From Zunongwangia mangrovi (lineage in GTDB: Bacteria > Bacteroidota > Bacteroidia > Flavobacteriales > Flavobacteriaceae), in NCBI RefSeq assembly GCF_900112105.1, contig NZ_FOKV01000012.1, forward strand, positions 1 to 53,235: a stretch of DNA of 53,235 nucleotides, in the 5' to 3' direction. Positions 1-53,235 of this stretch are shown in pieces (position 1 is the first letter of the stretch; every line of letters begins with the position of its first letter). Under the pieces are notes generated by a model. It was given only the letters and a program-made list of their open reading frames with translations, was not told where the DNA came from and ran no database searches. The position numbers were made by a program, and so were the translations under genes.

Positions 1-19
1 AAGCTTTCCATCTATTGTC

Positions 20-64
20 AGATCGAGTGAATTTCAATGTTAATTGAAATTTGTATCGAGATCT
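20..64. repeat. Palindromic intergenic element downstream of kdgK
   Basis: An 8-bp perfect stem (AATTTCAA at 30-37, TTGAAATT at 44-51) is enclosed by an outer 5-bp stem (AGATC at 20-24, GATCT at 60-64). The segments between the stems are asymmetric (GAGTG on the left, TGTATCGA on the right). There is no T-run on either strand, so it is a poor intrinsic terminator. From memory it resembles a dispersed flavobacterial intergenic palindrome with TCGAGTG and TATCGAGA borders; that resemblance could not be checked. A small perfect inverted repeat, CTAGAATCTAG, follows at 70-80. Confidence 0.45.
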
Positions 65-98
65 CATTTCTAGAATCTAGTATCAATATTCTAAAATC

Positions 99-1121
99 TT
101 ATCTCTTAATTCGTCCTCCGGTGCTACCGGCCATTACTTCTTCAACTTCTTCCGGACTTACCTGATTTACATCTCCCAGTATCGTATGTTTTAAAGCGCA
201 AGCTGCATTGGCAAATTCCAGTGCCTTTTGATCTTCAAAATGAATCAGTCCGTAAATCAGTCCGGCGGCATAGGCATCGCCGGTTCCGATTCGGTCCACC
301 ACATCGGTAATCTCTAGTTCCTGGGTTTCTAGGTATTCCGTCCCCGTCCATGCTCTTCCGTACACCTTCTGCCAGCTTGCACTGAGTCCGGTTCTTACCT
401 TATCAAATACTTTTTCGATCGAAGGGCATTCTTTGATCAAAGCTTTACTGGCTTCAATAAATCCTTCTTTCGAAAAATCATAGTCGGTCTTTAAAATCTC
501 ATTGATTTCATTAACCCCACCCACAAAAATTGTGGATAGGCTTACCAGTTCTTTTAAAACCTCATGACCGTCTTTCCCATATTGCCAAAGATTGCTGCGA
601 TAAGCAGGATCAGCAGTGATCGTAAGCCCTTTGGCTTTTGCTTTTTCGAGTCCGATCTTCAAGGTTTCATAAGCGCTTGCTGAGATCGCCGGGGAAATCC
701 CCGTCCAATGTAAATAACCGGCGTCTGCTAAAATTTCATCCCAGTTTACCTGTCTTGGGCTAATATTGGCAAAACTGCCATGCAAGCGATTATAGGCGAT
801 CTTACTAGCCCGCATCCCTGAACCGACTTCTAAAAAGTACAATCCCAAGGGATGATCGACTTTGCTAATAGCCGAGGTATCGATCCCATATTGACGCATT
901 TGCGCAATGGCGGCATCTCCTACTAAATCATTAGAAACATTAGTCACCTGTTGGGTATGTTCCCCAAAATACGAGAGCGAGGCCGCTACATTCATCTCGG
1001 TCCCTCCAAAATAGAAATCCATTTGGTGGGTTTGGGAGAGTTTGCGGTTCTCCGATGGACTCAGTCGCATCAGCACTTCGCCAAAAGAAACTATTTTGTG
1101 ATGTGAGTTTGAGTTTTTCAC
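99..1121 (-). CDS. kdgK: 2-dehydro-3-deoxygluconate kinase (PfkB family)
   Basis: Cytoplasmic sugar kinase of 340 aa that should phosphorylate 2-keto-3-deoxygluconate (KDG) to KDPG, the last step before aldolase cleavage in hexuronate catabolism. The N-terminal PfkB signature GGTEMN is at about residues 39-44. The C-terminal ATP-site signature with GTGDA has the catalytic base at about D282. It is the last visible gene of a minus-strand operon, only 3 nt after uxaC, and GH3 precedes that. The family also contains fructokinases and ribokinases, and KDG specificity is inferred from the uxaC/uxuA context. The KDPG aldolase gene is not in the window; it could lie just beyond the left edge on the same strand. 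Confidence 0.88.
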   Translation of the reverse strand: MKNSNSHHKIVSFGEVLMRLSPSENRKLSQTHQMDFYFGGTEMNVAASLSYFGEHTQQVTNVSNDLVGDAAIAQMRQYGIDTSAISKVDHPLGLYFLEVGSGMRASKIAYNRLHGSFANISPRQVNWDEILADAGYLHWTGISPAISASAYETLKIGLEKAKAKGLTITADPAYRSNLWQYGKDGHEVLKELVSLSTIFVGGVNEINEILKTDYDFSKEGFIEASKALIKECPSIEKVFDKVRTGLSASWQKVYGRAWTGTEYLETQELEITDVVDRIGTGDAYAAGLIYGLIHFEDQKALEFANAACALKHTILGDVNQVSPEEVEEVMAGSTGGRIKR

Positions 1122-1124
1122 CTT

Positions 1125-2522
1125 TTAAAACTTAAAGTATTCTTTGGCATTGCCATAGCAGATATTAGCTACCGTACTTCCGATGAGTTCCATATCTTCA
1201 GGAAGTTCGCCTGAAGCGATTTCCTTTCCGAAGAGATTGCATAGAATTCGTCTAAAATATTCGTGTCTTGGAAAGGATAAAAAGCTTCTGGAATCGGTTA
1301 GCATCCCAATAAAACAGCTAATTAATCCCATATTCGATAATGCGTTCATCTGTTTTTCCATCCCGTCCTTTTGATCTAAAAACCACCAGCCGGATCCCCA
1401 TTGTACTTTTCCACGAACACTACCGTCATTGAAGTTCCCGATCATCGTGGCAAAGACTTCATTATCGGCCGGGTTTAGATTGTATAAGATCGTTTTAGTG
1501 AGTTTATCCTGGCTATCCAGTTTGTTTAAAAACTGAGAGAGTTTTTCCGCTTGTGAATAATCACCGATCGAATCCCAACCGGTATCGGGGCCCAATTGTG
1601 CCAGCATTCGTTTGTTGTTGTTTCGAAGCGCCCCTAAATGAAATTGCTGTACCCATCCGAATTTATGATAACACTCACATAAAAACAGTAAGATCGCGGT
1701 TTTGAATTTCTCAGCATCAAGATTTGAAACTGCTTTCCCGGCCAGTTTGTTTTTAAAGATCGCATTGATCTCAGCTTCGGTAAATTCAGTATAGCTCATC
1801 GCATTTAAACCATGATCACAAAGTTTACAGCCATGTTTATCGAAGTATTCGATACGTTGCAATAATGCATCTTTGAGATCCTGGAAGCTTTCAATAGCGA
1901 TATTGGTGGTTTTACCCAGTGTTTTTAGATAATCGGTATAACCTTCCGCATCGATCAAAATAGATTTATCGGGACGAAAAGCGGTGCTCACTTTTATTCC
2001 GAAATCCTCGCCTGCCATCGCCTGGTGATGTTCCAAAGTATCGGTAGGATCTTCCGTGGTACAAAGCGTATTGACGTTCATTTTATGCAACAAGCCGCGG
2101 CAGCTGTTTTCTTGTTGCTGCAACTGATTGTTGATCTCCTGGTAGATCGAGGTAGCGTTTTTTTCATTTAAAAGTTCATCGATCCCAAAATAGCGTTTCA
2201 GCTCTAAATGCGTCCAATGATACAGTGGATTACGAAGCGTATGTGGCACCGTTTTGCCCCAGGCTTCGAATTTTTCCTGGTCACTGGCATTGCCAGTGAT
2301 ATAATGTTCATCGATTCCCAAAGTTCGCATCGCACGCCATTTATAATGGTCGCCGCTTAGCCACACCTGGCTGATGGTATCGAACTGCATATCGGCAGCG
2401 ATCTGTGCCGGTGGCAAATGATTATGATAATCGATGATCGGTTGATCCTTGGCATACTGATGATACAACTCCTCAGCATACTTAGTCTCCAACAAAAAAT
2501 TATCCGTGATAAAGGGTTTCAT
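1125..2522 (-). CDS. uxaC: Glucuronate isomerase (uronate isomerase)
   Basis: UxaC of 465 aa, the usual length, from the amidohydrolase-related uronate isomerase family. It converts D-glucuronate to D-fructuronate (and D-galacturonate to tagaturonate), the first intracellular step for glucuronic acid released from xylan. The N-terminal metal-binding HxH is visible in DYHNHLPP (H33, H35). A C-terminal segment rich in W and G (near VQWGSGWWF) and the downstream LTDSRSFLSFPRHEYFRR motif are typical of the family. No signal peptide. It lies 4 nt after GH3 and 3 nt before kdgK, so the three are almost certainly one transcript. Regulation is probably through the operator sites in the divergent region at 4735-4907. 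Confidence 0.95.
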   Translation of the reverse strand: MKPFITDNFLLETKYAEELYHQYAKDQPIIDYHNHLPPAQIAADMQFDTISQVWLSGDHYKWRAMRTLGIDEHYITGNASDQEKFEAWGKTVPHTLRNPLYHWTHLELKRYFGIDELLNEKNATSIYQEINNQLQQQENSCRGLLHKMNVNTLCTTEDPTDTLEHHQAMAGEDFGIKVSTAFRPDKSILIDAEGYTDYLKTLGKTTNIAIESFQDLKDALLQRIEYFDKHGCKLCDHGLNAMSYTEFTEAEINAIFKNKLAGKAVSNLDAEKFKTAILLFLCECYHKFGWVQQFHLGALRNNNKRMLAQLGPDTGWDSIGDYSQAEKLSQFLNKLDSQDKLTKTILYNLNPADNEVFATMIGNFNDGSVRGKVQWGSGWWFLDQKDGMEKQMNALSNMGLISCFIGMLTDSRSFLSFPRHEYFRRILCNLFGKEIASGELPEDMELIGSTVANICYGNAKEYFKF

Positions 2523-2526
2523 ATTC

Positions 2527-4734
2527 TTATTTTAGTTGAAATTGAACCTTTTTCAAGGCTTTTTTTCCTAGTTCTTCATTTCTCTTCAGCGGACTACTAC
2601 CTCCTATATAAATTTCAAAATCTCCTTTCTCAATAGTTTCTTTTCCATCTTCATCTATAAAACTCAACATCTCTGGAGTGATCGTAAAAGTCAGTTCTTT
2701 TGATTCTCCCTTTTTAAGCTGAATATTTTGGAATGCCACCAACTCGAAATTAGGTACTCTGGAAGAAGCTTTTACATCTTTTAAATACACCTGTACCACT
2801 TCATCACTATCAAAATCGCCAGTATTTTTTACTGAAATATGAGCTTCTAAAGATTCATTTTTCTTTACTTTTTGTTTAGATAATTGGATTTCAGAATACT
2901 CGAAATTGGTGTAACTTAATCCATAACCAAAAGGATACATTGGCGCAACGTCCATGTATTTATAGGTTCTTCCTTCCATAGTATAATCTTCGTAAGCGGG
3001 AAGATCTTCGATGTTCATTGGAAAAGTAATTGGCAATCTTCCTGAAGGAGAATTTTTCCCGAAAATGATATCTGCAATAGCATTACCACCTTCTTCTCCC
3101 GGATACCAAACCATTAAAACAGCATCGGCAAGTTTATGGACTTCAGCTAAATTCATTGGGCTACCACCTGTTACGATCGCAACAACCGGACGATCTTCTG
3201 CAGCTTCACTTACTTTTCGCAAATATTCGATCTGATTTTCTGGCAAATTATAATCCAGACGATCTCCAAAAGTTGGGGAAGCAATAGATTCTCCTTCCTC
3301 TCCTTCTAACAGTCCTGATATTCCCATCACCACAAAGGTTGCGTCGCTATTACCGGCGTTAGGCGATGCCCAATCCTGCGGATTTTCATTAGGAATATTA
3401 AGCCTGGTTCCCATTCTATATTGCAACTGACTTTCAGGTTTTATTGCTTTTGCGATACCCTCTAAGACAGTTACCATTTCAGGATTTACTCCGTGATAAT
3501 TTCCTAATAGAACCTCGATATTCGTTGCATTAGGACCAGTAATAAAATATTTTGAAAGGTTATTTTTTAAAGGCAAAACACCGTCATTTTTAAGCAAAAC
3601 GATCGATTTTCTTGCGGTTTCTCTCGCTAAAGCTCTATGTTCTTCGCTATTCATAACCTCAACTCCAATTTTATTGTAAGGATTACTTTCTTCAGCATCG
3701 AACAAGCCTAACTTAAAACGAGTTTCTAGTAATTTGTGCAAGCGTTTATCCAGTAATTCTTCTGAAACCAAACCATCTTTTACCGCTTTCGCCAGAAAAT
3801 TATAAGTATCGCCACAGTTTAATTCTACACCAACTTCTAAAGCCAAAGCCGCAGCGGCCTCAGGCGATTCTACTACGTCATGCCCATTTACAAAATCCTG
3901 TAAAGCCCAGCAATCACTAACCACATGACCATCAAACCCCCATTCTTCTCTAAGAATTTCATTAACAAGTCTATTATTAGCACAGCAAGGTTCACCATTA
4001 GTACTATTATACGCACACATAATGGTTTCTACATTCGCATCAACCAAAGTTTTAAATGCCGGCAAATAGGTTTCCCAAAGATCTTTTTCACTAACATCTG
4101 CATTAAATTCATGTCTTAATTTCTCCGGACCGCTATGTACCGCATAATGTTTTGCGGCAGCAGCCGTTTTTAGATATTTTTCGTTATCGCCTTGCAGCCC
4201 TTTAACAAAAGCTTCCCCTAATCTGGAAGTTAAAAATGGATCTTCCCCATAGGTTTCCTGTCCTCTACCCCAACGTGGATCTCTAAAAATATTCACGTTA
4301 GGCGTCCAAAAAGTCAGCCCGCTATATTGCCTGTGATAACCATGTTTAACTGCATTATTAAAATTCGCACGAGCTTCATCTGAAACTGCTGTTGCTACTT
4401 TTAAGATCAATTCTTCATCGAAAGTTGCTCCCATACCAATGGCTTGCGGAAATACCGTTGCAACGCCAGATCTACCAAGGCCATGTAAAGCTTCGTTCCA
4501 CCAGTTATAAGCAGGGATTCCAAGCCTGTCGATCGCAGGACTCGCATGTAACATTTGTAATGCTTTCTCCTCTAAAGTTAGCCTGCCTATCAAATCGTCG
4601 ATACGCTTATCCATGGACAAATCGGCATTGTAAAAATCGTATTTAGATCTATCGATTTTCGATTCCTGAGCATGGATTTTCAAGCTAAAAAAAGCCATTA
4701 AAATCAATGCAAACAACCAACTATGTTTTTTCAT
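2527..4734 (-). CDS. GH3 beta-xylosidase/beta-glucosidase, secreted
   Basis: Glycoside hydrolase family 3 enzyme of 735 aa. An in-frame ATG lies 13 codons upstream (4773), but the start at 4734 puts the signal peptide (MKKHSWLFALILMAFFSLKIHAQ, read in two parts around the hydrophobic core) at the N-terminus, so I prefer it. The N-terminal TIM barrel has WWNEALHG, AKHYAVHSG and the nucleophile motif HVVSDCW (D274 from this start). An alpha/beta sandwich domain and a C-terminal fibronectin-III-like domain follow. The WWNEALHGLGR style resembles bacterial xylosidases more than cellobiases. Being first in an operon with uxaC and kdgK supports a role trimming xylo-oligosaccharides to xylose, probably in the periplasm. 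The exact specificity is inferred. Confidence 0.9.
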   Translation of the reverse strand: MKKHSWLFALILMAFFSLKIHAQESKIDRSKYDFYNADLSMDKRIDDLIGRLTLEEKALQMLHASPAIDRLGIPAYNWWNEALHGLGRSGVATVFPQAIGMGATFDEELILKVATAVSDEARANFNNAVKHGYHRQYSGLTFWTPNVNIFRDPRWGRGQETYGEDPFLTSRLGEAFVKGLQGDNEKYLKTAAAAKHYAVHSGPEKLRHEFNADVSEKDLWETYLPAFKTLVDANVETIMCAYNSTNGEPCCANNRLVNEILREEWGFDGHVVSDCWALQDFVNGHDVVESPEAAAALALEVGVELNCGDTYNFLAKAVKDGLVSEELLDKRLHKLLETRFKLGLFDAEESNPYNKIGVEVMNSEEHRALARETARKSIVLLKNDGVLPLKNNLSKYFITGPNATNIEVLLGNYHGVNPEMVTVLEGIAKAIKPESQLQYRMGTRLNIPNENPQDWASPNAGNSDATFVVMGISGLLEGEEGESIASPTFGDRLDYNLPENQIEYLRKVSEAAEDRPVVAIVTGGSPMNLAEVHKLADAVLMVWYPGEEGGNAIADIIFGKNSPSGRLPITFPMNIEDLPAYEDYTMEGRTYKYMDVAPMYPFGYGLSYTNFEYSEIQLSKQKVKKNESLEAHISVKNTGDFDSDEVVQVYLKDVKASSRVPNFELVAFQNIQLKKGESKELTFTITPEMLSFIDEDGKETIEKGDFEIYIGGSSPLKRNEELGKKALKKVQFQLK

Positions 4735-4817
4735 TATTAATAATATTTTACCGGTAATTTTAACATAAACCAATTATTATACTGGATTAACAAATAAAAC
4801 ATAAAATTGAAATAAAA

Positions 4818-4829
4818 GCAACCGATTGC
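4818..4829. promoter_or_regulatory. Operator-like palindrome, copy 1
   Basis: GCAACCGATTGC is a near-perfect 12-bp palindrome with central CG. On the opposite strand it extends to TTACGCAATCGGTTGC, matching the copies at 18656-18670 and 18929-18943. An even palindrome centred on CG is typical of LacI-family operators. The identity of the binding protein is inferred, since no such regulator is in the window. Confidence 0.62.
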
Positions 4830-4875
4830 GTAAAATATTTTTTTAATAGCCAAATTTTATATACTTTTCAGTCCG

Positions 4876-4885
4876 CAATCGTTTG
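4876..4885. promoter_or_regulatory. Operator-like palindrome, copy 2
   Basis: CAATCGTTTG with flanks CCG and TTTAG follows the same pattern as the other three copies, with one change (T for G after the central CG). It lies 23 bp before the GH67 start codon and 57 bp from copy 1. Confidence 0.55.
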
Positions 4886-4907
4886 TTTAGTTAATTCGAC
4901 TTTAAAA

Positions 4908-7061
4908 ATGAAAAAAATACTATTTAGCCTCCTTTTTGTCCTGATAAGCAGCTATGCTGTTTGCCAGAATCCTTATGATTTATGGCTTCAATACGACAAA
5001 ATTGAAGATAAAACGCTTCTCGACTCCTATAAAAAACAGGTTTCAAATGTCTATTTAAACCTGAATTCGCCTACAGGAGATGTAATTAAAGAAGAAATTG
5101 AAAAGTCGTTTAAAGGCTTGCTGCACATCGAGCCAAAATTCGATAATAAAACGCCCAATCTTATTATTTCTACCCTAAACAAACTTGATCCATCGCTGAA
5201 AAAAAAGCTCTCTAAAACTTCTAATATTAATGATGAAGGCTATGTAATTCAGCATATTTCAGAAAAAGGAGAATCAAAGATTATACTTTCAGCAAAAACA
5301 GAAAAAGGACTATTGTACGGTGTTTTCAACTTTATAAAACAGATACAATTACATAAAGACCTGTCTAAATTGACGATTGTAGATTCCCCAAAGATTCAGA
5401 AAAGAGTTTTAAATCATTGGGATAACCTGGACCGCAGCGTAGAGCGTGGTTATGCCGGATTTTCGATCTGGGATTGGTATTTATTGCCAGAACTGATCAA
5501 ACAGGAATATATTGACTACGCCCGTGCGAATGCCTCAATTGGAATTAACGGTACGGTACTCACCAATGTAAACTCCAATGCTTTAGTGCTAAGCCCGCGA
5601 TATATTCAGAAATTAAAAGCCTTAGCCAATGTTTTTAGACCTTACGGTATCCAGGTGTATCTAACTGCTCGATTTTCTGCACCAATAGAAACGGGTGATC
5701 TGGAAACCGCAGATCCTCTTAATGCCGAAGTTAAGCAATGGTGGAAAGACAAAGCTGAAGAAATTTATACTGAAATTCCCGATTTTGGTGGGTTTTTAGT
5801 AAAAGCGAATTCTGAAGGACAGCCCGGTCCCAACAATTATGGCAGATCTCATGTAGACGGTGCCAATATGCTTGCTGAAGCGGTTGCTCCTTACGACGGA
5901 ATTATCATGTGGCGTGCTTTTGTTTATTCTGAAGAAAAACCTGAAGACCGCGCTAAACAAGCTTATTCTGAATTTAAACCTTTCGACGGAAAATTTAAGG
6001 ACAATGTATTGGTTCAGGTGAAAAATGGCGCAATCGATTTTCAGCCAAGAGAACCTTTTCATCCTTTGTTCGGCGCTATGCCAGATACACCTTTAATGAT
6101 GGAATTCCAGATCACCCAGGAATATCTTGGCGGCATGTCTCATTTAGTGTTTTTACCTAAACTTTTTGAGGAAGTTTTAGAAGAAGACACTTATACACAA
6201 GGAAAAGGAAGTACGGTTGGTAAAATTATCGATGGGCAGTTAAGCAACAAAAAACTTACGGGAATGGCCGGTGTCGCAAACATAGGAACGGCCAAAAACT
6301 GGACGGGACATCAATTTGGACAGGCCAACTGGTATGGCTTTGGAAGACTCGCCTGGAACCCTGAAACCAGTGCCGAAACTATCGCAAAAGACTGGCTAAA
6401 AATGACCTTTTCTAATAATGCCGAATTTGTAGATCCTATGAGCAAATTATTGCTCGATTCTAGAGAAGCTGTGGTAAATTATATGACTCCGCTTGGATTG
6501 CACCACATTATGGCGGCAGGACATCATCAGGGACCTGGCCCATGGGTTAAAGATATGCCACGACCAGATTGGACATCTGTTTATTATCATAAAGCAGACG
6601 AAAACGGAATTGGATTCGATAGAACTTCTAGCGGTAGTAATGCATTAGACCAATACGCTTCTGAAATTCAGGAAAAATATAGTGATCCGGCAACCACGCC
6701 AGATAAATATTTGCTTTGGTTTCATCACTTGCCATGGAACTATAAAATGAAAAGTGGAAAAACACTGTGGTACGAAATTACTGCGCACTATCAAAAAGGA
6801 GTAGAACAGGTAGAAGACATGCAAAAAACCTGGCAAAAAATGCAGAAATATGTAGATCCACAGGTTTTTAAAGAAACGAATATGCTTTTAGATATTCAGC
6901 TTAAAGAAGCAAAACAATGGCGAAATGCCTGCCTGCTTTACTTTCAGCAATTTTCTAAAATGGATCTCCCAGATCTTATTCCAGAAATCACAAAAGACTT
7001 AGACTATTATAAATCATTGGAAACTCCTTATGCTCCCGGCATAAGACCTTCCTGGAATTAA
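4908..7061 (+). CDS. GH67 alpha-glucuronidase, secreted
   Basis: Alpha-glucuronidase of 717 aa that removes 4-O-methyl-D-glucuronic acid from the non-reducing terminal xylose of aldouronic oligosaccharides made by GH10 enzymes. A signal peptide (about residues 1-19, ending AVCQ) precedes an N-terminal beta domain. The catalytic barrel shows the family-typical stretches NHWDNLDRSVERGYAG (about 169-184), the acid-containing KANSEGQPGP (E303), NGAIDFQPREP (D378) and EFQITQEYLG (E399/E405). These correspond in order to the Glu-Asp-Glu set known for GH67; the exact assignments are inferred. It is the first gene of a five-gene operon, with 7 nt to the next gene, and has operator copies 1 and 2 upstream. 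The length is normal for the family. Confidence 0.96.
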   Translation: MKKILFSLLFVLISSYAVCQNPYDLWLQYDKIEDKTLLDSYKKQVSNVYLNLNSPTGDVIKEEIEKSFKGLLHIEPKFDNKTPNLIISTLNKLDPSLKKKLSKTSNINDEGYVIQHISEKGESKIILSAKTEKGLLYGVFNFIKQIQLHKDLSKLTIVDSPKIQKRVLNHWDNLDRSVERGYAGFSIWDWYLLPELIKQEYIDYARANASIGINGTVLTNVNSNALVLSPRYIQKLKALANVFRPYGIQVYLTARFSAPIETGDLETADPLNAEVKQWWKDKAEEIYTEIPDFGGFLVKANSEGQPGPNNYGRSHVDGANMLAEAVAPYDGIIMWRAFVYSEEKPEDRAKQAYSEFKPFDGKFKDNVLVQVKNGAIDFQPREPFHPLFGAMPDTPLMMEFQITQEYLGGMSHLVFLPKLFEEVLEEDTYTQGKGSTVGKIIDGQLSNKKLTGMAGVANIGTAKNWTGHQFGQANWYGFGRLAWNPETSAETIAKDWLKMTFSNNAEFVDPMSKLLLDSREAVVNYMTPLGLHHIMAAGHHQGPGPWVKDMPRPDWTSVYYHKADENGIGFDRTSSGSNALDQYASEIQEKYSDPATTPDKYLLWFHHLPWNYKMKSGKTLWYEITAHYQKGVEQVEDMQKTWQKMQKYVDPQVFKETNMLLDIQLKEAKQWRNACLLYFQQFSKMDLPDLIPEITKDLDYYKSLETPYAPGIRPSWN

Positions 7062-7068
7062 AAATTAT

Positions 7069-7812
7069 ATGAACTCAAATTTAACCGCAATAGTAACCGG
7101 AGGAAATGCCGGCCTGGGATTCGCAACTGCTAAAAAACTTTGCGATGAAGGGATTACGACCTACGTGATTGGTCGAAACAAAGAAAAAACTTTAAATGCC
7201 TGCGCCGAAATTGGTGAAAAAGCGAAGCCATTTATTTTAGATCTTACTGAATTAGATAAAATTCCGGATGCAATTACTGAAATTGCAAAAGAAGCCGGGA
7301 AAATCGATATCCTGGTGAACAACGCCGGAATCAATATGAAAAAAGAATTTCTGGAAGTCGAAAATGAAGAATTTCAGAAGATACTTCATACCAACGTCAC
7401 CAGCGTTTTTGCCATGAGTAGAGAAGTCGCCAAAGTGATGAAAGAAAATGGTAAAGGAAGCATTATTAACATTAGTTCTATGGCGGCGCAGTACGGAATT
7501 CCGCATGTAATAGCCTATTCTGCCAGTAAAACCGCAATCGAAGGAATGACCAGGGCTATGGCTGTAGATCTTGCCAAATTTGGTATTCGGGTAAATTGTG
7601 TAGCGCCGGGATTCATTAAAACAAATATGTCTAGCAAAGCCTTAGATAGCGACCCAGAACGTAAAAATAAAGTATTGGGAAGAACCCCAATGGGGAAATT
7701 AGGCGAACCCGCAGATATTGGTGATGCCGTTTTCTATTACGCTACAGATCTTTCTAAATTCACCACAGGAACAGTACTTCCTATCGACGGTGGCAATTCA
7801 ATTGGATTTTAA
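7069..7812 (+). CDS. SDR oxidoreductase, proposed fructuronate reductase
   Basis: Classical short-chain dehydrogenase of 247 aa. The cofactor motif TGGNAGLG is at 10-17, NNAG at 84-87, and the catalytic triad is S137, Y150 and K154 (YSASK). The C-terminal SIGF follows the usual DGG. It is cytoplasmic with no signal peptide. Position between GH67 and uxuA, with spacings of 7 and 2 nt, places it at the one missing step of the uronate pathway: D-fructuronate to D-mannonate. Canonical UxuB is a long-chain dehydrogenase and is absent here; as I recall, Bacillus subtilis also uses an SDR at this step. The assignment rests on context, and gluconate 5-dehydrogenase-like activity is the main alternative. 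Confidence 0.8.
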   Translation: MNSNLTAIVTGGNAGLGFATAKKLCDEGITTYVIGRNKEKTLNACAEIGEKAKPFILDLTELDKIPDAITEIAKEAGKIDILVNNAGINMKKEFLEVENEEFQKILHTNVTSVFAMSREVAKVMKENGKGSIINISSMAAQYGIPHVIAYSASKTAIEGMTRAMAVDLAKFGIRVNCVAPGFIKTNMSSKALDSDPERKNKVLGRTPMGKLGEPADIGDAVFYYATDLSKFTTGTVLPIDGGNSIGF

Positions 7813-7814
7813 AT

Positions 7815-8987
7815 ATGGAAACCAGGATCATTAAAACCATGCGTTGGTATGGCGAAAGAGATGTGTTAAGCCTGCACGAATTAAAACAAGCCGGCATAAC
7901 TGGCATTGTGACCGCTTTGCATCACATTCCGGTAGGCGACATTTGGAGCAAAAATGAGATTCAAAAAACAAAGCAAAAAATAGAGAATCTTGGCATGAAG
8001 TGGGAAGTGGTAGAAAGCTTACCAGTTCACGAAAACATAAAAAAAAGAACAGGTAATTATAAAGAATTGATCGCTAATTATATTGAAAGTCTTAAAAATC
8101 TGGCCGCTCTCGATATTAAAGTGATCACCTATAATTTTATGCCGGTTTTGGATTGGGTGAGAACAGATCATAATTTCGAAAATGCTGAAGGTGCTGAAGT
8201 GCTTAAGTACGATCCGGTAAAATTTAGAGTTTTTGACCTGTTTTTGCTGAAAAGGCCTAATGCTGAAAATGATTATTCTGAAGCACAATTTTTGGAAGCT
8301 AAAGAGAAATTTAATACCACTTCAAAAGAAGAATTAAAAGTTCTTTCTAAAAGTGTGATGTTGGGACTTCCCGGAAGTACCGTAGATTTTACTGAAAAGG
8401 ATCTACTAGATCAGTTGGAAGGCTATAGCGAAATTACAGATGATATTCTTCGCGAGAACCTGATCTATTTTCTAAGCGAAATTTGTCCGGCAGTTGAAGA
8501 TTTGGGTATTAAAATGGCTATTCATCCAGATGATCCACCATTTTCTGTACTCGGTTTGCCACGTGTGGTTAGCAAAGCAAATGATCTAGAATACATTTTT
8601 AAAAATGTAGCTTCTAAAGCAAATGGTCTATGCTATTGCACAGGTTCGCTTGGCGCACAACCCGATAACGATTTAGTCGATATTTTTGAAACTTATAAAG
8701 ATCGTTTACATTTTCTTCATCTTAGAAATGTAAGTAAAAAAACTGATGGTGTTTTTATGGAATCTGATCATTTAAATGGCGATGTTCCTATGAAGAAAAT
8801 TATGCAGCTCATTATTGAGCATACCAATTCCACAGGAATAAAAATCCCAATGCGACCAGATCACGGCTATTTACATTCGCTTGAAAAAGAAAAGCCATAC
8901 TATGCTGGTTACTCATTTATAGGACGATTAAAAGGATTAGCAGAATTAACCGGACTAGAACTTGGTTTACAAAATACAGCATCATGA
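7815..8987 (+). CDS. uxuA: Mannonate dehydratase
   Basis: UxuA of 390 aa, close to the normal length of about 394, from the xylose-isomerase-like TIM-barrel superfamily. It dehydrates D-mannonate to 2-keto-3-deoxygluconate, the substrate of KdgK on the opposite strand. The N-terminal MRWYGERDVLSL motif, the metal-site region AIHPDDPP followed by GLPRVVS, CYCTGSLGAQPDND and the C-terminal MRPDHGY are all characteristic. No signal peptide. The start lies 2 nt after the SDR stop, and the stop overlaps the next start as ATGA, indicating translational coupling with GH10. Together with UxaC, the SDR and KdgK it completes glucuronate-to-KDPG conversion within the window. Confidence 0.96.
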   Translation: METRIIKTMRWYGERDVLSLHELKQAGITGIVTALHHIPVGDIWSKNEIQKTKQKIENLGMKWEVVESLPVHENIKKRTGNYKELIANYIESLKNLAALDIKVITYNFMPVLDWVRTDHNFENAEGAEVLKYDPVKFRVFDLFLLKRPNAENDYSEAQFLEAKEKFNTTSKEELKVLSKSVMLGLPGSTVDFTEKDLLDQLEGYSEITDDILRENLIYFLSEICPAVEDLGIKMAIHPDDPPFSVLGLPRVVSKANDLEYIFKNVASKANGLCYCTGSLGAQPDNDLVDIFETYKDRLHFLHLRNVSKKTDGVFMESDHLNGDVPMKKIMQLIIEHTNSTGIKIPMRPDHGYLHSLEKEKPYYAGYSFIGRLKGLAELTGLELGLQNTAS

Positions 8988-10102
8988 AAAAACAACTATG
9001 CTATATGCTAATATTGGTGCTTTTTGGCGTCGTTTCTTGCAAAGATGGCAAAAAGGAAAGTAAAGAAATAGCCACCAAAGAAACTAATGAACAGAAAGGC
9101 CTTAAAGATTATTTTGCTGAAGATTTTCCTATGGGTGTGGCAGTTTCCCCTGCCTCGTTTGAAGGAGAATCGAAAGATCTGATCTTAGCCGAATACAACA
9201 GCCTTACCCCTGAAAATGTGATGAAAATGGGTGTTATTCATCCAAAAAAAGATGAATACAATTGGGAATCTGCAGATAAGATCGTGGCTTTTGCCCAGGA
9301 AAACAATCTGAAAGTTCGCGGTCATGCGCTGGTTTGGCATCAACAAACGGGTAACTGGATCTTTAAAGATGAAAACGGAAATGATGTGAGTCGCAAAGTT
9401 TTATTAGATCGAATGAAAGCTCATATCGACTCGGTTGTTGGGCGATACAAAGGAAAAATCTATGCCTGGGATGTGGTAAATGAAGCCATCGATGATAATC
9501 CAGACAATTTTTTAAGAGATTCAAAATGGCTTGAGATCATTGGTGATGATTTTCTTACCAAAGCTTTCGAATTTGCTCATGAAGCAGATCCAGAAGCGAA
9601 GCTTTTTTATAATGATTACAACATTATAATTCCAGAAAAAAGAGATCGCGTTTTAAAACTTATCGCTAAATTAAAGGCAGAAGATGCGCCAATAAACGGC
9701 ATTGGAATACAAGGCCACTGGTCTATTTTTAGTCCTAGTGAAGAGGAATTAAGACAGGCTTTAAAAATGTACACTGAAACAGGTTTGGATGTACAAATAA
9801 CCGAGTTGGATGTTTCTCTTTACAAATGGGAAAAAGAACAGCGAGAACAACGCCCAGATGAATCTGACGAGTTTACGGAAAAACGTAAACTTGCGCAGAT
9901 AGAAGCTTACCAGAAGTTCTTTAAGGTATTTAGAGAATACAAAGAAGAACTTACCGGAATTACCTTTTGGAATATCTCAGATCGCAACACCTGGTTAGAT
10001 CGATATCCTGTTGAAGGAAGAAAAAATTACCCATTATTATTTAATGAAAATTACGAAAGAAAACAAGTTTATGACTCCATTATCCAATTCAGTAAAAAAT
10101 AA
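8984..10102 (+). CDS. GH10 endo-1,4-beta-xylanase, lipoprotein
   Basis: Family 10 xylanase of 372 aa that hydrolyses the xylan main chain. The lipobox GVVSC places the lipidated cysteine at C19, followed by a charged linker (KDGKKESKE), so it is membrane anchored, possibly on the outer membrane. The single GH10 TIM barrel has GHALVWHQQTG, the acid/base Glu in WDVVNEA (E167), GIQGHW, the nucleophile in ITELD (E274) and ITFWNISDR near the end. There is no carbohydrate-binding module or internal insertion. The start overlaps the uxuA stop by 4 nt, and its 3' end overlaps the GH115 start by 32 nt. GH10 products with a decorated non-reducing end are the natural substrates of the neighbouring GH67. 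Confidence 0.96.
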   Translation: MKKQLCYMLILVLFGVVSCKDGKKESKEIATKETNEQKGLKDYFAEDFPMGVAVSPASFEGESKDLILAEYNSLTPENVMKMGVIHPKKDEYNWESADKIVAFAQENNLKVRGHALVWHQQTGNWIFKDENGNDVSRKVLLDRMKAHIDSVVGRYKGKIYAWDVVNEAIDDNPDNFLRDSKWLEIIGDDFLTKAFEFAHEADPEAKLFYNDYNIIIPEKRDRVLKLIAKLKAEDAPINGIGIQGHWSIFSPSEEELRQALKMYTETGLDVQITELDVSLYKWEKEQREQRPDESDEFTEKRKLAQIEAYQKFFKVFREYKEELTGITFWNISDRNTWLDRYPVEGRKNYPLLFNENYERKQVYDSIIQFSKK

Positions 10103-12872
10103 AACGCGGCTAGTTTTTGCGATTTTCGCCTTGCTGGGCTTCAGTATGCTTGGGCAAGAAACTATTGTCTCCAGCACCGCTGGAAACGGCAGTTTTGGTC
10201 TTGTTACCGCAAGTCAAACTGCAAACTTAGTATTAGATAATTCAGATTATGAAGGTGTTGCCATTGCGGCTAAAAACTTTCAGAAAGATATTGAACGTGT
10301 TACCGGTAAATTACCAGAATTACTTTCCGAAGAAAATTCCGAAGTAAAAAAACACGGAAATGTAATTATTGGAACACTAGGAAAAAATACGATGATCGAT
10401 AGTTTGGTGCAACATCAAAACATCGATGTTTCAAAGATCGAAGGAAAATGGGAAGCCTATATCATTAAAAAATCTGGTGAAAATTTAGTGATTATCGGTA
10501 GCGATAAGCGCGGGACTATCTTTGGTATCTACGAACTTTCTAAGCAAATTGGTGTTTCTCCCTGGTATTGGTGGGCAGATGTTCCTGTAAAAAAATCGAA
10601 TGAATTATACATTGCTAAAAATGGTGTAACCAGTACAGGACCTAAAGTTCAGTATCGTGGGATATTTATTAATGATGAAGCTCCTGCCCTATCCACCTGG
10701 GTAACCGAAAATTATGGCAAGTTTAATCATGAATTTTACGAGCCTGTTTTTGAACTTATTTTGCGTTTAAAAGGAAATTATATGTGGCCTGCCATGTGGG
10801 GAAAAGCTTTCTATGATGATGACCCCGCAAATGGTGTTTTGGCTGATAAATACGGGATCGTTATGGGAACTTCGCATCACGAACCATTAGCCCGTGCGCA
10901 AGCCGAATGGGGACGATACGGTAGTGGCGAATGGAACTACGAAACCAATGAGGATACTTTAAAAAGTTTTTGGCGCAAAGGAATCAAGCGTATGGACGAT
11001 CGCGAAACTTTAGTAACGATCGGGATGCGTGGTGATGGTGACGAACCAATGACCGAAGGCACTGCGATTAGCTTACTGGAGCGTATTGTGAAAGATCAGC
11101 GAGAGATCATTAGCGATGTGACTCAAAAACCAACTGAGGAAACTCCGCAGGTTTGGGCGCTTTATAAAGAAGTTCAGGATTATTATGACCAGGGAATGCG
11201 AGTTCCAGATGACGTCACCCTTTTACTGGCCGATGATAACTGGGGAAATATAAGAAAACTTCCAAAACTTGCCGATAGCACAAGAAGCGGCGGTTACGGG
11301 ATCTATTATCACTTCGATTATGTTGGTGGTCCAAGAAGTTATAAATGGATAAATACGACTCAAATTTCCAGAGTTTACGAGCAAATGTCACTCGCTTACG
11401 ATTATCACGCTCGCAAAGTTTGGATCACTAATGTTGGTGACCTTAAGCCAATGGAATACCCAATTAGCTTCTTTTTGGATTATGCCTGGAATCCTGAAGA
11501 TTTTAGTATTGAAGATCTAAAAGCTTATCCAGAACAATGGGCGACCTCTCAATTTGGAAAAGAATATGCTGCTGAAATTGCCGAATTACTTCAGAAATAT
11601 ACAACTTACAACAGCCGAAGAAAACCAGAATTACTTTCTGAAGAAACCTATAGTTTGACGCAGTTTAATGAAGCTGAAGAAATTCTTAGCGATTTTAACG
11701 AATTAGAGAAAAAAGCTGATGAAATTGCAGGGAAACTGGAGGAAAAATATCAATCGGCTTACTTCCAATTGGTGCTTCACCCAATAAAAGCTTCAGCAAA
11801 TCTAAATAGAATGTATATCGCATTGGCGAAAAACAAGCTGTATGCTGAACAACAGCGTAACACCACAAACAGGTATGCAGAAAAGGTTTCAGAATACTTC
11901 AAGAAAGATGAAGAAATTACCGAAGCTTATCATTCAATCGAAAATGGGAAGTGGAATCATATGATCTTTCAGCCGCATATTGGATTTACGTCATGGTTTG
12001 ATCCAAAACAAAATATTGAGCCAGAAACCAGCAAGATCGATATTCCAGAAGAAGCTGGATTGGGTATAGCGATCGCGAATAGCGAAGATTATTATCCAAA
12101 AAGTTCAAATCTTAGCTTACCGATATTCGATAAAAACAACGCGAAATCGTCGGTTGAAATTTTTAACCGCGGAAAAGAGGAATTAGAGATCAAGATCAAA
12201 AAACTTCCTAAATGGCTAAAGGTGTCTAAAACTAAAGCTGAAATTAACGAATCTGAGCACTTATTTTTTGAATTAGTTTCTGAAAAATTACCGGCTAAAA
12301 CCACTAAGGAAAGCTTTATAATTCAATCTGATGATGATAAAGTTGAAATTGAAGTTACTTATCAGCCATTCGACTTTAAAACGGAAGGTTTTGTCGCTAA
12401 AAATGGTATCATTAGCATTCCTGCGAATAAATATCAGGAAAATAATGGTTGGGAAATGATCCCAGATCTTGGGAAAAGAGATATTGCCTTAAGACCTGAG
12501 AGTAGTTTTACCCAGGAAGCTTCAGAAAATGCAAGCTTAAGTTATCAATTTTCGATCAAAGAAGATACTGAAGCTAAAATGAGCTTTTTGATCTCTCCAA
12601 GCTTGGATTTTCTAGATAATGGCGGACTAAAATTTGCATATTCCATCGATGGCGGTGACCTAAATACACTTAATTTACTAAAAGACACCAAAGATAACTG
12701 GGGAACATCTGTAAGTAATAATGTGACAGAAGTAATTGAGGAATTAAATCTTGAAAAAGGAGCACATACTCTTAAAGTTTACGCTATAGATCCGGGAATT
12801 GTGCTGCAAAATATCATCATTGAAACCGATAGCGCTACACCATTAAATACGTATTTGGCGCCGACAGAATAA
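10071..12872 (+). CDS. GH115 alpha-glucuronidase, secreted
   Basis: Family 115 xylan alpha-1,2-glucuronidase of 933 aa that removes (methyl)glucuronic acid from internal xylose residues of the polymer, complementing GH67. The frame is open from 10011, but the start at 10071 places a signal peptide (residues 1 to about 30, core LVFAIFALLGFSML) at the N-terminus. It therefore overlaps the GH10 stop by 32 nt. The order seen is an N-terminal domain with GSDKRGTIFGIYELS, a catalytic barrel with YRGIFINDEAPAL, GNYMWPAMWGKAF, GTSHHEP, GMRGDGDEPM and LLADDNWGN, a helical region with KVWITNVGDLKPMEYP, and a C-terminal beta-rich part as in full-length GH115. It is the last gene of the operon; a strong terminator follows 43 nt downstream. 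Confidence 0.94.
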   Translation: MTPLSNSVKNKTRLVFAIFALLGFSMLGQETIVSSTAGNGSFGLVTASQTANLVLDNSDYEGVAIAAKNFQKDIERVTGKLPELLSEENSEVKKHGNVIIGTLGKNTMIDSLVQHQNIDVSKIEGKWEAYIIKKSGENLVIIGSDKRGTIFGIYELSKQIGVSPWYWWADVPVKKSNELYIAKNGVTSTGPKVQYRGIFINDEAPALSTWVTENYGKFNHEFYEPVFELILRLKGNYMWPAMWGKAFYDDDPANGVLADKYGIVMGTSHHEPLARAQAEWGRYGSGEWNYETNEDTLKSFWRKGIKRMDDRETLVTIGMRGDGDEPMTEGTAISLLERIVKDQREIISDVTQKPTEETPQVWALYKEVQDYYDQGMRVPDDVTLLLADDNWGNIRKLPKLADSTRSGGYGIYYHFDYVGGPRSYKWINTTQISRVYEQMSLAYDYHARKVWITNVGDLKPMEYPISFFLDYAWNPEDFSIEDLKAYPEQWATSQFGKEYAAEIAELLQKYTTYNSRRKPELLSEETYSLTQFNEAEEILSDFNELEKKADEIAGKLEEKYQSAYFQLVLHPIKASANLNRMYIALAKNKLYAEQQRNTTNRYAEKVSEYFKKDEEITEAYHSIENGKWNHMIFQPHIGFTSWFDPKQNIEPETSKIDIPEEAGLGIAIANSEDYYPKSSNLSLPIFDKNNAKSSVEIFNRGKEELEIKIKKLPKWLKVSKTKAEINESEHLFFELVSEKLPAKTTKESFIIQSDDDKVEIEVTYQPFDFKTEGFVAKNGIISIPANKYQENNGWEMIPDLGKRDIALRPESSFTQEASENASLSYQFSIKEDTEAKMSFLISPSLDFLDNGGLKFAYSIDGGDLNTLNLLKDTKDNWGTSVSNNVTEVIEELNLEKGAHTLKVYAIDPGIVLQNIIIETDSATPLNTYLAPTE

Positions 12873-12915
12873 TTGTAACTTCCATACAATTAATTTAGTT
12901 TGATTACAGTAGAAT

Positions 12916-12940
12916 GCCGGGGTGGTTCCCGGCTTTTTTT
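12916..12940 (+). terminator. Intrinsic terminator after the xylan operon
   Basis: Stem GCCGGG (12916-12921) and CCCGGC (12928-12933) with a 6-nt loop is followed directly by seven T. It ends the GH67-SDR-uxuA-GH10-GH115 transcript. Confidence 0.88.
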
Positions 12941-13307
12941 ATGTCTTTATTCGATAGCTTGATCAATTGATGCATTTCTGTCCCCAAGGCTATCTACTTA
13001 TCTTTAAGCAAATACTATTTCAGAATAAATATCGCTTGTCATATGTGCTTTTTTATTCTAAAAAAATTCCTTTAAAATAGCTAATATTGATCTATACGCG
13101 GTGGTGTTTTTCTTTGATATTAGAATATTTCAAAGTTACTTTTTTGTTTCCTGGAAGTATTATATTCTAGCTTTAGAAAACATCTCCAAAACTTCAAATC
13201 TTAGCTACAATTGGCGTTTTTAAGGCTTAGAAAGAAGAAATAATCACAGCCTAAAATCAAAAGAAATCGAATAAGTAAGTCCTAAAAACTTCAGAAGTAA
13301 ACTAGCT

Positions 13308-13363
13308 GGGGCAAGCCCCCGAGACATTCTTTAGAAACAATCTTTTAATCTCAAGGCAAGCCT
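13308..13363. repeat. Pair of related short palindromes
   Basis: GGGGCAAGCCCC (13308-13319) and AGGCAAGCCT (13354-13363) are both GGC-AA-GCC hairpins followed by a similar flank (CGAGACATT versus CGAAGTATT). The outer stem pair changes from G-C to A-T between copies, keeping pairing. They look like two diverged copies of one unit about 46 nt apart. Confidence 0.4.
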
Positions 13364-13440
13364 CGAAGTATTGTAACCTTTGGCGGCGCCAATAAAAGCT
13401 TTTAACTTTATCGAATATCGGTAAGTATTAAACAAAAAAA

Positions 13441-13465
13441 GAGAGCTTTAAAAGCTCTCTTTTTC
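13441..13465 (-). terminator. Terminator of susCD transcript
   Basis: Perfect stem GAGAGCTTT (13441-13449) and AAAGCTCTC (13451-13459), flanked by an A-run on the left and a T-run on the right, so it can work on both strands. It lies 22 nt past the susD stop. No plus-strand gene runs into it directly, so its main client is susCD. Confidence 0.82.
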
Positions 13466-13487
13466 TAATCTAAATGCTAATTCAATT

Positions 13488-15407
13488 TTATTGATAACCA
13501 GGGTTTTGGTAAGCACTTTTTTCAGCATCTGACACATCTAAGTTATCTATCTGACCTCTAGGAATAGGTCTTAGATAATGATATGGTTCTATATTTCTTG
13601 TTGTCACTGTTGGTGAATGATCTGATGCATCGTTACCTCCAATTTCGTAAGTTCCTGCGATCTCGTTCCATTTTTGGGTACGAACAAGATCATACCAGCG
13701 ATAGCCTTCTCCAAAATACTCACGAGAACGTTCAGCTAATATATAATCGATATCAATATCTGTTGGCGTAGCCGCAACTAAGGCCGCACTATTATCCTCG
13801 ATACGCTCTTCCTGCTCTCCATTATCATAACACCAGTTACCGGCACGATCACGAATCACATTAATAAGATCGTAAGCAGAATAACTTCCAGAAGCACCTT
13901 TTACAGCAGCTTCTGCAGCAAGGAAATAGAATTCAGAAAACTTCGCGATTGGGAAAGGACGAGTAATAGCTCCGTTAGGAGAACCTAGTCCGTCACCATT
14001 ATCGGTACGATACGTACCCAATTTCCAAAGTCCTGGATAGAATCTTCTATTGATCTCATCTGGATTGATCACATAATCTGATCGTCCAGGAAGTTCACCT
14101 CCGCCAATGTTTCCTCCATTTACGTAGGTAACATTGTCGTTATGTTCATCTAAGAATGAAACTACAGCATCACCGGGAGCGATTTCCATTCCGTTGGCTG
14201 CAGTAAGTGTAGCTTCTGGAGCGCCACCTTTATCCCAGTTTCCTCGATAGCTGGTCACAAATGTCGCATCGTAACGAGAATCTAGTTCTTTTTCAGCAAA
14301 AGTTTCGGTTAAGACTCCAATAGGCGGCGCCATTCTTGTCCATGGTCTACCATAGCTCTGCGCAGCTTCTCTTTGCACAGCTGAAACTCCGTCTACGCTA
14401 ATTGTTGTATAATTAGAAGTTACCATCCAAACCGCAGTATTAGCACTACCATCTGTACCACTATATCCTAAGTTAGCTCCATTGTATAATTGGCTTTCTT
14501 CTGTACGATCTGCATAAAGCATCATTTCAGCATGGCGATCGTTTGTAGCCACATGCACATCATAAAAACAATCCAGTAAACGATATGGGCCAGGATTTTC
14601 AATTCCTTCAACTGCAAGATCATATGCTCTTTGGTAATAATACGAAGGATCGTTACCATCTGGATCTGTTCTTGGCGCTTCTGGATAAGTAGGAATATTA
14701 TTTGGATTCTCTAACCACCAGGCGTAAGTTAAATACGCCTTTGAAAGGAATAATCTCGCCACGTTCTTAGTCACCGCTCCAGTTAATCTAGGATTATCTG
14801 GTAAGTCTTCTACAGCTCTTTCTAGATCTGGCAAGATAGCCCGGGTATAAACTTCGGGCACCGTGTTACGCGTAGAAGTTCTAACTGCAGAACTATTGAA
14901 GGCTAATTCACCAGATCCAAGATCTAATGGCACTCCCCCATAGTTTTGAACTAATAGAAAGTAATTGAACGCTCGGAAGAATCTTGCTTCACCAATTAGT
15001 GAATTATCCAGCCCAACGGCTTCAGCATTTTCTATGATACCACTAGCTGTGTTTATTGCCGGGAATGCATTTCCCCAAACAACGCTAACAGAAAATCCAC
15101 TTTCTGAACTTAAATTTCCCTGCCCTGCAAGATCCAGATCAAAAAAGTTGTTGTTTGCACTCTGGGCAGCAGTATATTCATCTGTTCCTGTTTCAGTAAG
15201 GTTTAAATAATATGCAAACCCAAAAACGTTTCGCATATTTTGGTATAAATAGGTTAGTCCTCCCTGAACTCCCAGTTCTGTCGTAAAAAATTCTGGAGTA
15301 AAAACTCCTCTTGTCTCTTCTTGTAAAATATCGTCTGTACAAGATTTTAATCCGAATACCGATACCAATGAAAATATGGCTATAGGTATAATTCTAAATT
15401 TTCTCAT
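13488..15407 (-). CDS. SusD-like outer-membrane glycan-binding lipoprotein
   Basis: RagB/SusD family protein of 639 aa that sits on the cell surface over the SusC channel and binds glycan. The lipobox GLKSC (about C23) is followed by TDDILQEE, an acidic stretch like the Bacteroidota surface-export signal. TPR-like helices include GEARFFRAFNYFLLVQNYGGVPL, and a C-terminal SusD part contains LAERSREYFGEGYRWYDLVR and ends PGYQ. At 639 aa it is somewhat longer than the starch SusD. It lies 9 nt downstream of susC in the same transcript. Xylan specificity is inferred from the neighbouring xylanolytic genes and the shared operator. Confidence 0.95.
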   Translation of the reverse strand: MRKFRIIPIAIFSLVSVFGLKSCTDDILQEETRGVFTPEFFTTELGVQGGLTYLYQNMRNVFGFAYYLNLTETGTDEYTAAQSANNNFFDLDLAGQGNLSSESGFSVSVVWGNAFPAINTASGIIENAEAVGLDNSLIGEARFFRAFNYFLLVQNYGGVPLDLGSGELAFNSSAVRTSTRNTVPEVYTRAILPDLERAVEDLPDNPRLTGAVTKNVARLFLSKAYLTYAWWLENPNNIPTYPEAPRTDPDGNDPSYYYQRAYDLAVEGIENPGPYRLLDCFYDVHVATNDRHAEMMLYADRTEESQLYNGANLGYSGTDGSANTAVWMVTSNYTTISVDGVSAVQREAAQSYGRPWTRMAPPIGVLTETFAEKELDSRYDATFVTSYRGNWDKGGAPEATLTAANGMEIAPGDAVVSFLDEHNDNVTYVNGGNIGGGELPGRSDYVINPDEINRRFYPGLWKLGTYRTDNGDGLGSPNGAITRPFPIAKFSEFYFLAAEAAVKGASGSYSAYDLINVIRDRAGNWCYDNGEQEERIEDNSAALVAATPTDIDIDYILAERSREYFGEGYRWYDLVRTQKWNEIAGTYEIGGNDASDHSPTVTTRNIEPYHYLRPIPRGQIDNLDVSDAEKSAYQNPGYQ

Positions 15408-15416
15408 ATTTTCTTT

Positions 15417-18400
15417 TTAAAATGAAATGTTTAATCCTATCAAATAGTTACGTGTCGATGGAATATTGGTTCCTATTGTTGGAATACCTCTGGAAATATT
15501 ACTCGTATTAACCGCTACGTTTTGACGGTTTCCGTTACCATTAACTCCTGAATTTGTTATTTCTGGATCTAAACCAGATTCGTCATGAAAAGGTGAAAAA
15601 AGTACGAAAGGGTTTTGTGCAGAAGCATAAACTCTTAATCTATTGATCCCTAAGTTATCTATTAAATCCTGCTCAAAATTATATCCTAAAGTAAGTGAGC
15701 GAACTTTTAAATAAGAACCATCAAAATATCCTAACGTACTTGCATATTTTTGGTTATCACCACTCTGAATCCCTCCTGGTGCAGGATATTTAGCATCTGT
15801 ATTGGTAGGTGTCCAATAATCCACATCTACGTTGTTTTGTCTACCAGTTAACAGGTTTAAATATCCACTAGATGAATATAAAGTACTTACTAAAGTTCCT
15901 CCAGATTGAAAAGTTCCCACCATAGTTAGATCAATATTCTTATAAGCTAAGCGAGTATTGAATCCACCCTGAAAATCTGGTGTTGGATCGATAATTTTTC
16001 TATCCTCTGCTCCTATTGGTCGTACTGGAGAACCATCTGCATTATACTCTCCGGTATATCTAACTTTGATCATTCCGGCAGCACTACCTCCTGGTTCATA
16101 TTGTTGTAAATATTGGAAATCTGGATCTGATTCGTTCCAAAGTCCGATTCTTTCGTAATCGTAGATCACATTAATTGGAGATCCCACAAACCAAAGGTTT
16201 CCTTCATCTCTTAACTGTCCTGAAGCCAAAGAGGTAATCTCATTTTGGTTACTGTAAAGGTTTATACCAGCATCCCATGTAAATCCATCTGGATTATCGA
16301 TAATGGTACCGTTTAATGAAATTTCAAATCCTTTGTTTTGAGTAGCACCAATATTACTGGTTACATTTCCAACCCCAGAAGAAGATGGTAATCCAAGAGT
16401 ATAAAGTATGTCATTCGTTTTAGTTATATAATATTCAAATGTACCTGATAAGCGGTTATTAAATAATCCAAAATCAAGACCATAGTTGTAGGTTTGCGAA
16501 AACTCCCATCCAAGGTTTGCATTTGGTAATTGATTCACATAATATCCGGTAGCAAATGTACTTCCGAAGTTATAATTTACAGTGCTTAATCTACCCTGTA
16601 CAGAGTATGGTGCAATCGCCTGATTTGATGTTTCTCCATAACCTGCACGTAATTTTAAGAGATTTATCCATGCTACATCGTCCATAAAGGTTTCATTACC
16701 AATATTCCATCCAACTGAAACCGCAGGATAAGTTACCCACTTGTTTCCTGGTGCTAATCTGGAAGAACCATCACTACGTAAAGTAGCCGTCATTAAATAA
16801 CGATTATCGTATTGGTACATCACTCTTCCCATATACGAAAGCAATCCTGTAGCAGAATAGCCTGTACCATAGTTTGTAATATCTTCGGAAAGCGCTGAAT
16901 CTATATTGTACCATAAAGAAGATTCATTCGGAATATTTTGAGCAGTTAGACCTACGTTATCCGTCTCAGTATTTTGCGAAGAGAATAATCCAACGAAATT
17001 CACTTTATGTTTTTCAGCAAATGTTCTGTCGAATAAAATTTGATTTTCAATCACGTAATCTCTGGTGATCGAACTATTGTAACTAGCTGAAGATGGGTTT
17101 TGTTCATTATAGTTAAAAACTCCACGTCCTGTAAAATTACCATCTCTTGCCGTTCTAAAATTAAGACCAAGATTTAAACGATACTTTAGGCCCTCTATCC
17201 ACGGAATTTCAACTTCTGCGTAAACGTTATTGTAAGAACCATAATCTAACTGTTCATTTTTTCGACCATCACCAATACGATTAATTTCATTTTCAGTAGG
17301 AATCCATAGGTTATCAGCCTGAGTTTGCAGACGAACCGACTCTAAGAAATTTCCGTTTTCATCATACGGACTTAAAAGTGGTGATGCTGCTAATGCTCCA
17401 AATACACCTACAATACTGCTGGTTTTATTAAAATTCATTACTGAATTTAATCCGAAACTAAAAAGCTCTCCTACTTCCTGGTCTACCTGTGCTCTCAAAG
17501 AATATCTTTGGAAAGAATCTCCCGGTGCTACCGAAGTTTCCTTAAAATATCCCAAACCTACATTATAGGATCCTTTTTCTGAACCTCCTTTTACACTTAC
17601 ATCGTGTGTAGTTTGCAAACCAGTTCCATAAATAAGGTCCTGCCAATCTGTATCGTTTGCGAGATCCTCATCACCACCTAATTCATATATAGGGGTTCCA
17701 CCCTGATTAGGGTGTGCCGCAACATCTGCTCTTAATTGCGTAAGTTGTGCTGCATTCATCATAGGATATTTTGCAAAAACATCTTTTACTGCATAATATG
17801 TATTGTAAGAGAAAGTTGCTTTTTGTCCCTGTCTACCAGATTTTGTAGTGATAAGAATTACCCCATTCGCACCTCTGGAACCATAAATAGCAGTTGCAGA
17901 AGCATCTTTAAGGATATCGAGACTTTCGATATCATTAGGACTAATATCACTTAAACCACCCGAAAACGGGATTCCATTTAATACAATTAAAGGATCGTTA
18001 TTTCCAGAAAGTGAACGTGTACCACGAATTCGCACTTGTGGCGAAGCTCCTGGTCTTGTACTATTGGTAGAAATATTTACCCCAGCAGCACGACCTATTA
18101 AAGCATCCTGAAAATTGGCAGTTTTAACCTCATTAAGTTCTTCACCTTTTACAGAAACTACAGATCCTGTTACAGATTCTCGACTTTGTGTACCATAACC
18201 AACCACAACAACTTCAGATAAAGCTTCAGTATCATCCTGCATCGTAACATTTATTTGTGTACGACCATTAACCGGAATATCCTGACTTTGATATCCCATG
18301 AAGCTATAACTAAGTGTAGCATCTGAAGGTACATTTTCTAAAGTATAATTTCCATCAAAATTAGTTGTGGTACCCTGGTTCGTACCAACGATGAAAACAT

Positions 18401-18557
18401 TTACGCCAGGCAATGGCAATCCATTGGCGTCAATGACTTCCCCGCTTACTGTTATGTTCTGAGCGTAACCGCTGGCGAACATCATTAAGAAGAGTAGTAT
18501 TGAAAATTTAGGCTGAACACCCAATTTTCGTACATAGTTAGAAATCTTTTCCTCCAT
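15417..18557 (-). CDS. SusC/RagA-type TonB-dependent transporter
   Basis: Outer-membrane TonB-dependent channel of 1046 aa that imports oligosaccharides with its SusD partner. A signal peptide (about residues 1-32, ending GYAQ) is followed by a carboxypeptidase-regulatory-like domain (about 35-110, with GLPLPGVNVFIVGTNQGTTT). Next come a TonB-box-like EVVVVGYGTQ, a plug with RIRGTRSLSGNNDPLIVLNG and SATAIYGSRGANGVILITTKSG, and a long beta barrel ending in the aromatic strand NYLIGLNISF. It is the first gene of the susCD transcript. A TAnnTTTG element and an operator-like palindrome lie about 90-120 nt upstream. There is no N-terminal extension of the sigma/anti-sigma signalling type, so control by a repressor is more likely. 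Confidence 0.96.
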   Translation of the reverse strand: MEEKISNYVRKLGVQPKFSILLFLMMFASGYAQNITVSGEVIDANGLPLPGVNVFIVGTNQGTTTNFDGNYTLENVPSDATLSYSFMGYQSQDIPVNGRTQINVTMQDDTEALSEVVVVGYGTQSRESVTGSVVSVKGEELNEVKTANFQDALIGRAAGVNISTNSTRPGASPQVRIRGTRSLSGNNDPLIVLNGIPFSGGLSDISPNDIESLDILKDASATAIYGSRGANGVILITTKSGRQGQKATFSYNTYYAVKDVFAKYPMMNAAQLTQLRADVAAHPNQGGTPIYELGGDEDLANDTDWQDLIYGTGLQTTHDVSVKGGSEKGSYNVGLGYFKETSVAPGDSFQRYSLRAQVDQEVGELFSFGLNSVMNFNKTSSIVGVFGALAASPLLSPYDENGNFLESVRLQTQADNLWIPTENEINRIGDGRKNEQLDYGSYNNVYAEVEIPWIEGLKYRLNLGLNFRTARDGNFTGRGVFNYNEQNPSSASYNSSITRDYVIENQILFDRTFAEKHKVNFVGLFSSQNTETDNVGLTAQNIPNESSLWYNIDSALSEDITNYGTGYSATGLLSYMGRVMYQYDNRYLMTATLRSDGSSRLAPGNKWVTYPAVSVGWNIGNETFMDDVAWINLLKLRAGYGETSNQAIAPYSVQGRLSTVNYNFGSTFATGYYVNQLPNANLGWEFSQTYNYGLDFGLFNNRLSGTFEYYITKTNDILYTLGLPSSSGVGNVTSNIGATQNKGFEISLNGTIIDNPDGFTWDAGINLYSNQNEITSLASGQLRDEGNLWFVGSPINVIYDYERIGLWNESDPDFQYLQQYEPGGSAAGMIKVRYTGEYNADGSPVRPIGAEDRKIIDPTPDFQGGFNTRLAYKNIDLTMVGTFQSGGTLVSTLYSSSGYLNLLTGRQNNVDVDYWTPTNTDAKYPAPGGIQSGDNQKYASTLGYFDGSYLKVRSLTLGYNFEQDLIDNLGINRLRVYASAQNPFVLFSPFHDESGLDPEITNSGVNGNGNRQNVAVNTSNISRGIPTIGTNIPSTRNYLIGLNISF

Positions 18558-18643
18558 ATTAGTAAATTTTAAATTAAAAGATTTAAATCATATTAGAATG
18601 ATAAAAATTGTTAGGTTAATTTTTCGATATGATAAATATATCA

Positions 18644-18651
18644 CAAAATTA
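18644..18651 (-). promoter_or_regulatory. susC promoter -7 element
   Basis: Read on the minus strand this is TAATTTTG, a perfect match to the Bacteroidota -7 consensus TAnnTTTG. It predicts a leader of about 80 nt for susC. No clear TTG at -33 is present. Operator copy 3 at 18656-18676 covers that position, which suits repression. Confidence 0.5.
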
Positions 18652-18655
18652 CTAA

Positions 18656-18676
18656 TTACGAAATCGGTTGCGTTAA
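18656..18676. promoter_or_regulatory. Operator-like palindrome, copy 3
   Basis: TTACGAAATCGGTTGCGTTAA is the longest copy, almost symmetrical (TTACG-AAA-TCGG-TTG-CGTTAA, one mismatch in the left half). It sits just upstream of the susC -7 element, where a repressor would block polymerase. Confidence 0.6.
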
Positions 18677-18928
18677 AACTTTTATTCAAATTGACTATAA
18701 GACCGAATTTTAACAGTCTAAATAATGATATTCAGCACTTTAAGTTATTTATTATTTTTCTAAATTCTTATAAAATTGAAACAATTTAGTATTACATATA
18801 TAAATACAGCTATCTAAAAATTAAGATTTCATGACACAAAGAGACTAAAAAAGATTAAATTATGATAAATATGAGGTGTTTTCTAGGAATAACTCAATAA
18901 TAAACGTATAAAATACGCGTAAACACTA

Positions 18929-18943
18929 TTACGCAATCGGTTG
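18929..18943. promoter_or_regulatory. Operator-like palindrome, copy 4
   Basis: TTACGCAATCGGTTG is identical over 15 bases to the reverse strand of copy 1 and differs from copy 3 at one position. It is about 273 bp upstream of copy 3, a distance compatible with looping. It is about 115 bp beyond the PAP2 stop, so it more likely serves susC. Confidence 0.6.
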
Positions 18944-19058
18944 TTTAAATATCAAGCAATTAAAATAGCGTTATTTATACAACTTATATATCTATTTGTA
19001 TATGCTTAAGAAAAGATCAAGAGGGAAAAAAATTCAGTTAAATCTATCTGAGAAGTAT

Positions 19059-19625
19059 TTAAACCACATTCAGCTTCTTCACCACGAACTGTTGAAGTAA
19101 ATAAAGTAGGTATCCATATAAAATACCAAATAGAGCGCCTATAAGAATATCGCCAGGATAGTGTACTCCTAGATAAACACGGCTATAAGCTACAATGGCA
19201 GCCCAGAGCAAAAGGAACCATATCATTTTAGGTATCTTTTTTATAAAAATAGATCCTAAAAAAATTGCGACTGCAAAAGTGCTGGATGCGTGTGCCGAAT
19301 AGAAGCCATATTTACCGCATCGCTCGGCTACGATCCTGGCAAACTCTGTTACACCTTCCTGCCGGCAAGGGCGCGGGCGCATAAAGAAGTCTTTAAAGAC
19401 ATTAGACATCTGGTCGGTACAAGTAATTAACAGCGCTATACAAACCATAGTCGCTACACTGTATTTCCAACCAAATTTTTTGAATAAAAGAAATAATAGA
19501 AAAGCATAAAGTGGGATCGCCATCCATTTATCACTAATGCCGATCCACATCCAATCCCAGGTTTCAGACCCAAGATTGTTTAAATAAAGGAATAATTTAT
19601 GATCTAACTCAATTAATTCTTCCAT
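19059..19625 (-). CDS. PAP2-family membrane phosphatase
   Basis: Integral membrane phosphatase of 188 aa from the type-2 phosphatidic acid phosphatase superfamily. Members dephosphorylate undecaprenyl diphosphate, phosphatidylglycerophosphate or other lipid phosphates on the outer face of the membrane. All three conserved motifs are present: KDFFMRPRPC (KX6RP), YSAHASST (the PSGH-like motif, here with SAH), and SRVYLGVHYPGD (SRX5HX3D). About five hydrophobic helices surround them. The substrate cannot be read from sequence. It is probably cotranscribed with the small acidic protein (34 nt upstream) and the MATE exporter. Confidence 0.88.
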   Translation of the reverse strand: MEELIELDHKLFLYLNNLGSETWDWMWIGISDKWMAIPLYAFLLFLLFKKFGWKYSVATMVCIALLITCTDQMSNVFKDFFMRPRPCRQEGVTEFARIVAERCGKYGFYSAHASSTFAVAIFLGSIFIKKIPKMIWFLLLWAAIVAYSRVYLGVHYPGDILIGALFGILYGYLLYLLQQFVVKKLNVV

Positions 19626-19659
19626 ACTTATATTAGATAATTACGATTAGATTGCTTGT

Positions 19660-19890
19660 TTAATCTTCCTCGTATCTAGCTACTTCGCGATCGTAAAAAT
19701 CGTTAGCCTGCTGAATTAAACTTTCGGCTTCATTGGCCAATTCTTCTTCATCAGCTTTATCAAAATCTTCAAGCCATTCTACCTCATCGTTTTCAAGATT
19801 AATGATGAAGCGAGGAAATTCTGTATGAATTACAAAGATCGCATCTGAATAATCGGTATTATCACCCAATAAAAATTTAGGAAATTCCAT
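19660..19890 (-). CDS. Small acidic conserved protein of unknown function
   Basis: A 76-aa protein with no signal peptide or membrane segment. The first half has alternating hydrophobic residues (DAIFVIHTEFPRFIINLEND), suggesting a beta hairpin. The second half (DFDKADEEELANEAESL) is a strongly acidic helix. I recognise it only as the sort of short conserved protein common in flavobacteria and cannot assign a function. It lies 11 nt after the MATE gene and 34 nt before PAP2, consistent with an operon. Confidence 0.7.
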   Translation of the reverse strand: MEFPKFLLGDNTDYSDAIFVIHTEFPRFIINLENDEVEWLEDFDKADEEELANEAESLIQQANDFYDREVARYEED

Positions 19891-19901
19891 TGTATATATT
19901 T

Positions 19902-21296
19902 TTAAACTGTTTCGTTTTTAATTTCGTTAGGTTTATTTGCAATCAGCTTATTGCTTAAATAATTGAATCTAAAATACAACATTAATGCAGAAGCTGTTAA
20001 TCCAGCCAGAAGTCCCATCCAGATTCCCATACTTCCCATGTTTTCAGCTTTACCAAAATACCAGGATACCGGGAAACCAATGATCCAGTACGCAACAAAA
20101 CAAATGGCCGTGGGAACTTTTACATCCTGTAAACCTCTTAAAGCTCCTAAAATCACTACCTGCATGCCGTCACTTAACTGAAATAAAGCTGCTACAATTA
20201 ATAATTGCGCCGATAAAAGCACAACTTCAGTATTTTCTATATAAAAGGTAGGTAGCCAGTCTTTCAGTAAAATAAAGCCTACTGCGAATATAGCTTCAAT
20301 AATAAAGACTAAAAGAAAAACAGACATCGCTATTCTGCGTAATTCCTTATAATGATGCAATCCTTTTTGATTTCCAACGCGAATGGTTGCAGTAACTCCT
20401 AAACCAACAGCGATCATAAAGGTCATCGATGCCAGGTTTAAAGCAATTTGGTTGGCAGCCTGCGGATTGGTTCCTAAAAGTCCTGCAAGGAATACCGTAG
20501 CGGTAAAAATCGCAACTTCGAAAAACATTTGTAACGCGGTTGGAAAACCAAGATTCAGAATTTTTTTGAAAATATCGGTTTTGAACAATTCTTTTTTAGA
20601 CCAAACAAAATAAGGTTTAAACTTCGATTTTCGTCTTAAGATCTCCCAAATGAACCATAGCATAAAGAACCTGGAAATTAAGGTACCAATTGCTGCACCT
20701 TCTAAACCTAGCTCTGGAAAGATCCAAATTCCGTAGATCAATATATAGTTGAAAAATACGTTTACCACATTTGATAATATGGTAGCGTACATTGAATATT
20801 TGGTTTGTGATAATCCATCGGCAAATTGTTTATAAGCCTGGAATATCATTAAAGGTAGCATCGAAAAAGCTACAATTTCGAGATAAGGTATCGCATATTC
20901 TACAACTTCGGGTGGTTGATCAAGATAATATAAAAGTGGTTTTGCTAGTAAAAGCAGTAGGAAAAGAAGAATTCCGTTTATACCGCAGAGAATAATTCCA
21001 TGATGAAAATAACTTCTCCCCTTTTCGATATCTCCAGATCCATCAGCTTCAGCAATAAGCGGAGTAATCGCGAACGAAAACCCAATTCCTAGAGAAAGTG
21101 CTATAAAAACAAGGCTGTTCCCTAAAGAAACTGCAGCAAGTGGCGCAGCACCTAGTCGCCCAACCATAAGATTATCAGCCAAGCCAACAAGCACGTGCCC
21201 TAATTGCCCCAACATAACCGGATAGGCAATGTTAAGGTTTTTCCTGAATTCTTTTGTGTAATCTGAAAGCTGCAAAACCAAAAATTTAGTGCGCAA
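19902..21296 (-). CDS. MATE-family efflux transporter
   Basis: Multidrug and toxin extrusion exporter of 464 aa with about twelve predicted membrane helices. It is related to NorM/DinF and probably expels cationic compounds using Na+ or H+. Family features include YPVMLGQLGHVLVGLADNLMVGRLG near residues 25-49, the repeat of the same fold in the second half (GFPTALQMFFEVAIFTATVFLAG), and NQIALNLASMTFMIAVGLGVTATIRVGNQ. The start at 21296 leaves a short polar N-terminus; a later start cannot be excluded. It is the first gene of a three-gene minus-strand group with the small acidic protein and PAP2. Confidence 0.93.
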   Translation of the reverse strand: MRTKFLVLQLSDYTKEFRKNLNIAYPVMLGQLGHVLVGLADNLMVGRLGAAPLAAVSLGNSLVFIALSLGIGFSFAITPLIAEADGSGDIEKGRSYFHHGIILCGINGILLFLLLLLAKPLLYYLDQPPEVVEYAIPYLEIVAFSMLPLMIFQAYKQFADGLSQTKYSMYATILSNVVNVFFNYILIYGIWIFPELGLEGAAIGTLISRFFMLWFIWEILRRKSKFKPYFVWSKKELFKTDIFKKILNLGFPTALQMFFEVAIFTATVFLAGLLGTNPQAANQIALNLASMTFMIAVGLGVTATIRVGNQKGLHHYKELRRIAMSVFLLVFIIEAIFAVGFILLKDWLPTFYIENTEVVLLSAQLLIVAALFQLSDGMQVVILGALRGLQDVKVPTAICFVAYWIIGFPVSWYFGKAENMGSMGIWMGLLAGLTASALMLYFRFNYLSNKLIANKPNEIKNETV

Positions 21297-21375
21297 AGAT
21301 AATGGCTTTTATTTGGCTTGAGATTGATTTATCATTAAAAAATAAGTCTGCAAATCTTCCAATATTAGCATAAAG

Positions 21376-21783
21376 CTAGTTTTGCTTCCCAAGAATTAAT
21401 TCTTCATAAGATTTTGCCTTCCGAAGTTCCAGAATCCATTTTACTTCGAACTTGCCATAGCCTAAAGATTTTATTCTTTCGATCATAAAATCGCGAAGAT
21501 CATCTAAAGTCATATATTCGTTAGTTGCTTCAAAGATCAATTCGGTTTTATAGATATTAGGCAAAAAGAAAAAAACTTTTTTAAAGATCGATTTTGGATG
21601 TTTTTTGCCAGTAATTTTATAGATCTTCCCGTTGCTATCACAAAACAAGTTGTCCTTCAAATATTCCTGAAAGTAGACTTCAGCATCGTTATAAATTAAA
21701 GCATCCAAAAGCAAAAAGGAAGTAAGATCTTCCTCTTTGCTGAAATTTGGATTTGATATGTTTATTGCCGGAAATTTTATCAA
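21376..21783 (-). CDS. Hypothetical protein
   Basis: A 135-aa soluble protein that I do not recognise. It is rich in Phe, Lys, Glu and Ile. A central segment FKKVFFFLPNIYKTELIFEATNEYMT suggests beta strands, and the C-terminal half (DLRDFMIERIKSLGYGKFEVKWILELRKAKSYEELI) looks helical. There is no lipobox, signal peptide or membrane helix. It follows the M28 peptidase by 11 nt on the same strand and is probably cotranscribed with it, but nothing in the sequence links their functions. Confidence 0.6.
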   Translation of the reverse strand: MIKFPAINISNPNFSKEEDLTSFLLLDALIYNDAEVYFQEYLKDNLFCDSNGKIYKITGKKHPKSIFKKVFFFLPNIYKTELIFEATNEYMTLDDLRDFMIERIKSLGYGKFEVKWILELRKAKSYEELILGKQN

Positions 21784-21794
21784 TTAATATCGAA

Positions 21795-23177
21795 TTACAA
21801 TCCGTATTTGTCTACCAGGTAAATTAAAGCGGCCATGCTTGCGCCACCAAGTTCGAGCTCTCTTTTATTGATTTTATCAAAAGTATCTGTAGCGGCATGA
21901 TGATAATCGAAATAACGCTGAGAATCTGGTTGCAAACCGGCCAAAACCGTCCCATCACCTTCTAACGGACCAATATCTGCACCGCCTTCTCCCTGCTGAA
22001 AAATATGTAAATAATAAGGTGCGAACAATGAAGCCCAACTTTGTAGTTTTGTAAGCTGAGTAGCATCTGCATGAAAAGTAAATCCTCTTGGTGTAAATCC
22101 GCCAGAATCACTTTCTAAGGCAAAAATATGATCTTCACTTTTTTCTTTAGCGACCTCGGCATATTTAAGTCCGCCACGTAATCCATTTTCTTCATTCATA
22201 AAAAGCACCACGCGAATGCTTCTTTTGGGTTTGTATCCCATTTCTTTAAAAAGACGCAGCACTTCCATAGATTGTACACAACCTGCACCATCGTCGTGCG
22301 AGCCATCACCCAAATCCCAGGAATCTAAATGACCACCCACCACAATATATTCATCTGGATACTGGCTTCCGGTAATTTCGCCAATTACATTATAGCTTTT
22401 TACATCTGGATGCGTTTCGCAATTCATCTTAAAATAAACCTTAAGATCTTTTTGCAATTTTAAAACCGAACTCAGATACTCGGCATCTTTAGTGCTAATT
22501 GCTGCAGCCGGGATTTTTTGATCTTCAGAAATATCACCATAGTACATTCCGCCGGCATGAGGATATTCATCAATTCTTAAATTCATAGATCTTACAAGCA
22601 CACCCACTGCACCATATTTAGCAGCTTCTGCGGCACCATTACCACGTTGGTCTACGGCACCGCCATAAGCTTTAAACGTATGGATTTTAGTAGCATCCAT
22701 AGGTCGATTAAAAAACACGATCTTTCCTTTAATTTTTTCTTCCCCAAGTTTTTCAAGTTCGTCCAATCCATGAACTTCGATAACTTCAGCTTTTGTGCCA
22801 CCTTCAGGGGTAGCAACAGACCCACCAAGAGCACAAATATTTATAGGTGTAGAACTGCCAGGAATAGTTTCAATATAAGCATATTCACGTGCACCGCGCG
22901 TCCATTTAGGCACCATCACTTCCTGTAACCAAACTTTGTCTAAACCAAGACTATCCAATTCTTTCTTGGTGTAATCTACCGCACGTTGCGCACTGTAGGA
23001 TCCAGATAAACGACCACCAATACCATTAGACAGGTAATCTAGCCAATCGTAGCTTTTGCCATTGGTTAAAGCCATATCATAGATTGCTGCAATTTTTTCT
23101 GAATCACTTTCTACTGAAGATTGCCCAAAAACCGGCAACAAGGAAAGAAATAAAATGGGTAAAAGAATTTTCTTCAT
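21795..23177 (-). CDS. Secreted M28-family aminopeptidase
   Basis: Zinc-dependent peptidase of 460 aa. The frame opens at 23222, but the ATG at 23177 gives a clean signal peptide (MKKILLPILFLSLLPVFGQ), so I use it. A protease-associated (PA) domain occupies about residues 120-240 (GKIVFFNRP to GAVGVLVRS). The M28 catalytic domain has GGHLDSWDLGDGSHDDGAGC (metal ligands H and D), NEENGLRGG (Glu base and ligand), ALESDSGGFTP and the late His in YHHAATDTFDKI. It resembles PSMA/carboxypeptidase-Q-like exopeptidases that take dipeptides or N-terminal residues. It is periplasmic or exported. The downstream 135-aa gene is probably cotranscribed. Confidence 0.92.
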   Translation of the reverse strand: MKKILLPILFLSLLPVFGQSSVESDSEKIAAIYDMALTNGKSYDWLDYLSNGIGGRLSGSYSAQRAVDYTKKELDSLGLDKVWLQEVMVPKWTRGAREYAYIETIPGSSTPINICALGGSVATPEGGTKAEVIEVHGLDELEKLGEEKIKGKIVFFNRPMDATKIHTFKAYGGAVDQRGNGAAEAAKYGAVGVLVRSMNLRIDEYPHAGGMYYGDISEDQKIPAAAISTKDAEYLSSVLKLQKDLKVYFKMNCETHPDVKSYNVIGEITGSQYPDEYIVVGGHLDSWDLGDGSHDDGAGCVQSMEVLRLFKEMGYKPKRSIRVVLFMNEENGLRGGLKYAEVAKEKSEDHIFALESDSGGFTPRGFTFHADATQLTKLQSWASLFAPYYLHIFQQGEGGADIGPLEGDGTVLAGLQPDSQRYFDYHHAATDTFDKINKRELELGGASMAALIYLVDKYGL

Positions 23178-23351
23178 TTTTCGGAATAAATTTGAGCTTA
23201 AATTAACTACAAAATCATTCAAAATAAAAATTAAGTAAGCTTAAAGCTGAAATTGGAGGTTTTCAGCAATAATTCAGTTTAAAATTACCACTACACGGCC
23301 ATTCAAAAAAGCTATGGATTTTGTTATATTCGCAGTCTAAAACACCGAATT

Positions 23352-23954
23352 TTGACTCAGGAAGAAAAAGCAGATATCATTAGGAAAGTGACCACTCTTT
23401 TAAAAGAGATCCCATCTTCTATGGATGTGGTAAAAAAAGGAGGAAACGAGCACAGTCGCTACGAATATCTTGCTACACACATGGTAAATAAGGCTATTGA
23501 AAAAGATGCGCTTATCGTAAGTGAAGATGGAAATGGTATTGCTATTTTGTTTAAAACGAGCAAAAAAGACGACAATTTTTGGAAAAATGCATGGTCTGAG
23601 TTAAAACTAGTTTTTAATGTTACCGGTATCAAAAATGCCTACAAAATCGTAAAAACTCAGAATTATATTAAAAAACAACGCCCACAGGAAGGCGAATATT
23701 TATACTGCTGGTTTTGGGGAATTCTTAAAGAATCTCGTGGCCCTGGCACTCAGGTTGGCGTTCAAATGAAAAATGAGTTTTACAGACGGGCAAAACTTTA
23801 CAATTTGCCACTGTATGCTGAAACCAGAATGCGTAAAAATGCCATCGTTTATCAAAAATTTGGATTTCAATTATTTAATAAATGGGATCATCCTAGTGGT
23901 GACACGATGTATTTCTTAAGATATATTCCTGAAGAAAAAAGCGAAAAGAATTAA
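23352..23954 (+). CDS. GNAT-like N-acetyltransferase domain protein
   Basis: A 200-aa cytoplasmic protein with the fold pattern of GNAT acetyltransferases. The acetyl-CoA region is probably around WFWGILKESRGPGTQVGVQMKNEF (about 116-139), followed by LPLYAETRMRKNAIVYQKFGFQLFNKW (about 153-179), where ETR-N-VYQKFGF is the usual C-terminal motif. The start is TTG at 23352; no in-frame ATG is upstream, and the next ATG is codon 24, which would remove a helix. The substrate is unknown. It is a single gene, convergent with hsp20, and shares a bidirectional terminator with it. Confidence 0.75.
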   Translation: MTQEEKADIIRKVTTLLKEIPSSMDVVKKGGNEHSRYEYLATHMVNKAIEKDALIVSEDGNGIAILFKTSKKDDNFWKNAWSELKLVFNVTGIKNAYKIVKTQNYIKKQRPQEGEYLYCWFWGILKESRGPGTQVGVQMKNEFYRRAKLYNLPLYAETRMRKNAIVYQKFGFQLFNKWDHPSGDTMYFLRYIPEEKSEKN

Positions 23955-23984
23955 GCTATAAAACATCGAATATCAGATATAAAA

Positions 23985-24016
23985 AAAGCCGAATCCTAGG
24001 ATTCGGCTTTTCCTTT
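23985..24016. terminator. Bidirectional terminator between GNAT and hsp20 genes
   Basis: A perfect 12-bp stem, AAAGCCGAATCC (23985-23996) and GGATTCGGCTTT (23999-24010), with a 2-nt centre, carries an A-run on the left and a T-rich run on the right. It ends 27 nt before the hsp20 stop and 31 nt after the GNAT stop. Confidence 0.9.
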
Positions 24017-24036
24017 TTAACTAACTAACCTAAAAC

Positions 24037-24477
24037 CTATGATATTTCTATCATTCTTTTAGCCTGCACTTTTGCTTCTTCCTTTTTTGGAAGCGCGATC
24101 TCTAAAACTCCGTTGTTATAGTTTGCAGAGATCTTCGAGTTATCTACCGTGTCTGGTAAACTAAAAGCTCTTTTAAAAGTGCTGTAACTAAACTCTCTAC
24201 GAGTGTACTTTCCATTCTTTTCTGAAGTTTCTTTTTCTATCTTATCTTCAGCAGAAATGGTTAGTACATCGTTGTCTAATTCAATTTTAAAATCTTCTTT
24301 AGATTTTCCAGGAGCAGCAACTTCGACGATAAAATTCTCGGCTGATTCGTGAATATTCACCGCAGGAATTCTAGTTCCTATATTATTCACATTAGTAGTT
24401 CCTCCTAACCAATCTGTTTTAAACATATCATCGAATACAGATGGCAACCAGTTTTCATTTCTCTTAATTAGACTCAT
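24037..24477 (-). CDS. Small heat-shock protein Hsp20
   Basis: ATP-independent holdase chaperone of 146 aa. An N-terminal arm with WLPSVFDDMFKTDW is followed by an alpha-crystallin domain (about 40-135) with AAPGKSKEDFKIELDNDVLTISAE and REFSYSTFKRAFSLPDTVD, then ANYNNGVLEIALPKKE, and a C-terminal tail. The length is typical of bacterial Hsp20. It is monocistronic with its own terminator. Its 170-nt upstream region is very AT-rich and shared with the divergent DUF2254 gene. I saw no CIRCE element, so a sigma-factor-dependent or unknown heat control is likely. Confidence 0.95.
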   Translation of the reverse strand: MSLIKRNENWLPSVFDDMFKTDWLGGTTNVNNIGTRIPAVNIHESAENFIVEVAAPGKSKEDFKIELDNDVLTISAEDKIEKETSEKNGKYTRREFSYSTFKRAFSLPDTVDNSKISANYNNGVLEIALPKKEEAKVQAKRMIEIS

Positions 24478-24609
24478 AACTTTTTTATTTTTTGTTAAAC
24501 TTTATTTCTTTTTAAGACACTTAGCTATTAGCAATTTGGATTCCAATTAAAATTTAACGTCATTTTGACAGTTTTTAATGTTTTTAACATGACTTTTTAA
24601 CATGTTTAC

Positions 24610-24617
24610 TAAATTTG
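24610..24617 (+). promoter_or_regulatory. Promoter -7 element of the DUF2254 gene
   Basis: TAAATTTG matches TAnnTTTG exactly, 31 nt before the start codon at 24648. No TTG is at the ideal -33 distance, so support is moderate. Confidence 0.4.
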
Positions 24618-24647
24618 ATAGTATATTCAAACATTATATATTGACGA

Positions 24648-25946
24648 ATGAAAAAACTATTTACTCGCCTACTCTCTTTCTTTAATTCAATTAAAAGCAG
24701 GATCGCTTTTTATCCTACGGTAATTGGTCTACTTGGATTTATATTCACGTTTATTACCTTATTTCTTGAAGAACAAGGTGCATCAGAGGTTTTACGATCT
24801 AATTTCCCGTCGCTAATTGTTAATAGTGGCGACACAGCACTAAGTGTTTTAGGAGCAATTATTACCGGATTAATATCGATGATGGTTTTTAGTTTTTCTA
24901 TGGTGATGGTATTGCTCAACCAGGCTACCAATAATTATTCACCAAGACTACTACCAGGTTTGATCTCAGATCGTAAACACCAAACTGTGCTGGGAATCTA
25001 TCTGGCTACGATTCTCTATTGTACTTTTATTATGGTTGCCATCGATCCCGATGCTGCACAAAAAAACCTACCCGGATTTTCTGTGTTTTTGGGAATCCTC
25101 TTTACAGTGATCTGCATGGGCGCTTTTATCTATTTTATTCATACTATTTCGCAAAGCATACAGATCAATAACATTTTGCAGTATATCCATCGGCAATCTA
25201 AAAACCGACTAACTAAATTACTGGATAGCGAAAGAAACCAAAATGATGATTTTCCAGATTCTAAAAACTGGTATGTCTATCATGCTAAAGAAAGTGCTTA
25301 TTTTCAAAATCTATCTGTTGCGAACATGTTAGATCTTTGTGAAGAATTAGACACCAAATTCCATATTCTACCCGTCAAGGGAATTTTTATTCTGAAGGAC
25401 ACGCCTGTATTCCGTTCAGAAAAGAAATTAGATAATGATAAAATAGATGAAGTTTTAGCAAATTTCAACTTTGCGCGAAAAGAACTGGTCGCTGATAATT
25501 ATGTATTGGCTTTTAAACAAATTACTGAAATAATAGCTAAAGCTATGTCTCCCGGAATTAATGATCCCGGCACTGCAGTTAATGCGATAGATTATTTAAC
25601 TGAATTATTGGCGCTAAGAATGCAAAAAAAGGACAGTAGTATTGTTAATCGAAACGACAAATGTCTTTTGAGATTGAATACGGTGAACTTTAAAGATTTA
25701 CTTTATAATGTTTTAGTCACCATTAGAACCTACTGTTCTCACGACATTATAATTATTCAAAAAATTGCAGTAATGTTTGAGTATATGCTTCAGCAAGAAC
25801 AAAAAGAACATTATTATAAAGAACTAATTATTTCTGAAGCTAAATTTTTCTTCGCGAGTGCTTTAGAAGCAACTTCTTCTAAAAATGATATTGAAATTAT
25901 TAAAAAGCATGCTGAAATGTTGAAAATCGACCTTAAAAACAACTAA
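24648..25946 (+). CDS. DUF2254 membrane protein
   Basis: A 432-aa predicted inner-membrane protein of the DUF2254 family, whose function is unknown. Four hydrophobic segments are visible: IAFYPTVIGLLGFIFTFITLF (about 19-39), a helix near SVLGAIITGLISMMVFSFSMVMVLL (about 65-90), TVLGIYLATILYCTFIMVAI and FSVFLGILFTVICMGAFIYFIHTI. A cytoplasmic C-terminal half of about 250 aa follows, including AMSPGINDPGTAVNAIDYLTELLA, the most conserved-looking stretch. The start is preceded by a good -7 element. It is divergent from hsp20 and followed by the kinase gene after a 94-nt gap containing a weak hairpin, so it is probably its own transcript. Confidence 0.85.
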   Translation: MKKLFTRLLSFFNSIKSRIAFYPTVIGLLGFIFTFITLFLEEQGASEVLRSNFPSLIVNSGDTALSVLGAIITGLISMMVFSFSMVMVLLNQATNNYSPRLLPGLISDRKHQTVLGIYLATILYCTFIMVAIDPDAAQKNLPGFSVFLGILFTVICMGAFIYFIHTISQSIQINNILQYIHRQSKNRLTKLLDSERNQNDDFPDSKNWYVYHAKESAYFQNLSVANMLDLCEELDTKFHILPVKGIFILKDTPVFRSEKKLDNDKIDEVLANFNFARKELVADNYVLAFKQITEIIAKAMSPGINDPGTAVNAIDYLTELLALRMQKKDSSIVNRNDKCLLRLNTVNFKDLLYNVLVTIRTYCSHDIIIIQKIAVMFEYMLQQEQKEHYYKELIISEAKFFFASALEATSSKNDIEIIKKHAEMLKIDLKNN

Positions 25947-25963
25947 TTTCAGTTATAAATTAA

Positions 25964-25985
25964 AAATACCCGATATTGGGTATTT
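25964..25985 (+). terminator. Possible weak terminator after DUF2254 gene
   Basis: Stem AAATACCC (25964-25971) and GGGTATTT (25978-25985) with a 6-nt loop lies 17 nt after the stop. Only three T end it, so termination may be partial and some read-through into the kinase gene is possible. Confidence 0.45.
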
Positions 25986-26040
25986 GATAATTGAAGTATT
26001 TAGCTAAATTTATTTTCACTCCAACCCACTGAAAATTAAT

Positions 26041-27882
26041 GTGCTAAACAAATACCTTTTAATTCTTTGTTTTCTTCTTATAATCCCGGCTTATGCTTCA
26101 GAGGATGACACACTTTTTGTAAAAGGAGAATATCCAGATCACATTGTCGACTTTTTTAAACGATTTCAGGACTGCGAAGAAAGAACTTCCGCAGAGATCA
26201 TTCAGCACTACAATAGCGGCGAGTTTCAGGATATGCAACCAAGCCGAATGGTAAACCTTGGTTTTACGAAATGTTATAATTACTTCTCTTTAACGGTAAA
26301 AAACGACCAGGCTTCTGCACAGGATTATTATTGGAGTTTTTATAATGACGGTATTTTATTCACTTTATACGAACTAAAGAATAACCAACTTCTGCAACTT
26401 GGGAAAACCTCTGTAGTCCAAAAACTCGAGGAAAGACCTACACCTATTCGATGTCTTTCTTTTAAGGTAGAAATGCAGGCATTTGAAACTAAAACCCTAC
26501 TCTTAAAAACAGAACTGCAAGGACATTCTAATCTCTATTTTCCAACAGATTTCACTACTGTAGAAGATATTCTTATCTACGAATCTAATAATGCTTTTCT
26601 ATTAGGGCGATATTTTGGGTATTTTATTTTTACGGCTTTATTCAACCTATTCCTTTTTATTTTAATTAGAAGAAAGCTTTACGGCTTTATGTTTGGTTAT
26701 ATTTTGAGCATGATCGCTTTTAACGCCATAGAATACATGTACGATGCGCTTTTAGTGCCCGATATAATTCACAGCCTCTGGCTACGTTTTCCAAAGTTAT
26801 TTTTTATAGTGCTGGCTTCTTACTTTCACACTAAAGTTTTTCAGTATTTCACGGCACATAAAGAAAATTTCCCTAAATGGAATTCAGTGTTAAACCTCAT
26901 CAATAATTTTATACTTTTTATTGTAATCCTCTTCGTAGCGATACAGATCTTTATTCCTAAAAACACAGCTTTTTTTAACCAATTTCGGCTTTTATTATTT
27001 CTATTATTTTTTATCAATTTAGCTGTGCTTGTGGTAAACCTGGTGTATTCTATAATGAAGAGGAATAAACAAGCTATTTATTTCTTAGGTTGTAATTTTC
27101 TTCTCATTCTATCACTGCTATTTTATATCACCAATACTTTGCAAATAGGTGGCTCTACGATCTATATGTCTCCGGGTAACATTATAAATGCGGTGGCTTT
27201 TGAAGTTCTTAGTTTAACCATTGCTTTTTTACTGAATTACAGAAAGGAATTAAATGCGATGAACAAGAATCTGACTAATGCAAAATTGAAGAGCGAAAAA
27301 CTAAGCAAGGAGCTAATTGAAGTGCAGGAAAACGAAAAGCAACTTATCGCCAGAAATCTTCATGATGGATTAGGAAATACGATGAATGCTTTACGACTTT
27401 TAATGGAAGCTCCTAACAAAAATGAAAAGCAAATCTCCGGAATCTTCAGCTTGGCTAAAGACCAGTTTCGCACCCTAATTTATCAAATATCACCTAAAGA
27501 AATAGAGAGTGTTGGCTTATACAAAACCATTCAGCAAGATCTGGAACTTTTTAAAAACACACCAATAGAAATCAATCTCACACTTCTTGGTGACGATAAA
27601 AGGATCGACAGTATAAAAGCGGTGAATATCTATAGAATATTTCAGGAACTTATGTCCAACATTATAAAACATTCTAAAGCCAGCGTTGTAGATATTACCA
27701 TTAATTGTGATGAAAAGACCTGTAGCCTGCAGGTAGAAGATAACGGCGTAGGATTTAAAAAAGAGACCAGCAAAGGCATGGGCATAAAAAATATAAAATC
27801 CCGAGTGTCTTATCATCAGGGAATTTTTCATATTGAAAATACTGAAAACGGAATTATAAGCATCATCGAAATACCTATCTAA
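26041..27882 (+). CDS. 7TM sensor histidine kinase (HisKA_3 type)
   Basis: Membrane sensor kinase of 613 aa, starting at GTG. A signal-like segment (about residues 1-19) leads an extracytoplasmic sensor domain (about 20-185), resembling the 7TMR-DISM extracellular type that often senses carbohydrates or other small molecules. Seven hydrophobic helices fill about 190-395, then a coiled segment (about 400-430). The dimerisation/phosphoacceptor region has the His in ARNLHDGLGN (about H441), and a HATPase domain has ELMSNIIKHSKA (N-box), VEDNGVGF and KGMGIKNIKSRV (G-box). It forms a two-component system with the response regulator 2 nt downstream. The ligand is unknown, and I see no sign that it controls the distant xylan locus. 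Confidence 0.93.
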   Translation: MLNKYLLILCFLLIIPAYASEDDTLFVKGEYPDHIVDFFKRFQDCEERTSAEIIQHYNSGEFQDMQPSRMVNLGFTKCYNYFSLTVKNDQASAQDYYWSFYNDGILFTLYELKNNQLLQLGKTSVVQKLEERPTPIRCLSFKVEMQAFETKTLLLKTELQGHSNLYFPTDFTTVEDILIYESNNAFLLGRYFGYFIFTALFNLFLFILIRRKLYGFMFGYILSMIAFNAIEYMYDALLVPDIIHSLWLRFPKLFFIVLASYFHTKVFQYFTAHKENFPKWNSVLNLINNFILFIVILFVAIQIFIPKNTAFFNQFRLLLFLLFFINLAVLVVNLVYSIMKRNKQAIYFLGCNFLLILSLLFYITNTLQIGGSTIYMSPGNIINAVAFEVLSLTIAFLLNYRKELNAMNKNLTNAKLKSEKLSKELIEVQENEKQLIARNLHDGLGNTMNALRLLMEAPNKNEKQISGIFSLAKDQFRTLIYQISPKEIESVGLYKTIQQDLELFKNTPIEINLTLLGDDKRIDSIKAVNIYRIFQELMSNIIKHSKASVVDITINCDEKTCSLQVEDNGVGFKKETSKGMGIKNIKSRVSYHQGIFHIENTENGIISIIEIPI

Positions 27883-27884
27883 AA

Positions 27885-28508
27885 ATGGAAGCAATCAAAA
27901 TTGTATTAGTTGATGATCATTCTTTATTTACTGAAGGATTAATGCAAATCCTGGATCCTATAAAAGACATTCAGGTTATCGCTACTTTTAGAGATGGAGA
28001 AACCATGCTTAAAAGTGACGAAATTCATCGTGCTGATGTTTTATTACTGGATATTAATCTCCCCGGAAATTCTGGAATTAGTATTGCTGAAAAAATGAAA
28101 CCTTATTTTGGCTCATTGAAGATCATTTGCCTATCGATGCTTTTTGAAGAGAACATTCTTGAAAAACTGAAAGAAATAGGCGTTTCTGGTTACCTGCCAA
28201 AATTTATTCATACGAGCGAACTTATCGAAGCCATACGAAAAGCAACTAGTGGGAAAACCGTTTTTTATGAAGAAAAAGCAAAAGCGGTAAGCAATGTAAA
28301 GGTTTGGACCAGTGATTTTAAATTAACTAATCGCGAAATAGAAATCCTTCAGCTTATTAAGGATGGTAAAAGTACCAAGGAAATTTCAGAAATTCTTCAC
28401 CGCAGCCAGTTTACCATCGAAACACATCGTAAGAACATGATTAGAAAACTGAATCTTAAAAATTCAAGCGGATTGCTACATTTCGCAATGAAAAATCTCC
28501 CAACCTGA
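27885..28508 (+). CDS. NarL/LuxR-family response regulator
   Basis: A 207-aa response regulator with an N-terminal receiver domain (about 4-120) and a C-terminal LuxR-type helix-turn-helix (about 140-205). The acidic pocket VDDH is near residues 9-12, the phosphoacceptor Asp is in LLLDINLPG (about D56), and a Lys is in GYLPKF. The DNA-binding part reads LTNREIEILQLIKDGKSTKEISEIL, then TIETHRKNMIRKL. Being 2 nt after the kinase gene makes them a cognate pair. Targets are unknown; genes next door (DUF2254, ettA) are possible but not supported by any shared site I could find. Confidence 0.94.
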   Translation: MEAIKIVLVDDHSLFTEGLMQILDPIKDIQVIATFRDGETMLKSDEIHRADVLLLDINLPGNSGISIAEKMKPYFGSLKIICLSMLFEENILEKLKEIGVSGYLPKFIHTSELIEAIRKATSGKTVFYEEKAKAVSNVKVWTSDFKLTNREIEILQLIKDGKSTKEISEILHRSQFTIETHRKNMIRKLNLKNSSGLLHFAMKNLPT

Positions 28509-28540
28509 TTTTCAATTTTGATTCAGCAAAAAATATAAGC

Positions 28541-28566
28541 AAAAAAAAGGCTCCCTACTGGGAGCC
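28541..28566 (-). terminator. Terminator of ettA
   Basis: GGCTCCC (28549-28555), loop TACT, GGGAGCC (28560-28566). Read on the minus strand the stem is followed by eight T. It is 13 nt past the ettA stop. On the plus strand there is no T-run, so it may serve the response-regulator transcript only weakly. Confidence 0.87.
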
Positions 28567-28578
28567 CATATTGTAAGA

Positions 28579-30270
28579 TTATCGCGTTAGTTTTTTATAC
28601 TTGATTCGTTTTGGCATTACATCGCCACCAAGACGTTTCTTCTTATTCTCTTCGTAATCAGAGAAACTACCTTCAAAGAAGTATACTTGAGAATCTCCTT
28701 CAAAAGCAAGAATATGAGTACAAACTCTATCCAGGAACCAACGGTCGTGAGAGATCACTACAGCACATCCTGCAAAGTTATCTAAACCTTCTTCTAAAGC
28801 TCGAAGCGTATTCACATCAAGGTCGTTCGTAGGCTCATCTAGTAACAGTACGTTTCCTTCTTCCTTAAGCGTCATTGCCAGGTGAAGTCTGTTTCGTTCA
28901 CCACCAGAAAGCATATTTACTTTTTTGTTCTGCTCGCTTCCGCTAAAATTAAATCTACTTAAATATGCTCTAGAATTTACCTGTCTGCCGCCCATCATGA
29001 TAAGCTCCTGCTCATCACTAAAGTTTTGCCAGATGGTTTTTTCAGGATCAATATCAGCATGGCTTTGATCTACATAAGCGATTTTTGCAGTTTCACCAAC
29101 ATCAAAAGTACCTTTATCTGGTTGCTCCTCGCCCATTATCATTTTAAAGATCGTAGTCTTACCGGCACCGTTTGGACCAATAATTCCAACAATTCCCGCT
29201 TGTGGCAAACTAAAATTAAGATCTTCGTATAATAATTTATCTCCAAAAGCCTTACTTACTCCATTTGCATCGATCACGTTAGTACCTAATCTTGGACCAT
29301 TAGGAATGTAAATTTCAAGCTTTTCATCCATTTGTTTTTGATCCTGACTAAGAAGCTTGTCGTAATTTTTAAGACGAGCTTTTTGCTTAGATTGACGACC
29401 TTTTGGATTCATTTTAGCCCATTCTAATTCTCGCTCAAGCGTTTTTTGGCGTTTACTTGCCTGCTTTTGCTCTTGTGCTAAACGTTTTGATTTTTGATCT
29501 AACCACGAAGAATAATTTCCTTTCCATGGGATTCCTTCTCCTCTATCTAATTCTAAGATCCAACCGGCAACATTATCTAAGAAATAACGGTCGTGAGTTA
29601 CCGCGATCACCGTTCCTTTATATTGTGCTAAGTGATGCTCTAACCAATGTACAGATTCGGCATCAAGGTGGTTGGTTGGCTCATCTAAAAGAAGTACATC
29701 CGGTTCTTTAAGTAATAAACGGCAAAGTGCTACACGTCTTCTTTCTCCTCCAGATAATACTGAAATTTTCTTATCTGCATCTGGAGTTCTTAAAGCGTCC
29801 ATTGCAATTTCCAGCTTGGTATCTAATTCCCACGCATTGCTCGCATCGATCTTATCCTGAAGTTCTGCCTGCTTGTCCATAAGCTTTTGCATCTTATCTG
29901 CATCTTCATAAACTTCAGGCAAACCAAACATATCGTTGATCTTGTTGTACTCATCTAAAACCGCTACAGTTTCAGCAACACCTTCTTTAACAACTTCAAG
30001 AACAGTTTTATCTTCATCCAGCTCGGGCTCCTGCTCAAGATAACCAACGGTATATCCAGAAGAAAATACAACGTCTCCCTGATAATTGGTATCTCGGCCA
30101 GCAATGATCTTCATTAAAGTAGACTTACCAGAACCGTTTAAACCAAGAATCCCAATTTTTGCTCCGTAGAAAAAACTTAGGTATATATTTTTTAGAACAG
30201 GTGTATTCGCAGATTTGTAGGTTTTAGTAACCCCACTCATCGAGAATATCACTTTTTTATCATCTGCCAT
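28579..30270 (-). CDS. ettA: Energy-dependent translational throttle protein EttA (ABC-F)
   Basis: ABC-F ATPase of 563 aa that binds the ribosomal E site and gates the first translation steps according to ATP level. It has two nucleotide-binding domains: the first with GLNGSGKST (about 42-50) and LSGGERRRVAL, the second with GPNGAGKTT and LSGGERNRLHLA. Both Walker B motifs end in LLLDEPTNHLD or LLLDEPTNDLD. Between them lies the charged P-site tRNA interaction linker (EREL-W and NPKGRQSKQKARL). The length and the C-terminal YKKLTR match EttA of other bacteria. No membrane domain, so it is not a transporter. It has its own terminator and a plausible promoter at 30350-30357. Confidence 0.94.
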   Translation of the reverse strand: MADDKKVIFSMSGVTKTYKSANTPVLKNIYLSFFYGAKIGILGLNGSGKSTLMKIIAGRDTNYQGDVVFSSGYTVGYLEQEPELDEDKTVLEVVKEGVAETVAVLDEYNKINDMFGLPEVYEDADKMQKLMDKQAELQDKIDASNAWELDTKLEIAMDALRTPDADKKISVLSGGERRRVALCRLLLKEPDVLLLDEPTNHLDAESVHWLEHHLAQYKGTVIAVTHDRYFLDNVAGWILELDRGEGIPWKGNYSSWLDQKSKRLAQEQKQASKRQKTLERELEWAKMNPKGRQSKQKARLKNYDKLLSQDQKQMDEKLEIYIPNGPRLGTNVIDANGVSKAFGDKLLYEDLNFSLPQAGIVGIIGPNGAGKTTIFKMIMGEEQPDKGTFDVGETAKIAYVDQSHADIDPEKTIWQNFSDEQELIMMGGRQVNSRAYLSRFNFSGSEQNKKVNMLSGGERNRLHLAMTLKEEGNVLLLDEPTNDLDVNTLRALEEGLDNFAGCAVVISHDRWFLDRVCTHILAFEGDSQVYFFEGSFSDYEENKKKRLGGDVMPKRIKYKKLTR

Positions 30271-30349
30271 GTAATCGTAAAATTTTTTGGTTGAATTAAT
30301 ACTATTAAAAATTCAGTTTAAAATCATCCAATATGACTTTAAAACCGAG

Positions 30350-30357
30350 CAAAAATA
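30350..30357 (-). promoter_or_regulatory. Possible ettA promoter -7 element
   Basis: On the minus strand this reads TATTTTTG, a perfect TAnnTTTG, 80 nt before the ettA start. A TTG is found slightly too close for the usual -33 spacing (about 14 bp apart), so confidence is limited. Confidence 0.35.
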
Positions 30358-30378
30358 CAAATAAAGAAACACAAAATA

Positions 30379-30837
30379 TTAGTGATCGCCTAAAAGTCGA
30401 AGCAAAAGAATAAGTTGCCCGGTATGTTGTGCATTATGCTCTATAACAAGCAACAACTCTCTAAGCAAAGTATGATCTTCACTATTTTTAACCGGCGTAT
30501 CCAAATTGTTCTGTTCATCCAGAATGTAATCTGCAAGCTGCTGTCGCTCTTTAAAGAATTTGGATTTTAACTGTTCCCATTCATTTTCGCTTTCTGGAGC
30601 TTGTTTTTGATCCCAATAAGCTTCTGGCCATTTTGGTGTTTGGTAATCATCTAAGAATATATAATCCAGGATATCCTTCTGGGTGTAGGTGATATGGTAA
30701 AATATCTCGTAAAAAGAATACGGTAAACCATGGATTCTATTACCAATCTTTTCGAACGATGCTTCATTTAAAACCTTATCTATAGGCATAAAAGCTTCAC
30801 CACCCATAAGATGTTTTACCAATTGTGCTCTCTCCAT
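30379..30837 (-). CDS. DinB/YfiT-like putative metal-binding protein
   Basis: A 152-aa protein with the DinB four-helix fold. The three spaced histidines that would hold a divalent metal are visible in YEIFYHITYTQKD (about H48) and in EHNAQHTGQL (about H134 and H138). The helical phase around LLRELLLVIEHNAQHTGQLILLLRLLG is typical. DinB-superfamily members include thiol-dependent transferases, but most are uncharacterised, so no reaction is assigned. No signal peptide. It lies 28 nt downstream of the small membrane protein gene on the same strand. Confidence 0.82.
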   Translation of the reverse strand: MERAQLVKHLMGGEAFMPIDKVLNEASFEKIGNRIHGLPYSFYEIFYHITYTQKDILDYIFLDDYQTPKWPEAYWDQKQAPESENEWEQLKSKFFKERQQLADYILDEQNNLDTPVKNSEDHTLLRELLLVIEHNAQHTGQLILLLRLLGDH

Positions 30838-30865
30838 AAATCTATCTTCTTTTAAATTTATAAAA

Positions 30866-31045
30866 TCAAATTCGGCCTTTCAGTGCATTAAAAACCCAGG
30901 AAACAGCAAAAAAACCAATTCCCACTACAGAAAAACCTATCGCGTGATCTTTATATTTTAAGACACCTAGAAGTACGATCGCTGTGGCCACTAAAAATAT
31001 AATAAATGAAGCCCAGGCGAAAATGGTGTTCTTGTTTAATCCCAT
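30866..31045 (-). CDS. Small two-helix membrane protein (CAL67264-like)
   Basis: A 59-aa protein with two hydrophobic helices: FAWASFIIFLVATAIVLLGVL (residues about 8-28) and IGFSVVGIGFFAVSWVFNAL (about 36-55), ending GRI. The frame is open 43 codons further upstream, but that extension is AT-driven (repeated Ile, Lys, Cys), and the ATG at 31045 gives the usual form. I recall it as a flavobacterial family named after a Gramella locus (CAL67264), but could not verify the name. Function unknown. It probably shares a transcript with the DinB-like gene 28 nt downstream. Confidence 0.72.
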   Translation of the reverse strand: MGLNKNTIFAWASFIIFLVATAIVLLGVLKYKDHAIGFSVVGIGFFAVSWVFNALKGRI

Positions 31046-31226
31046 AAAAAAATATTTCTTACAAATATCGCATATTTTGATTAGTATTTTAAAAATCAAA
31101 TAGCTTGTATTTTGTATTTTAGCCAATATTGTGAAAATTTTTAAATTATTTTTGAAAAGAATTAAGCAAATCAAGGTTAAAATTCATTTTTACTCACCAT
31201 AAAATTGCTTCCAAAAAACTGTTTAT

Positions 31227-32855
31227 ATGGATATTAACTTCAATAAAAATGAAGATCATAATAAATTATTAGTTTCAGATTTAAACCATCATCTAAAGAG
31301 AGTGTATCTTGGTGGTGGCGAGAAACGTATCGAGAAACATCACGCCAAAGGAAAAATGACTGCCAGAGAGCGGATAGATTTTTTACTGGATAATCCTGAA
31401 GCTGCTATCGAAATTGGCGCATTTGCCGGTGATGGCATGTATAAAGAACACGGTGGCTGCCCAAGCGGTGGCGTTGTGGTAAAAATCGGGAAGGTTTCTG
31501 GTAAACAATGTATCGTTGTAGCTAACGATGCTACCGTAAAAGCCGGTGCCTGGTTCCCTATTACCGGTAAAAAAAACCTACGTGCACAAGAAATCGCTAT
31601 CGAAAATAAATTACCTATTATTTATTTGGTAGATAGTGCCGGTGTTTACTTACCAATGCAGGATGAAATATTCCCAGATAAAGAACACTTCGGAAGGATC
31701 TTTAGAAATAATGCGGTAATGAGCAGTATGGGAATTACCCAAATTGCTGCCGTGATGGGAAGCTGTGTTGCCGGTGGAGCATATTTACCAATTATGAGTG
31801 ATGAAGCTATTATTGTTGAAAAAACCGGAAGTATTTTTCTTGCCGGAAGCTACCTGGTAAAAGCAGCAATTGGCGAAACCATCGATAATGAAACCCTTGG
31901 TGGTGCAACCACGCATACAGAAATTAGCGGCGTAACAGATTATAAAGCCAAAGACGATAAAGATGCGCTGACCAAGATCCAGAATATTATGGATAAAATT
32001 GGCGATTTTGATACCGCTGGTTTTAGCCGAAAAAAAGCTGTAAAACCTAAATTAGATCCTAACGAGATCTTCGGAATTCTACCTAAAAAGCGATCAGATC
32101 AATATAATATGACTCAAATTATTGAGCGTTTAGTTGATGATTCTGAATTTGAAGAATACAAAAAAGGTTACGGCGAAACGATTATCACCGGCTATGCAAG
32201 AATCGATGGTTGGGCCGTGGGAATTGTTGCCAATCAGCGTAAGATCGTAAAGACCAAAAAAGGAGAAATGCAGTTTGGCGGAGTGATCTACTCAGATTCT
32301 GCCGATAAAGCCACCCGTTTTATTGCTAATTGTAACCAAAAGAAAATCCCTTTAGTATTCCTTCAGGATGTAACCGGATTTATGGTGGGCAGCAAAAGTG
32401 AACATGGCGGCATCATTAAAGATGGTGCAAAGATGGTAAATGCGGTAAGTAATTCCGTAGTACCAAAATTCACAATTATTATTGGTAATTCTTACGGCGC
32501 CGGTAATTATGCGATGTGCGGTAAAGCTTACGATCCAAGATTGATCGTTGCCTGGCCAAGTGCAGAGCTTGCAGTAATGGGCGGTACGCAGGCCGCGAAA
32601 GTTTTAGCACAAATCGAAACCGCTTCTTTAGAGAAAAAAGGCGAAAAGGTAGATGCTGAAAAAGAGAAAAAAGTTTTTGATAAAATAAAATCCAGATACG
32701 ACGAGCAAACCTCAGCATATTATGCGGCAGCAAGATTATGGACAGATGCGGTTATCAACCCTATGGATACCCGTAAATGGATCTCGACCGGTATCGAAGC
32801 TGCGAATCACGCCCCAATTGAAAAAGATTTTAATTTAGGTGTAATTCAAACTTAA
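31227..32855 (+). CDS. Acyl-CoA carboxylase, carboxyltransferase beta subunit
   Basis: Biotin-dependent carboxyltransferase subunit of 542 aa, cytoplasmic. It transfers CO2 from carboxybiotin to an acyl-CoA. N-terminal GGGEKRIEKHHAKGKMTARERI, the acyl-CoA-binding region with CVAGGAYLPIMSDEAIIVEKTGS, and the C-terminal carboxyl-transfer region with VTGFMVGSKSEHGGIIKDGAKM and IIGNSYGAGNYAM are family hallmarks. The LVDSAGVYLPMQDEIFPDKEHFGRIF stretch resembles methylcrotonyl-CoA carboxylase beta more than propionyl-CoA carboxylase. The biotin carboxylase and carrier subunit genes are not adjacent, so the substrate stays open. The next gene starts 3 nt downstream and may be cotranscribed. Confidence 0.9.
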   Translation: MDINFNKNEDHNKLLVSDLNHHLKRVYLGGGEKRIEKHHAKGKMTARERIDFLLDNPEAAIEIGAFAGDGMYKEHGGCPSGGVVVKIGKVSGKQCIVVANDATVKAGAWFPITGKKNLRAQEIAIENKLPIIYLVDSAGVYLPMQDEIFPDKEHFGRIFRNNAVMSSMGITQIAAVMGSCVAGGAYLPIMSDEAIIVEKTGSIFLAGSYLVKAAIGETIDNETLGGATTHTEISGVTDYKAKDDKDALTKIQNIMDKIGDFDTAGFSRKKAVKPKLDPNEIFGILPKKRSDQYNMTQIIERLVDDSEFEEYKKGYGETIITGYARIDGWAVGIVANQRKIVKTKKGEMQFGGVIYSDSADKATRFIANCNQKKIPLVFLQDVTGFMVGSKSEHGGIIKDGAKMVNAVSNSVVPKFTIIIGNSYGAGNYAMCGKAYDPRLIVAWPSAELAVMGGTQAAKVLAQIETASLEKKGEKVDAEKEKKVFDKIKSRYDEQTSAYYAAARLWTDAVINPMDTRKWISTGIEAANHAPIEKDFNLGVIQT

Positions 32856-32858
32856 TCT

Positions 32859-33743
32859 ATGCGAAAACTATTATTCTTATTATTTATCAATTTAACTTGT
32901 AGCTCACTTTTTAGCCAGGATTCTACCCTGATAGCGCGTACTAAAACATTTATACCAATAGATGCTTATCGGAAGTTCGCAGAAGAAGAGCCAGATCCAG
33001 AAAAAATTAAAATTATAAATGGAGACAGCTTAGTAAATGTTCCTGAAGATTTTTATCCACTAAAACGAAAAAATGGGGAAGTTAGGGTAAAATATGAACC
33101 TAAGGATTCTTCTTTTCTAGAGCTTTATAAAACAGTTGTTTTTAATGCTAAGAAGGAAAATAGCGATAAAACAACCATGAAATATTGGAAAGATGATATC
33201 AAAATATTTTTTGAGGAAAGTGTTCCAAAATCACATGTTAACGACTTAATGGAATTCGCCCAGTCGATTTCTAAAGATATTGATTCCCTTAATATCGAGC
33301 GAGTAGATAATATTGAAGCATCTAACTACCATATCTATTATTTAAATTTAAAATCTAATATAGATTACGACCCAAGAATTGCAAGAAATAGTGGATATTA
33401 TGTTAGTTGGAACGGCAAACAACAAATCTATGATGCATCATTAAAAATTAATACTGAAAACGTCAAAAATAGTATTACACAACGAAATCATTTGAAATAT
33501 TGGTTTTTTAGATCTCTTGGATATTTTTATTCTTCAGACGATATGGATTGTTATAGCATGCTTTCAAGCTGTAAAGGTTATAGAAGAGCTTCCAAAAAAG
33601 ATCTCGAAATTCTAAAATATCACTATTCCTATGGAGTTTGTAAAGGTGCTAATCTTAAGAGTTTTGAAGAATTAACCTCAGATATGCAACAACGCTTAAA
33701 AGAAAATCCAAATGCACGAATTTATGTAGTGCATCAAAATTAA
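32859..33743 (+). CDS. Secreted protein of unknown function
   Basis: A 294-aa exported protein: signal peptide about residues 1-20 (core LLFLLFINLTCSSLF, cleavage near SQ). The mature part starts with a charged domain and then NDLMEFAQSISKDIDSLNIERVDN. Around residues 205-250 lies HLKYWFFRSLGYFYSSDDMDCYSML, then SKKDLEILKYHYSYGVCKGANLKSF. This recalls the layout of DUF2927-type proteins, where a degenerate HExxH-like helix precedes an ND-like loop, but there is no intact HExxH here. Function unknown. It lies 3 nt after the carboxylase gene and 57 nt before the M1 peptidase gene. Confidence 0.68.
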   Translation: MRKLLFLLFINLTCSSLFSQDSTLIARTKTFIPIDAYRKFAEEEPDPEKIKIINGDSLVNVPEDFYPLKRKNGEVRVKYEPKDSSFLELYKTVVFNAKKENSDKTTMKYWKDDIKIFFEESVPKSHVNDLMEFAQSISKDIDSLNIERVDNIEASNYHIYYLNLKSNIDYDPRIARNSGYYVSWNGKQQIYDASLKINTENVKNSITQRNHLKYWFFRSLGYFYSSDDMDCYSMLSSCKGYRRASKKDLEILKYHYSYGVCKGANLKSFEELTSDMQQRLKENPNARIYVVHQN

Positions 33744-33800
33744 TAATAACAATAACCTCAATATAGTTTAAAACCACATTGTTTAATTTAATCATCAGGA

Positions 33801-35435
33801 ATGAAAAAAGTTCTTTCTACATTTTTATTTTCAATGCTTGCTTTTGCAGCGTCCTCACAAGTGCTTAGCAACAAAGAAAAATATACCGAAGCTGATACGC
33901 TTCGTGGCTCACTAAGAGCTGAACGTGCTTATGATGCACTAAAATATCATTTAAAACTGAAAGTAGATCCTTCAGAAAAATTTATTGGCGGTAGCAATAT
34001 TATCACTTTTAAAACCGAAGAGGAATTACCGGTAATACAAATCGATCTATTCGAAAATATGGATATCGATTCGATCGTTTACCACGGAAAAAACCTTCAA
34101 TATAACCGTAAATACAATGCTGTTTTTATTGAATTTGGAGAAGCTTTAGCTAAAAACACCACAGATTCTTTAGAATTTTTCTACTCGGGTCATCCAACAG
34201 TTGCTAAAAACGCGCCCTGGGACGGTGGTTTTGTTTGGACGCAGGACGAACAGGGAAATCCCTGGGTGGGTGTTGCCGTACAGGGAACTGGAGCCAGCCT
34301 TTGGTATCCTAATAAAGATCACCAGAGTGATGAGCCAGAAAGTGTTCAGTTAGATATTGCAGTGCCAAACGGATTAATGAATGTTTCTAACGGCAGAATG
34401 ATTGGTAAAAAAGATCTTGGAAATGGTTATACCGAGTGGAGTTGGGAGACCGTTAACCCAATTAATAATTACGATGTGATGATCAACATCGCTAACTACG
34501 AGCATTTTTCAGATAAATTTCAGGATCTAACTTTAGATTATTACGTGCTTCCTTACAATCTTGAAAAAGCAAAAAAACACTTTGAAGAAGTTCAGGATAT
34601 GATGGCTTGTTTTTACGAGAAAATGGGGCCTTATCCTTTTGTAGAAGATGGCTATAAATTAGTGGAAACTCCGTATTTAGGTATGGAGCATCAAAGTGCT
34701 GTTGCCTACGGAAATAAATACATGAAAGGATACTTAGGAAATGATCTTTCTGGAACCGGAGTTGGCTTAAAGTGGGATTATATCATTATCCACGAATCTG
34801 GACACGAATGGTATGGAAACAGCATCACCGCCAAAGATATTGCCGATATGTGGATTCATGAAGGTTTCACCACTTATACTGAAGCTATTTATACCGAATG
34901 CGGTTGGGGAAAAGAAGCGGCCTTAAAATATATTAAGGGACAACGTGCAAATATCCAAAATAGAGCAACGATTATTGGAGATTACGGAGTTAATGCTGAA
35001 GGTTCTGGCGATATGTATTTTAAAGGATCTAATTTATTGAACACCATTAGAAGCATTTATGACGATGACGAACTTTGGTGGGATACTTTTAGAGATTATA
35101 CAGCAACATATAAGCATAAAATAATCGATACCAAGACGGTTGAAGAATTCTTCGATAAACCAATTAAAACGGATTTAAAACCAGTTTTTGATCAATATTT
35201 AAGACATACCAGAATTCCGGAGTTACAATTTAAAAAAGAAGGAAAAACTTTCGCCTTTCGCTGGCGAGCAGATGTAGAAGGTTTTAATATGCCGGTAGAT
35301 GTTTTTATCGACGGAAAAGAAACCCGTTTAAAACCAACAATGGAGTGGAAAAAACTAGACAAAAAAGTTTCTAGTGAAGATGCTATAAAACTTAACGATT
35401 TAGAGTTTTATGTAAATATAAAGTTTGAATCATAA
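33801..35435 (+). CDS. Secreted M1-family aminopeptidase
   Basis: Zinc gluzincin metallopeptidase of 544 aa. Signal peptide about residues 1-19 (ends SSQ). The N-terminal beta domain (about 45-230) is followed by the thermolysin-like catalytic domain. It contains a GAMEN-equivalent, here YLGMEHQSAVAYG, the zinc site HESGHEWYGN with the third ligand in HEGFTTYTEAIYTE 18 residues later, and a Tyr region (MYFKGSNLLNTIR). The long C-terminal helical domain of classical M1 enzymes is absent; instead a short beta domain ends the protein, as in many Bacteroidota M1 members. It probably trims peptides in the periplasm. It is followed by a strong bidirectional terminator. Confidence 0.93.
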   Translation: MKKVLSTFLFSMLAFAASSQVLSNKEKYTEADTLRGSLRAERAYDALKYHLKLKVDPSEKFIGGSNIITFKTEEELPVIQIDLFENMDIDSIVYHGKNLQYNRKYNAVFIEFGEALAKNTTDSLEFFYSGHPTVAKNAPWDGGFVWTQDEQGNPWVGVAVQGTGASLWYPNKDHQSDEPESVQLDIAVPNGLMNVSNGRMIGKKDLGNGYTEWSWETVNPINNYDVMINIANYEHFSDKFQDLTLDYYVLPYNLEKAKKHFEEVQDMMACFYEKMGPYPFVEDGYKLVETPYLGMEHQSAVAYGNKYMKGYLGNDLSGTGVGLKWDYIIIHESGHEWYGNSITAKDIADMWIHEGFTTYTEAIYTECGWGKEAALKYIKGQRANIQNRATIIGDYGVNAEGSGDMYFKGSNLLNTIRSIYDDDELWWDTFRDYTATYKHKIIDTKTVEEFFDKPIKTDLKPVFDQYLRHTRIPELQFKKEGKTFAFRWRADVEGFNMPVDVFIDGKETRLKPTMEWKKLDKKVSSEDAIKLNDLEFYVNIKFES

Positions 35436-35452
35436 AACTTTTAAAGCTCAAA

Positions 35453-35491
35453 AAATAAAGCCTGAAATTCGATAATTTCAGGCTTTATTTT
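35453..35491. terminator. Bidirectional terminator after M1 peptidase gene
   Basis: Long perfect stem: AAATAAAGCCTGAAATT and its complement AATTTCAGGCTTTATTT, with loop CGAT, flanked by A and T runs. It serves the convergent M1 gene (+) and the PLDc_N gene (-). Confidence 0.9.
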
Positions 35492-35497
35492 TAAGTT

Positions 35498-35716
35498 TTA
35501 TGTGAGTCGTTGTTTCCTACCCATTATAAAATACAGCAAGGTCCCGAAAAAACTGAAAAAGATCACAACAAGTAACCAAACGATCTTATCGTTTCCTTTA
35601 AAATCGTTTCTTACAATATCGATTATCGCCAACAAAGGGAATAATAACGCAAATAAACAGGTAATTAAGATGAGAATGATTTGCGGGGCGCCAATGGCAA
35701 AGATTTGATGTAGCAT
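35498..35716 (-). CDS. Small PLDc_N-domain membrane protein
   Basis: A 72-aa membrane protein with two helices, PQIILILITCLFALLFPLLAIIDIV (about 11-35) and KIVWLLVVIFFSFFGTLLYFIMG (about 44-66). The DIVRNDF, NDKIVW and GTLLYFIMGRKQ motifs match the phospholipase D-nuclease N-terminal (PLDc_N) domain, which in small free-standing proteins has no known catalytic role. It is convergent with the M1 gene. Confidence 0.85.
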   Translation of the reverse strand: MLHQIFAIGAPQIILILITCLFALLFPLLAIIDIVRNDFKGNDKIVWLLVVIFFSFFGTLLYFIMGRKQRLT

Positions 35717-35780
35717 ATGATTGATTTTTTTATAAATCTAACGTTTTTGATCTAAAAAAAGTCATTTTGACGAAAAATTG

Positions 35781-35981
35781 CTAATCTGTTTCTTCCAGCT
35801 GAAAAATTTCATTAACCGAACATTTAAAAATCTCGGAAAGCTTTAAAGCCAAAATTGTAGAAGGAGCGTATCTATTTTTTTCCATAGAATTTACCGTTTG
35901 TCGGGAAACGCCGAGCAATTTCGCTAAATCCTCCTGAGTCATATCCTTTTTGGCGCGTTCAACTTTTATCGAATTCTTCAT
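35781..35981 (-). CDS. XRE-family small transcriptional regulator
   Basis: A 66-aa helix-turn-helix protein of the compact YozG/Cro-like type. The frame extends 14 codons upstream, but the start at 35981 forms a TAATG overlap with the stop of the preceding gene. It also gives the standard N-terminus MKNSIKVERAKKDMTQEDLA. The HTH covers MTQEDLAKLLGVSRQTVNSMEKNRYAPST (about 14-42), and the C-terminus reads IFKCSVNEIFQLEETD. Such single-domain regulators usually sit beside a small membrane protein gene, as here, and probably autoregulate. The target is unknown. Confidence 0.9.
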   Translation of the reverse strand: MKNSIKVERAKKDMTQEDLAKLLGVSRQTVNSMEKNRYAPSTILALKLSEIFKCSVNEIFQLEETD

Positions 35982-36376
35982 TAATTGAACTTTTTCATAA
36001 AGTAGAAAACACCAAAATACCATAAAAACATGGTAAAGAGCAGCTGATGAGCATGGATATCGATTTCAAAACTTCCGTGAAATAAAATACTTACAAAAGG
36101 ACCTATCACGATAAAGCCAACTCCGTATAAAAAAGTAGCAGCAAAAGCAACCAATCTTAATTTCATACTACGTTCATCTTCTATTTTTCCTTTTGAAAGC
36201 GCCAATATTAAAAAAGCAATTAATATCAGATCAAAAAATATATTCTTTGTAATTTCTTTTTCTACGGAAATAATTTCTGTGATCACAATTCCAAAAAGTA
36301 GTATTGCAATCACTAATAAAACATATCCAACTATTTTAAATTTATGCGGAAGTAATTTGAGATGTGTATTTTCCAT
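35981..36376 (-). CDS. Four-helix membrane protein paired with XRE regulator
   Basis: A 131-aa hydrophobic protein with four predicted helices: IVGYVLLVIAILLFGIVIT (about 15-33), IFFDLILIAFLILALSKG (about 45-62), LVAFAATFLYGVGFIVIGPFVSILF (about 74-98) and LLFTMFLWYFGVFYFM (about 111-126). I do not recognise a catalytic motif. Its stop overlaps the start of the XRE gene (TAATG), so the two are translationally coupled. The pair resembles common regulator and membrane-protein modules of unknown function. Confidence 0.78.
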   Translation of the reverse strand: MENTHLKLLPHKFKIVGYVLLVIAILLFGIVITEIISVEKEITKNIFFDLILIAFLILALSKGKIEDERSMKLRLVAFAATFLYGVGFIVIGPFVSILFHGSFEIDIHAHQLLFTMFLWYFGVFYFMKKFN

Positions 36377-36455
36377 TTGTAAAGAATTTAAGCCTAAATG
36401 ACAAAAATACTTTACATTTCAGAATTATCAAATTTTGAACTTATTAAATTACTAC

Positions 36456-36818
36456 TTAAAATAAACCATTTTGATTTGGGGAATTCTCTTCGATTACCTG
36501 GCCTAAATCCCAAAGCTCTACAATTTTATCTCCAGAAAATCTAAAAATGTGTACAACGGCAATTTGCATGTCTGCTTTCTCAACTAAAGAATGTACCACT
36601 ACCTTATCTTTATCTGCCAAAACCTGCTGCGGCGTAATTGCCTGATTGGGATTGTTTTGATGATCCTGCTTCATAGCATCAATCAAAGATTGTCGATCAC
36701 CTTTAAAGTATTGATTATGATGTATAAAATCTGCACTTACAAAAGCAGAAAATCCTTTATCCACAGCACCCATTCCTACCGTTTTCAAAAAGAGTACGGC
36801 AATTTCCTTATTCGTCAT
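36456..36818 (-). CDS. SnoaL/NTF2-like protein
   Basis: A 120-aa cytoplasmic protein with the NTF2-like cone fold of the SnoaL polyketide-cyclase-like group: FVSADFIHHNQYFKGDRQSLIDAMKQD near residues 26-52 and VVHIFRFSGDKIVELWDLGQVIEENSPNQNGLF at the C-terminus. Close relatives are annotated as predicted SnoaL-like aldol-condensation enzymes, but most have no known substrate. It starts 24 nt after the menE stop on the same strand, so it may be carried on the menaquinone transcript, though a biochemical link is not implied. Confidence 0.8.
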   Translation of the reverse strand: MTNKEIAVLFLKTVGMGAVDKGFSAFVSADFIHHNQYFKGDRQSLIDAMKQDHQNNPNQAITPQQVLADKDKVVVHSLVEKADMQIAVVHIFRFSGDKIVELWDLGQVIEENSPNQNGLF

Positions 36819-36842
36819 TTTTGAAAATTGATTTTCTGAGGG

Positions 36843-37952
36843 TCAATTTACCCTGCTTTTTAGTGTATTATCCCTATGAATTTTTCCGCTGGAAGTTTCC
36901 TCGAATTTTTCAACAAAATAGATCTTTTTTGGGTGCTCAAATTTTTCCAAAGATTTTAGACTGGATATGCTTTCTTTCATTTCAGCTAAACCTTCTTCAG
37001 AAAAAGCGGCTTCAATAAACAGCACCAGTTTATCTCCCAAAGCATCATCTGGAATCGAGGTTATAAAAAAGCGAGAATCGATAATTTTACCCAGTTTTTT
37101 TTCAATTTCTTCAGGATGCAATTTTACTCCGCCGCTATTAATTACATTATCGATACGGCCTTTCCAATGGAATTTTTTATAGGTTAGAATATCAACAACA
37201 TCATTCGTAATAATTACCTCATCTGAAAGATTTGGTGCTTTAATTACCAAACAACCACGATCGTCCTTACTAATATTAATATTGGGAAGCACCTTAAAAG
37301 GCCTGGATTGTTTCTTTTTCTTAGTAGGATTAATTCGTCTAGCGGCAATATGAGTGATCGTCTCTGTCATTCCATAAGTTTCATAAACTTTGGTATTCAC
37401 CTCTTTTACCATTTTTTGCAATCTAAGCGACATGGCACCTCCACCAACGATCAGTTTCTTGACCAAATGTAAACGCGCAACCGAATTATCCAGTTGAAAA
37501 GGCGTCATGGCGCAAAAGTCATAAATCTTAAAAACCTGGTCCAAAGGCGTGGAAGATGGCGGAACAAGATCCAGCTGCCAACCGCAGACGATCGCTCTAA
37601 TGATCATCATTTTACCAGCGATATAGGTAGCCGGCAAACATAACAAAGCTGTAGTGTGGTCTGGAAGATCAAAATATTTGCACGTGGCTAGGGCCGAATT
37701 GACCATGTATTCTTTTTTAAGTTGAATGGTTTTTGGAGTTCCTGTAGATCCTGAAGTTTTCACTTCAACAAAATCCTGTGGTTTCAGCCATTCCAGGAGA
37801 AAGTTTCCAACCTCTTCTTCATAAGCTTCGCCTTCCTTTATAAAATGAAAGGCATGCTGTCGCAGCTCAGCGTTACTGAAGTGTTGCTTATTCAGCTTAA
37901 AATGAGGATGCGTCTCCGGAACCTTATAGTAGTCTGCCATATTGCTCTCCAA
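36843..37952 (-). CDS. menE: O-succinylbenzoate-CoA ligase
   Basis: AMP-forming acyl-CoA ligase of 369 aa, shorter than the E. coli enzyme but normal for Bacteroidota MenE. It activates o-succinylbenzoate for menaquinone synthesis. The P-loop VKTSGSTGTPKTIQLKK is near residues 64-80, the adenylate motif YETYGMTETITHIA near 190-203, the hinge and ATP-binding DILTYKKFHWKGRIDNVINSGG near 250-271, and the catalytic Lys in SSGKIHRD near the end. A second Met at codon 5 is an alternative start. It belongs with menC and menA nearby on the same strand. Confidence 0.92.
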   Translation of the reverse strand: MESNMADYYKVPETHPHFKLNKQHFSNAELRQHAFHFIKEGEAYEEEVGNFLLEWLKPQDFVEVKTSGSTGTPKTIQLKKEYMVNSALATCKYFDLPDHTTALLCLPATYIAGKMMIIRAIVCGWQLDLVPPSSTPLDQVFKIYDFCAMTPFQLDNSVARLHLVKKLIVGGGAMSLRLQKMVKEVNTKVYETYGMTETITHIAARRINPTKKKKQSRPFKVLPNINISKDDRGCLVIKAPNLSDEVIITNDVVDILTYKKFHWKGRIDNVINSGGVKLHPEEIEKKLGKIIDSRFFITSIPDDALGDKLVLFIEAAFSEEGLAEMKESISSLKSLEKFEHPKKIYFVEKFEETSSGKIHRDNTLKSRVN

Positions 37953-38018
37953 ATATGTTTGAAATCTGACTAAGCTAAGTTATTAAATTGCTATTATAAA
38001 TTTAAAAATAGCTAATTT

Positions 38019-39014
38019 TTAGTAATCTTCCCTAATTTCTGATAAATCTTCAATATCAGCAACACCATAAGTTTCAACAACTTTAGGTTTTTCTACTTTT
38101 CCGAAAAGTCGATTTCCCCAGTTTTCCCAGTTATATCGCTTGGCATAGACCAATAAGATCAATGGATAAATCACCAATACACTTACCCAAACATCCCAAC
38201 CGGCAACAGGGCTGGAAACATCACGAAAAATAGATTCTGTATTAAAAGCCGTCCAATCTGCTGTTACCAATAAGGCAGCAACCATATTGTTTGCTGCATG
38301 AAAACCTAAAGAAAGTTCTAATCCTTCATCCATCAGCGTCATTATACCAAGCATTAAAGCAGTCCCAAAATACGAAACCATAACCAAGTCTCCCATTTGT
38401 GTAACTTCTGGATTTGCATAATGCATTGCTCCAAAAATAAAAGAAGTAATTAGTAAAGGAATCCAGCGATAACCGGTTTTTATACCAATTCCCTGCATCA
38501 AATATCCTCTAAAGAAGTATTCTTCGAAACTTGTTTGCAGTGGTACAAATAAAATTGCAATAATCGCTAAGACAAGAAAAGGAACCAGTTTGAAATTAAA
38601 TATGTAATCATCGGGACTTAGGAAAAAATAATCTACTAAAATCAAAACTATATTTAAAATGGCTATGATAGAAAATGAAAACCAAAATCTACCCCAATCT
38701 ATCTTTGTCCTACTTGTTGTAAGGTTAGTGATACTATTTTTATGAATCGCCTTATACAGTAAGAAGAATACGAATAGCGACAACGCGAAACCAAAAAGCA
38801 TTAAGAAAAAGGTTATGTTGCTACTAAAATCGGTCATCATTCGGTTTTGATCAATAAAAATAGCTATCATCTCTTCATTATATCCGTATTTAAGGACTAG
38901 GGCTACAAAGAATGGAATAATCTGTAAACAAATCCAACTGAAAAAAACTGCTATAGTACCAAATAAATATCTTGCACCGCTACTCTTACCTTTAAAAGCC
39001 TGTTCTATATACAT
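38019..39014 (-). CDS. CPBP-family intramembrane metalloprotease
   Basis: A 331-aa membrane protein with about eight hydrophobic helices and the Abi/CAAX-protease signatures: the EE-xxx-R motif in TSFEEYFFRGYLMQGIG (about 162-178), the second motif with His in FGAMHYANPEV (about 203-213) and a third in GFHAANN. Type II CAAX prenyl endopeptidase relatives in bacteria process peptides or act in self-immunity, but most are uncharacterised. It lies between menE and menC with short gaps (66 and 8 nt). As I recall this is a recurrent position in flavobacteria; why a protease sits in the menaquinone cluster is not known. Confidence 0.9.
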   Translation of the reverse strand: MYIEQAFKGKSSGARYLFGTIAVFFSWICLQIIPFFVALVLKYGYNEEMIAIFIDQNRMMTDFSSNITFFLMLFGFALSLFVFFLLYKAIHKNSITNLTTSRTKIDWGRFWFSFSIIAILNIVLILVDYFFLSPDDYIFNFKLVPFLVLAIIAILFVPLQTSFEEYFFRGYLMQGIGIKTGYRWIPLLITSFIFGAMHYANPEVTQMGDLVMVSYFGTALMLGIMTLMDEGLELSLGFHAANNMVAALLVTADWTAFNTESIFRDVSSPVAGWDVWVSVLVIYPLILLVYAKRYNWENWGNRLFGKVEKPKVVETYGVADIEDLSEIREDY

Positions 39015-39022
39015 TTGTGTTT

Positions 39023-40057
39023 TTAAAATTTAAAATCCCAGTTTAAATTAGGATTATAACTAATCTTACCATCTTTTACCTCTAACGGACTCTCAATATT
39101 ATTGGTGTATAAACTTCCCGTTCCTAATCCCTGGGGCATCGTTACATTTTTCTCGTAAGTAAATTGAGAAATAGCATTTAAACCAATATTGCTCTCTAAA
39201 GCACTTGTATCCCACCAGCCAATATTATTCGTTTCAGCTAAGTCGATCCATTGCTGAGTTCCTTTAAATCCACCAATAAGACTTGGTTTAAATATCAAAT
39301 ATTGAGGTTGTATGGTTTGTAGTAATTTTTTCTTATTTGTTACATCAAAGACACCTATCAACTCTTCGTCTAAAGCAATGGGAAGCGGAGTTTCAGCGCA
39401 AAGTCTCGCCATTTCTTCCCAATTTCCCTGTTTTATGGGTTGTTCGATACTGTGAAGTTCTAATTCACTTAAACGCTTCAGTTTTTGTAATGCATTCTTT
39501 GGGTCGAAAGCACCGTTAGCATCAACACGGAGTTCAATTTCTTCTGCGGAATATTGGGATCGGATATACTTCAGCAATTCAATTTCAGTATCAAAATCGA
39601 TGGCTCCGATCTTCATTTTTATACAGTTGAAACCCGACTTTAATTTATCTTCAATCTGAGATTTCATGAAATCTTTTTCTCCCATCCAAATGAGTCCGTT
39701 TATCGCAATAGCCTCCTCTCCTTTTGTAAATGCTGAAGGAAATAATTCGAATTCATTTTCATTCTCGAGAGACTTAAAAGCCATTTCGATCCCAAACTGA
39801 ATACTTGGAAATTTGATTAATTGCTCCCAAAGTGCAACTTTACCCAAATGAATATTTTCACAAGCCCATTTCAGCTTTTCTTCATAATCTGGACGATCGT
39901 CTATGCTTAAACCGCGTAAGATTCCGCATTCGCCATAACCAAAATTATCACCATCTTCGATTTTGATAAACCAGCTTTCCTTAACAGTAAGAACGCCCCG
40001 CGAAGTTCCGCTGGGGCGTTTAAAATTTAAAATATGCTTTTTGTAAGTTGCTTGCAA
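39023..40057 (-). CDS. menC: o-Succinylbenzoate synthase
   Basis: Enolase-superfamily enzyme of 344 aa that dehydrates SHCHC to o-succinylbenzoate in menaquinone synthesis. The KxK catalytic pair is in CIKMKIGAIDFD (about 147-158), the metal ligands start with LRVDANGAFDP (D at about 180), and further ligands are in SIEQPI and ALDEELIG; a late Lys is in YLIFKPSLIGG. The N-terminal capping domain starts TYKKHILNFKRPSGTSRGVL. It is followed 8 nt later by the CPBP gene and then menE. Upstream lies the four-helix-bundle gene, whose insertion separates menC from the hydrolase and menA. Confidence 0.93.
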   Translation of the reverse strand: MQATYKKHILNFKRPSGTSRGVLTVKESWFIKIEDGDNFGYGECGILRGLSIDDRPDYEEKLKWACENIHLGKVALWEQLIKFPSIQFGIEMAFKSLENENEFELFPSAFTKGEEAIAINGLIWMGEKDFMKSQIEDKLKSGFNCIKMKIGAIDFDTEIELLKYIRSQYSAEEIELRVDANGAFDPKNALQKLKRLSELELHSIEQPIKQGNWEEMARLCAETPLPIALDEELIGVFDVTNKKKLLQTIQPQYLIFKPSLIGGFKGTQQWIDLAETNNIGWWDTSALESNIGLNAISQFTYEKNVTMPQGLGTGSLYTNNIESPLEVKDGKISYNPNLNWDFKF

Positions 40058-40081
40058 CTGCTTAGTATTTAGTCTGTTTGT

Positions 40082-40549
40082 ATTTTAGATTATTGGTAAA
40101 CTAAAAGGCCATAAATGTTAGAATTTTGAATAAATTTTAATCTCTGATTAAGAGCTTAATGTGGTTCTAAGTTTTGAAGTCATTTTTATAATCTCATCCA
40201 ATTTACTCGAAAGTTCTTCAAATTTTTTCAAATCTAAAAAACTAAGATCGTTTGCAATGATTAATTGCGTTTCTAACTCGTAACATGAACCTAATGCAAT
40301 CTCTAAAAATCTTGAAAAATCTCTATTAGATTTTCTTGAGGCACCTTCAGCAATGTTAGATGGAATTGAGATGACTGCTCTTCTCATTTGCGAGGTTATC
40401 CCATAACGCTCATCCTCTGGAAAGTTCTTAGTAGCTAAATAAACAGACTTACAAAACAATCGGCTTTGTTGCCAAACTCGTAAGTCTTTAAATTTATGCA
40501 TATCTAAAAATCTAACATTCTAATCTACTAATAATCCAATATTCTCTAA
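40082..40549. repeat. Imperfect inverted repeats bracketing the four-helix-bundle gene
   Basis: The left flank starts ATTTTAGATTATTGG (40082-40096) and contains AATGTTAGA (40114-40122). The right flank read in reverse starts ATTTTAGAGAATATTGG and contains the same AATGTTAGA (complement TCTAACATT at 40511-40519) at almost the same offset (33 versus 32 nt). The shared blocks frame the gene at 40148-40501. The right flank is also a degenerate low-complexity tract of TCTAA/ATTC units, so chance similarity in AT-rich DNA is possible. Confidence 0.4.
40148..40501 (-). CDS. Four-helix-bundle protein (S23/23S intervening-sequence type)
   Basis: A 117-aa protein of the family first seen in intervening sequences of 23S rRNA genes and related to the Avd accessory proteins of diversity-generating retroelements. 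Typical features are the N-terminal FKDLRVWQQSRLF, the central YGITSQMRRAVISIPSNIAEGASRKSNRDFSRFLEIALGS (in two helices, about 34-73) and YELETQLIIANDL. No reverse transcriptase or variable repeat is nearby, so this is a stand-alone copy. It sits between menC and the hydrolase gene inside imperfect inverted repeats. The biological role of such free-standing copies is not established. Confidence 0.92.
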   Translation of the reverse strand: MHKFKDLRVWQQSRLFCKSVYLATKNFPEDERYGITSQMRRAVISIPSNIAEGASRKSNRDFSRFLEIALGSCYELETQLIIANDLSFLDLKKFEELSSKLDEIIKMTSKLRTTLSS

Positions 40550-40551
40550 AA

Positions 40552-41232
40552 TTAAACACTTAATTTCTCTCCTATATCGAGTAATAATAATTCTTTTCCT
40601 TTATCGGCGAATTTCTTTTTGGCTTCAGCATGATCGATTTCGATATAACCAAAAGTATCGTAGTGACAACCTAAAATTCGGTCACATTCTATAAAATCAC
40701 TCGCAATTACGGCTTCATCTGGTCCCATGGTAAAATTGTCTCCGATTGGTAATACCGCCAGATCAAGTTTTGTAAATAACGGAATTAATTTCATATCCAT
40801 ACTTAAAGCAGTATCTCCAGCGATATATAAATTCTTTTCTCCGGTTTGAATTACAAATCCTCCTGGCACTCCACCAGAAGCACCATCTGGAAATGTACTG
40901 CTATGCCATGCCTGTACATATTTCACTTTCCCGAATTCAAATTGCCAGCTTCCGCCGTGATTCATTGGGTGTACCGTAAATCCTTTATCTTCATAATATG
41001 AAGCAATTTCAGCATTACTAACGATCACCGCATCTGTATTTTTCGCCACAGTTTCTACATCTAATACATGATCCTGATGCGCGTGTGTCACTAAAATATA
41101 ATCTGCTTTTATATCCTTTAAATTGATCTTATCCTTTGCATTTTCATTTCCGGTTATAAAAGGATCTACCAAAATATTAATATCTCCTATCGTAAGACCA
41201 AGGCAATTTTGGCCGTAAAATGTAAGTTCCAT
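40552..41232 (-). CDS. UPF0173-type metal-dependent hydrolase
   Basis: Metallo-beta-lactamase-fold protein of 226 aa. The frame opens at 41253, but the ATG at 41232 gives the canonical MELTFYGQNCLGLTIGD. Metal ligands are in THAHQDHVLD (about 48-57), the His in MNHGGSW, the Asp in LYIAGDTALSMD and a final His in GCHYDTFGYIEID. Relatives are the widespread UPF0173 hydrolases of unknown substrate. It may be cotranscribed with menA, which lies 86 nt upstream on the same strand. Confidence 0.88.
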   Translation of the reverse strand: MELTFYGQNCLGLTIGDINILVDPFITGNENAKDKINLKDIKADYILVTHAHQDHVLDVETVAKNTDAVIVSNAEIASYYEDKGFTVHPMNHGGSWQFEFGKVKYVQAWHSSTFPDGASGGVPGGFVIQTGEKNLYIAGDTALSMDMKLIPLFTKLDLAVLPIGDNFTMGPDEAVIASDFIECDRILGCHYDTFGYIEIDHAEAKKKFADKGKELLLLDIGEKLSV

Positions 41233-41318
41233 AATAATTTTTTTGAGTTGCACCTAAAATACTAATTGATGCCAGCAGAATAAGAATTTAGAATTCTATA
41301 ATTTTGTTAAACTTCAGC

Positions 41319-42221
41319 TTAAAAAACCTGACCTAAACCAAACAAAAGTGATAGTGCAAAAGTAGATAAAGCCAATACTTTTAACTCTGGATCCAGTAAA
41401 GCCGGAGACTCATTTTGCATTACTCGTTTTAAGTGAAGCACAAGCGGAATAAAAGCAACATAAAATACAATATCATCCCAGCCTTCAAAAACCAAAGCCG
41501 AGTAAACCGCCATAAGCAAGATCGCACCAATGATCAAAAAGTAATGATAAGCTTTGGCGCCCTTTTCGCCTAATTTTACAGCCAGTGTCATTTTCCCAGA
41601 TTTTTCATCTGGAACTCTGTCACGCATGTTATTTAGATTAAGCACTCCTGCACTTAAAAATCCAATAGCTGCAGCCGGCATTAACACCGCCCAGTCAAAA
41701 TCATTTACATAAAGAAAGAATGATCCAAATACGGCAACAATTCCGAAGAAAATAAAAACAAATATATCTCCTAATCCGCGATAACCATAAGCCGAATTTC
41801 CCACTGTATATTTTATAGCGGCAACAACAGAAGCCACACCCAAAACCATAAAAATTAAACTATACAAGAAATTCTCGCGACCAAAAGAAGCGTAGATAAG
41901 ACAGACTGCCAGAATAAGAGTAATTATCGAAGTTAAGATAATCCCCGTTTTCATTTCTGAATGCGTTATCAATCCGCTTTGAATCGCACGTTGCGGCCCA
42001 ATACGTTCGTCGTTATCGGTTCCTTTTACGCCGTCTCCATAATCGTTTGCAAAATTAGATAACACCTGAAGCCCTAAAGTTGTAGCAAGTGCCAAAGAGA
42101 AAATCCCCAAGCTAAAATATCCCTGCTGAGCTGCAATGGTACTGCCTACTAAAATCCCTGAAATTGATAAAGGTAAAGTTCGTAATCGGGCAGCATTTAC
42201 CCAGGAATTAATTTTTTTCAT
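41319..42221 (-). CDS. menA: 1,4-Dihydroxy-2-naphthoate polyprenyltransferase
   Basis: UbiA-superfamily membrane prenyltransferase of 300 aa that attaches the isoprenoid tail to DHNA in menaquinone synthesis. The first Asp-rich motif is NFANDYGDGVKGTDNDERIGPQRAI (about 57-81), and the second is NMRDRVPDEKSGKMTLAVKLG (about 198-218). About eight or nine membrane helices are visible. It starts one base from the end of holA, so the two genes are adjacent without a gap. It belongs with menC and menE in the same minus-strand block. Confidence 0.95.
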   Translation of the reverse strand: MKKINSWVNAARLRTLPLSISGILVGSTIAAQQGYFSLGIFSLALATTLGLQVLSNFANDYGDGVKGTDNDERIGPQRAIQSGLITHSEMKTGIILTSIITLILAVCLIYASFGRENFLYSLIFMVLGVASVVAAIKYTVGNSAYGYRGLGDIFVFIFFGIVAVFGSFFLYVNDFDWAVLMPAAAIGFLSAGVLNLNNMRDRVPDEKSGKMTLAVKLGEKGAKAYHYFLIIGAILLMAVYSALVFEGWDDIVFYVAFIPLVLHLKRVMQNESPALLDPELKVLALSTFALSLLFGLGQVF

Positions 42222-43226
42222 TTAACGCATTATTTTAACCAAAACTTCCTTTAAAAGATCTCCAGAAGATAAATTTACTGCTCCAACTCCTTTACTCTTC
42301 ACATCGGCTTCCTGCAAAACATTAATAGCGTAACTCACTTTTTTCATAGGATAATTTCTGGCAGCTACGGTGTAATCGTTCACAAAATATGGATTCACTT
42401 TTAGCTGTTTTGCCACATTCATCTTCGATTTATCGGGCAAACCATGATATTGTAGCAACTGCGAGAAATAAGAGAATAAAAGCGATATCGTCACCACAAG
42501 TGGATTATCCTTTGGATTTTGCGAAAAATAATTGATAATGCGATGTGCTTTTACCTCGTCTTTTAAACCTACGGCTTTACGTAACTCAAAATTGTTGAAA
42601 TCTTTACTAATTCCTATATTTTGTTCGATAAGCTCTGGCGTAACTTCAGTGCCCTTTTCACAAACCAATTGAAGTTTCTGTAACTCATTATCGATCTTCC
42701 CTAAATCTGTTCCTAAAAATTCTACCAGCATTTGCGAAGCTTTTGGAGAAATCCCCAGTCCTCTCGATTTTAAATTCCGAACGATCCAATCTGAAACCTG
42801 ATTTTCATAAAGCTTTTTGCTATCTAGAATAATCCCGCTTTTCTTTATCGTTTTATAAACCTTTTTACGCTTATCCAGCGTTTTATGCTTATAGCAAAGC
42901 ACCAAAACCGTTGTTGGTTGCGGGTTTTCAGCATAATCACTGAGTTTATCGATAGTTCTGGCAAGATCCTGAGCTTCTTTTACAATCACCACCTGCCGCT
43001 CTGCCATCATAGGATAACGCTTCGCATTTCCAACGATTTCATCTACATTGGTATCGCGACCATACATAATGATCTGGTTAAAACCTTTTTCGTCTTCTCT
43101 CAGTAAATGATCCTCGATATAATCGGCTACCTTATCTACAAAATAAGGCTCGTCTCCCATCAAAAGATAGATAGGAGCTATTTTTCCATTTTTAATATCG
43201 GTCACAATTTGCTTTGCGTCGTCCAT
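42222..43226 (-). CDS. holA: DNA polymerase III delta subunit
   Basis: Clamp-loader delta subunit of 334 aa that opens the beta sliding clamp during replication. The N-terminal AAA+-like domain starts DDAKQIVTDIKNGKIAPIYLLMGDEPYFVDKVADYI, the usual HolA opening, without a functional Walker A motif, as expected for delta. Later motifs include FGRD-like GRDTNVDEIV, RQVVIVKEAQDL and DLGKIDNELQKL (about 175-186), then a helical collar domain. It is directly upstream of menA. The first bases of its reading frame are near the divergent HsdR-N gene, with a spacer of about 80 nt between starts. Confidence 0.93.
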   Translation of the reverse strand: MDDAKQIVTDIKNGKIAPIYLLMGDEPYFVDKVADYIEDHLLREDEKGFNQIIMYGRDTNVDEIVGNAKRYPMMAERQVVIVKEAQDLARTIDKLSDYAENPQPTTVLVLCYKHKTLDKRKKVYKTIKKSGIILDSKKLYENQVSDWIVRNLKSRGLGISPKASQMLVEFLGTDLGKIDNELQKLQLVCEKGTEVTPELIEQNIGISKDFNNFELRKAVGLKDEVKAHRIINYFSQNPKDNPLVVTISLLFSYFSQLLQYHGLPDKSKMNVAKQLKVNPYFVNDYTVAARNYPMKKVSYAINVLQEADVKSKGVGAVNLSSGDLLKEVLVKIMR

Positions 43227-43309
43227 GCAGAAAAGAATCTATTTAGGCTGAAATTAGTTTTATCCTTAAAGGCTTTTGGATGTTGTATTCTTTAGTATTT
43301 TTGAGGTCT

Positions 43310-43759
43310 ATGATCGACCTTAATTTTCCAAAATATAATTTCAGGTTCAAAAATAGTCAAAATAAAATAGCTGTTTTCGACGAACTCAGGAAAAAATTTA
43401 TCATTCTTACTCCTGAAGAATGGGTGCGACAACACTGTACACAATTCTTAATTCAGGAAAAAGAATTTCCCAAAAGCCTTATTAATGTTGAAAAACAACT
43501 GAAACTAGGCAAACTAACAAAGCGATACGACGTTGTGGTTTACAATAGCGATGGCAGCATTCATTTAATTGTAGAATGTAAAGCGCCACATATAAAAATT
43601 ACCCAAAATGTTTTCGATCAAATCGCGCAGTACAATATGACCTTAGATGCAGATTTTTTAATGGTCACCAATGGATTATCCCATTATTACTGTAAAATGA
43701 ATTATGAAGCTGGGGAATATGAGTTTCTACCAGAAATCCCGGCTTATAAATTGGCTTAA
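43310..43759 (+). CDS. HsdR N-terminal-like nuclease domain protein
   Basis: A 149-aa protein related to the N-terminal endonuclease domain of type I restriction subunit HsdR. The frame opens at 43280, but the ATG at 43310 yields the typical MIDLNFPKYNFRFK start. Nuclease-like residues are in KRYDVVVYNSDGSIHLIVECKAPHIKI (about 66-92), where D and ECK form the PD-(D/E)xK motif, followed by QIAQYNMTLDADFLMVTNG. No HsdM, HsdS or helicase domain is nearby, so it is not an active restriction system. The stop is directly followed by the GT2 start (TAAATG), indicating cotranslation. Confidence 0.9.
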   Translation: MIDLNFPKYNFRFKNSQNKIAVFDELRKKFIILTPEEWVRQHCTQFLIQEKEFPKSLINVEKQLKLGKLTKRYDVVVYNSDGSIHLIVECKAPHIKITQNVFDQIAQYNMTLDADFLMVTNGLSHYYCKMNYEAGEYEFLPEIPAYKLA

Positions 43760-44755
43760 ATGACAGTAGCAGTTGTTATCTTAAATTGGAATGGAAAAGA
43801 CTTGCTGAAGCAATTTTTACCATCGGTCACTCAATTTTCTACGGAAGCCAATATTTATATTGCCGATAATGCTTCAAGTGACGATTCGATAAATTTTCTG
43901 CGGAACAATTATCCTGAAGTTAAGATCATTCAGAATAAAGAAAACGGTGGTTATGCTAAAGGCTACAATGATGCACTGAAGCATCTTTCCGAAGACATCT
44001 TAATCCTATTAAATAGCGATATTGAAGTCACCAAAGACTGGCTTAAGCCGATATTGGAGGTTTTCAGCAAAGATTCTAAGACTGCTGCGGTACAGCCAAA
44101 AATTTTAGACTTCAAGAACAAATCTTTTTTTGAATATGCCGGGGCAGCAGGCGGATTTATCGATAAATTTGGTTATCCATTTTGCCGCGGCAGAATTTTT
44201 GAAACCATCGAAGAAGATAAAGGGCAGTATGATGACGAAACTGAGATTTTTTGGGCATCTGGAGCCTGCTTAGCGGTAAAAAACACTGTTTTTAAAGAAC
44301 TTGGAGGTTTTGACGAAGATTTCTTTGCCCACCAGGAAGAGATCGACCTCTGCTGGAGAATAAAAAATCTTGGTTATCATATAAAATACACCGGCAAATC
44401 TTGCGTTTATCACGTTGGAGGGGCTACTTTAAATAAAATGAACCCTAAAAAGACCTTTTTTAATTTTAGAAATAGTCTTTTTATGCTGGTTAAGAACCTT
44501 CCTAAAGAAAAAATGCGTAAAATTGTGTTGCAAAGAATGGTTTTAGACGGTATTGCCGGACTAAAATTCCTTTTTCAAGGTGATTTTGGTCATTTTTCGG
44601 CAGTTTTGAAAGCGCATGCTGCTTTTTACGCCAATTTTTCAAAAATGAATAAAAAAAGGATTGAAAAAACCTCTAAAATTAAATACTTTGATGTAAAATC
44701 TGTCGTTTTTGAATATTTTGCATTGAAAAAATCGACATATAAAAATTTAATATAA
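43760..44755 (+). CDS. GT2-family glycosyltransferase
   Basis: A 331-aa family-2 glycosyltransferase with a GT-A fold. N-terminal VAVVILNWNGKDLLKQFLPSV, the nucleotide-binding IADNASSDDS (about 34-43), the DxD-like LLNSDIEVT (about 90-98) and ASGACLAVKNTVFKELGGFDEDFFAHQEEIDLCWRI (about 167-202) are those of rhamnosyltransferase-like enzymes for cell-surface glycans. It has no membrane helix. The donor and acceptor cannot be read. It sits immediately after the HsdR-N-like gene, an arrangement I recall from other flavobacteria. Confidence 0.93.
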   Translation: MTVAVVILNWNGKDLLKQFLPSVTQFSTEANIYIADNASSDDSINFLRNNYPEVKIIQNKENGGYAKGYNDALKHLSEDILILLNSDIEVTKDWLKPILEVFSKDSKTAAVQPKILDFKNKSFFEYAGAAGGFIDKFGYPFCRGRIFETIEEDKGQYDDETEIFWASGACLAVKNTVFKELGGFDEDFFAHQEEIDLCWRIKNLGYHIKYTGKSCVYHVGGATLNKMNPKKTFFNFRNSLFMLVKNLPKEKMRKIVLQRMVLDGIAGLKFLFQGDFGHFSAVLKAHAAFYANFSKMNKKRIEKTSKIKYFDVKSVVFEYFALKKSTYKNLI

Positions 44756-44806
44756 AGTCTATCTAAAGTATTGTTAATACTACTTTTAAGCTTTATATTT
44801 TTTTGA

Positions 44807-44814
44807 TACTTTTG
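44807..44814 (+). promoter_or_regulatory. ompA-like gene promoter -7 element
   Basis: TACTTTTG matches TAnnTTTG exactly and is 34 nt before the start codon, a usual distance for a strong outer-membrane protein gene. The -33 TTG is not evident. Confidence 0.5.
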
Positions 44815-44848
44815 GAAAATCTAACATTAACAATAATTACAATAAGTT

Positions 44849-45694
44849 ATGAAAAAAATCATGCTTTTATCAGCCTCTGCGGCTATTTTGCTTTCTTCAT
44901 GTGTTTCAAACAAGAAATACGCTGAACTTGAAGCAAAACAAAAAGAAACTCAGGACCAGCTTAATACCGCCACTGTAAAATTAAATGCTTGTCTTGAGGA
45001 TAAAACCGAAATGACAGAGAGAATTAAAGTTCTTAACAATACAAACGCGGCGTTATTAAACAACGTTGGTGATCTTGCTACACTTTCTAAGAAAGAAGCA
45101 GAGAACTTAGAGCGTTCATTAGAGAGCATCAAAGAAAAAGATCTTGCTATTAAGAGCATGAGAGATGCGATCAATAAAAAAGACTCTGTTACTTTAGCTC
45201 TTGTAACCAGCTTAAAAGGAGCTATTGGAAACATGAACGACGAAGACATCGAAATCAATGTTGAGAAAGGTGTTGTTTACGTTTCTATTTCAGATAAATT
45301 ATTATTCGACAGTGGTCGTTATAACGTAACAAGCAGAGCTAAAGAAGTTCTAGGAAAAGTTGCTACAGTTATTAAAAACAAGCCAGACATCGAGTTTATG
45401 GTAGAAGGTCATACAGATGACAAATCTATTTCTACTTCTATGTTCCAGGATAACTGGGATCTATCTGTAAAAAGAGCTACTTCTGTAGTTAGAATTTTAC
45501 AAGACGAATTTGATGTTGATCCTAAGCGTATGACAGCTGCAGGTAGATCTTACTACATGCCAGTTGCTTCTAACGATACTGCTGAAGGTCGTGCTAGAAA
45601 CAGAAGAACAAGAATCGTAGTTCTTCCTAAACTAGATCAATTCTACGGAATGATCGAAGAAGGTATGGAGCAAGCTTCTAAAGCTTCAAACTAA
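44849..45694 (+). CDS. OmpA-family outer-membrane lipoprotein
   Basis: A 281-aa cell-envelope protein. The lipobox LLSSC (C18) implies anchoring by lipid. A helical, coiled-coil-prone region follows (about 22-130, starting KKYAELEAKQKETQDQL). The OmpA-like peptidoglycan-binding domain (about 150-270) contains LLFDSGRYNVTSRAKEVLGKVA, EGHTDDKS, NWDLSVKRATSVVRILQ and the NRRTRIVVLP end. It tethers the outer membrane to peptidoglycan. Its codons look optimised compared with neighbours (frequent GTT, TCT, AGA), suggesting high expression. It is monocistronic, with a good -7 element and a strong terminator. Confidence 0.94.
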   Translation: MKKIMLLSASAAILLSSCVSNKKYAELEAKQKETQDQLNTATVKLNACLEDKTEMTERIKVLNNTNAALLNNVGDLATLSKKEAENLERSLESIKEKDLAIKSMRDAINKKDSVTLALVTSLKGAIGNMNDEDIEINVEKGVVYVSISDKLLFDSGRYNVTSRAKEVLGKVATVIKNKPDIEFMVEGHTDDKSISTSMFQDNWDLSVKRATSVVRILQDEFDVDPKRMTAAGRSYYMPVASNDTAEGRARNRRTRIVVLPKLDQFYGMIEEGMEQASKASN

Positions 45695-45722
45695 GAAAAT
45701 AAAAGATATATCTTATATATCG

Positions 45723-45752
45723 AAAAAAGCCTCGCAAATGCGAGGCTTTTTT
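45723..45752 (+). terminator. Terminator of ompA-like gene
   Basis: AAAAAA, stem GCCTCGC, loop AAAT, stem GCGAGGC, TTTTTT. It is almost identical to the terminator at 47102-47129. Confidence 0.92.
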
Positions 45753-45774
45753 ATTTACTGTATTAAACCAAAAC

Positions 45775-45864
45775 TTATAATTTTTTGGAAAATACATCTT
45801 CAATATCCTGATTCAAGTCTAAATGGAACCAACGAATGCCATTATAAAAAGTTAGTTTAAACAA
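45775..45864 (-). pseudogene. Possible gene remnant or 29-aa ORF
   Basis: A short minus-strand frame translates to FYNGIRWFHLDLNQDIEDVF plus SKKL and a stop, which looks like the C-terminus of a soluble protein. Only a TTG could start it (45864), and a TGA lies just upstream at 45868-45870. The spacer between the OmpA gene and the metallopeptidase gene holds nothing else I can name. I read it as a decayed gene end, but random composition cannot be excluded. Confidence 0.25.
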
Positions 45865-45986
45865 ATTTCATCATTCATTTACAAATCATAAATTATTAAT
45901 ACATAATTAAATTGTGAACTATAATTTTTGATCAAATCTAAAATTATGCATATTTTAAACTTTTCTTAACAACTTAACAATTTTTG

Positions 45987-47081
45987 ATGAAACGAAACAA
46001 ACTCCGTGGCCTAAGCCTTCTGGCTGCATTAGCATTTGTATTTTCTTGTGAAAGCGAGAAGATCGAAGAGGAAAACTCTAGTTACGAAACGCTAAATTAT
46101 AGTGTTAACAATAATACTGTAAACACAGATTTTAGTTTAAAAGAAGAATTACCAGATGTAAATGAAAACCTGGGCGATTTAATTACAAATGATGCGGTAA
46201 GCCCTAGCGAATGCGCGCCCACTGCATTTGCTGAAGTACAAAATGATTATATTTTACCCATAGTTCAGGATCAATTAGCACTAACTTATTACTCACTCTA
46301 CTTAGATCTGAATTTTTACTATTCTTATTTTGATAGAAGCGAACAATATTTTGGCGAAGATGGAAGCTATACAAATTTTATGTCTAAGCGAAAAAGAGAG
46401 CTCGAGAGATTTTGGGACATGGAGGATGAAATTATCTTAAATGGGCAGCATACAGCTACTTTAAATGATCGAGAAAAAGTTGCCGATCTTTATGAAATTG
46501 TTGGTGCAAATGTAGAAACTCGCGAAGATGCCTATGCGATCGCAGATCAAATCCTGGCTATTAATGCTGCTTCTCCTAATTTACCCGAAAATCCGTTTTT
46601 TGCGACTGATGGATTTGCAGTAACTAATAACCTAATCGTAATTGGTGACGGTATTGTACAGATGTTATCTGAAACCGGAATAGATTCAAAAATAGTATGG
46701 ACTGGTATTTTATCTCACGAATGGGCGCATCAAATACAATTTGATAATACCTCATCCTGGTATCCAAATGGAGCTGCAGATGATCCTGCGGAAGCTACCA
46801 GATATACTGAATTGGAAGCAGATTTTCTTGCTTCTTATTATATGACTCACAAAAGAGGAGCTACCTATAATTGGAAAAGAGTAGAACAGTTTTTTGAACT
46901 ATTTTTTGCGATTGGAGATTGTAGTTTTAGTAGTAGTGGACATCATGGAACTCCGCTTCAAAGAATGGAAGCTTCCCGACTTGGTTATGAACTGGCTGCC
47001 TCTGCTCAGAAAAAAGGGAAAATTCTTTCTCAGCAAGAAGCTCATGACTATTTTGTGGAAAATATCGATGAAATATTATAA
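45987..47081 (+). CDS. Putative zinc metallopeptidase lipoprotein
   Basis: A 364-aa lipoprotein. The start at 45987 (ATG) is preferred to an in-frame TTG one codon earlier. The lipobox is VFSC (about C21), followed by an acidic linker. A zinc-site motif HEWAHQIQFDN lies near residues 245-255 (HExxH), with ELEADFLASYYMTHKRG about 30 residues later supplying the likely third ligand, and a conserved-looking HHGTPLQRMEASRLGYELA near the end. The arrangement is that of a gluzincin-like neutral zinc peptidase. I cannot name the family more precisely; catalytic activity is inferred from the motif. It is flanked on both sides by near-identical terminators. Confidence 0.78.
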   Translation: MKRNKLRGLSLLAALAFVFSCESEKIEEENSSYETLNYSVNNNTVNTDFSLKEELPDVNENLGDLITNDAVSPSECAPTAFAEVQNDYILPIVQDQLALTYYSLYLDLNFYYSYFDRSEQYFGEDGSYTNFMSKRKRELERFWDMEDEIILNGQHTATLNDREKVADLYEIVGANVETREDAYAIADQILAINAASPNLPENPFFATDGFAVTNNLIVIGDGIVQMLSETGIDSKIVWTGILSHEWAHQIQFDNTSSWYPNGAADDPAEATRYTELEADFLASYYMTHKRGATYNWKRVEQFFELFFAIGDCSFSSSGHHGTPLQRMEASRLGYELAASAQKKGKILSQQEAHDYFVENIDEIL

Positions 47082-47101
47082 CAGATACCACATTTATATA
47101 T

Positions 47102-47129
47102 AAAAAGCCTCGCAGATGCGAGGCTTTTT
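47102..47129 (+). terminator. Terminator of metallopeptidase gene
   Basis: AAAAA, stem GCCTCGC, loop AGAT, stem GCGAGGC, TTTTT. It differs from the copy at 45723-45752 only in one loop base and run length. Confidence 0.9.
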
Positions 47130-47206
47130 ATTTTAAACTCTCTTCATTTTAAAATATGAAAAATCACCGGATAAACGAGGATTTTCAATTTTAAAACGCT
47201 TTAGTT

Positions 47207-47827
47207 TTACATTATTTCCAAACTTCCTTTTCCTTCTCTTAGTACTTCTGGTTCTTCTGAAGTTAAATCGATCACGGTACTTGGGGTATTATCACCATAT
47301 CCACCATCGATCACAATATCTACCAGGTTATCCCATTTTTCCTGAATCAACTCTGGATCTGTAGTATATTCAATTACTTCATCTTCGTCTCTTATCGAGG
47401 TTGAAACTATTGGATTGCCCAGTTCTTCTACGATTGCGCGACAAATATTATTATCTGGCACTCTTATCCCTACAGTTTTCTTTTTCTTAAATACCGTTGG
47501 TAGATTATTATTTCCAGGTAAAATAAATGTATATGGGCCGGGTAAACATCTCTTCAGAATTTTAAATGTCGCAGTATCTATTTGCTTAACATAATCTGAA
47601 AGATTACTTAGATCGTGACAAATAAAACTGAAGTTCGCTTTTTCCAATTTCACTCCCTTTATCTGGGCGATCTTTTCTAAAGCCGAGTTATTGGTGATAT
47701 CACAGCCCAGACCATAAACCGTATCGGTAGGATAAATTACGAGTCCGCCGCTACGTAAAGTTTTTACGACTTTCGCGATTTCACGCGGATTCGGGTTTTC
47801 ATTATAAATACGTATAATTTCAGCCAT
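47207..47827 (-). CDS. L-threonylcarbamoyladenylate synthase (Sua5/YciO/TsaC family)
   Basis: A 206-aa YrdC-domain enzyme that makes threonylcarbamoyl-AMP from Thr, bicarbonate and ATP for the t6A37 modification of tRNAs. Family motifs: GGLVIYPTDTVYGLGCDI (about 28-45), IAQIKGVKLEKANFSFICHDLSNLS, LPGPYTFIL (about 92-100), VGIRVPDN and NPIVSTSIR. It lacks the extra C-terminal Sua5 domain, so it is the short TsaC/YciO-like form; some YciO paralogues have no t6A role. It lies 2 nt after the DUF2945 gene on the same strand. Confidence 0.9.
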   Translation of the reverse strand: MAEIIRIYNENPNPREIAKVVKTLRSGGLVIYPTDTVYGLGCDITNNSALEKIAQIKGVKLEKANFSFICHDLSNLSDYVKQIDTATFKILKRCLPGPYTFILPGNNNLPTVFKKKKTVGIRVPDNNICRAIVEELGNPIVSTSIRDEDEVIEYTTDPELIQEKWDNLVDIVIDGGYGDNTPSTVIDLTSEEPEVLREGKGSLEIM

Positions 47828-47829
47828 TA

Positions 47830-48042
47830 TTAATCAGCTTTTTCGACTTCTTTTTCTAGTTTCAACACTTTGCTGCCATCTTCCTGTTCGATGAGTAATG
47901 CTTTATTTCCTTGTTCTCCTTTTCGGGTGATTTCACTACCGTCGATGGTTTTTGTAACTTCTTCAGTATAAGTTTTGGTTACTTTACCTTCAGCAGTTCC
48001 ATTTCCCCAGTCCCATTTTACGTTACTTCCTTTTTGAATCAT
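47830..48042 (-). CDS. DUF2945 (HVA1-type Tudor) small protein
   Basis: A 70-aa protein: MIQKGSNVKWDWGNGTAEGK, then VTKTYTEEVTKTIDGSEITRKG and NKALLIEQEDGSKVLKLEKEVEKAD. These match the DUF2945/hypervirulence-associated TUDOR family, small beta-barrel proteins of unknown function. The frame runs on 18 codons upstream but overlaps the hairpin at 48069-48085, and the ATG at 48042 gives the canonical start. It is probably cotranscribed with the TsaC-like gene (2 nt spacing). Confidence 0.85.
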   Translation of the reverse strand: MIQKGSNVKWDWGNGTAEGKVTKTYTEEVTKTIDGSEITRKGEQGNKALLIEQEDGSKVLKLEKEVEKAD

Positions 48043-48068
48043 CTTTTTTCTTTTGAAGATAAAAAGAA

Positions 48069-48085
48069 AGCCGCATTCCGCGGCT
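48069..48085 (-). terminator. Hairpin downstream of uvrD, possible terminator
   Basis: AGCCGC (48069-48074), loop ATTCC, GCGGCT (48080-48085). On the minus strand it is followed by a T-rich tract (CTTTCTTTTT) and lies 27 nt before the DUF2945 start. It is 242 nt beyond the uvrD stop, so it would be a late terminator for uvrD or a leader hairpin for the DUF2945 transcript. Confidence 0.5.
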
Positions 48086-48199
48086 CTGAATAACACAAGT
48101 TTAACTCGAAAACCTTGTAAAATTTAGCAATTTATGGTGTTTGTAAATTTTGAAAATGGATTTTAATTTGTATATCCGCGATACATCATAAGAGTTTCG

Positions 48200-48228
48200 A
48201 TCACCCTGAACTTGATTCAGGGTCTCAT
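48200..48228 (+). repeat. REP-like palindrome, copy A
   Basis: Stem CCCTGAA (48204-48210), loop CTTGA, stem TTCAGGG (48216-48222), framed by ATCA on the left and TCTCAT on the right. It is the partner of copy B in inverted orientation. Confidence 0.7.
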
Positions 48229-48258
48229 CACAATATTTGGTTGGTTTTTCAATACCGT

Positions 48259-48287
48259 ATGAGATTCCGGATCAAGTCCGGAATGAC
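48259..48287 (-). repeat. REP-like palindrome, copy B (inverted)
   Basis: On the minus strand: GTCA, stem TTCCGGA, loop CTTGA, stem TCCGGAA, TCTCAT. Frame, loop and length equal copy A, while four of the seven stem pairs differ by compensatory changes. Confidence 0.7.
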
Positions 48288-48326
48288 AAAGATTTAAAAT
48301 TCTTATGAATTGCGGATACTCAAATT

Positions 48327-50651
48327 TTAAGAAAGTAGCTTCAATTTAGCGAATCTTAGCAATAGCTTTTTAATACCACCATTTTCAAAATTGATCTCGG
48401 CTTTTTTATCTTGGCCTACACCTTCAATCCCTAAAACTTTTCCTTTTCCAAAACGCATATGCTCGACTTCGTTACCAACTTCAAGCTGAATTGCATTCGA
48501 GGCTTTTGCAGGTTCTGAAGCTGCCGGTCTTAGTTTTCGTAATTTCCTTAACTGTTCTTCTGTTGGCTTATGCGCCGGTGGTGGCGTTCCTGCTTTTGGT
48601 TTTGTTTGGCGAAGTTTGGATTTATCAACTTCATCTCCAAAAATATCGGTATTGATAAGCGGTTTGTATTTATAATCATCCTGCGGAATCATATAATCCA
48701 AAAACTTATCATCTATTTCTTCTATAAATCGGCTTGGCTCGGCATCTACCAGTTTTCCCCAACGATATCTACTTTGCGTATAAGTTAAGAAAGCCTGTTT
48801 TTCAGCTCGAGTTACTGCAACATAAAATAAGCGGCGTTCTTCTTCAAGTTCAGATCGGGTGTTCATACTCATTGCTGAAGGGAAAAGATCTTCTTCCATA
48901 CCTACAATATAAACGTAAGGAAACTCCAATCCTTTCGCCAGGTGAATCGTCATAAGCGCCACGCGGTCTTCATCTTCAGTATCTTTATCAAGATCGGTGG
49001 CTAGCGCTACATCTTCTAAAAATTCAGCTATAGATCCATTGGCATCGGCAAGTTCTTTTTGCTCTTCCACAAAATCCTTAATACCGTTTAAAAGCTCTTC
49101 GATATTCTCGATTCTTGCAATACCATCTGGAGTACCATCTTTTTTAAGTTCCTGTACGAGTCCGGTTTTTTTGGTCACCGTATCTGCAACAGTAAACGCA
49201 TCGGCATTCTGAGCCAAAATTGTAAAATGCTTGATCATATTTACGAAATTGTCCAGCTTGGTCCTGGTACTTTTTGTGATCTTAAGTTCTGGTAAATGAT
49301 CCAGATTTTCTAAAACTTCGAAGATCGATTTTCCATATTTATTTGCAGCGATACTTAGTCTGTCCATCGTTGTGGCTCCAATCCCGCGCGTAGGATAATT
49401 GATCACACGCTTCAAAGCTTCTTCATCTTTTGGGTTGATCAATAATCGCAAGTAGGAAAGCACATCTTTAATCTCTTTACGCTGGTAGAACGACAAACCT
49501 CCATAAATTCGGTATGGAATATCCCTCTTCCGTAACGCATCCTCCATCGCCCTACTCTGCGCATTGGTACGGTACAAAATAGCAAAATCGCCATTAGCCA
49601 TTTGATTTTGCATCTTATTTTCAAAGATCGAACTGGCTACAAATCGTCCTTCTTCACCATCCGTAAGTAACCGGTTTACCACGATCTTTGGCCCGTCGTC
49701 ATTCGCCGTCCAAACTACTTTATCTAATTTGGTCTGGTTTTTATCGATTATCGAGTTGGCTGCATTTACAATATTTCCGGTAGAACGATAATTTTGTTCC
49801 AAGCGGTACATTTCTACGCCTTCGTAATCTTTCTGGAAATTCAGAATGTTATTAATGTTCGCACCACGGAACGCGTAAATACTCTGCGCATCGTCCCCTA
49901 CCACACATATATTCTGAAACTTATCAGACAATGCTTTTACGATCAAATATTGCGAGTGATTGGTATCCTGATACTCATCCACCAAAATATATCGAAAACG
50001 ATTCTGATATTTCTGAAGCACTTCAGGAAAACGGTTTAAAAGCTCATTGGTTTTCAGCAATAGATCATCAAAATCCATGGCGCCGGCTTTAAAACAACGC
50101 TGTACATATTCCTGGTAAATATCACCCATTCTTGGCTTTTTGCTCATCGCATCGGCCTCCATTAATTCAGGATTATTGAAATAGGCTTTTACCGTGATCA
50201 GACTGTTTTTGTAAGATGAAATTCGGCTATAAACCTGCTTATATTTATAAACATCTTTATCCAGCTGCATATCCTTAATGATCGCCCTAATCACACTTTG
50301 CGAATCCTGTGTGTCATAGATCGTGAAATTAGAAGGATAGCCCAATTTATCGGCTTCAAAACGTAGAATCTTGGCAAAAACCGAGTGGAATGTTCCCATC
50401 CAAAGATTTTTAGCTTCACTCCTACCTACGATCTGCGAAATACGATGCTGCATTTCTCTTGCCGCTTTATTGGTAAAGGTTAACGCAAGAATATTAAAGG
50501 CATCGATCCCTTTACTCATCATGTATGAGATCCTATACGTAAGCACACGGGTTTTACCAGAACCGGCTCCCGCAATTACGATCATAGGACCATCAATCTG
50601 CAATGTTGGCGCCCTTTGGGCATCATTTAATTCGGCTAAATAAGCTTCCAA
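48327..50651 (-). CDS. UvrD/PcrA-like superfamily 1 DNA helicase
   Basis: ATP-dependent 3'-5' DNA helicase of 774 aa for nucleotide-excision and mismatch repair or replication-fork clearance. Walker A is AGAGSGKT (about 27-34) in the Q-motif context LNDAQR, motif II is VDEYQDTN, motif III is GDDAQSIYAFRGA, and motifs IV-VI include YRTNAQSR, MTIHLAKGLEFPYV and YVAVTRAE. The C-terminal tail has a Tudor-like domain (VGNEVEHMRFGKGKVLGIEG, about 720-740) used in PcrA for RNA-polymerase contact. The length is usual for the family. It is divergent from the M20 gene and has no close same-strand neighbour. Confidence 0.95.
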   Translation of the reverse strand: MEAYLAELNDAQRAPTLQIDGPMIVIAGAGSGKTRVLTYRISYMMSKGIDAFNILALTFTNKAAREMQHRISQIVGRSEAKNLWMGTFHSVFAKILRFEADKLGYPSNFTIYDTQDSQSVIRAIIKDMQLDKDVYKYKQVYSRISSYKNSLITVKAYFNNPELMEADAMSKKPRMGDIYQEYVQRCFKAGAMDFDDLLLKTNELLNRFPEVLQKYQNRFRYILVDEYQDTNHSQYLIVKALSDKFQNICVVGDDAQSIYAFRGANINNILNFQKDYEGVEMYRLEQNYRSTGNIVNAANSIIDKNQTKLDKVVWTANDDGPKIVVNRLLTDGEEGRFVASSIFENKMQNQMANGDFAILYRTNAQSRAMEDALRKRDIPYRIYGGLSFYQRKEIKDVLSYLRLLINPKDEEALKRVINYPTRGIGATTMDRLSIAANKYGKSIFEVLENLDHLPELKITKSTRTKLDNFVNMIKHFTILAQNADAFTVADTVTKKTGLVQELKKDGTPDGIARIENIEELLNGIKDFVEEQKELADANGSIAEFLEDVALATDLDKDTEDEDRVALMTIHLAKGLEFPYVYIVGMEEDLFPSAMSMNTRSELEEERRLFYVAVTRAEKQAFLTYTQSRYRWGKLVDAEPSRFIEEIDDKFLDYMIPQDDYKYKPLINTDIFGDEVDKSKLRQTKPKAGTPPPAHKPTEEQLRKLRKLRPAASEPAKASNAIQLEVGNEVEHMRFGKGKVLGIEGVGQDKKAEINFENGGIKKLLLRFAKLKLLS

Positions 50652-50822
50652 TTTCCTTCAAATTTTAAAAGCGTGAATTTAACCAAAATGAATCAATTTC
50701 TAAACTCCGCCTGTTAATACTTTTAAACAGGGATATACTAAGCTTTAAATGTTTATATTTTTTAGTATTTTTAAGAGAACTAGTTTTTAGCTAAAAATAC
50801 AAACCCTTTTTAACGAATTTCA

Positions 50823-52109
50823 ATGAAGAAAGTTTACTATCTATCCCTCTTATTATTTTCCGCTTTTAGCTACGGACAACAAATGGATGCAGACCTTGAA
50901 GAAGACATCGCTACTGTAGAAGAAAAAGTGATCGAATGGCGAAGAGATTTCCATGAACATCCCGAACTTTCTAATCGCGAATTTGAAACTGCTGAAAAAA
51001 TCGCCAAACATTTAAAAAACTTAGGTTTTGAAGTCGAAACCGAAATCGCAAAAACCGGAGTTGTAGCTTTACTGAAAGGCGATCATCCCGGCAAAGTTGT
51101 GGCTTTACGTGCCGATATTGATGCTTTACCGGTAACCGAAAGGAATGATCTTCCTTTTAAATCTGAAGTAACTACCGAATTTCTTGGCTCGCAAACCGGA
51201 GTGATGCATGCCTGCGGTCATGATACGCATACCGCAATATTGATGGGTGCTGCTGAAGTTTTAGCGCAAAACAAAGACAAGATTCATGGAACTATAAAAT
51301 TCATTTTTCAACCAGCTGAAGAAGGACCACCACCAGGTGAAGAAGGCGGCGCAAAATTAATGATCAAAGAAGGTGTTTTAAAAAGTCCCGATGTAGATGC
51401 CATCTTTGGTTTACATATTAATTCTGAAACTCCCGTTGGCACCATTCGCTATAAACCTGAAGGTACAATGGCTGCGGTAGAACGTTTCGTGATTAATGTA
51501 AAAGGAAAACAAACACATGGCTCGCAACCTTGGAGTGGTACCGATCCTATTCTTATTTCAGCAAAAATTATCGATGGTTTACAAACGATTATTAGTCGGG
51601 ATTCTAAATTGATTGACGCTGCTGCAGTGATTACCGTTGGAAAAATTACCAGTGGTGTGCGTTTTAATATTATTCCTGAAAGTGCCGAAATGATAGGAAC
51701 AGTGAGAACTTTAGAGCCTAAAATGCGCGAGAAGATCTTAAGCCGAATGAAGGAAATGGTGCCTAAACTTGCTGAAGCCTATGGTGGTGAAGCAACTATT
51801 GAAATCCAAAATAACACAGCAGTTACGTATAATGATGTTGCATTAACTAACCAAATGTTACCAAGCCTTCAAAAAGTGGCCGGAGAAGATCATGTAGAAC
51901 TGGTTAAAGCCACTACTGGTGGTGAAGACTTTTCATATTTTCAGGAAGAAGTACCCGGTTTATATTTCTTTTTAGGCGGACAACCTTTGGATAGCGAAGA
52001 ACCGGCACCGCATCATACGCCCGACTTCTTTATCGATGAAAGCGGATTGATCCTTGGCGTGAAGGCAATGACCCAATTGGCTCTAGATTATCTTGATCCA
52101 CCGCAATAA
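50823..52109 (+). CDS. Secreted M20-family amidohydrolase
   Basis: Zinc-dependent amidohydrolase/carboxypeptidase of 428 aa, related to hippurate hydrolase, N-acyl amino-acid hydrolases and IAA-amino acid hydrolases. A signal peptide (about 1-18, ending SYGQ) indicates export, unusual for cytoplasmic M20D enzymes but known in Bacteroidota. Motifs: RRDFHEHPELSNREFET (about 40-56), RADIDALPVTE (about 96-106), MHACGHDTHTAILMGAA (metal ligands C and H), FQPAEEGPPPGEEGG (catalytic Glu), GKQTHGSQPWSG in the dimerisation domain and GGEDFSYFQ plus PHHTPDF near the C-terminus. It likely removes acyl groups from amino acids or peptides in the periplasm. Confidence 0.93.
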   Translation: MKKVYYLSLLLFSAFSYGQQMDADLEEDIATVEEKVIEWRRDFHEHPELSNREFETAEKIAKHLKNLGFEVETEIAKTGVVALLKGDHPGKVVALRADIDALPVTERNDLPFKSEVTTEFLGSQTGVMHACGHDTHTAILMGAAEVLAQNKDKIHGTIKFIFQPAEEGPPPGEEGGAKLMIKEGVLKSPDVDAIFGLHINSETPVGTIRYKPEGTMAAVERFVINVKGKQTHGSQPWSGTDPILISAKIIDGLQTIISRDSKLIDAAAVITVGKITSGVRFNIIPESAEMIGTVRTLEPKMREKILSRMKEMVPKLAEAYGGEATIEIQNNTAVTYNDVALTNQMLPSLQKVAGEDHVELVKATTGGEDFSYFQEEVPGLYFFLGGQPLDSEEPAPHHTPDFFIDESGLILGVKAMTQLALDYLDPPQ

Positions 52110-52130
52110 ATAAATTTAAGGAATTTCTTT

Positions 52131-52158
52131 TCATGCTGAATTTGATCCTGGAGCTCAT
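52131..52158 (+). repeat. Decayed third copy of the REP-like palindrome
   Basis: The segment aligns without gaps to copy A (48201-48228) with about 21 of 28 identical positions, keeping TCA at the start, CTGAA, TTGAT and CTCAT at the end. The stem no longer pairs fully, which suggests an old copy. Confidence 0.4.
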
Positions 52159-52194
52159 TTTAGTTATTTGAAAGCATAATTCTAAAATATATTA

Positions 52195-52253
52195 AAAGGT
52201 ACTTTTTAGTTAACTTTGACGTTTAACTTAGAAAAAGTACCTTTCGTTTTTTT
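52195..52253 (+). terminator. Long-stem terminator between M20 and DUF7935-like genes
   Basis: A 13-bp perfect stem, AAAGGTACTTTTT (52195-52207) and AAAAAGTACCTTT (52232-52244), encloses a 24-nt loop with a further inner pairing (AGTTAA at 52208-52213 with TTAACT at 52223-52228), and is followed by CG and seven T. It ends the M20 transcript 14 nt before the next start codon. The loop contains a perfect -7 promoter element. Confidence 0.75.
52211..52218 (+). promoter_or_regulatory. Promoter -7 element within a terminator loop
   Basis: TAACTTTG matches TAnnTTTG exactly and sits in the loop of the hairpin at 52195-52244. Transcription would begin at about 52224, giving a leader of about 43 nt for the gene at 52267. 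No TTG is at the ideal -33 position. Confidence 0.4.
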
Positions 52254-52266
52254 AGAATAAACCAGC

Positions 52267-52788
52267 ATGAGCGATCTAGATTTATTGCAAATCCTTTATA
52301 ATATTTTACCGGCTATAATCGTAGCCGCAGTAGCTTTTTACTTTTTTAAAACCTTTTCTGAAAATGAGAATCGCAGACGCCGATTTTTATTGCACCAGGA
52401 AAATCAGAAAACAGGACTTCCTCTTAAACTCCAGGCATACGAGCGCATGGTGTTATTTTTAGAACGAATTTCCCCTGGAAATCTATTAGTAAGAATAAAG
52501 CCAAATACTTCAGACAAGATTCAATATTCAAATACTTTGGTTAGTGCAATCGACCAGGAATTTGAGCATAATTTAGCGCAGCAGATCTATATTTCAAATG
52601 AATGCTGGAATTATATAAAAACAGCTAAAAATGCTACAATATCACTTATAAGACAAACCGCAGCAGATAACACTATTGAAAATGCAGCCATGCTTCAGGA
52701 AAAAGTACTCACGATTTTGATGGATGAAGATGCACCAACCGTTGCAGCACTAACATTCGTTAAAAATGAGGTGAAGGAGATTGTGTAA
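52267..52788 (+). CDS. DUF7935-like membrane-anchored protein
   Basis: A 173-aa protein with one N-terminal membrane helix (LYNILPAIIVAAVAFYFFKTF, about 10-30), a basic segment (ENRRRRF) and a soluble helical domain starting LPLKLQAYERMVLFLERISP (about 51-70). The pattern with QEFEHNLAQQIYISNECWNYIKTAKNATI in the middle resembles an uncharacterised flavobacterial family that I believe is called DUF7935. Function unknown. It is probably anchored with the domain in the cytoplasm. It starts 14 nt after the M20 terminator. Confidence 0.75.
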   Translation: MSDLDLLQILYNILPAIIVAAVAFYFFKTFSENENRRRRFLLHQENQKTGLPLKLQAYERMVLFLERISPGNLLVRIKPNTSDKIQYSNTLVSAIDQEFEHNLAQQIYISNECWNYIKTAKNATISLIRQTAADNTIENAAMLQEKVLTILMDEDAPTVAALTFVKNEVKEIV

Positions 52789-53004
52789 TGTAAGTTAACA
52801 GTTAACGGTGCACAGTTTAAAGTTTTTTAGCTGTTAGCTTTCAGCAATTAGCGATCAGCTTGAAAATTGATCCTGAAATTTCACAATTTGAGCTTTAATT
52901 TTTAAAGTTTTTATATTTTATCTAATTGAACTTCAAACAAGTAAAAAGTAATAATATAAGAATCGATATTTCGAAATTAGATTTAAAATTCATAGTTCAG
53001 AATT
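52789..53004. repeat. Degenerate low-complexity spacer
   Basis: It begins with a short repeat of GTTAAC (52795-52806) and continues with TTAGC/CAGC-containing units (about 52828-52860: AGCTGTTAGC, CAGCAATTAGC, GATCAGCT). These decayed short repeats are typical of intergenic DNA in this group. No gene is readable. Confidence 0.45.
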
Positions 53005-53139
53005 ATGACAAAGACTAGCAAAACTCAAAAATCAAAAGAAAAGCCAAATATCTTAGTTCTGGGATTAAGCTTTTTAGTTTTTTACACGCTATTCAGTAAC
53101 TGGGATTACTTAAAAAGTTTGATTACGAATTTGTTTTGA
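53005..53139 (+). CDS. Small single-pass membrane ORF (44 aa)
   Basis: A plus-strand ATG frame too short for the usual cutoff encodes 44 aa: a basic N-terminus (MTKTSKTQKSKEKP), one hydrophobic helix (ILVLGLSFLVFYTLF, about 16-30) and SNWDYLKSLITNLF. The sharp division between polar and hydrophobic parts and the Trp-Asp-Tyr tail look protein-like, not AT-rich noise. I do not recognise it, and there is no nearby promoter match. It may be a small membrane protein, possibly acting with the preceding membrane-anchored protein. Confidence 0.45.
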   Translation: MTKTSKTQKSKEKPNILVLGLSFLVFYTLFSNWDYLKSLITNLF

Positions 53140-53235
53140 AAGCTGAATGCTGAATTTGGATTTGAAAAATGTCATTTCGATTTCTATGACAATTCCAATC
53201 GGTTTTTATAATTTGTTTGATTTTTAATTATTGCC

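Follow-up and report, generated by a model that had tools for sequence, protein, structure and literature searches.

Control of xylan PULs in Bacteroidota is usually of the hybrid two-component sensor (HTCS) type, and in marine Flavobacteriaceae an HTCS or an ECF sigma pair is the regulator to which loci of this kind are commonly attributed. In Bacteroides, the catabolism of glucuronate, galacturonate and KDG is predicted to be under the LacI-family proteins UxuR, UxaR and KdgR, as described in two reports (PMC3878776, PMC4052901). In Xanthomonas, xylan CUT loci are described as repressed by XylR, a protein of the LacI type (PMC13282271). Closer in taxonomy, the account of Gramella flava JLT2011 gives xylan PULs that comprise GH67, susCD and a lacI gene, and whose susC, susD and aguA are upregulated on xylan (PMC5306329). 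Here we analyse a stretch of 53,235 nucleotides from Zunongwangia mangrovi (contig C27, hereafter the window), whose control regions carry a palindrome that is very probably the operator of an autoregulated LacI/GalR-family repressor of a glucuronoxylan/glucuronate regulon, probably encoded about 3.5 kb to the left of the window.

The locus and its palindrome

The window contains a susC/susD pair together with clustered carbohydrate-active enzymes (Table 1), the combination by which a PUL is recognized, and kdgA, TRAP transporter genes and lacI lie on contig C22. The short-chain dehydrogenase next to uxuA does not reach the cut-off that NCBIfam sets for D-mannonate oxidoreductase. The preliminary description had assigned the operators to three transcripts; the count is too low in that lacI also has a copy. 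A divergent GH43/esterase operon on C22 probably shares the operator.

Table 1. Coordinates of genes, operators and predicted promoter boxes in the window.
Feature	Coordinates	Strand	Remarks
C22 overlap	1..95	none	identical to the last 95 bases of C22
PfkB-family kinase, probable 2-keto-3-deoxygluconate kinase (kdgK)	99..1121	-	specificity inferred from context
uxaC, glucuronate isomerase	1125..2522	-	
GH3 enzyme	2527..4734	-	listed ORF start TTG 4773; ATG 4734 likelier
-7-like box TTTATTTG, GH3 promoter	4791..4798	-	17 nt after operator 1; consensus prediction only
Operator 1	4816..4831	none	GH3/GH67 divergent gap; 1 mismatch to ACGCAAnCGnTTGCGT; matrix 27.4
-7-like box TACTTTTC, GH67 promoter	4862..4869	+	consensus prediction only
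Operator 2, weak	4873..4888	none	over predicted GH67 start site; 3 mismatches; matrix 6.5
GH67 alpha-glucuronidase	4908..7061	+	
Short-chain dehydrogenase, probable mannonate oxidoreductase	7069..7812	+	role inferred from context
uxuA, mannonate dehydratase	7815..8987	+	
GH10 xylanase	8984..10102	+	
GH115 enzyme	10011..12872	+	start as listed runs into GH10; actual start probably downstream
susD	13488..15407	-	
susC	15417..18557	-	
Two candidate -7 boxes, susC promoter	18633..18651	-	consensus-based candidates
susC candidate box TATATTTA	18633-18640	-	17 nt after operator 3
susC candidate box TAATTTTG	18644-18651	-	6 nt after operator 3
Operator 3, proximal before susC	18658..18673	none	1 mismatch; matrix 30.0; 15/16 columns conserved
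Operator 4, distal before susC	18931..18946	none	2 mismatches; matrix 24.4

The four copies of CAAnCGnTTG listed in the preliminary description are all present where it placed them; three are exact, and the one at 18661-18670 reads AAATCGGTTG. This short core is by itself uninformative and was discarded as evidence, since it occurs at chance frequency genome-wide (31 places versus 34 for the reversed control; 22 in the window with up to one mismatch versus 20.7 expected). The signal sits in the longer palindrome ACGCAAnCGnTTGCGT, which with at most one mismatch is found at three places in the 4.13-Mb genome (window 4816, window 18658 and C22:40615) versus approximately 0.26 expected from base composition. 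Two more places have two mismatches, viz., window 18931 and C25:234164, the latter within a listed PEP carboxykinase ORF and close to the ORF start. The 18-mer TACGCAAnCGnTTGCGTA, searched over the same genome with up to two mismatches, retrieves four places only, namely window copies 1, 3 and 4 and the C22 lacI promoter. The genome scan that the preliminary description had proposed thus finds the extended motif concentrated in the control regions of the xylan locus and at a LacI gene.

A score matrix was built from 27 sites (26 unique), all from non-Zunongwangia loci, with a script that discarded sites within open frames longer than 600 bases and thereby lost some true gap sites too. Operators 3, 1 and 4 are the window's three top scores, followed by 10.1, and a simulated 4 Mb (order-3 model) gave no score of 18 or higher; the training set includes several genomes later scored with the matrix, and the mismatch counts at GH67 promoters given below are independent of it. 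Seven other genome neighbourhoods inspected for further targets gave no additional strong site, and two words with three mismatches upstream of a GH88 gene (C9:5220 and C9:5307) look related to the operator but distinct.

Operator 1 has a site at the equivalent place in Z. pacifica, Gillisia, two Christiangramia and Salinimicrobium (the Gillisia and Christiangramia bathymodioli loci overlap with the 299-genome panel used below), and within the genus its conservation is not higher than that of its gap (p 0.10). Sites before susC are also found in Gillisia, Christiangramia oceanisediminis and Salinimicrobium, and operator 4 has 14/16 columns conserved versus 218/427 of the other columns. Conservation in orthologous regions had been suggested as a check, and the site is kept in the same gap of the orthologous loci. 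Operator 2, whose matrix score is inside the background, was discarded as a full-strength operator on that score and retained as a weak conserved site: all 16 columns are conserved in the three Zunongwangia genomes, and Gillisia and Salinimicrobium have a similar sequence in the corresponding position, which is not clearly recognizable in the two Christiangramia. It is hardly credible that all this is a chance resemblance of AT-rich promoter DNA; the ten-base core does occur at chance frequency, but the long form is restricted to these control regions with its position kept across genera, and the comparison of GH67 promoters below likewise disfavours chance.

Predicted promoters and the probable regulator

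Candidate -7-like boxes suggest how the operators are placed relative to the promoters. Among 19 hand-picked promoters (8 GH3, 7 lacI, 3 susC, 1 uxaC), 10 have such a box at a distance of 16-17 nt past the operator, with a second cluster at 5-6 nt in 7; the 19 omit the GH67-direction, GH43-direction, operator 2, operator 4, weak-site and Z. pacifica rows of an earlier 28-instance list and include some newly added rows, and a shuffle test on them overstates independence because the promoters share descent. The 16-17 nt spacing is absent from GH67 promoters. The -33 element is described as weakly defined in F. johnsoniae (PMC6847099). The operator is predicted to overlap the promoter at GH3, lacI and susC, in agreement with the overlap of copy 3 with the susC promoter that had been noticed earlier, and copy 2 falls, as had also been proposed, over the likely GH67 start.

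This geometry bears on whether the same LacI might at these operators be chiefly an activating or dual regulator that does not work by covering promoters, which we consider improbable. In favour of this reading are the distances: at GH67 some 30 nt separate the strong operator from the likely -7 box downstream of it, and before susC operator 4 is the more distant of the pair by 273 bp. The promoter overlap of the GH3, lacI and susC operators and the position of copy 2 argue against it. Looping by a tetramer was also considered and rejected, as the centre spacings (57 and 273 bp within the window, 99 bp between the two sites at lacI) have no common helical phase and the LacI, at 345 aa, has by eye no obvious long C-terminal extension.

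The preliminary description reported neither a LacI regulator nor an HTCS in the window, and none is found on C27; the five HTCS-type Y_Y_Y matches in the genome are on C11, C12, C15 and C25, none being on C22 or C27. Among those ORFs that were scanned, a subset of all, no ECF sigma/anti-sigma pair was noticed. A LacI-family gene with its own operator copy is located on C22, so that a LacI-type gene near other matches, which had been recommended as a further search, is indeed found. The regulator is probably encoded some 3.5 kb beyond the left end of the window and missing from it only because the contigs break between kdgA and kdgK, given the 95-bp identity between C22 and the window and the gene order that runs across the join (dctM-dctQ-dctP-kdgA on C22, kdgK-uxaC-GH3 in the window), an arrangement shared with Gillisia, Christiangramia oceanisediminis and Salinimicrobium. 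The overlap alone does not prove the join, because a third identical copy of the 95-bp sequence is present on C17, and we infer from overlap and gene order that C22 adjoins C27.

The C22 LacI has an N-terminal helix-turn-helix (PF00356, 38.5 bits with a cut-off of 27) and a periplasmic-binding-protein-like sensor domain (PF00532, PF13377), and its recognition helix, YSPSTISRAL, is nearly invariant among close orthologues. None of the NCBIfam LacI equivalogs (CytR, RbsR, CcpA and others) passes, the best being CytR with 217 bits against a cut-off of 436. An even palindrome with a central CG stands at the promoters of lacI itself and of its neighbours, and this, together with the sites kept in orthologous gaps, supports the earlier reading of the motif as a LacI-family operator. 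The genome encodes six LacI-type proteins, and it is very unlikely that one other than the C22 LacI is the main binder: a related word does occur upstream of the C17 LacI (matrix 15.4) and before kduI/kduD and a GH88 gene, but only C22 lacI has a strong upstream site (26.7; others at most 15.4), and its orthologues, the only ones traced of the six, track the GH67 site.

Distribution among Flavobacteriaceae

GH67 is present in 36 of 299 genomes of the family. A site with up to three mismatches precedes it in 17/17 genomes with a LacI orthologue of at least 59% identity, in 5/6 with a LacI of 51-55% (G110, with 55%, has no site before GH67) and in 0/13 without a LacI of either class, five of which (G011, G129, G172, G189, G227) carry a 41-43% LacI; the classes were set after the identities were known and the statistical tests ignore kinship among genomes. 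In 6 of these 13 genomes, and in 0/23 of the others, GH67 has an HTCS-type domain no more than 3 kb away. The one-mismatch motif occurs in 16/18 LacI genomes (56 places) versus 28/281 others (31 places), the reversed-pattern control giving about 24 places over the 299 genomes by a manual table count. The same-genus genome G100 lacks this LacI, the motif and GH67 alike. No one- or two-mismatch site is found near lacI in G245 (61% LacI). A perfect or one-mismatch site adjoins a LacI of only 42-43% identity in G018 and G217, and the operator word is therefore common to more distant LacIs too.

The neighbourhoods of lacI also bear on the signal. GH67 and/or the short-chain dehydrogenase-uxuA (SDR-uxuA) genes are present at 20/20 LacI loci examined, and in the lacI stretches of G094 and G245 SDR-uxuA is the sole match among the genes searched for, a set that excluded xylose genes. 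A metabolite of the uronate pathway is the probable inducer. A variant that overlaps with this explanation, in which a xylo-oligosaccharide, aldouronate or xylose is the inducer of the same repressor at the same operator, is a real if lesser possibility; xylanases and xylosidase-type genes belong to the regulon and Xanthomonas XylR is described as responding to xylo-oligosaccharides and xylose (PMC13282271), but the gene content of the LacI loci speaks for the uronate.

Proposed mechanism and known systems

We hypothesize that, without inducer, a LacI dimer would cover the -33 region at the GH3, lacI and susC promoters, that at the GH67 promoter it would occupy both the start site and a position upstream of it, and that RNA polymerase would then be unable to start. 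Glucuronoxylan degradation would give rise to a product in the cytoplasm, most probably one from the glucuronate pathway, which would bind the repressor and free all promoters together. SusCD uptake, xylanase, glucuronidases and probably the GH43/esterase operon would be released, along with the glucuronate-catabolic enzymes and their TRAP transporter, and the repressor would curb its own synthesis.

Flavobacterial glucuronoxylan loci may come in two interchangeable builds. In one, an HTCS beside GH67 would detect a signal outside the cytoplasm; in the other, a half-site of the LacI operator would also serve as the -33 element, and a uronate signal in the cytoplasm would govern the entire locus together with its SusCD. 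Relatives would have exchanged one build for the other and kept the enzymes; this is a tentative proposal, and nearly an even call. A regulator, its operators and its regulon are now proposed for glucuronoxylan use in marine Flavobacteriaceae, and GH67 loci with LacI and with HTCS form a natural experiment in which the signal sensed could be compared. As the operator is predicted to overlap a Bacteroidota-type promoter, the pair could serve as an inducible promoter in these bacteria.

The control of this locus is a well-supported new example of an already known type of sugar switch. It resembles UxuR, UxaR and KdgR of Bacteroides, to judge from their description, in being LacI-family control of uronate catabolism in the same phylum, and differs in that susCD and xylan enzymes are among the operons concerned. 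It shares with Xanthomonas XylR, compared by description and not by protein sequence or operator, a LacI-type repressor over a TonB-dependent xylan uptake and degradation set; XylR is, however, proteobacterial with xylose and xylo-oligosaccharides as effectors. Gramella flava JLT2011, a related flavobacterium whose description names neither operator nor regulon, is similar in gene content, with xylan-induced PULs that contain GH67, susCD and lacI. HTCS-controlled xylan PULs encode the same enzyme class, whereas this locus has no HTCS nearby and its sensor would be a cytoplasmic LacI.

An extended palindrome in the control regions of the xylan locus

The genome (4.13 Mb in 32 contigs, of which the window is contig C27) carries a glucuronoxylan locus in the left 18.5 kb of the window. 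The preliminary description had placed four copies of CAAnCGnTTG in the control regions of this locus; all four are present, though the one at 18661 departs from the exact core in having AAA in place of CAA in its left half. The ten-base core alone is worthless, since it occurs at 31 places in the genome against 34 for the reversed pattern. The longer palindrome, unlike the core, is specific: in a whole-genome scan, a check of the kind that had been proposed, ACGCAAnCGnTTGCGT with at most one mismatch is limited to three places, of which contig C22 has one and the window the other two; base composition predicts about 0.26. Weaker matches to ACGCAAnCGnTTGCGT mean nothing, as the 66 places at up to three mismatches fall below the 141 of the reversed control. 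The 18-mer form TACGCAAnCGnTTGCGTA matches 12 places at up to three mismatches, equal to its control; only four of these have two mismatches, namely copies 1, 3 and 4 and the C22 site, and the eight with three include copy 2 and a second C22 site. A matrix built from other genera ranks copies 3, 1 and 4 first, second and third in the window and leaves copy 2 in the noise; a sequence similar to copy 2 is also found at its position in Gillisia and Salinimicrobium.

Features of the window (contig C27), other contigs of the genome (C9, C17, C22, C25), other genomes (G) and fetched stretches (L)
Feature	Location	Direction or remark
GH3-uxaC-kdgK	window, glucuronoxylan locus	leftward
GH67-SDR-uxuA-GH10-GH115	window, glucuronoxylan locus	rightward
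susC-susD	window, glucuronoxylan locus	leftward
Copies 1, 2	window 4816-4831, 4873-4888	GH3/GH67 gap
Copies 3, 4	window 18658-18673, 18931-18946	before susC
CTTATAGTCA-TTTGAATA block	window about 18677-18701	directly upstream of operator 3
7TMR-DISM sensor kinase, then LuxR-type response regulator	window 26041-28508	non-hybrid two-component pair
LacI-family gene	C22:40778-41815	
Second C22 site	C22:40515-40532	
GH43, SASA/GH2N-type esterase, aldose epimerase, GDSL esterase, GH43	C22	operon divergent from lacI
Glucuronoyl-esterase-like gene, sugar transporter	C22	after that operon, same strand
95-bp sequence	window 1-95; C22:45329-45423; C17:326725-326819	identical
95-bp sequence, partial	C25:751144-751193	80% alike
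ATGTAATCGATTGCAT-type word	C22:1941 (L037:1941)	before kduI/kduD
ATGTAATCGATTGCAT-type word	C9:5307 (L028:2308)	before GH88 gene
ATGTAATCGATTGCAT-type word	C17 (L002)	upstream of another LacI gene (C17:319123)
ACGAAATCGTTTTCGT	C25:234164 (L023:3165)	2 mismatches; close to PEP carboxykinase ORF start
ACGAAATCGTTTTCGT, similar word	L102:9075	ahead of G108 LacI gene
Motif, perfect	G018:C1:1690582	adjoins LacI gene
Motif, one mismatch	G217:C24:13457	adjoins LacI gene

Column conservation over three Zunongwangia genomes is high at copy 3 (15 of 16 columns against 217 of 427, p 4e-4), copy 4 (14 of 16, p 0.003), copy 2 (16 of 16, p 0.017) and each of two sites in the lacI gap (16 of 16 against 181 of 291, p 7e-4); copy 1 reaches 15 of 16, yet its entire gap is conserved (p 0.10). 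The CTTATAGTCA-TTTGAATA block is likewise conserved in these genomes (upstream of susC in the window and in L118 and L119) and may be an upstream promoter element or bind a further factor. In the comparison of related genomes that had been suggested as a check, sites are retained ahead of susC orthologues (Z. atlantica, Z. pacifica, Christiangramia oceanisediminis, Salinimicrobium and Gillisia) and in the same gap of orthologous loci. Among 20 twenty-kb LacI neighbourhoods of family members (LacI at least 59% identical to that of C22 in 17 of them, 54-55% in three), a site at up to two mismatches was found at least once in 17, usually in the interval from GH3 or uxaC to GH67 or else next to lacI; none was found at this threshold in the stretches of G245, G110 and G157.

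The LacI gene and its association with the site

The C22 site ends 147 bases ahead of a LacI-family gene, whose nearest named relatives in one scan come from Zunongwangia atlantica (100% identity) and Z. pacifica (93%). C22 ends with the same 95 bases that begin the window, and the genes running leftward from the C22 end are kdgA, dctP, dctQ and dctM, which would complete the GH3-uxaC-kdgK operon. The order lacI-dctM-dctQ-dctP-kdgA-kdgK-uxaC-GH3-GH67 is found on one contig in Gillisia, C. oceanisediminis and Salinimicrobium, in Z. pacifica without kdgA-kdgK, and as lacI-uxaC-GH3-GH67 in C. bathymodioli. The overlap by itself is no proof of the join, because a third identical copy exists on C17; taken with the gene order of the relatives, it indicates that the regulator missed in the preliminary description most likely lies just past the contig break. 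The repeated sequence, placed between kdgA and kdgK, may have caused that break.

Across 299 genomes of the family, a LacI of at least 59% identity is present in 18 and one of 51-55% in six others. At up to one mismatch, the motif is found in 16 of these 18 genomes (56 places in all) and in 28 of the remaining 281 (31 places, about the reversed-control count over all 299). GH67 is encoded in 36 genomes, and the 500 bases upstream of it hold a site at up to three mismatches in 17 of 17 with the closer LacI, in five of six with the 51-55% LacI and in none of 13 with neither. Thus, the site tracks LacI rather than the enzyme. The motif also adjoins LacI genes of only 42-43% identity (G018, G217), and the operator word is therefore older or wider than the glucuronoxylan regulon.

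In six of the 13 genomes with neither class of LacI (G011, G075, G129, G172, G227 and G289; a count uncorrected for shared ancestry), a Y_Y_Y domain of the HTCS type, the usual PUL regulator of Bacteroidota, lies 2.2-2.7 kb from GH67, within open frames of 1382-1402 codons assigned to HTCS by this domain only. Among the 23 LacI-bearing GH67 genomes the nearest Y_Y_Y domain is 16 kb from the main GH67 (G144). In G037, where GH67 is at a contig end, the view covers one flank. This possible exchange of LacI and HTCS is the part likely to surprise specialists.

Promoter geometry and the putative inducer

The F. johnsoniae -7 element is given as TAnnTTTG, with the start 4-5 nt downstream, and the -33 element there is poorly marked (PMC6847099). 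Allowing one mismatch, a box begins 16 or 17 nt past the operator in 10 of 19 chosen promoters (five GH3, two lacI, three susC), a count that 0 of 2000 shuffles equalled. Boxes also gather, in smaller number, 5-6 nt past the operator (7 of 19); because the window susC has a perfect one at that distance, its -7 assignment is uncertain. The 16-17 nt spacing would put the operator between about -45 and -30, with its TTG near -33, so that a protein bound there would lie across the promoter. For GH67, the strong operator sits at a greater distance upstream, and the predicted start falls under the weak copy 2, in agreement with what had been proposed. Together, these positions favour repression. GH67 and/or SDR-uxuA is present at every one of the 20 LacI loci, and our best guess from this gene content, made with moderate confidence, is that the inducer is a glucuronate-pathway metabolite; the main alternative is a xylo-oligosaccharide or aldouronate.

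Relation to known regulators

The ATGTAATCGATTGCAT-type word, which is related to the glucuronoxylan operator, may be the operator at which a paralogous regulator controls unsaturated-uronate genes. In Bacteroides, glucuronate, galacturonate and KDG catabolism is predicted to be under LacI-family regulators (PMC3878776, PMC4052901), xylan loci of Xanthomonas are repressed by the LacI-type XylR (PMC13282271), and both LacI regulators and HTCS are named for beta-1,4-xylan systems (PMC12125979). The xylan PULs of Gramella flava, whose susC, susD and aguA go up on xylan, have a lacI gene marked in them (PMC5306329). Titles and abstract openings among the matches listed, from a coverage mostly outside subscription journals, gave no description of this operator or regulon in Flavobacteriia. 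The glucuronoxylan operator and regulon described here are thus a well-supported new example of the LacI control that is predicted or known for uronate and xylan genes.
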